Notes: generated from the letters alone by a model not told the origin. A stretch of DNA of 21,618 bases from a virus (IMGVR_UViG_3300024346_003984:1-21618), one strand, 5' to 3'; shown: positions 1-21,618, counted from the first letter of the stretch. A program made the numbers and translations.

Positions 1-2
1 TG

Positions 3-266
3 TTGTATACTACATATATGAGATTGAGTATACTACCGCCGTGGATTAAATCTAAAGTTGCTGAAAGATATGCAGAACATATTGCATACCTAAAGCAGTT
101 TGATAATATTGCAGGTGTTATAAACGATTATGAAAGTATTTTAAACTTTATGGAAAAAGACCGCACAGACGAAATAAAAATGTTTAAGTTTAAAACACAA
201 CGTATAGACAATCTAAGACATGAAAACTTATTGGATGTATTTCCAGAACTAGAAGGTATTTGGTAA
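3..266 (+). CDS. C-terminal end of a probable twitch-type radical-SAM protein (5' truncated by the window)
   Basis: Only the last ~87 residues are visible. The frame is open to the left edge, and the apparent first codon (TTG) is unlikely to be the true start. No Cys motif survives here. The tail ends with a basic segment followed by LLDVFPELE. The two related radical-SAM proteins downstream end in the same style (FADIFPLL in 2421-3626, IVEYIPWM in 4587-5924), which suggests this is the end of a protein of the same family. The stop codon overlaps the next start by one base (TAATG), so it is translationally coupled to the B12-type radical-SAM gene. The family call is inference from the C-terminal similarity and context; the catalytic part must be read upstream. 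Confidence 0.6.
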   Translation: MYTTYMRLSILPPWIKSKVAERYAEHIAYLKQFDNIAGVINDYESILNFMEKDRTDEIKMFKFKTQRIDNLRHENLLDVFPELEGIW

Positions 267-2428
267 TGGGTTTTTTTGAACAAAAAGATGGAAACAGAGA
301 AGTGCCTGTAAAGCCAACAGGTACATTAGCTGAAGACAAACACACTGCTACACTTGCTGCTATTGCAAAGTACAGCAAACCTGTACAAAAGGGTTTGGAA
401 AATCTTGAAATAGAATACAAAGTCAATAGACAGACTAGACTGTGTATGTGTTTGCTGCCAGAATGGGATCCTAGTTTTCCACCTTACAATACAGCAAAAC
501 TTGCTAGTGCTGTAAAACGTGCAGGGTATGCCTGTAAAAGTTTTGACATTAATGTAGAAGCATATAGCAGATTTAAAAATGACAAATGGCCTATTGATTT
601 TGATCCTTGGGATCCATTGCGTGATTGGCATTGGTTGCCGGAGCATTATTTTAAGGATATTCATCCACACTTAAAACCTATACTAGATGAAAAGATTGAC
701 GAGATAGTAGAGTTTGCGCCAGATGTAGTTGGCTTTACATTATACTATTGCAATGAAGCACCTACAAAGTACATGGCTGAACAACTAAAGAAACGTTTGC
801 CCGATGTTACTATAATGGTAGGCGGTCCAAGCACTCATGCTAGTTATTACAAAGGTGATGACTTATTTGATTACATTGTAAATGGTGAAGGTGAGCAGCC
901 GTTGTTGCTTGCACTAGCAAGTATAGAAAGCAAGCAAGGTATTCAATATACTGAAAAAGAAAAAAGTATGATTATTAGACAACCTGAAAATCAGCGTTAT
1001 AATCTAAGTACATTGCCACTGCCTGATTACAGCGACTTCGACTTTAGCAAATACAAGTTTCCAAATGGTGCGCTATGTGAAATATCAAGAGGGTGTATTG
1101 CCAAGTGTACATTCTGTGAGGAAACACACTTTTGGAAATACAGACAACGTAATGCTCTAAGCACACTCAATGAGATAGAACACATGTACTACGAACACGG
1201 TACTAATGTGTTTTGGTTTATTGACAGTTTGGTTAATGGTAATCTCAACGAGCTACGTGGTTTTGTAAAAGGCGTTGCAGAAAAAGAACTAGATATACAC
1301 TGGACTGGCTACTGTCGTTGCGATGGTAGAATGGATGCAGAATACTATAAAGATTTAAAAGCTGGCGGTTGTGAAGTGTTAAACTATGGCATTGAAAGCG
1401 GCAGTCAAGTTGTATTAGACGCTATGGATAAAAAAGTTACAGTGCCAGAAATGGAAGCAAACTTCAGAGACGGATATGCAGCAGGCATTGATGCAATGAC
1501 CAACTGGATTGTAGGATATCCTAATGAAGGTCAAAAAGAACTTGAGGATACTCTTACTTTTATGTACAGAGTACGCAACCAAGGACTTATTGCTATCAGT
1601 CAAGGCACAGGATTTAGTGTTGGTGTAGATACTATTGTAGGACAAAACTTTGACAAGTTTAACCTAAGTCCATTTTATTATTATGATCATTGGATTACAA
1701 AAGATTATAAAATGAGTATTGTACACAAACTAATACGTATGAAGTCCTTTAGTATTTTTACAGATTTGCTGAATACAGAAAAGACTTGTAGTAAGCCAAC
1801 TAGACCAAACTTGGCAAAGTTTCATTATAATATCAAGTTTGATAATCCTGACAACGAGTTTGATATTGAATACGACTATGATGACTTTGATTACAATATT
1901 ATTAAACCTAACATTAGTAACTTTGCTGATAGTTTGGTAAATGAGATTTGGCCATTTTTAAGAATAGTATGGCGTACAAAAGGCGCATACAGACTGCATT
2001 TAAAGTTCCGCAAGGATTGGGAATATGAAGAATGGGGAGAGCGTAATGCTGCTCCGTTGGATGCCGATTATATATTTAAAATCGACGATGATGGCAAATG
2101 GACTGCTAAGTTTAACTGGGATTATCAACAGGATGAATACACTGATTGGGAAGACAAGTATTGGATTGAAAATGGTGCAATGGTAATGAGTCCAGATCCT
2201 TCAAGCCCTATTTGGAGTATTATGGATTTTACAAGAGATAATAGTAATGCAGTTATTAGAGCACGTAAACTTGCATGGAAAGGCGACCCAGATAAAAAAT
2301 CTAAAGATCCGTATAATGCTTACGACTTTGAAAGGTTTAAACAAGACGAAAAAGACTTTATAAGTGTACGTAATATAGATTTTAGTTTTAAATATGAATG
2401 GCAGGGCGAAGGAGACTGGAGTGAGTGA
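266..2428 (+). CDS. B12-binding-type radical-SAM protein with long C-terminal extension
   Basis: 720 aa. Residues ~55-205 resemble a cobalamin-binding Rossmann domain: LLPEWDPSFPPYNTAKLA at its start, then an APDVVGFT strand, IMVGGPSTHA, and a VNGEGEQPLL segment. The radical-SAM core begins near residue 270 with the canonical CxxxCxxC at C277/C281/C284, which should hold a [4Fe-4S] cluster and SAM. Enzymes of this architecture (class B) often methylate unactivated carbons or rearrange sugars and cofactors; the substrate here is unknown. Residues ~480-720 are rich in Asp, Tyr and Trp and match no domain I recognise. ATG 266 is chosen over an upstream in-frame TTG at 260 because AGAAGG lies at 251-256 and the TAATG overlap is typical of this operon. 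The B12-axial DxHxxG motif is not evident, so cobalamin binding is inferred from the fold only. Confidence 0.85.
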   Translation: MGFFEQKDGNREVPVKPTGTLAEDKHTATLAAIAKYSKPVQKGLENLEIEYKVNRQTRLCMCLLPEWDPSFPPYNTAKLASAVKRAGYACKSFDINVEAYSRFKNDKWPIDFDPWDPLRDWHWLPEHYFKDIHPHLKPILDEKIDEIVEFAPDVVGFTLYYCNEAPTKYMAEQLKKRLPDVTIMVGGPSTHASYYKGDDLFDYIVNGEGEQPLLLALASIESKQGIQYTEKEKSMIIRQPENQRYNLSTLPLPDYSDFDFSKYKFPNGALCEISRGCIAKCTFCEETHFWKYRQRNALSTLNEIEHMYYEHGTNVFWFIDSLVNGNLNELRGFVKGVAEKELDIHWTGYCRCDGRMDAEYYKDLKAGGCEVLNYGIESGSQVVLDAMDKKVTVPEMEANFRDGYAAGIDAMTNWIVGYPNEGQKELEDTLTFMYRVRNQGLIAISQGTGFSVGVDTIVGQNFDKFNLSPFYYYDHWITKDYKMSIVHKLIRMKSFSIFTDLLNTEKTCSKPTRPNLAKFHYNIKFDNPDNEFDIEYDYDDFDYNIIKPNISNFADSLVNEIWPFLRIVWRTKGAYRLHLKFRKDWEYEEWGERNAAPLDADYIFKIDDDGKWTAKFNWDYQQDEYTDWEDKYWIENGAMVMSPDPSSPIWSIMDFTRDNSNAVIRARKLAWKGDPDKKSKDPYNAYDFERFKQDEKDFISVRNIDFSFKYEWQGEGDWSE

Positions 2429-3626
2429 TACTTTTTGTATATACCCGTTTATAAATGTACACACCAACACAGACGGCAGGTGCAAACTATGTTGTCATGT
2501 ATACAGTGAAGACTACATTCAAGTGGATGGCGAAGATGCAGTACTTGGTAAAACTGATTGGTGGAACATTTGGAACAGCAAGTACATGTTGGATGTACGT
2601 GCCAATATGTATGCTGGCAAACCTGTTAAGGAATGTAATCGTTGTTATGAACACGAAGCTAAAGGATTGCAAAGCAGTAGACAATGGGCCAACGAAAACT
2701 ATAGTATGCCCAACCACGGCAATCCTACACACTTGGAGTTACGACTGGGCAATCATTGCAACTTAAAGTGCAATAGTTGCTGGAGCGTTAGTAGTAATCA
2801 GATTTACAAAGAACGTAAAAAAATACTTGCAAACGAATCTGTACCCAAGTGGTTAGACGATCAATGGCAGCATGAAATAAAAAGTGTAGAAGAACATGAT
2901 TGGGAGTGGTACGAAACACAGGAGTTCCGTGACTTTGTAGACAGTGTAGCACCTACACTAGAACGCCTTTACTTAACAGGAGGCGAGCCTACACTAATAC
3001 AAGCCAATCAATACGTGTTAGACAAGCTCGTTGAGGCTGGTAACAGCAAGTGTCACGTAGCTTGGACAACTAATATGACTACATGGCCCGAAGGCTTTTA
3101 TGACAAGTTAGAGTTCTTTGACAGCAGCGAAGTACAGATGAGCATAGACGGTTATGGTGATCATAACATGTACATACGTTATCCTACAGACTGGAACAAG
3201 GTAGAAGAGAACTTTGACAAAGCAATGAAGTTGCCTGAAAAAGTACAACTAAAGATTTACTTTGTGTATCAAGCATGGAATGTGTTTGATGTTGATAAAC
3301 TAATACGTTGGCTAGAACAAAAACAAACAAGACGTGTAGACTTTGTTCCTATATTTTTAGAACACCCTGATCAACTGCATAGTTGTGTTTGGCCTAGAGA
3401 ACTACAGCATAATATTATTGGAAAACTAATGATGCTGGATACAAAGCTACACCAAGATGCTGTTCAAAGAATCATTAACTACACACAGAATACTAATAAA
3501 TATTCGGTAGAGAACCTCAAGAGAATGAAACAGTTTATCAGTATTAATGATAGATATCGCAAGTACAAGTTTGCTGATATATTTCCGTTACTAAATGACA
3601 TATTGGAAACAGAATGCAAGAAATAA
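2421..3626 (+). CDS. Radical-SAM protein with N-terminal cysteine (twitch-like) segment
   Basis: 401 aa. The radical-SAM motif CxxxCxxC is at C113/C117/C120 (HCNLKCNSC), followed by a GGEP motif (LYLTGGEPT) that contacts SAM and by MSIDGYGDHN. An N-terminal module has cysteines at 6, 21, 24, 25, 72 and 75 (FCIYPFINVH, KLCCHV, ECNRC), the pattern of phage and bacterial twitch/SPASM-related radical-SAM proteins that may bind an auxiliary Fe-S cluster. The start is GTG 2421: AAGGAG (2409-2414) lies 6 nt upstream, and the start lies inside the end of the previous gene (8-nt overlap). The C-terminus FADIFPLL resembles the tail of the first gene and of the 4587 gene. Substrate unknown. Members of this group modify peptides, sugars or cofactors, but nothing here selects among them. 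Confidence 0.85.
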   Translation: MSDTFCIYPFINVHTNTDGRCKLCCHVYSEDYIQVDGEDAVLGKTDWWNIWNSKYMLDVRANMYAGKPVKECNRCYEHEAKGLQSSRQWANENYSMPNHGNPTHLELRLGNHCNLKCNSCWSVSSNQIYKERKKILANESVPKWLDDQWQHEIKSVEEHDWEWYETQEFRDFVDSVAPTLERLYLTGGEPTLIQANQYVLDKLVEAGNSKCHVAWTTNMTTWPEGFYDKLEFFDSSEVQMSIDGYGDHNMYIRYPTDWNKVEENFDKAMKLPEKVQLKIYFVYQAWNVFDVDKLIRWLEQKQTRRVDFVPIFLEHPDQLHSCVWPRELQHNIIGKLMMLDTKLHQDAVQRIINYTQNTNKYSVENLKRMKQFISINDRYRKYKFADIFPLLNDILETECKK

Positions 3627-4606
3627 AAGCTATTTTACCAGCTAAAGATAAATGGGTAAGTTTGGTGTGGCAAGTCAACGATTGGTGCAACTTTCGTTGT
3701 ACCTATTGCAGTGAATGGAACTGGGCTGGCCGAAATAAAAATGACACAGACATTCCATTGATTGTAGATACACTTGAGCGTATTATGTTACACTACAAAG
3801 CCAAGGGATACAAATATTTTAAACTGTATCTAAGTGGCGGTGAGCCTACATTTTGGAAAGCGTTGATTCCTGTTGTAGAAAAGTTTAGAGAACATGCAGA
3901 ATGGCCTGGTAGTTGTGTAGGTATCAACACCAACTTTTCAAAGCCGCTAAGTTGGTGGGAAGATCATCATCACTTGTTTGAAGATGTTGTTGCTAGTTAT
4001 CATGCCGAGTGGAGCAAAGATGACAAGTACATGGATGTTTACAAGTTTTTACAAGATAAGAAAAACTATCTATGCAGCCGGATTATGATGCATCACGATC
4101 ATTTTCAACAGTGTATTGATTTTGGTGACAGAATAAAAAATGAGTGTGACAACTACATGATTGAGTATGCACCAGTCTATGACGAGCTACGTCCTAGCAC
4201 AGATCCGTATCATTACAACGAACCGTGGCAGATGGAGTTTTTTCAAACTAATAGTACAGTACAACAGCAGAGCATTCCTATAAAAAAAGATCCTAGTTAT
4301 GCTTGGGCAAAAGTACAATACGAAGATGATACTATAGAACCTATTGATACAAATGGTATCATTACAAATGGTAAAAACTTTTTTGAAGGTTGGTTGTGCA
4401 ATATACACGAAAGTTTACACATTCATCCTAACGGTAAAATACAACAAGCAAGTTGTGGAGTAGGACCAGTTGTTGGAAATATTGTACAAGGCGAGTTTAA
4501 TACTACAATGAGTGAAGGAGTGTGGTGTCCTAAATCGCATTGTCATTGTGCAGCAGATTTTAACATTAGTAAAGCAAGGCCTGAATATGCAAAACAAATT
4601 AGATAA
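3614..4606 (+). CDS. Radical-SAM protein with C-terminal SPASM/twitch-like cysteines
   Basis: 330 aa. CxxxCxxC sits close to the N-terminus (C25/C29/C32, WCNFRCTYC), with GGEP at LYLSGGEPT. Unlike its neighbours it carries the accessory cysteines at the C-terminus: C262, C281, C305, C310 and C312 (GWLCNIHE, ASCGVG, VWCPKSHCHC). This arrangement is typical of SPASM or twitch auxiliary-cluster domains. The start ATG overlaps the previous gene by 13 nt. The paired cysteine layouts (N-terminal in 2421 and 4587, C-terminal here) show these are not simple tandem duplicates. Radical-SAM identity is secure; reaction and substrate are unknown. Confidence 0.85.
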   Translation: MQEIKAILPAKDKWVSLVWQVNDWCNFRCTYCSEWNWAGRNKNDTDIPLIVDTLERIMLHYKAKGYKYFKLYLSGGEPTFWKALIPVVEKFREHAEWPGSCVGINTNFSKPLSWWEDHHHLFEDVVASYHAEWSKDDKYMDVYKFLQDKKNYLCSRIMMHHDHFQQCIDFGDRIKNECDNYMIEYAPVYDELRPSTDPYHYNEPWQMEFFQTNSTVQQQSIPIKKDPSYAWAKVQYEDDTIEPIDTNGIITNGKNFFEGWLCNIHESLHIHPNGKIQQASCGVGPVVGNIVQGEFNTTMSEGVWCPKSHCHCAADFNISKARPEYAKQIR

Positions 4607-5924
4607 ACTACCAAAAAACTTTTGTTACTTTAGTATGCAAGGATACAGTACACACTCGCATGGACGCACTAGGCCGTGTTGTTTTAGTCGAGTAGAAACC
4701 AATGCGTACATGCCAGGTGTTGATGTCGATTCGGTTCCTTATTGGAAAGAACATCATAACTGGAATAGTCCTGATCTTGAAGACTTTATCAACGATCCAA
4801 AGGCCAAGGAAATACGTAAACAACTATTAAACGACGAAGTTCCGGAAGGATGTCGTAGTTGTTTTGAACTTGAGGATCAAGGCATACGTAGTTTTAGACA
4901 AACATGGAATGAAATATACGAAGATCAAATAGACACTAGTTTAAAACATGTCGACGAAGAAGGTCATTTAGATGCGCAAGCCGTTACATATTTAGATATT
5001 AGTTTAGGAAACATTTGTAACCTAAAATGCAGAAGTTGCAATCCGTGGGCAAGCCATAGATGGATAGAAGAAGGTCCTACAGTACCACACACTGATTGGG
5101 ATGACACAGCATATATGATTGCTAAAATGAGCAGCGACAAGCCTTGGTTTATTAAAGCATTTGCTGAAGGATTTTTTGATGAAGTACTGCCTAATGTCAA
5201 AGTTATTAACTTTATAGGTGGCGAGCCATTGGTAGTTGAAGAACACTATGCTTGGTTAGAACACATAGTCGATCAAGGATGGAGTAAAGATATCGAACTT
5301 CATTACAATACCAACGGTACAACTATACCTGATAGGCTGTTGGCTATTTGGGACAAGTTTAAGGGTGTTATACTAAGCCTAAGTATAGATGCTATAGGCG
5401 ATTTAGCATACTATGTTAGACATCCGACTAAATGGAAAATAATAGAAAAGAATACAAAAAAACTAGCTGAGTTTAGCCGTACACGCAAAGGTGTGCTAGT
5501 ACATACACATGTTACACTTAGTTTGCTAAACTTGCATGACTTGCCTAACTTACTTGATTGGTGTAAACAGCAATACGATACATGGCACTACGAATGGGAT
5601 TGGGGCAACTACGGATACCAAAACTGTCTGCCACACTTTAACATTGTAGATTTTCCTCGTCATTTGAATATACGCAACTTACCTGAAGATCGCAAAGTGT
5701 TGATGAACAAGATGCTGGAAGAGCAACATCAAAAGTTTAAAAATGCCAAACTACCAGACTGGGAGCAATGGGCTGTTGATAATATTATCAACTTGAAAAA
5801 TATTTTAAATCAGCCGCAAGACGAGACAGATTGGAAACACTTTATTGATAATACCAATGCCAGTGACAAGTTTAGAAAACTTAACATTGTTGAGTATATT
5901 CCGTGGATGGAGAAATATTTTTGA
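4587..5924 (+). CDS. Radical-SAM protein with N-terminal cysteine (twitch-like) segment
   Basis: 445 aa. CxxxCxxC at C144/C148/C151 (ICNLKCRSC), GGEP in INFIGGEPL, and an N-terminal cysteine module at C13, C31, C32, C89 and C92 (RPCCFS, GCRSC). The order of elements matches the 2421-3626 protein, so the two are paralogues from an old duplication. ATG 4587 is preferred to an upstream in-frame TTG (4512) because AAGG (4576-4579) lies 7 nt upstream and the cysteine module follows directly. It overlaps the previous gene by 20 nt. The C-terminus (IVEYIPWMEKYF) has the family-like ending. It probably acts in the cytoplasm of the infected cell on an unknown substrate. Confidence 0.85.
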   Translation: MQNKLDKLPKNFCYFSMQGYSTHSHGRTRPCCFSRVETNAYMPGVDVDSVPYWKEHHNWNSPDLEDFINDPKAKEIRKQLLNDEVPEGCRSCFELEDQGIRSFRQTWNEIYEDQIDTSLKHVDEEGHLDAQAVTYLDISLGNICNLKCRSCNPWASHRWIEEGPTVPHTDWDDTAYMIAKMSSDKPWFIKAFAEGFFDEVLPNVKVINFIGGEPLVVEEHYAWLEHIVDQGWSKDIELHYNTNGTTIPDRLLAIWDKFKGVILSLSIDAIGDLAYYVRHPTKWKIIEKNTKKLAEFSRTRKGVLVHTHVTLSLLNLHDLPNLLDWCKQQYDTWHYEWDWGNYGYQNCLPHFNIVDFPRHLNIRNLPEDRKVLMNKMLEEQHQKFKNAKLPDWEQWAVDNIINLKNILNQPQDETDWKHFIDNTNASDKFRKLNIVEYIPWMEKYF

Positions 5925-6511
5925 AACTAGTAAGTTTTGGTGACGAACTAACCATAACCAAAAATAACCATGTTGACTTATTAGCAAAGCAACTAGGCAT
6001 GTCTGTAGTGAACAACGGACTAGAAGATACAAGCAACCAAAGAATATTCAGTGATGTTGTAAAGTTCATATGTGAAAATAATACAAGCGAATATTTTTTC
6101 TTAGTTGGATGGACATCGCAACAAAGACAAGACATATTTTGGAAGGATGAGTACTTTACATATCGTCCTGACAAGCGTGTATACAATGACAATAGTATTA
6201 ATGGTATGCACAGAGGTGATGAAGTGTTGTTTAATCCTATACTAACTTCAGGCCAATGGGCAACTATGGCACTGTCTCTACAAGAAACATTTGAGTTTCA
6301 TGATTGTAAATATTTCATGTACAACACACAAGATTGTATTCATATTAGTGATTACAATGAAAAAAATATTAAAAGTTTAAAAACAACAAACTATCATAAT
6401 CCGTTGAATAAAAGCAGTAGTATGAAATACTATTTAGAACAACAAAGTTTACAATCGCACACTTGGGCAGATTTTCTTTATCGTAAAATAAATGCAGGAG
6501 GTGTACTTTGA
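5921..6511 (+). CDS. SGNH/GDSL-like protein that has lost the nucleophile serine
   Basis: 196 aa. It aligns with the next protein across its length: MKLVSFGDE against MKYLVAFGCSH, TSNQRIF against GSNQHIF, GWTSQQRQD against NWTGANRIE, and a C-terminal SHTWADFL against HQVWADRL. This is the block layout of SGNH/GDSL hydrolases. At block I, where GDS or GCS would place the catalytic Ser, this copy reads FGDEL, so Glu replaces Ser and hydrolase activity is doubtful. Start: TTG 5921 forms a TTGA stop/start overlap with the upstream gene, with GGAG at 5909-5912, 8 nt upstream; a GTG at 5903 is the alternative. It may be a regulatory or binding paralogue of the neighbouring SGNH proteins. The fold is inferred from motifs only. 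Confidence 0.6.
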   Translation: MKLVSFGDELTITKNNHVDLLAKQLGMSVVNNGLEDTSNQRIFSDVVKFICENNTSEYFFLVGWTSQQRQDIFWKDEYFTYRPDKRVYNDNSINGMHRGDEVLFNPILTSGQWATMALSLQETFEFHDCKYFMYNTQDCIHISDYNEKNIKSLKTTNYHNPLNKSSSMKYYLEQQSLQSHTWADFLYRKINAGGVL

Positions 6512-7239
6512 AATATCTAGTTGCATTTGGATGTAGTCATACCAATGGCAGTATGTTAGACGGAAAAAATAGTGCTAGTGAATACAATGTGCGCAACGGG
6601 TTTCCGGGTATGCTTGCAAAGCGTCATGGATATGAGCTGATTAATATAAGCAAACCCGGCGGTAGCAATCAACACATATTTCGTACAGTATTAGACTTTG
6701 TAAATAATCACATGGATAACCAAAACGAATATTTGTTTCTAATAAACTGGACAGGTGCTAATAGAATTGAACTACGCTATCCTGAAAAAAATGATCTGCA
6801 CAACTATGTACATTACGGAGATCATCTTGACTTTAAAAGTGTTCCATTTACTGTAGGTATTAAGCCAAGTATCTATACATATAAACCTATTGTGCATTTA
6901 ATCAAATACATTCCTTATTTGTTTAATGACGATATGATGTTTGATAAATGGGCAACCTATGCTTACAGTTTGCAGTGTATTCTAAAGAAAAATAATATAC
7001 GCTATCTAATGAGCAACACTTGTGAAGGTCTTAGTGTAACAGAATACAATACTAATATTATCAACAAGTTAGATACATTGCACTATCCGCATATCACTAG
7101 TGACAAAGATTCAATGGTTGTATGGTTATTAGACCAAGGAATCAAAAAAACACCTTGCTGGCATTTTAGAGAATATGGCCATCAGGTATGGGCTGACAGA
7201 TTAGAAACATATCTCAAGGAGTTGGGATATGTTGAATAG
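6508..7239 (+). CDS. SGNH/GDSL hydrolase-like protein
   Basis: 243 aa. Block I is FGCSHTNG with the candidate nucleophile S10, followed by GGSNQHIF (block II/III-like) and a C-terminal YGHQVWAD (H225) that could supply the catalytic His. Known SGNH enzymes remove or transfer acyl groups on lipids, polysaccharides and peptidoglycan. The start is TTG 6508: a full AGGAGG (6496-6501) lies 6 nt upstream and the codon overlaps the previous stop as TTGA, so a TTG start is well supported. It is tightly coupled to the genes on both sides. The substrate is unknown; an O-acyl group on a surface or virion glycan is only one possibility. No signal peptide is visible, so it should act in the cytoplasm. Confidence 0.7.
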   Translation: MKYLVAFGCSHTNGSMLDGKNSASEYNVRNGFPGMLAKRHGYELINISKPGGSNQHIFRTVLDFVNNHMDNQNEYLFLINWTGANRIELRYPEKNDLHNYVHYGDHLDFKSVPFTVGIKPSIYTYKPIVHLIKYIPYLFNDDMMFDKWATYAYSLQCILKKNNIRYLMSNTCEGLSVTEYNTNIINKLDTLHYPHITSDKDSMVVWLLDQGIKKTPCWHFREYGHQVWADRLETYLKELGYVE

Positions 7240-8215
7240 AAATATAGTAAGCAAGAACTTTAGATATCGTAGTAATGAGTTTAACTTTCGGTTAGGATTT
7301 CCAGAAGAAAAAACTGTAAAAATAGGAGCATTGTACACTCGTATTGATTATTGGAAAAATGTTTACTTCAATCTCTTAAAACTCAATCCATTTGATAATA
7401 TAATGTTCTATATGAATCAAAGTGGATTTGATACATTTGCAATGATATTGGCTGCTACTGAACTTGATTTAAACATTGTTGCATCAAATCCTGATTTATT
7501 AATACACACACTTCCAGATTCAATACTAGATACCAAAAGATTTACTAAACATCGAAACTATAGTTATCATGATTTGTCAGATCATAAGTTTGACAGTGTT
7601 GTAGAATATACACAAACAGGAACTTCAACGATAATAGGTAAAACAAAAATACCAACAATAACTATACACGGAAATGTTCTGCACACAAAATATAATATTC
7701 AACCTGAGCTGATTGTAGACTTTATGCTGCCGGCATTGATGAATGATGCTGTTGAAACACACACCTGCTTGGGATTTAATGATGTTGTCGAAGGTATGCA
7801 TCGGATATTAAAAGTTGTGCAAATGCAAGGAATCAACTGTGTTCTTGTGCCATCTATTGAAACTTGCTATAGTTTTGTTGAAGTAGCATTGCTAAAAAGT
7901 ATTAGTATTAATAACTTGCGCATCAACTGTTGGGACAATGGTCTTATAACACCTGTTGTTAATCCTGAAACTATCAACTACAACGATCTCAATGACTTGC
8001 CTAGTAAATATCGCATCAAAGGAAAAATATTAATAGATGTCACAGAAGATAAAATATATTTTCAGTTTGTAAAGCCTGTTGATAAAAGTATAGCCAAAAT
8101 AAAAGTTTCTGCTATGAATGCCGAAGTCGAACGTAGAACAGGAAAAAAAATAAGCAAGTGGGCATATGCACAAGGACCTGACGACGAAACATTAATTTTG
8201 TTTAGGAATCTATAA
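7229..8215 (+). CDS. Unknown protein, possibly a short degenerate ANL-type adenylating enzyme
   Basis: 328 aa; not confidently recognised. The stretch around residues 45-85 (LLKLNPFDNIMFYMNQ, then FAMILAATELDLNIVAS) resembles the start of acyl/aryl-CoA synthetase and adenylation (ANL) domains. YTQTGTSTIIGKTK followed by HGNVLHT (127-153) sits where the ATP loop YTSGTTGxPK and its SHxN extension would be, but the loop is altered. RRTGKKISKW near the C-terminus is vaguely like the ANL lysine motif. At 328 aa it is well short of the usual ~500 or more, and the GxTE and YxTGD motifs are not seen. ATG 7229 has AAGGAG 7 nt upstream and overlaps the previous gene by 11 nt. If the fold is right, it could activate or merely bind an acyl group handled by the flanking SGNH proteins. 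Confidence 0.4.
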   Translation: MLNRNIVSKNFRYRSNEFNFRLGFPEEKTVKIGALYTRIDYWKNVYFNLLKLNPFDNIMFYMNQSGFDTFAMILAATELDLNIVASNPDLLIHTLPDSILDTKRFTKHRNYSYHDLSDHKFDSVVEYTQTGTSTIIGKTKIPTITIHGNVLHTKYNIQPELIVDFMLPALMNDAVETHTCLGFNDVVEGMHRILKVVQMQGINCVLVPSIETCYSFVEVALLKSISINNLRINCWDNGLITPVVNPETINYNDLNDLPSKYRIKGKILIDVTEDKIYFQFVKPVDKSIAKIKVSAMNAEVERRTGKKISKWAYAQGPDDETLILFRNL

Positions 8216-9012
8216 TGATTAAAATAATCTACAATGACGGATGTAGCTTAGGTGCAGGCGCAGAACACAACAGTTGGGAAATGTTGCCTGATGGTATTGA
8301 AAACTGTGATAGTACCTGGACTGACATTATTAAAAACAAATATTATCCAAATGCTAAAAAAATGACTAGAGCAACAACAGGCACTAGCAACAGAGGTATT
8401 CGCAGAAGAACAATACACAATATACTAGAACTACTAGAAACATATAAAAGTGATAATATATTGGTTTTTATTATGTGGACTAGTTTTTACAGACGAGAGT
8501 TTTTATTATCTAATCCTAAACTTGACAGAGGCGACAACTATTTTACACTACTACCTAGTGATACTACTAGAGGATTAAAATCTCCTACAGGAAAACTAGC
8601 AAACAGTGACGAACGTAGAACCATATTAAAAGACAATCATTTGGATACGATTGCAGATGAAATATACACACATCATAATGAGCCTATAAATCATTTGTAT
8701 GAGTCGTTGGCAGACATTGAAGCAACTAATATGTTTTTAAGAATACATTGTATAAAAAGTGTACAATGTTTTGGGTTTGGATCTGACATCAATCCTAATC
8801 TAATCTTAGGAGATGTGTACACAGACGCTATAATCAATCGTGTATTAAAATATAATATATACTATATTCCTACTGCACCTACACAAGGATTTTATGAGTA
8901 CTCTGTTGGACAACAGTTTGAACTTGGTCCTGGACTGCATCCTTTAGAACATGCACATAGGGCTTGGGCTAACATCATTCCGAGGCATTTTAGGTTGACA
9001 CCCGAAAGGTAA
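8215..9012 (+). CDS. SGNH/GDSL-like protein, third copy in the operon
   Basis: 265 aa. The N-terminus has block I-like DGCSLGAG (candidate Ser S11), then GTSNRGIRRR and VFIMWTSFYRRE, matching the SNxxI and WTxxxR signatures of the SGNH-like proteins at 5921 and 6508. A C-terminal GLHPLEHAHRAWAN gives His candidates H242, H246 and H248 at the usual block V position. The start is an ATG in a TAATG overlap with the preceding gene, with AGGA at 8204-8207. It is the last gene of the left operon, and the -35 element of the next promoter lies inside its final codons. It is probably a carbohydrate- or lipid-acyl hydrolase or transferase; substrate unknown. Confidence 0.65.
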   Translation: MIKIIYNDGCSLGAGAEHNSWEMLPDGIENCDSTWTDIIKNKYYPNAKKMTRATTGTSNRGIRRRTIHNILELLETYKSDNILVFIMWTSFYRREFLLSNPKLDRGDNYFTLLPSDTTRGLKSPTGKLANSDERRTILKDNHLDTIADEIYTHHNEPINHLYESLADIEATNMFLRIHCIKSVQCFGFGSDINPNLILGDVYTDAIINRVLKYNIYYIPTAPTQGFYEYSVGQQFELGPGLHPLEHAHRAWANIIPRHFRLTPER

Positions 9013-9023
9013 TGTGTTATGTT
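8995..9023 (+). promoter_or_regulatory. Sigma70-type (early) promoter P1
   Basis: TTGACA at 8995-9000, a 17-nt spacer, then TATGTT at 9018-9023, with an extended -10 TGT directly before TAT. It overlaps the end of the SGNH gene and sits 31 nt ahead of the metallophosphoesterase start. The layout is shared with promoters at 13425 and 14984. Confidence 0.75.
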
Positions 9024-9054
9024 AGTTTGTAGGCAATAAAACAAGAGGCACAGT

Positions 9055-9579
9055 ATGGCAGATATCTGGGTAATAAGCGACACACACTTTAACCACGATA
9101 ATATCTTAAAGTTTGAGGATAAAGTGGGCAAGCCTTGTAGAGACTTTGTTGATGTTGAAGATATGAACGAAACTATGATTGCCAACTGGAACAGTGTTGT
9201 TAAGCCTCAAGACAAAGTGTACCACTTGGGTGATGTGTTGTTTGGATTAGACAAAGACAAGTGGCTAAACGATAACTTTAAAAGACTCAATGGTAAGAAA
9301 CGGTTGGTTGTTGGTAATCACGACAACATCAAAGTACTTGTGCCACACTTCCAAAAGGTAACTATGTGGAGAGACTTTAGCGAGTTTGGGTTATTGCTAA
9401 CACACGTTCCTGTACACCAAAGTACACTAAAGGAAAGTCATAGATTTGGCGAAGGTAGTATGGTGAACGTCCACGGTCACATACACCAGAACCCAAGTCC
9501 AGATGGCCCATACAAATGTGTGTGCGTAGAGCAGACTAACTATACTCCTGTTAACATCGAAGAGTTGAGGACTAACTAA
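9055..9579 (+). CDS. Calcineurin-like metallophosphoesterase
   Basis: 174 aa. The full metallophosphoesterase motif set is present: DTH (D9, H11), GD (D60), GNHD (87-90), H117 in LLTHVPVH, and GHIH (141-144). These residues bind two metal ions and catalyse phosphoester hydrolysis. Small stand-alone phosphoesterases of this size are frequent in T4-like marine phages, but their substrates (nucleotide, nucleic-acid end or phosphoprotein) are mostly unassigned. AGAGG lies upstream of the ATG. It is the first gene after promoter P1 and is followed directly, by TAATG overlap, by a small gene and then DNA ligase, which hints weakly at nucleic-acid metabolism. Confidence 0.9.
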   Translation: MADIWVISDTHFNHDNILKFEDKVGKPCRDFVDVEDMNETMIANWNSVVKPQDKVYHLGDVLFGLDKDKWLNDNFKRLNGKKRLVVGNHDNIKVLVPHFQKVTMWRDFSEFGLLLTHVPVHQSTLKESHRFGEGSMVNVHGHIHQNPSPDGPYKCVCVEQTNYTPVNIEELRTN

Positions 9580-9758
9580 TGTGGGCAGTACAACGCACCT
9601 GGGAAGTGTTCGGCAACGATGAGTTTTTTGGATATGAGTATGCAGAAGATGAAAATCAAGCACTTGCTAAAACTATTATAAAGTTTGGTGCCCCTGCAAA
9701 ATGGGGCATCGAACAGTACACCTTTAAAAAAATCAAATGGGCAGAGGAAGATATTTAA
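9579..9758 (+). CDS. Small protein of unknown function (59 aa)
   Basis: The start ATG overlaps the phosphoesterase stop (TAATG), and the stop TAA is followed directly by the ligase ATG, so this reading frame exactly fills the gap between two real genes. The product begins MWAVQRTWEVFGNDEFFGYE and is acidic, rich in aromatics, with no transmembrane segment or Cys. Function unknown. Coupling on both sides is the main evidence that it is expressed. Confidence 0.75.
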   Translation: MWAVQRTWEVFGNDEFFGYEYAEDENQALAKTIIKFGAPAKWGIEQYTFKKIKWAEEDI

Positions 9759-11078
9759 ATGCGAACACAACCACAAGAGATTATTGCAAGACTAGAAGCA
9801 GACAACAGTCGTCTAGCAAAAGAACAAGTAATCTTAGAAGCAATGGAAGAAGGACTAGACGAGTTCTTTGATGGGTTGTGCATGGCACTAGATCCACTTG
9901 TTACTTTTGGTGTAAAGCAAGTACCAGAGCGTTCAGATGTTCTTACAGGGCAAGGACTATCATGGGAAAACTTTAAAACATTAGCAGGTCAACTTATTGC
10001 CAGAGAGCTTACAGGACATGCGGCACGTGATGCTATTATATTAGCAATGGGTGTTGCTACTACTGAACAGTGGAATGGATTTTATAGACGTATCTTAATC
10101 AAAGACCTACGTTGTGGTTGTAGTGAAAAGACTGTAAACAAGATTGCTAAAAAGTTTCCACAGTATGCTGTACCTACATTTACTTGTGCATTAGCACATG
10201 ACTCTGCTAACCATGAAAAGAAGATGGTTGGTAAGAAGCAGATTGAAGTCAAACTAGACGGTGTAAGAGTACTAGCAGTGTGCAAAGGCAGCAAGGTAGA
10301 ACTGTTCTCACGCAATGGAAAACAGTTTCATAACTTTCCGCACATCATTAAAGAGATTGAAGCAGTACTGGCGGCAAAGCCTGCACCATATGACTGTGTG
10401 TTAGATGGCGAAGTGATGAGTGCAGACTTCCAAGACCTTATGAAGCAACTGCAACGCAAGGATGGCAAGAAAGCAAATGATGCTGTACTACACTTGTTTG
10501 ATTTTATTCCGTTGAAAGACTTTTTAGAAGGTGGGTGGGATAAGCCACAAACATATCGTAGTAACTTAGTCAAATACTGGGTGTTAGAAAATGAAGACCT
10601 CTTAGAGCATGTTGTAGCATGTGAATGGGAAGATGTTGATTTAGACACACCAGAAGGCGAACAACGCTTTGTAGAGCTTAATAAAGCGGCTGTAGACGGT
10701 GGCTACGAAGGTGTTATGATTAAGGACATTGATGCACCGTATGAGTGTAAGCGTACACATGCTTGGCTCAAAGCAAAACCATTTATTGAAGTAACATTGG
10801 AGGTAGTAGATGTTGAAGAAGGCACTGGCCGCAATGAAGGCAGACTTGGGGCTGTTGTATGCGCTGGGCAGGATGATGGGAAAGACATTAGGGTTAATGT
10901 TGGTAGTGGCTTCACGGATGATAACAGATCCGTATTTTGGTCTGGTCGCGATGCTCTTATTGGTCAGTTGGTTGAAGTACGTGCAGACGCTGTAACACAG
11001 AATCAAGACGGTACATATAGTTTGCGCTTTCCACGCTTTAAAACATTCCGAGGTTTTGAGCCCGGAGAAAAGATTTGA
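9759..11078 (+). CDS. ATP-dependent DNA ligase (T4 gp30-like)
   Basis: 439 aa. Nucleotidyltransferase motif I is KLDG with the AMP-accepting Lys at K165; motif III is LDGEVMS, motif IV YEGVMIKD and motif V WLKAKPF. An N-terminal ~160-residue DNA-binding-type region (including RCGCSEKTV) and a C-terminal OB-fold-like region ending RFPRFKTFRGF complete the usual ligase order. It seals nicks in double-stranded DNA during phage replication and repair using ATP. AGGAAG (9745-9750) lies 8 nt before the ATG. The next gene begins in its stop codon. Confidence 0.95.
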   Translation: MRTQPQEIIARLEADNSRLAKEQVILEAMEEGLDEFFDGLCMALDPLVTFGVKQVPERSDVLTGQGLSWENFKTLAGQLIARELTGHAARDAIILAMGVATTEQWNGFYRRILIKDLRCGCSEKTVNKIAKKFPQYAVPTFTCALAHDSANHEKKMVGKKQIEVKLDGVRVLAVCKGSKVELFSRNGKQFHNFPHIIKEIEAVLAAKPAPYDCVLDGEVMSADFQDLMKQLQRKDGKKANDAVLHLFDFIPLKDFLEGGWDKPQTYRSNLVKYWVLENEDLLEHVVACEWEDVDLDTPEGEQRFVELNKAAVDGGYEGVMIKDIDAPYECKRTHAWLKAKPFIEVTLEVVDVEEGTGRNEGRLGAVVCAGQDDGKDIRVNVGSGFTDDNRSVFWSGRDALIGQLVEVRADAVTQNQDGTYSLRFPRFKTFRGFEPGEKI

Positions 11079-11230
11079 TTAGAACGTATGACATAGTAAT
11101 CGCAGTTATCTTTTCGTGGATACTGCTAAATGTAGCTTTTATTCCATACATAGGATTTATTGCAGCATATGCAATGTATGAATATGGATGGGATGCTTAT
11201 TGTCAATATAGATTGAAACAAGAAAAATGA
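11075..11230 (+). CDS. Small membrane protein (51 aa)
   Basis: The start is TTG 11075 in a TTGA overlap with the ligase stop, with GGAG at 11064-11067, 7 nt upstream. This is the same stop/start device used by the SGNH genes. The product has a hydrophobic span at residues ~7-34 (IVIAVIFSWILLNVAFIPYI and on) followed by a polar tail ending RLKQEK, so one or two membrane passes are likely. The stop overlaps the next start as ATGA. Function unknown; it is small enough to be missed by routine ORF cut-offs. Confidence 0.7.
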   Translation: MIRTYDIVIAVIFSWILLNVAFIPYIGFIAAYAMYEYGWDAYCQYRLKQEK

Positions 11231-11439
11231 AACGCAAATACGACATTCCAAAAACCTATGAACTAGATTCTGAAGTAGTAGATCGTATGGCTATTCACAG
11301 CCTCAAAGATCATTACAATATGCTGGTAGGCGAGATGGACAACTTTGTGCTGCATCAAAAAGGTCACCCAGATGACTACGAACGCAACACGGAACTAAGG
11401 AAGGCACTCGAAATAGTTCTTGACTATTACGGAGTTTGA
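11227..11439 (+). CDS. Hypothetical protein (70 aa)
   Basis: A soluble, charged, helical-looking protein (MKRKYDIPKTYELDSEVV at the start, ALEIVLDYYGV at the end) with no recognised motif. It overlaps the preceding membrane-protein gene by 4 nt (ATGA). Its Shine-Dalgarno is weak (AAGAAAA), so it probably relies on translational coupling. The promoter for the following unit begins inside its last codons. Confidence 0.7.
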   Translation: MKRKYDIPKTYELDSEVVDRMAIHSLKDHYNMLVGEMDNFVLHQKGHPDDYERNTELRKALEIVLDYYGV

Positions 11440-11448
11440 CTATATAGT
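11420..11448 (+). promoter_or_regulatory. Sigma70-type promoter P4
   Basis: TTGACT at 11420-11425, 17-nt spacer, TATAGT at 11443-11448, no TGn extension. It ends 23 nt before the start of the 399-aa gene, which has AGGAG at 11461-11465. Overlap with the end of the upstream gene matches the habit of the other promoters in this window. Confidence 0.55.
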
Positions 11449-11471
11449 AAACAGATAGCAAGGAGAATAAG

Positions 11472-12671
11472 ATGGCAAGAGCAAACAAAGCAGCAGCAAA
11501 ACCTAAAAAGAAAACAGTAAGAGCAGTACGCCGCGGCGCAAATATGATGCCTCTTATGCCTTCTAAAGGTCTTACTTGGAATAAAGCAAAGTATTACACT
11601 CATTACGAAGTAGAATCAAAAGAATGGCTGACAACAGTTAAAACATATATTAAAAATAACTACGATAAGAAAGTGGTTAGTGCTATTAATAAGTTACCAG
11701 ATTGGAAGGTCGGTGGAAAAAGTCATTGGACTTGTGCTGCATACCTTTTAGAAAATCAACCTGCTCTTGTGCCTACACAATACGAAGAAGGTCTTAGAAA
11801 ATGGATTCTTGAACTTGCTGAAGAAGGGGAAGCTGTTGTACAAGAAAAGAAGGCAGAAGAAAAAACTAAAAAGAATGTGCATGTTCCTACCATCCAAGAA
11901 CGTATTTCTGAACAAGCACAAGAAGCATGTGAAGCTATTGAAGAATGGCTTGACGGCTTTATTACTGACAAAAAGAAGTTTGATCCTAAGGGGTTTAACT
12001 TTACAAAACATTTTTTAAATAAAAAAGTTACACAAGCACATGCACGTAAGATTAAAAAATACTATATAAGCGAGTTAGAAGAAGCTCACTTAATACAAAA
12101 ACTTCCAACACCTGGTGAAATTAATCGTGTTAAAGACGAACACGAAGCAGACATGCTACTACAGCTACGCGAAGGATACAGTCACCTTACTAAGAAAGAC
12201 GCTAATACATACTTAGAAGCATTAGAGACGCTACACGGCGCTTGTGACCTTGTTATAGACACTGCTAAAGCTACACGTAAGCCTAAAACTAAAAAGGCGC
12301 CAAGCAAAGAAAAGTTGATTGCTAAGTTAAAGTATCTCGAGCGTGACGAAAAACTACAACTAGTAAGTGTTAATCCACTTGAACTGATTGATGCAAAAGA
12401 AGTGTGGGTGTACAACACAAAAACACGCAAACTAGGAAAATATGTAGCAGAAGATCATACTACTATACAAGTCAAAGGCACTACATTGTTGTTCTTTGAT
12501 GAAAAACATAGTATTCAAAAAACACTGCGGAAGCCTGATGAAACACTCAAGGCATTTAAAAAAGCAGGCAAAGTACAACTTCGTAAGTTTATGGAAGATA
12601 TTAAAACCACAGACATTAAACTAAATGGTCGTTTAAATAGTGATACTATTATTCTAAAATGCATACAATAA
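11472..12671 (+). CDS. Lys-rich conserved-type protein of unknown function
   Basis: 399 aa. The N-terminal ~25 residues are strongly basic (KAAAKPKKKTVRAVRRG). The middle (residues ~100-180) is charged and helical with runs such as EEKTKKN, and a second basic Ala/Lys/Pro linker (KATRKPKTKKAPSKEK) precedes a C-terminal ~110-residue globular part (LVSVNPLELIDAKEVWVYNT and LFFDEKHSIQK). The basic segments suggest nucleic-acid contact, but I recognise no domain. ATG 11472 has AGGAG 6 nt upstream and its own promoter. Confidence 0.8.
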   Translation: MARANKAAAKPKKKTVRAVRRGANMMPLMPSKGLTWNKAKYYTHYEVESKEWLTTVKTYIKNNYDKKVVSAINKLPDWKVGGKSHWTCAAYLLENQPALVPTQYEEGLRKWILELAEEGEAVVQEKKAEEKTKKNVHVPTIQERISEQAQEACEAIEEWLDGFITDKKKFDPKGFNFTKHFLNKKVTQAHARKIKKYYISELEEAHLIQKLPTPGEINRVKDEHEADMLLQLREGYSHLTKKDANTYLEALETLHGACDLVIDTAKATRKPKTKKAPSKEKLIAKLKYLERDEKLQLVSVNPLELIDAKEVWVYNTKTRKLGKYVAEDHTTIQVKGTTLLFFDEKHSIQKTLRKPDETLKAFKKAGKVQLRKFMEDIKTTDIKLNGRLNSDTIILKCIQ

Positions 12672-12681
12672 ATACTGTATG
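12662..12681 (+). promoter_or_regulatory. Inverted repeat over a start codon
   Basis: CATACA (12662-12667) and TGTATG (12676-12681) are perfect 6-nt arms with an 8-nt loop. The right arm contains the ATG of the next gene, and the upstream stop codon lies in the loop. There is no Shine-Dalgarno sequence for the downstream gene. The loop reads ATAAATA, resembling the T4 late promoter core. Either an RNA hairpin gating translation or chance. Confidence 0.35.
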
Positions 12682-12978
12682 AATAAAAGTATTAAAATTG
12701 AAAAACAAGTGGCACGTTGGGACTTATATGCAAAAATAACCCCAACGTTTTTTTTAGTTGCAGCCGCAATATCACTCACCTATGGCATAACAAGTTTTGA
12801 CACATTGTTTAATATTGGAATGGTACTATTTGCGTTTACTGCTGTCACCTGGTGGTTTTGGACTATAATAACTATAAAATACATTATTAAGACTATGACA
12901 TCAGCAACCAACGACTTACTAGAAGTCAAACAAGATCTTAAAGAGATTAGAGAGGAGTTTAGAGATGACTCCAACTAG
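12679..12978 (+). CDS. Small two-pass membrane protein with charged C-terminal helix
   Basis: 99 aa. Two hydrophobic segments (residues ~23-42, TFFLVAAAISLTYGI; ~47-71, containing FAFTAVTWWFWTIITI) are followed by a charged heptad-like tail (LLEVKQDLKEIREEF). The size and topology are holin-like, but no lysin is nearby and the same topology fits many phage membrane proteins, so I do not assign a role. No Shine-Dalgarno precedes ATG 12679, which lies within an inverted repeat. It overlaps the next membrane-protein gene by 14 nt. Confidence 0.7.
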   Translation: MNKSIKIEKQVARWDLYAKITPTFFLVAAAISLTYGITSFDTLFNIGMVLFAFTAVTWWFWTIITIKYIIKTMTSATNDLLEVKQDLKEIREEFRDDSN

Positions 12979-13441
12979 AACAATACTACTCAATATAATA
13001 AGCGGATTAAGTTTAGCTATATGCATTATATTTGGTGTAACATACTTGAGTTTTAAAAACGCTAATGTATTCCAAGATATAAAGATTGAAATAACAAATA
13101 ACCCTGTTACAGGAAACAGTGATATCGAATTCTATATGATGGGTTACAAACGATATGAATGCAACAGTACTAAAATATATGGAATAGCATATGCAGAAGA
13201 TGGCAGTCATAGCCACCAACTAAACGCATTTACCAAACAGTATACACGTAATGTGCGACCAGGCGAAACAATGCCAAATATGTGGAGCATGGAACGTCCT
13301 GCAGATATGGTACACGGAGGACGCTATAAAGTAACTATGCATGGCGACTTTGTGTGCAATCATTGGGTATTTAAAGTTCCGAAGACAGCAGATTATAGTA
13401 ATATACTTTTGATAATAAATCCAGTTGACACAGATAAGTAA
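12965..13441 (+). CDS. Membrane-anchored protein of unknown function
   Basis: 158 aa. One N-terminal transmembrane helix or uncleaved signal anchor (residues ~8-28, ILLNIISGLSLAICIIFG), then a ~125-residue polar domain, probably periplasmic. Two Cys in that domain (YECNS, DFVCNHW) could form a disulfide, consistent with export. AGGAG (12953-12957) lies 7 nt before the ATG, and the 14-nt overlap couples it to the two-pass membrane protein, so the two may form an envelope complex. No family recognised. Confidence 0.75.
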   Translation: MTPTRTILLNIISGLSLAICIIFGVTYLSFKNANVFQDIKIEITNNPVTGNSDIEFYMMGYKRYECNSTKIYGIAYAEDGSHSHQLNAFTKQYTRNVRPGETMPNMWSMERPADMVHGGRYKVTMHGDFVCNHWVFKVPKTADYSNILLIINPVDTDK

Positions 13442-13453
13442 TTGTGTTATTAT
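13425..13453 (+). promoter_or_regulatory. Sigma70-type (early) promoter P2
   Basis: TTGACA 13425-13430, a 17-nt spacer ending TGTGT, TATTAT 13448-13453. Same architecture as P1 and P3. The expected transcript would start near 13460, giving a leader of about 70 nt before the queD-like gene. Confidence 0.75.
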
Positions 13454-13462
13454 AAGTAATAC

Positions 13463-13520
13463 AGTGGACTAAGTGTTCGACCCACTATAAATATTCCGCG
13501 CACTCCATTAATAAAGGAGT
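13463..13520 (+). other. Leader with two short hairpins, one covering the Shine-Dalgarno
   Basis: AGTGG (13463-13467) can pair with CCACT (13482-13486). ACTCC (13502-13506) can pair with GGAGT (13516-13520), which contains the GGAG of the queD-like gene. Stems are only 5 bp, so stability is uncertain. It does not fit the preQ1-I consensus as I know it. Confidence 0.3.
13486..13493 (+). promoter_or_regulatory. T4-type late promoter match
   Basis: Exact TATAAATA, the T4 late promoter -10, in the intergenic leader 35 nt upstream of the queD-like ATG and downstream of early promoter P2. If used, the gene would be transcribed both early and late. Confidence 0.5.
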
Positions 13521-13528
13521 ATAATATA

Positions 13529-13981
13529 ATGGCTTACTATTCAACTAAAACATACGGACACCATATTGGCTTGAGCGCAGTGTTCCGTCAACCACATGCA
13601 GATCATTCACATTGCAAGTTCTTGCACGGTTACAGTTTAGGATTCAAATTTACATTCGGTTGTGACGAACTAGACAACAAGAACTGGGCTGTAGACTTTG
13701 GAGGACTTAAACCTTTGAAGGCATGGCTAGAAGATACATTTGATCATAAGACAGTTATCGACAGAGAAGATCCTTTCATGTACAAGTTTGCAGAACTAGA
13801 AAACATGGGACTGTGTGAGATTACAGTACTGGATGGTGTTGGTGCAGAGAAGTTTGCATATCACGCTTGGAAGTTTGCAGACAACTTAGTACGTGAACTG
13901 TCAGATGGACGTTGTTGGTGTGTAAGTGTAGAATGTATGGAGCATGGAGCAAACAGTGCAATCTACAAAGCAATGGACTGA
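13529..13981 (+). CDS. queD: 6-carboxytetrahydropterin synthase / PTPS-like enzyme (QueD-like)
   Basis: 150 aa. The QueD/PTPS layout is present: H23 and the HC(x3)HG block (C29 catalytic, H33 metal), VDFGGLK, FDH (H73) and EHGANSAIY with E138. The usual HGH zinc motif reads HGY here, which I believe is normal for a subfamily with FRQP and FLHGY motifs. QueD makes 6-carboxytetrahydropterin from dihydroneopterin triphosphate on the way to preQ0/queuosine; related PTPS enzymes make tetrahydropterin. In phages this pathway can feed 7-deazaguanine DNA modification, but no queC, queE or folE gene is in this window. AAGGAG (13514-13519) lies 9 nt before the ATG. Both an early and a late promoter precede it. 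Confidence 0.85.
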   Translation: MAYYSTKTYGHHIGLSAVFRQPHADHSHCKFLHGYSLGFKFTFGCDELDNKNWAVDFGGLKPLKAWLEDTFDHKTVIDREDPFMYKFAELENMGLCEITVLDGVGAEKFAYHAWKFADNLVRELSDGRCWCVSVECMEHGANSAIYKAMD

Positions 13982-14783
13982 AACCAAACAAGTGCGCAAA
14001 GCAAGGAAGGCTCGTGAAAAAGCCTTAACTGAACTAGCGCAACTAGACCAAGAAATGGGGTTGCTAGATGTAGCCCCATTATCTTCTAAGAACTATGTAG
14101 CATGTTTAAAATGGGGCACCAAGTACAATGCTGAATATGTAAACAAACTATACCGCATGGTAGATAGAAATATTACTATACCATATGAGTTTGTATGCTT
14201 TACAGAAAATACAACAGGATTAGATAAAAATATTAAAACTTATTCATTGCCTAAACTAAGAGCAGATGGCTGGTGGTATAAACCTATGTTTGTTGGTGCT
14301 GATTTGCCATTAAAAGGAACACTACTATTTTTAGATTTAGATGTTATTGTTTTTAAAAACATAGATAAGTTATTTAGATATCAGCCTAATAGATTTAATA
14401 TTTGTAGAGATTTTAATAGAAGCCAACGTAAAGATTGGAACCGTATGAATAGCAGTGTGTTTAGAGTTAACATAGGACAATATGATAACTTATGGCAGCA
14501 GTTTAAACTAAATCCGCAAGCACACATGCAACGACTACGTGGTGATCAGGATTGGATGTTCAAACATATTACTGATCACCAATTCTGGCCTGACGAATGG
14601 GTAATGAGTTACAAATGGGAAATGAGGGACAGAAGAGATCTTAAACTTGATCCTGTAAGAAAACGTAACTTTGTAATAGATGCACCACCTAAAATACATC
14701 CAGATACATGCATTGCAGTGTTTCACGGCGAACCAAATCCTGCAGATGCAAATGACAGTTGGGTAAAGGAGAACTGGCGATGA
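13944..14783 (+). CDS. Glycosyltransferase-like protein (GT-A, DxD)
   Basis: 279 aa. After a charged, Lys/Arg-rich ~45-residue N-terminus, YVACLKWGTKYNAEYVNKL begins a GT-A nucleotide-sugar fold. FLDLDVIVF carries the metal-binding DxD at D131/D133, MNSSVFRVN and RGDQDWMF resemble the acceptor and second metal regions, and AVFHGEPNP supplies a C-terminal His. It probably transfers a sugar from a nucleotide-sugar donor to an unknown acceptor (DNA base, virion protein or host glycan). ATG 13944 overlaps the queD-like gene by 38 nt and has only a badly spaced GGAG, so the true start may be a little downstream (e.g. GTG 13992). Confidence 0.7.
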   Translation: MEQTVQSTKQWTETKQVRKARKAREKALTELAQLDQEMGLLDVAPLSSKNYVACLKWGTKYNAEYVNKLYRMVDRNITIPYEFVCFTENTTGLDKNIKTYSLPKLRADGWWYKPMFVGADLPLKGTLLFLDLDVIVFKNIDKLFRYQPNRFNICRDFNRSQRKDWNRMNSSVFRVNIGQYDNLWQQFKLNPQAHMQRLRGDQDWMFKHITDHQFWPDEWVMSYKWEMRDRRDLKLDPVRKRNFVIDAPPKIHPDTCIAVFHGEPNPADANDSWVKENWR

Positions 14784-14980
14784 ACACAACAACTAACATT
14801 TATATTGTACACACATACAATACAGGACACCCGACACAAAATAGATTCCATGGCGTTTACAGCAGCAAAGAACTTGCCGATGCAGCAGGCAAAGACTATT
14901 GTGAAACATGGGGTGAAAACTTGCATTATACAGTAGCTATTAAAGCACTTGATGATATCATCAATGGTGTTCAGCATTAA
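14780..14980 (+). CDS. Hypothetical protein (66 aa)
   Basis: ATG 14780 is chosen because AAGGAG (14766-14771) lies 8 nt upstream and the codon overlaps the glycosyltransferase stop as ATGA; an in-frame TTG at 14759 is less likely. The product (MNTTTNIYIVHTYNTGHP at the start, ALDDIINGVQH at the end) looks like a small alpha/beta soluble protein. No motif recognised. It is the last gene before promoter P3. Confidence 0.7.
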   Translation: MNTTTNIYIVHTYNTGHPTQNRFHGVYSSKELADAAGKDYCETWGENLHYTVAIKALDDIINGVQH

Positions 14981-14983
14981 ATG

Positions 14984-15012
14984 TTGACATGCAAATAAAA
15001 TCGTGTTATAAC
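14984..15012 (+). promoter_or_regulatory. Sigma70-type (early) promoter P3
   Basis: TTGACA 14984-14989, a 17-nt spacer ending CGTGT, TATAAC 15007-15012. It lies 3 nt after the preceding stop and 31 nt before the UV endonuclease start, the same distance as P1 to its gene. Confidence 0.8.
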
Positions 15013-15043
15013 TACTTGAACAACAAATGAATAGGCACACATA

Positions 15044-16165
15044 ATGATTAAACGTATTGGCTTTGCATGTAAATATATGCACGAAGATCAAACACAGAAG
15101 AAAAAAATACTAGAAGAAATTCAGCGACCGCTTACTGAAAAATGTACAACAGTACAGTGGCTAAATAGACAAAGCAAGGATGTTGCAGAAGAGCGGCTTT
15201 GGGACATCATGACGCATAATGCAGCCGCAGCTAAAAGGTTGGTAGAGTATGTGGGAAGCCTTCCATCAGAGCTTAGGATGGTACGACTTGGCAGCAATCA
15301 GCTTCCTTGTTATACCCAGCGTGACTGGAGTTATTATTGGCAGCGTCCTGACGTTATTGCGTTCTGTGAAAGAGAATATGCAAAAGTCGGTGAAGCGGCA
15401 AGAGCCCTTGATGTGCGACTATCGATGCATCCAGGTCAGTTCACAGTACTCGCCAGTGATAACCCAGAAATAGTAGAACGGAGCATAGAAGAATTTGAAT
15501 ATCATGTCAACTTATTACGGTGGATGGGCTACGGTCAGAACTGGCAAGACTTCAAGTGTAACGTCCACATCTCCGGTAGACAAGGTCCAGCCGGTATCAA
15601 AGCAGTCCTTCCAAGACTCTCTCCAGAAGCAAGAAACACTATTACTATTGAAAACGACGAAAACAAATGGGGTCTCGAAGCAAGCCTAGAACTTGCAGAC
15701 GATGTTGCACTTGTTCTCGATATACACCACCATTGGTGTAACACAAGAGGAGAATATATTGAACCCAATGATGATAGAATCAAACGTATTATTGATAGCT
15801 GGCGTGGTGTGCGTCCTGCTATGCATTATAGTGTTAGTAGAGAAGATCTTCTTTCCGGTCACTCAACAACACAAAGACCAGACTTTGCGGCGCTTGAAGA
15901 ACAAGGCTTCAAAAAAGCAAAACTAAGAGCACACAGTGATTACTTGTGGAATGATGCAGTCAACGATTGGGCCTTATCACATTGGGAATGGGCCGACATC
16001 ATGGTAGAAGCAAAGTGCAAGAACTTGGCTAGTAGTCAGTTGTTGCAAAGACATTTTATAAACAAGGATCTGTTTGCCGGTAAATACAGCATGGAGGATA
16101 AAAATGAGCAACTTTATACACGCAATGTATGCACGGACGCAAGCACAAGTCCAATCGCCGCTTAA
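15044..16165 (+). CDS. uvsE: UV damage endonuclease (UvdE/UvsE)
   Basis: 373 aa. A TIM-barrel UV endonuclease: RIGFACKYM at the start, RLGSNQLP, SMHPGQF (H129), KCNVHISG, TIENDE (E203), DIHHHW (228-230) and PAMHYS (H261) give the metal-binding His/Glu/Asp set of the family. The enzyme nicks DNA 5' of cyclobutane dimers and 6-4 photoproducts, starting light-independent repair, which suits a virus of sunlit surface water. The family is usually ~300-330 aa, so the C-terminal ~70 residues are an extra tail. ATG 15044 has only a weak AGG upstream but lies directly after promoter P3. The 3' end overlaps the next gene by 62 nt. Confidence 0.92.
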   Translation: MIKRIGFACKYMHEDQTQKKKILEEIQRPLTEKCTTVQWLNRQSKDVAEERLWDIMTHNAAAAKRLVEYVGSLPSELRMVRLGSNQLPCYTQRDWSYYWQRPDVIAFCEREYAKVGEAARALDVRLSMHPGQFTVLASDNPEIVERSIEEFEYHVNLLRWMGYGQNWQDFKCNVHISGRQGPAGIKAVLPRLSPEARNTITIENDENKWGLEASLELADDVALVLDIHHHWCNTRGEYIEPNDDRIKRIIDSWRGVRPAMHYSVSREDLLSGHSTTQRPDFAALEEQGFKKAKLRAHSDYLWNDAVNDWALSHWEWADIMVEAKCKNLASSQLLQRHFINKDLFAGKYSMEDKNEQLYTRNVCTDASTSPIAA

Positions 16166-16397
16166 AAACCCTAATAGAGTATTAGGTGGTCTCAAAGGTG
16201 CTGGTGTAAACAGTTTCACTATGCTAGACGAAGATGGTATGGAAAAACAAATACCAACTCAGGCATATGTTTTTGCACTCGAAGAAAAGTTAAGTAGATT
16301 AGAACAGCAACTAAAAGAACAAGATAAACGTATTAGGAGATTATCAAATGATCAAAAACTGGATAGAAACACGATTGCGGGAGCGGTCAACCGTTGA
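16104..16397 (+). CDS. Coiled-coil protein of unknown function (97 aa)
   Basis: ATG 16104 is chosen because GGAGG (16093-16097) lies 6 nt upstream; an in-frame TTG at 16074 lacks such a site. Residues ~55-85 (FALEEKLSRLEQQLKEQDKR) form a clear coiled coil, preceded by a small polar segment (LDEDGMEKQIPTQAY). No family assigned. It starts inside the UV endonuclease gene and itself contains the start of the next gene. Confidence 0.75.
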   Translation: MSNFIHAMYARTQAQVQSPLKNPNRVLGGLKGAGVNSFTMLDEDGMEKQIPTQAYVFALEEKLSRLEQQLKEQDKRIRRLSNDQKLDRNTIAGAVNR

Positions 16398-16512
16398 CGG
16401 AGTATTAATGGTAGCAGCAGGTGCAGCTATTATTATCTTTTCGCCATTAACAAAACTTATTGCTTATGGTGCTATTGCATACGGAGCATGGACTATTTGG
16501 CGCAAAGGTTAA
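16348..16512 (+). CDS. Small membrane protein (54 aa)
   Basis: ATG 16348 has AGGAG at 16335-16339, 8 nt upstream, inside the end of the coiled-coil gene (50-nt overlap). The product starts MIKNWIETRLRERSTVDGV and continues as an amphipathic-to-hydrophobic stretch (VLMVAAGAAIIIF, then LIAYGAIAYGAWTIW) ending in a basic RKG: one or two membrane passes. The Shine-Dalgarno and overlap chain support expression. Function unknown. Confidence 0.65.
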   Translation: MIKNWIETRLRERSTVDGVLMVAAGAAIIIFSPLTKLIAYGAIAYGAWTIWRKG

Positions 16513-17192
16513 AACTTGCAGCTATCGGATGTAGTTTTACTAATTACATCTGGCCTACATATGCAGATATACTTCAAGCAGATAAGTTTGGAATAGCTGG
16601 TATTGGCAACGAGCGTATCTTTTACATACTACTTCATTTGTATAAAACACAACAGTTACATTGTTATGATGAAATCATTATTCAGTGGACAGGTCCTTTT
16701 AGATTTGACTACTTAAAAAAAGATGGTTGGACTCACAATGATGGCAGCATTGCTCATAGTGATGAAAACAAGTATATTTGGAGAAAAATTAAAGACTGGT
16801 ACAACGAAGATTTTGAAACTGAAAAAAGTGAAAATTATATTTTAGCAACAAAAGCAATATGTGATAAAATAGGAATAAAGCAATATCACATGTCCATGAC
16901 TGATTTTGTAGACCATGTAGATCTACCTGAACTAAGCAATAACTTCAAAGGAAGGTATCGAATACAAAGTGCTAAATGGTCAAAAAAACCATTCGAAGAT
17001 GGGCATCCTGATATCGTTTCTCATATCTCAATAGCAGAAAAAGCTGCTGAATATTTAGGAACTAGCATCCATCCTGCTATGATACAAAACTGTAATAAGT
17101 TTCATAGACTAATTTTAAAAGGAATGGTATTTGAAGATATAGAAAAGTATTATAACCTATATTTTCCCAATAGGCATATTACTGCTTGCTGA
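16488..17192 (+). CDS. SGNH/GDSL-like protein, fourth copy, separate from the cluster
   Basis: 234 aa from ATG 16488. Block I AAIGCSFTNY (S16), GIGNERIF, IIQWTGPFRFD and a late DGHPDIVSH (H173) repeat the signatures of the three SGNH-like proteins at 5921-9012 and identify it as a paralogue ~8 kb away. The start is uncertain: GGAG (16483-16486) is only 1 nt from ATG 16488, while TTG 16497 has the same GGAG at 10 nt and would fit the TTG habit of this family. It overlaps the small membrane-protein gene by 25 nt and, at its 3' end, the minus-strand gene by 36 nt. Predicted acyl hydrolase or transferase of unknown substrate. Confidence 0.65.
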   Translation: MDYLAQRLKLAAIGCSFTNYIWPTYADILQADKFGIAGIGNERIFYILLHLYKTQQLHCYDEIIIQWTGPFRFDYLKKDGWTHNDGSIAHSDENKYIWRKIKDWYNEDFETEKSENYILATKAICDKIGIKQYHMSMTDFVDHVDLPELSNNFKGRYRIQSAKWSKKPFEDGHPDIVSHISIAEKAAEYLGTSIHPAMIQNCNKFHRLILKGMVFEDIEKYYNLYFPNRHITAC

Positions 17193-17444
17193 CATTTTCC
17201 ATACTTGCTTTGCACTTACTCCACGCTGTTGTGCGAAACGTTTTGCATCACAGTTTTCACAAACATGGAAATAGTTGTTGCTGAGTCTTTTTGGATCCAT
17301 ATGTCCACGCTCTCTAGCAAACTCTTCATTGCAGTTGTCACAGCGTAGTAGTACCATTGTTTTTTTACGATTGTAGGTGTGCTGTTTACCAAGTTTACTA
17401 CGGCGCATGTGCCACGTATCAATTAAATATTCTTTTAAAAACAT
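17157..17444 (-). CDS. Small zinc-ribbon-like protein with two CxxC pairs
   Basis: 95 aa on the minus strand, the only gene in that direction. It has a basic N-terminus (TWHMRRSKLGKQ), then LLRCDNCNEEF and, ~30 residues later, HVCENCDAKRFAQQRG: two CxxC pairs that could bind one zinc ion, followed by KMSASSNMPIGKI. The recognisable arrangement suggests a conserved phage protein, possibly DNA binding. ATG 17444 is preferred over GTG 17459 for its codon; neither has a good Shine-Dalgarno. The 3' end overlaps the convergent SGNH-like gene, so it may have arrived or flipped independently of its neighbours. Confidence 0.7.
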   Translation of the reverse strand: MFLKEYLIDTWHMRRSKLGKQHTYNRKKTMVLLRCDNCNEEFARERGHMDPKRLSNNYFHVCENCDAKRFAQQRGVSAKQVWKMSASSNMPIGKI

Positions 17445-17473
17445 AAGTATATTTACCACTGATTTACATTAAG

Positions 17474-17502
17474 ATTATAAAATACAACGATAAATATTAA
17501 AA
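17474..17502 (-). promoter_or_regulatory. Possible promoter for the minus-strand gene
   Basis: On the minus strand TATAAT (17474-17479) is an exact -10 sequence; the -35 position 17 nt away (TTTTAA) is poor. The expected start would leave a leader of about 20 nt. It overlaps the divergent late-promoter match, so the two could interfere. Confidence 0.3.
17489..17496 (+). promoter_or_regulatory. T4-type late promoter-like site
   Basis: GATAAATA, one mismatch to TATAAATA, 15 nt before the HesB-like ATG. A transcript would start very close to the AAAGGA Shine-Dalgarno, which is tight, so this is tentative. Late expression would suit the virion gene that follows. Confidence 0.35.
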
Positions 17503-17511
17503 AGGAACACT

Positions 17512-17877
17512 ATGATGAGCATACTAACTTTAACCTCAGCAGCAGAGAAACAAATCGATCTTCTAAGTGAAGAAAACAACTGCTATGGCATTACACTAAA
17601 CATCAAGGGTGGTGGATGTGCTGGTTTTGAATATGAATGGGGTACAGTAGCTACTCCAGCAGACTTAGCAGCAGACGATGAAGTTGTCAAAACAGCTAAC
17701 GGGTGTGCGTTTGTTGTTGGAGCTCACAGTTTAATGTTTCTAATAGGAACAGAAGTGGATTATGTAAGAAGTTTAGTTGGTGCTAACTTTGAAATAAACA
17801 ATCCAAATGCACAGAGTTCATGCGGATGTGGCGTAAGCGTCAACTTCGATATGGATAATTTAGTACCACAGTTTTAA
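17512..17877 (+). CDS. A-type Fe-S cluster carrier (HesB/IscA-like)
   Basis: 121 aa. The family motifs are intact: GGGCAGFEYEW with C36, and SSCGCG with C104 and C106, the three cysteines that hold a [2Fe-2S] or [4Fe-4S] cluster for delivery to apo-enzymes. The length is normal for IscA/HesB. HesB-like genes occur in marine T4-like phages. In this window it could supply the [4Fe-4S] clusters of the radical-SAM proteins 12 kb to the left (inference). AAAGGA lies just before ATG 17512 (or ATG 17515, which gives better spacing). It is followed 11 nt later by the large virion gene, an odd partner. Confidence 0.9.
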   Translation: MMSILTLTSAAEKQIDLLSEENNCYGITLNIKGGGCAGFEYEWGTVATPADLAADDEVVKTANGCAFVVGAHSLMFLIGTEVDYVRSLVGANFEINNPNAQSSCGCGVSVNFDMDNLVPQF

Positions 17878-17888
17878 AGGATAAAGAA

Positions 17889-20800
17889 ATGGCAAGACAA
17901 GAAGTTGATATTGGTATCGAGGGTAATGACGGCACAGGCGATAGCATCCGTGAAAGTTTCAAAAAAGTAAATACAAACTTTACTGAACTATATGCTGTAT
18001 TTGGGCTTGGCGGTGCAATATCATTTAAAAATATCGACGATGTTCCTGATTCGTATTTAGGAAATACTACTGCAATAACAGCAGTTAACAGTACAGAAAC
18101 AGGTTTAAACTTTTATAAGTTTGTTAGTGATACTGGCAACAATGGTTCGGCAAAAGCAGTTAATACAATCAATAACAGTGTTGTTGTTGAGTTTGATGAT
18201 GTTGATCCTGCTACACCTAATCAAAGTGGTACAGTTAAGATTATTATAAATGATCCACATATTGAACGTGATCCAGATCCAGTATTAAACGCTCCTTTAA
18301 ATGCTCAAGCAGTAACAGCATATAGTAATGCTATTAATACAACACTAAGAAATACCGGTGCAGGCGATGATATCAATACACTTGTTACCAACTGGGCAAC
18401 TACACATCCTGGATCGGCAGCTATTTCTACTGATAATGTTATTATCAGTAAAGGGTATGCAGATGATAACTATGTAAATGTAGCAGGCGATACTATGACT
18501 GGTGCGTTGAATGTTCCAGCAAGTGCCACAGGCACACAGGTTCCGCAAACACAAGAAGTAATTACACGAGCAGGTAGTGAAACTAATAGACGTATGTTAG
18601 ATACACTGTACCTATCAGATCACCCAAATCCTCTCGAAGGCTTCGGCGCTCCAAATGGTAAAGATGATTTACAAGCTGTTACAAAACTTTATGTTGATAC
18701 ACAGGGCTATGCTAGTGCAACAAACATTTATGTTTCAACAGCTGGTGATGATTCACAAAAAGCAGCTCCATCTGGCCAAGAAGGTAGATCGCCACAGTAT
18801 GCTTACAAATCTGTTAATGCTGCTATGATTAAAGCAGAATCGATTATTGAAGCTACTCCATACGAACCTGGTCCTTATGTACAGCAAGTAACATACGACG
18901 GTGGCGCTGTTAATAGTATTATTGATAGTATTACAGGATATACCAGTCCAGCAACCGCAGTAGCAGCTAGTAACTTAGCTGTGTCTAATACAAACTCTAT
19001 ACAAGAGTTTGTACAAGATTACATTAAAGTCAACTTTGCAGACTTAACATACGATATACAACTTTGTAAACGTGATGTACAACTAATGATTGATTCTGTA
19101 AGACTTGATGTTAATGCAGGATTAACAGTAAACTATCTATCACGTTGGGCAGGCCTAAGATATAATGCAAACCCAAGTGCAATTAAAGCACAAGTAGATC
19201 AAGGAGCAGCTACACGAGCATCGATTGCTGTGGTTAGAGCACAGTTGGTTAGTGCATTTAATGACGCTAATACAGCAGCACCAGGCACAATCGCAGCAAA
19301 TGTTATTACAGCCTATACTGATCGCTTTAATGAAATCATTGACATTTTATCAGGAACTGATGTTCCACTTGCAGCCACAGGCGCAGGATATACATTTGCA
19401 TTTACTAATGGTACAAATCCAGCAGTTGACCAAGGTGGTGAAGGCAATCCTGATCTTATTGAAGGTAAGATCATTGTAGGAAAGCTATCGGGTGCAAAAG
19501 GTATTATTACTGATTACACTCGTAGCGCAAGTGTTACTACTGATAGCGTAGTAGTTGACCTAGTTGAACCTATTGAGTTTATTGCAGGTGAAGAACTAGA
19601 ATTTGGTAATATTACTAGAAACAACCAAATCACAGTAAGAATTGAATCTGGCATTTATTACGAACATCTTCCTATTAAGTTACCTGAAAACGTAAGTATC
19701 AAAGGTGACGAGTTTAGACGAGTTGTGCTACGTCCAAAGCCTGGTGTATCACAGAGTAAATGGAATCATACATATTTCTATAGAGATATCATAACTGATA
19801 GTCTTATATCAGCATATTCACCGGCTGCAACACTAACAAATGTGTCTGCTGCTGATCCGGCACGTACACTAGGAACATATCAGATAGGAGTAGATGATTG
19901 GGGATCTAATGGTTCTGGTGTAAAAGCTACATTCCAAGTTATTGTTTTATCAGGCGGTGCCTGTACTGTAACTATTACAAGCGGCGGCGATGGATTTATT
20001 GTTGGTGAAACAATAACTATTAATGACAGTAAGATTGGTGCCGGTGGCGCAGCAGATTTAACAGTCGACATTGCAACCACAGGTGGCGGATATCACTTTA
20101 CACACCCAGTTAGTGGAAAGCAAGGAAAATATGGATATCATTATGTATCAGATCCTAGTAAACTAGCAGACGTAGGAACTGATGCTACAGCTAATCCTGG
20201 AAACTTTAAAGACGCTGCAAGACTAATCGAACTCAACAAAGCCTATTTAGTAGAAGAAACTATTGAATACGTTGATGCAACATATCCTAGTTTAGTATAC
20301 AACGAAACTAAGTGTCGTCGAGACACTGGATTGATTGTTGACGGCATTGTAAAAGATTTGCGTGTAGGCGGAAGAGAAAACACTCTTACAAACCAAGGCG
20401 CATATTATACAGGCGCAGTTGCAGGACAAGAAACTGAAACTGCCGCAGCAATAACAAATCTAAAAGCTATTATAACAAATATTTTAGCTAACGATTCGGG
20501 CAATGGATATTCAGGAACAGGCAGTGTTACTCAAATATTTGATGAAGATTATGCAGCAGAAACTGAATCAAACACACAAGCTAATGCATTAGTCGATTGT
20601 GTTGCATATTTTAATAATGTAAACTACAACCCTCCATTAAACAACAGTGAAATGGATGTGCTACTGTGTAATGATGGTACTATTGTAAGAAACATTACTG
20701 TACAAAGACAAGGTGGATTTATGATGGTACTTGACCCAGAAGGTCAAATACTAACACGTTCTCCTTATTGCCAAACAGGTTCGAGTTTTGCACAGTCTAA

Positions 20801-21618
20801 AGGCACAAATAGAAACTTTGCAGGCGGATTGTTTGTTGATGGATATGCAGGTAACATGCCTGCAACTATTGATACTGTAAATAATGCATTTAGTATTAGC
20901 GTAAGCTCACCAACTGATCAAGGTCTATTTGTAAGAAGACCGCCAACACCGTTTCCGTTTTTTATTGCAGGTTCAAGATATCAAGTTAATACAATCTCTG
21001 CATATGATAAGGCTGCCGGAACTGCTACTTTCATATTAGATGAAACCAGTAATCCAAGTGATAGTACATCACGTAATATTGATGATATCTCACAAGCAGC
21101 AACCGCTGTGATGCGCACAACTACTGCTCATCCGTATTCAGATGCTGATCGTGTTACAATCAGTAATGTTAATGGCATGATTGAAATAAACAGTGCTACA
21201 TTGTATGTTAAAACAACAATCAATCCAAATGAAGTTGAACTTTATACCGATATCGGCTTAACAGCAGGTTATAATACAAGTGCATTTAGTGCATACACAG
21301 GTGGCGGTGTTGCTCAAACATTTGTAGTTGGACGTGGATATACTGGAAGTACTGGTGTTGATATATTTGTACAAAGTGGTGGTAACAGAAGTATGTTAGC
21401 AAACGACTTTACACAAATCAACGATTTAGGTTTTGGTGCATTGTGTGTTAACAACGCACTATCAGAACTTGTTAGTATGTTTACATATTATTGCCATACT
21501 GGTTATCTTGCACTAGACGGATCGCAGATTAGAAGTTTAGGTGGTAACAACAGTTACGGTATCTACGGACTAGTTTCTGCAGGTGCTGATCCTGATGAAG
21601 TTGCTACTGATGTTACAC
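17889..21618 (+). CDS. Large virion structural / tail-fibre-type protein with beta-helix, 3' truncated
   Basis: An open frame of 1243 codons that runs off the right edge without a stop. Residues 13-35 carry the NDGTGDSIRESF and NTNFTELY motif that opens many T4-like phage tail-fibre and neck-associated proteins. Residues ~195-210 read YVNVAGDTMTGALNVP, a common tail-fibre repeat. TNIYVSTAGDDSQ near residue 280, with RSPQYAYKSVNAAM, and GIYYEHLPIKLPENVSIKG near 588-606 resemble the start and coils of a pectate-lyase-like right-handed beta-helix. It is rich in Gly, Thr, Ala and Asn. It probably forms a virion appendage for host contact. AAAGG (17876-17880), overlapping the previous stop, is its Shine-Dalgarno. 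Confidence 0.8.
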   Translation, partial: MARQEVDIGIEGNDGTGDSIRESFKKVNTNFTELYAVFGLGGAISFKNIDDVPDSYLGNTTAITAVNSTETGLNFYKFVSDTGNNGSAKAVNTINNSVVVEFDDVDPATPNQSGTVKIIINDPHIERDPDPVLNAPLNAQAVTAYSNAINTTLRNTGAGDDINTLVTNWATTHPGSAAISTDNVIISKGYADDNYVNVAGDTMTGALNVPASATGTQVPQTQEVITRAGSETNRRMLDTLYLSDHPNPLEGFGAPNGKDDLQAVTKLYVDTQGYASATNIYVSTAGDDSQKAAPSGQEGRSPQYAYKSVNAAMIKAESIIEATPYEPGPYVQQVTYDGGAVNSIIDSITGYTSPATAVAASNLAVSNTNSIQEFVQDYIKVNFADLTYDIQLCKRDVQLMIDSVRLDVNAGLTVNYLSRWAGLRYNANPSAIKAQVDQGAATRASIAVVRAQLVSAFNDANTAAPGTIAANVITAYTDRFNEIIDILSGTDVPLAATGAGYTFAFTNGTNPAVDQGGEGNPDLIEGKIIVGKLSGAKGIITDYTRSASVTTDSVVVDLVEPIEFIAGEELEFGNITRNNQITVRIESGIYYEHLPIKLPENVSIKGDEFRRVVLRPKPGVSQSKWNHTYFYRDIITDSLISAYSPAATLTNVSAADPARTLGTYQIGVDDWGSNGSGVKATFQVIVLSGGACTVTITSGGDGFIVGETITINDSKIGAGGAADLTVDIATTGGGYHFTHPVSGKQGKYGYHYVSDPSKLADVGTDATANPGNFKDAARLIELNKAYLVEETIEYVDATYPSLVYNETKCRRDTGLIVDGIVKDLRVGGRENTLTNQGAYYTGAVAGQETETAAAITNLKAIITNILANDSGNGYSGTGSVTQIFDEDYAAETESNTQANALVDCVAYFNNVNYNPPLNNSEMDVLLCNDGTIVRNITVQRQGGFMMVLDPEGQILTRSPYCQTGSSFAQSKGTNRNFAGGLFVDGYAGNMPATIDTVNNAFSISVSSPTDQGLFVRRPPTPFPFFIAGSRYQVNTISAYDKAAGTATFILDETSNPSDSTSRNIDDISQAATAVMRTTTAHPYSDADRVTISNVNGMIEINSATLYVKTTINPNEVELYTDIGLTAGYNTSAFSAYTGGGVAQTFVVGRGYTGSTGVDIFVQSGGNRSMLANDFTQINDLGFGALCVNNALSELVSMFTYYCHTGYLALDGSQIRSLGGNNSYGIYGLVSAGADPDEVATDVT

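Follow-up and report, generated by a model that had tools for sequence, protein, structure and literature searches.

Here, we describe an ordered gene cassette of a marine T4-like phage, carried on a 21,618-base IMG/VR fragment (the window, meaning the whole stretch of DNA analysed), whose core combines a glycosyltransferase (GT)-like gene, four twitch radical-SAM genes and one radical-SAM gene of the type called g4 below, usually together with a B12-binding-domain radical-SAM gene (B12-rSAM). That T4-like marine phages hold many radical-SAM genes was known before; the literature searched yielded no account of the ordered array and its partners. The core is also seen in many further aquatic phages. 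We read the operon, tentatively and as a leading possibility short of a probable one, as a multi-step cytoplasmic pathway that would build or decorate a surface glycan, either of the host LPS or of the virion.

The original prediction placed nine consecutive plus-strand genes at 1-9012, overlapping by 1-20 nt, and the open reading frame (ORF) listing bears out this run (Table 1). Starts were chosen by inspecting start codons and upstream purine tracts, which set g3 at GTG 2421, with AAGGAG 12 nt upstream, and g5 at ATG 4587. With starts backed in this way the overlaps come to 1-22 nt, nearly the predicted range: g1/g2 by 7 nt (TTG 260) or 1 nt (ATG 266), g2/g3 by 8 nt (35 nt if ATG 2394 is used), g3/g4 by 13 nt, g4/g5 by 20 nt, g5/g6 by 22 nt, g6/g7 by 4 nt, g7/g8 by 11 nt and g8/g9 by 1 nt. 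Several genes have a ribosome-site-like tract inside the gene before, the pattern expected of coupled translation. As for internal promoters, of which the original prediction saw none, a consensus scan, an uninformative method here, counted 49 promoter-like sites against 40 (sd 4.9) in shuffles, with an 11/12 promoter-consensus match within g2 (976-1003), and found no excess of terminator-like sites. Hydropathy revealed no transmembrane (TM) or signal segments in the cassette proteins, and all the products look cytoplasmic. Among relatives, dN/dS across the cassette genes is 0.009-0.30, mostly below 0.15, and every gene is under purifying selection.

Table 1. Genes of the operon (g1-g9, with cassette slots c2-c10) and two further genes of the window
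Feature	Coordinates	Strand	Basis
g1 (c2), twitch radical-SAM, C-terminal end	1..266	+	NF033640, 45.6 bits, profile positions 314-397
g2 (c3), B12-binding-domain radical-SAM, 722 aa	260..2428	+	PF04055, 49.5 bits; PF02310, 37.9 bits
g3 (c4), twitch radical-SAM	2421..3626	+	NF033640, 301 bits; probable start GTG 2421
g4 (c5), radical-SAM with Cys-rich (twitch/SPASM-like) C-terminus, 330 aa	3614..4606	+	PF04055, 31.1 bits
g5 (c6), twitch radical-SAM	4587..5924	+	NF033640, 325 bits; probable start ATG 4587
g6 (c7), degenerate SGNH-family protein	5903..6511	+	Alignments, iterative search
g7 (c8), SGNH/GDSL-fold protein (DUF6071), start TTG 6508	6508..7239	+	PF19547, 41.4 bits (cut-off 27); AF2 model
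g8 (c9), miniature ANL-fold protein, 328 aa	7229..8215	+	AF2 model and PDB matches
g9 (c10), SGNH-family protein	8215..9012	+	PF19547, 25.1 bits (just below cut-off 27); iterative search
g21, SGNH-family gene outside the operon	16488..17192	+	Iterative search; G-C-S-F and DGHP motifs
A-type Fe-S carrier (IscA/ErpA-like)	17512..17877	+	PF01521, 49.9 bits

All nine genes are present, but the set is truncated, as related contigs show the operon to start upstream (5') of the window. Close relatives of the operon, on eight viral contigs, carry a GT-like gene (396 aa) and a 403-aa twitch enzyme ahead of the gene that completes g1, which the contig end cuts in the window; the complete gene in one relative (L008:1821-3029) encodes 402 aa, and g1 is 95% identical to its end. 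The full order is thus GT-like, twitch, twitch (g1), B12-rSAM (g2) and twitch (g3) in c0-c4, followed by g4, twitch (g5), SGNH-like (g6), SGNH (g7), mini-ANL (g8) and SGNH (g9) in c5-c10, with c0 and c1 overlapping by 4 nt in L008. The c0 protein is GT-like by motif alone, its family having no Pfam match and nothing useful in a PDB sequence search. In another close relative, minus-strand genes upstream of the cassette (L014 5141-7629) resemble, by their motifs, a PLP aminotransferase, a 2OG-Fe(II) oxygenase and an amidinotransferase.

The radical-SAM assignments stood. Each of g2-g5 exceeds the PF04055 gathering cut-off, and g3 and g5 lie far above the curated cut-off (170 bits) of NF033640 (N_Twi_rSAM), whose C-terminal end is matched by the last 87 residues that make up g1. 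The CxxxCxxC motif is kept in all complete radical-SAM genes, and an N-terminal auxiliary C..CC..C..C pattern in all four twitch paralogues (c1, c2, c4 and c6). The NF033640 model name gives no reaction; here, by comparison, four orthologous members occupy fixed slots alongside two other radical-SAM types. In g2, the B12-binding domain (PF02310, residues 143-215) is N-terminal to the radical-SAM core (PF04055, 274-434; CxxxCxxC at 279-286). Its nearest NCBIfam models are ApyD, rSAM_ocin_1 and BchE, every score being far under the cut-off, and it fails those of the B12-dependent RiPP maturases (99.6 against 750 bits for ApyD, 94 against 282 bits for rSAM_ocin_1). With RiPP radical-SAM maturases the cassette shares twitch/SPASM-type auxiliary cysteines and a B12-rSAM resembling class B methyltransferases, but the twitch region is N-terminal here, and no PqqD/RRE domain was found in 30 array-bearing phage records and no precursor peptide in the operon. 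Among INPHARED phages, g3 has no match at 1e-5 and g2 matches just a 22% stretch in Streptomyces phage SF3. The dN/dS of g5 among relatives is 0.009-0.023.

A scan with the four twitch paralogues returned more than 560 viral stretches. Among the best-scoring of these, about a dozen have c0-c6 arranged alike, most of the genes being 52-99% identical. What follows c6 differs from contig to contig: L131-133 continue with c7-c10 at 41-52% identity, L130 with c7, c8 and a short c9, L142 with c8 and a short c9, L134 and L140 with c7 and c8, L136 and L137 with c8 alone, L135 with c7 and a fusion of c8 with the C-terminal portion of c9, and L138 and L141 with nothing. Within the core, the g2 slot (c3) is without a B12-rSAM in L034 and L035, L034 having an SGNH-like gene there instead (GDS motif, by eye), and L038 has a class I methyltransferase-like gene between c4 and c5. 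The cassette ends (c0 and c7-c10) change faster than the radical-SAM middle.

Querying with g4 only gave 80 loci, or 33 at 90% identity, with relatives 39-99% identical. Every one of the 33 non-redundant phage loci falls within an array of two or more twitch genes, and 32 within arrays of three or more; within the fetched stretch, 22 have an SGNH gene, 19 a GT10-like gene, 15 a B12-rSAM and 4 a g8 relative. Moreover, a tree of 152 twitch proteins grouped them by slot and not by phage, with support of 1.0 for c1, 0.996 for c2 and 1.0 for c4. The c6 set also came together, with support of 0.23 at its deepest node and 0.999 for most of the set (seven loci). In the mainstream arrays, support was 0.97-0.998 for the first, second, third and last slots, values that describe the tree and are not a blind test, since these slot sets were picked by reading it. 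Recent tandem duplication of the core was considered and rejected, because it would group copies by phage, contrary to the slot clades seen.

The tight coupling had originally been taken to argue for one pathway, an idea that would suffer if the genes occurred independently of each other. For the radical-SAM and GT-like core the idea gains: in many phages its genes are coupled and in order, each slot with its own orthologues, and its radical-SAM genes were not found apart. The idea fits the SGNH and ANL genes less well, as they do occur apart, and a fully conserved nine-gene unit was rejected: L025/L141 and L037/L138 have the core without SGNH genes, L007 and L008 are without g9, and g8 is restricted to four of the 33 g4 loci, all close relatives. 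We also consider it quite unlikely that the cassette is a loose collection, in which a fast-duplicating radical-SAM family occupies a cargo region and its members share no pathway. Copy number does range from 3 to 8 per locus, cargo genes are exchanged and an SGNH gene has taken the B12-rSAM slot of L034, but fixed order and slot orthology across divergent phages, together with the strict co-occurrence of the g4 type with twitch enzymes, already make this idea hard to hold for the core.

At the 3' end, the SGNH-like calls were upheld, for g7 by its predicted structure and for g6 and g9 by membership of the same family; the SGNH fold is real in the g7 model, and the proteins did not turn out to have an unrelated one. 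The AF2 model of g7 has a pLDDT of 90.5 (42-sequence alignment), and Foldseek matched it to thioesterase I (TesA), the top match, CE2 esterases and PatB. The catalytic Ser10 is kept in 40 and the block-V His219 in 41 of the 42 aligned members, g7 and g9 among them; by fold and Ser/His, g7 is a putative hydrolase or acyltransferase. Iterative search joined g6, g7, g9 and g21 in one family of about 230 members, in which g7 exceeds the PF19547 cut-off, g9 falls slightly below it and g6 well below. Compared with known SGNH/GDSL hydrolases (TesA, CE2 esterases, PatB), g7 shares the fold and the catalytic Ser and His, but has W-T-x-x-x-R at the block-III region instead of GxND, and no signal peptide. 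Alignments show g6, by contrast, to be without the catalytic residues, FGDE replacing GxS and block V, with its His, being deleted. Despite these losses its dN/dS is 0.055-0.139, suggesting a maintained, probably non-catalytic member; that of g9 is 0.116-0.298. In 23 large array-bearing records, SGNH genes occur near the main array (within 3 kb) at 29 of 98 places against 8.5 expected, a 3.4-fold excess whose Poisson p of 3e-8 overstates the evidence, since array neighbours supplied most of the profile and the records, being related, are not independent. The association of SGNH genes with arrays is real but not exclusive, most SGNH copies lying elsewhere in these phages.

The ANL-like call for g8 is borne out as to fold, while an active adenylating enzyme is not supported. 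The AF2 model (pLDDT 79.9, eight sequences) has 458 PDB matches at E<=0.001, the best 50 of the 458 being all ANL proteins, with partial matches at TM 0.38-0.49 on query length; in a viral structure library, the named proteins among the best four are AMP-binding or acyl-CoA synthetase proteins. Pfam and NCBIfam profiles gave g8 no sequence family, a PDB sequence search gave nothing useful, INPHARED phages held no match, and the g8 profile matched ANL proteins weakly and over the N-terminal residues 14-92 only; the ANL call therefore rests on structure. None of the P-loop TSGTTGxPK, TGD and catalytic Lys motifs is among the invariant columns of the g8 alignment, and the P-loop-like stretch varies between homologues, which, with the size of 328 aa, leaves adenylating activity unsupported. 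While sharing the predicted fold of the ANL superfamily (acyl-CoA synthetases, adenylation domains), the g8 family differs in length (about 330 aa compared with some 500 or more) and in having no conserved adenylation motifs. Some g8 relatives consist of the N-terminal part only, and one C-terminal part is fused to an SGNH domain (L135 2310-3368, minus strand), which suggests from gene structure that g7 and g8 may work together. Separately, a twitch radical-SAM array in L067 has beside it a gene (2660-3751) for a compact phage ANL protein of 363 aa, whose P-loop, TGD and C-terminal Lys motifs are all intact.

Such folds could also be explained if the enzymes acted on a small molecule bound to an acyl carrier, with g8 as activator and the SGNH proteins as thioesterases. 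The thioesterase I match of g7, the ANL fold of g8 and the motif-intact ANL gene near the L067 array agree with this, as do single twitch radical-SAM genes of Paenibacillus (L146) and Poseidonocella (L155) that adjoin carrier-protein-like and polyketide/fatty-acid-type genes. However, no PP-binding (ACP) domain was found in 30 array-bearing phage records, many of them fragmentary, and g8, present in few arrays, has no recognisable adenylation motifs; we regard a carrier-bound substrate as improbable. Many of the bacterial carriers of twitch radical-SAM pairs or arrays (L144-L220) are Bdellovibrionota genomes; several apparent carriers (L145, L156 and L166) resemble phage contigs placed in bacterial bins, and the bacterial context is used with caution for this reason.

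The genomic company of the arrays favours a surface glycan. Sister arrays at 63 other viral loci have 3-8 twitch genes flanked by GT8-like and GT10-like genes, with a carbamoyltransferase near 44 of the 63, an SGNH gene near 40 and an amidinotransferase near 11, and often tail genes upstream (the amidinotransferase, GT10-like and tail labels are motifs read by eye). Large array-bearing phage records have 5 to 19 twitch-type matches each. Of the isolates in the phage collection, only Vibrio phages K566 and K567 were picked up by a canonical twitch query, the K566 array adjoining two GT8 genes, one GT4-like gene and genes for PagP and LpxC. A conserved protein of about 363 aa with no Pfam match, encoded in 46 viral loci, lies between twitch array and SGNH genes (component 3, e.g. 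L088 10217-11308); it was not seen in cassettes of the window type.

SPASM/twitch domains are typical of peptide maturases, and the twitch and B12 enzymes might accordingly modify side chains of a virion protein (e.g. the tail fibre) or a host protein, much as RiPP maturases do, with the GT-like protein glycosylating it. To this hallmark can be added that the best curated models of the B12-rSAM include ApyD and rSAM_ocin_1, that tail genes immediately precede many sister arrays, and that the products look cytoplasmic, as virion modification requires. The 30 array-bearing phage records, many fragmentary, hold no PqqD-type recognition domain, however, the operon offers no short precursor ORF that has a ribosome site (incomplete contigs limit the scope of this search), and the carbamoyltransferase, amidinotransferase, LpxC and PagP neighbours point to glycans, which leaves a peptide or protein substrate unlikely.

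Downstream of the operon, the window carries a QueD/PTPS-family gene (PF01242, 13529-13981) and a GT8-like gene (13944-14783), a pair kept downstream of the cassette in most relatives, as well as a UvdE-type UV endonuclease gene (15044-16165) that is 75-88% identical in relatives and keeps its place beside g21. Sugar and radical chemistry is used in known cases of phage DNA hypermodification, and these genes, in the same contig, could hint that phage DNA, host tRNA or a cofactor is what the enzymes hypermodify. Being separate from the operon, and with no nucleotide-modification family among the recurrent array neighbours examined, they leave this explanation highly improbable. The A-type carrier could plausibly provide the radical-SAM enzymes with clusters. 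Beyond it, a large open ORF (17889-21617; full length 2363 aa in G005/L015) has a weakly T4 gp9/10-like N-terminus and is likely a tail or baseplate-associated structural protein. The DNA polymerase of the related contig G005 (L017 5746-8427) is nearest to those of two jumbo phages, Sinorhizobium phage Phosso (49%) and Agrobacterium phage Atu_ph07 (46%), a hint of an alphaproteobacterial host.

Returning to the surface-glycan pathway, the GT-like protein and six different radical-SAM enzymes of the core would act on a sugar precursor or growing glycan, each radical-SAM enzyme doing its own step, such as epimerisation, dehydrogenation or deoxygenation, with C-methylation by the B12 enzyme. The SGNH proteins of the 3' end may add or remove acyl groups, whereas the degenerate g6 and the mini-ANL g8 could bind the substrate or act as partner subunits, varying with the host glycan. 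Through its product, the pathway might then alter the host LPS or O-chain, blocking rival phages, or coat the virion.

We infer the substrate, the reactions and their purpose from observed gene content, folds and neighbours. Counted in favour are the core order, the 33 of 33 g4 loci, the slot clades, the GT, carbamoyltransferase and amidinotransferase neighbours, the K566 locus, the SGNH enrichment, the missing TM and signal segments, the dN/dS values and a parallel in the host-recognition regions of pelagimyophages. Counted against are that the window's own operon holds no proven sugar enzyme and no sugar-nucleotide synthesis genes, that the B12-rSAM scores best against RiPP enzymes (far under cut-offs) and twitch/SPASM enzymes often act on peptides, and that the SGNH profile came largely from array neighbours in non-independent records. 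A virion glycan would be suggested by cytoplasmic location and tail-gene neighbours, LPS by LpxC and PagP, and both are kept within the one reading. The product may be an unusual modification of the virion, host surface or a small molecule, as originally proposed, with the neighbours favouring a surface glycan.

Two published accounts come closest. Radical-SAM-rich viral genomes with an A-type Fe-S carrier, TARA_ERS488813_N000010 for one, are described in PMC5332604, which notes 12 radical-SAM genes in one T4-like marine case; like the phage of the window these are T4-like and marine, with a gene for the A-type carrier (ATC) and many radical-SAM genes, and the carrier of the window agrees with the pairing described there. 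In its accessible portion, that account counts genes and discusses Fe-S metabolism, with no ordered cassette, SGNH/ANL partners, slot orthology or glycan context. The hypervariable host-recognition regions of pelagimyophages hold GT8 glycosyltransferases, which the authors interpret as modifying the O-chain, together with radical-SAM cassettes (PMC7029224); in the portion available, the radical-SAM genes figure as added cassettes only, and their chemistry or composition is not treated.

More broadly, aquatic T4-like and jumbo phages possibly, though this is rather doubtful, share an old multi-step pathway in which four to eight consecutive radical-SAM enzymes, none replaceable by another, make a chemically unusual, undescribed glycan or virion modification, with swappable SGNH and inactive ANL/SGNH-like proteins as specificity parts. 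Radical-SAM enzymes are oxygen-sensitive and costly, and the conservation of their slots across deep divergence suggests a product whose importance justifies maintaining so long a pathway. An experimental handle exists in the isolate Vibrio phage K566, whose array is next to lipid A and glycosyltransferase genes. If the product is a surface glycan, the cassette would bring chemistry new to phage-host recognition and superinfection exclusion, along with a large unexplored supply of radical enzymes.
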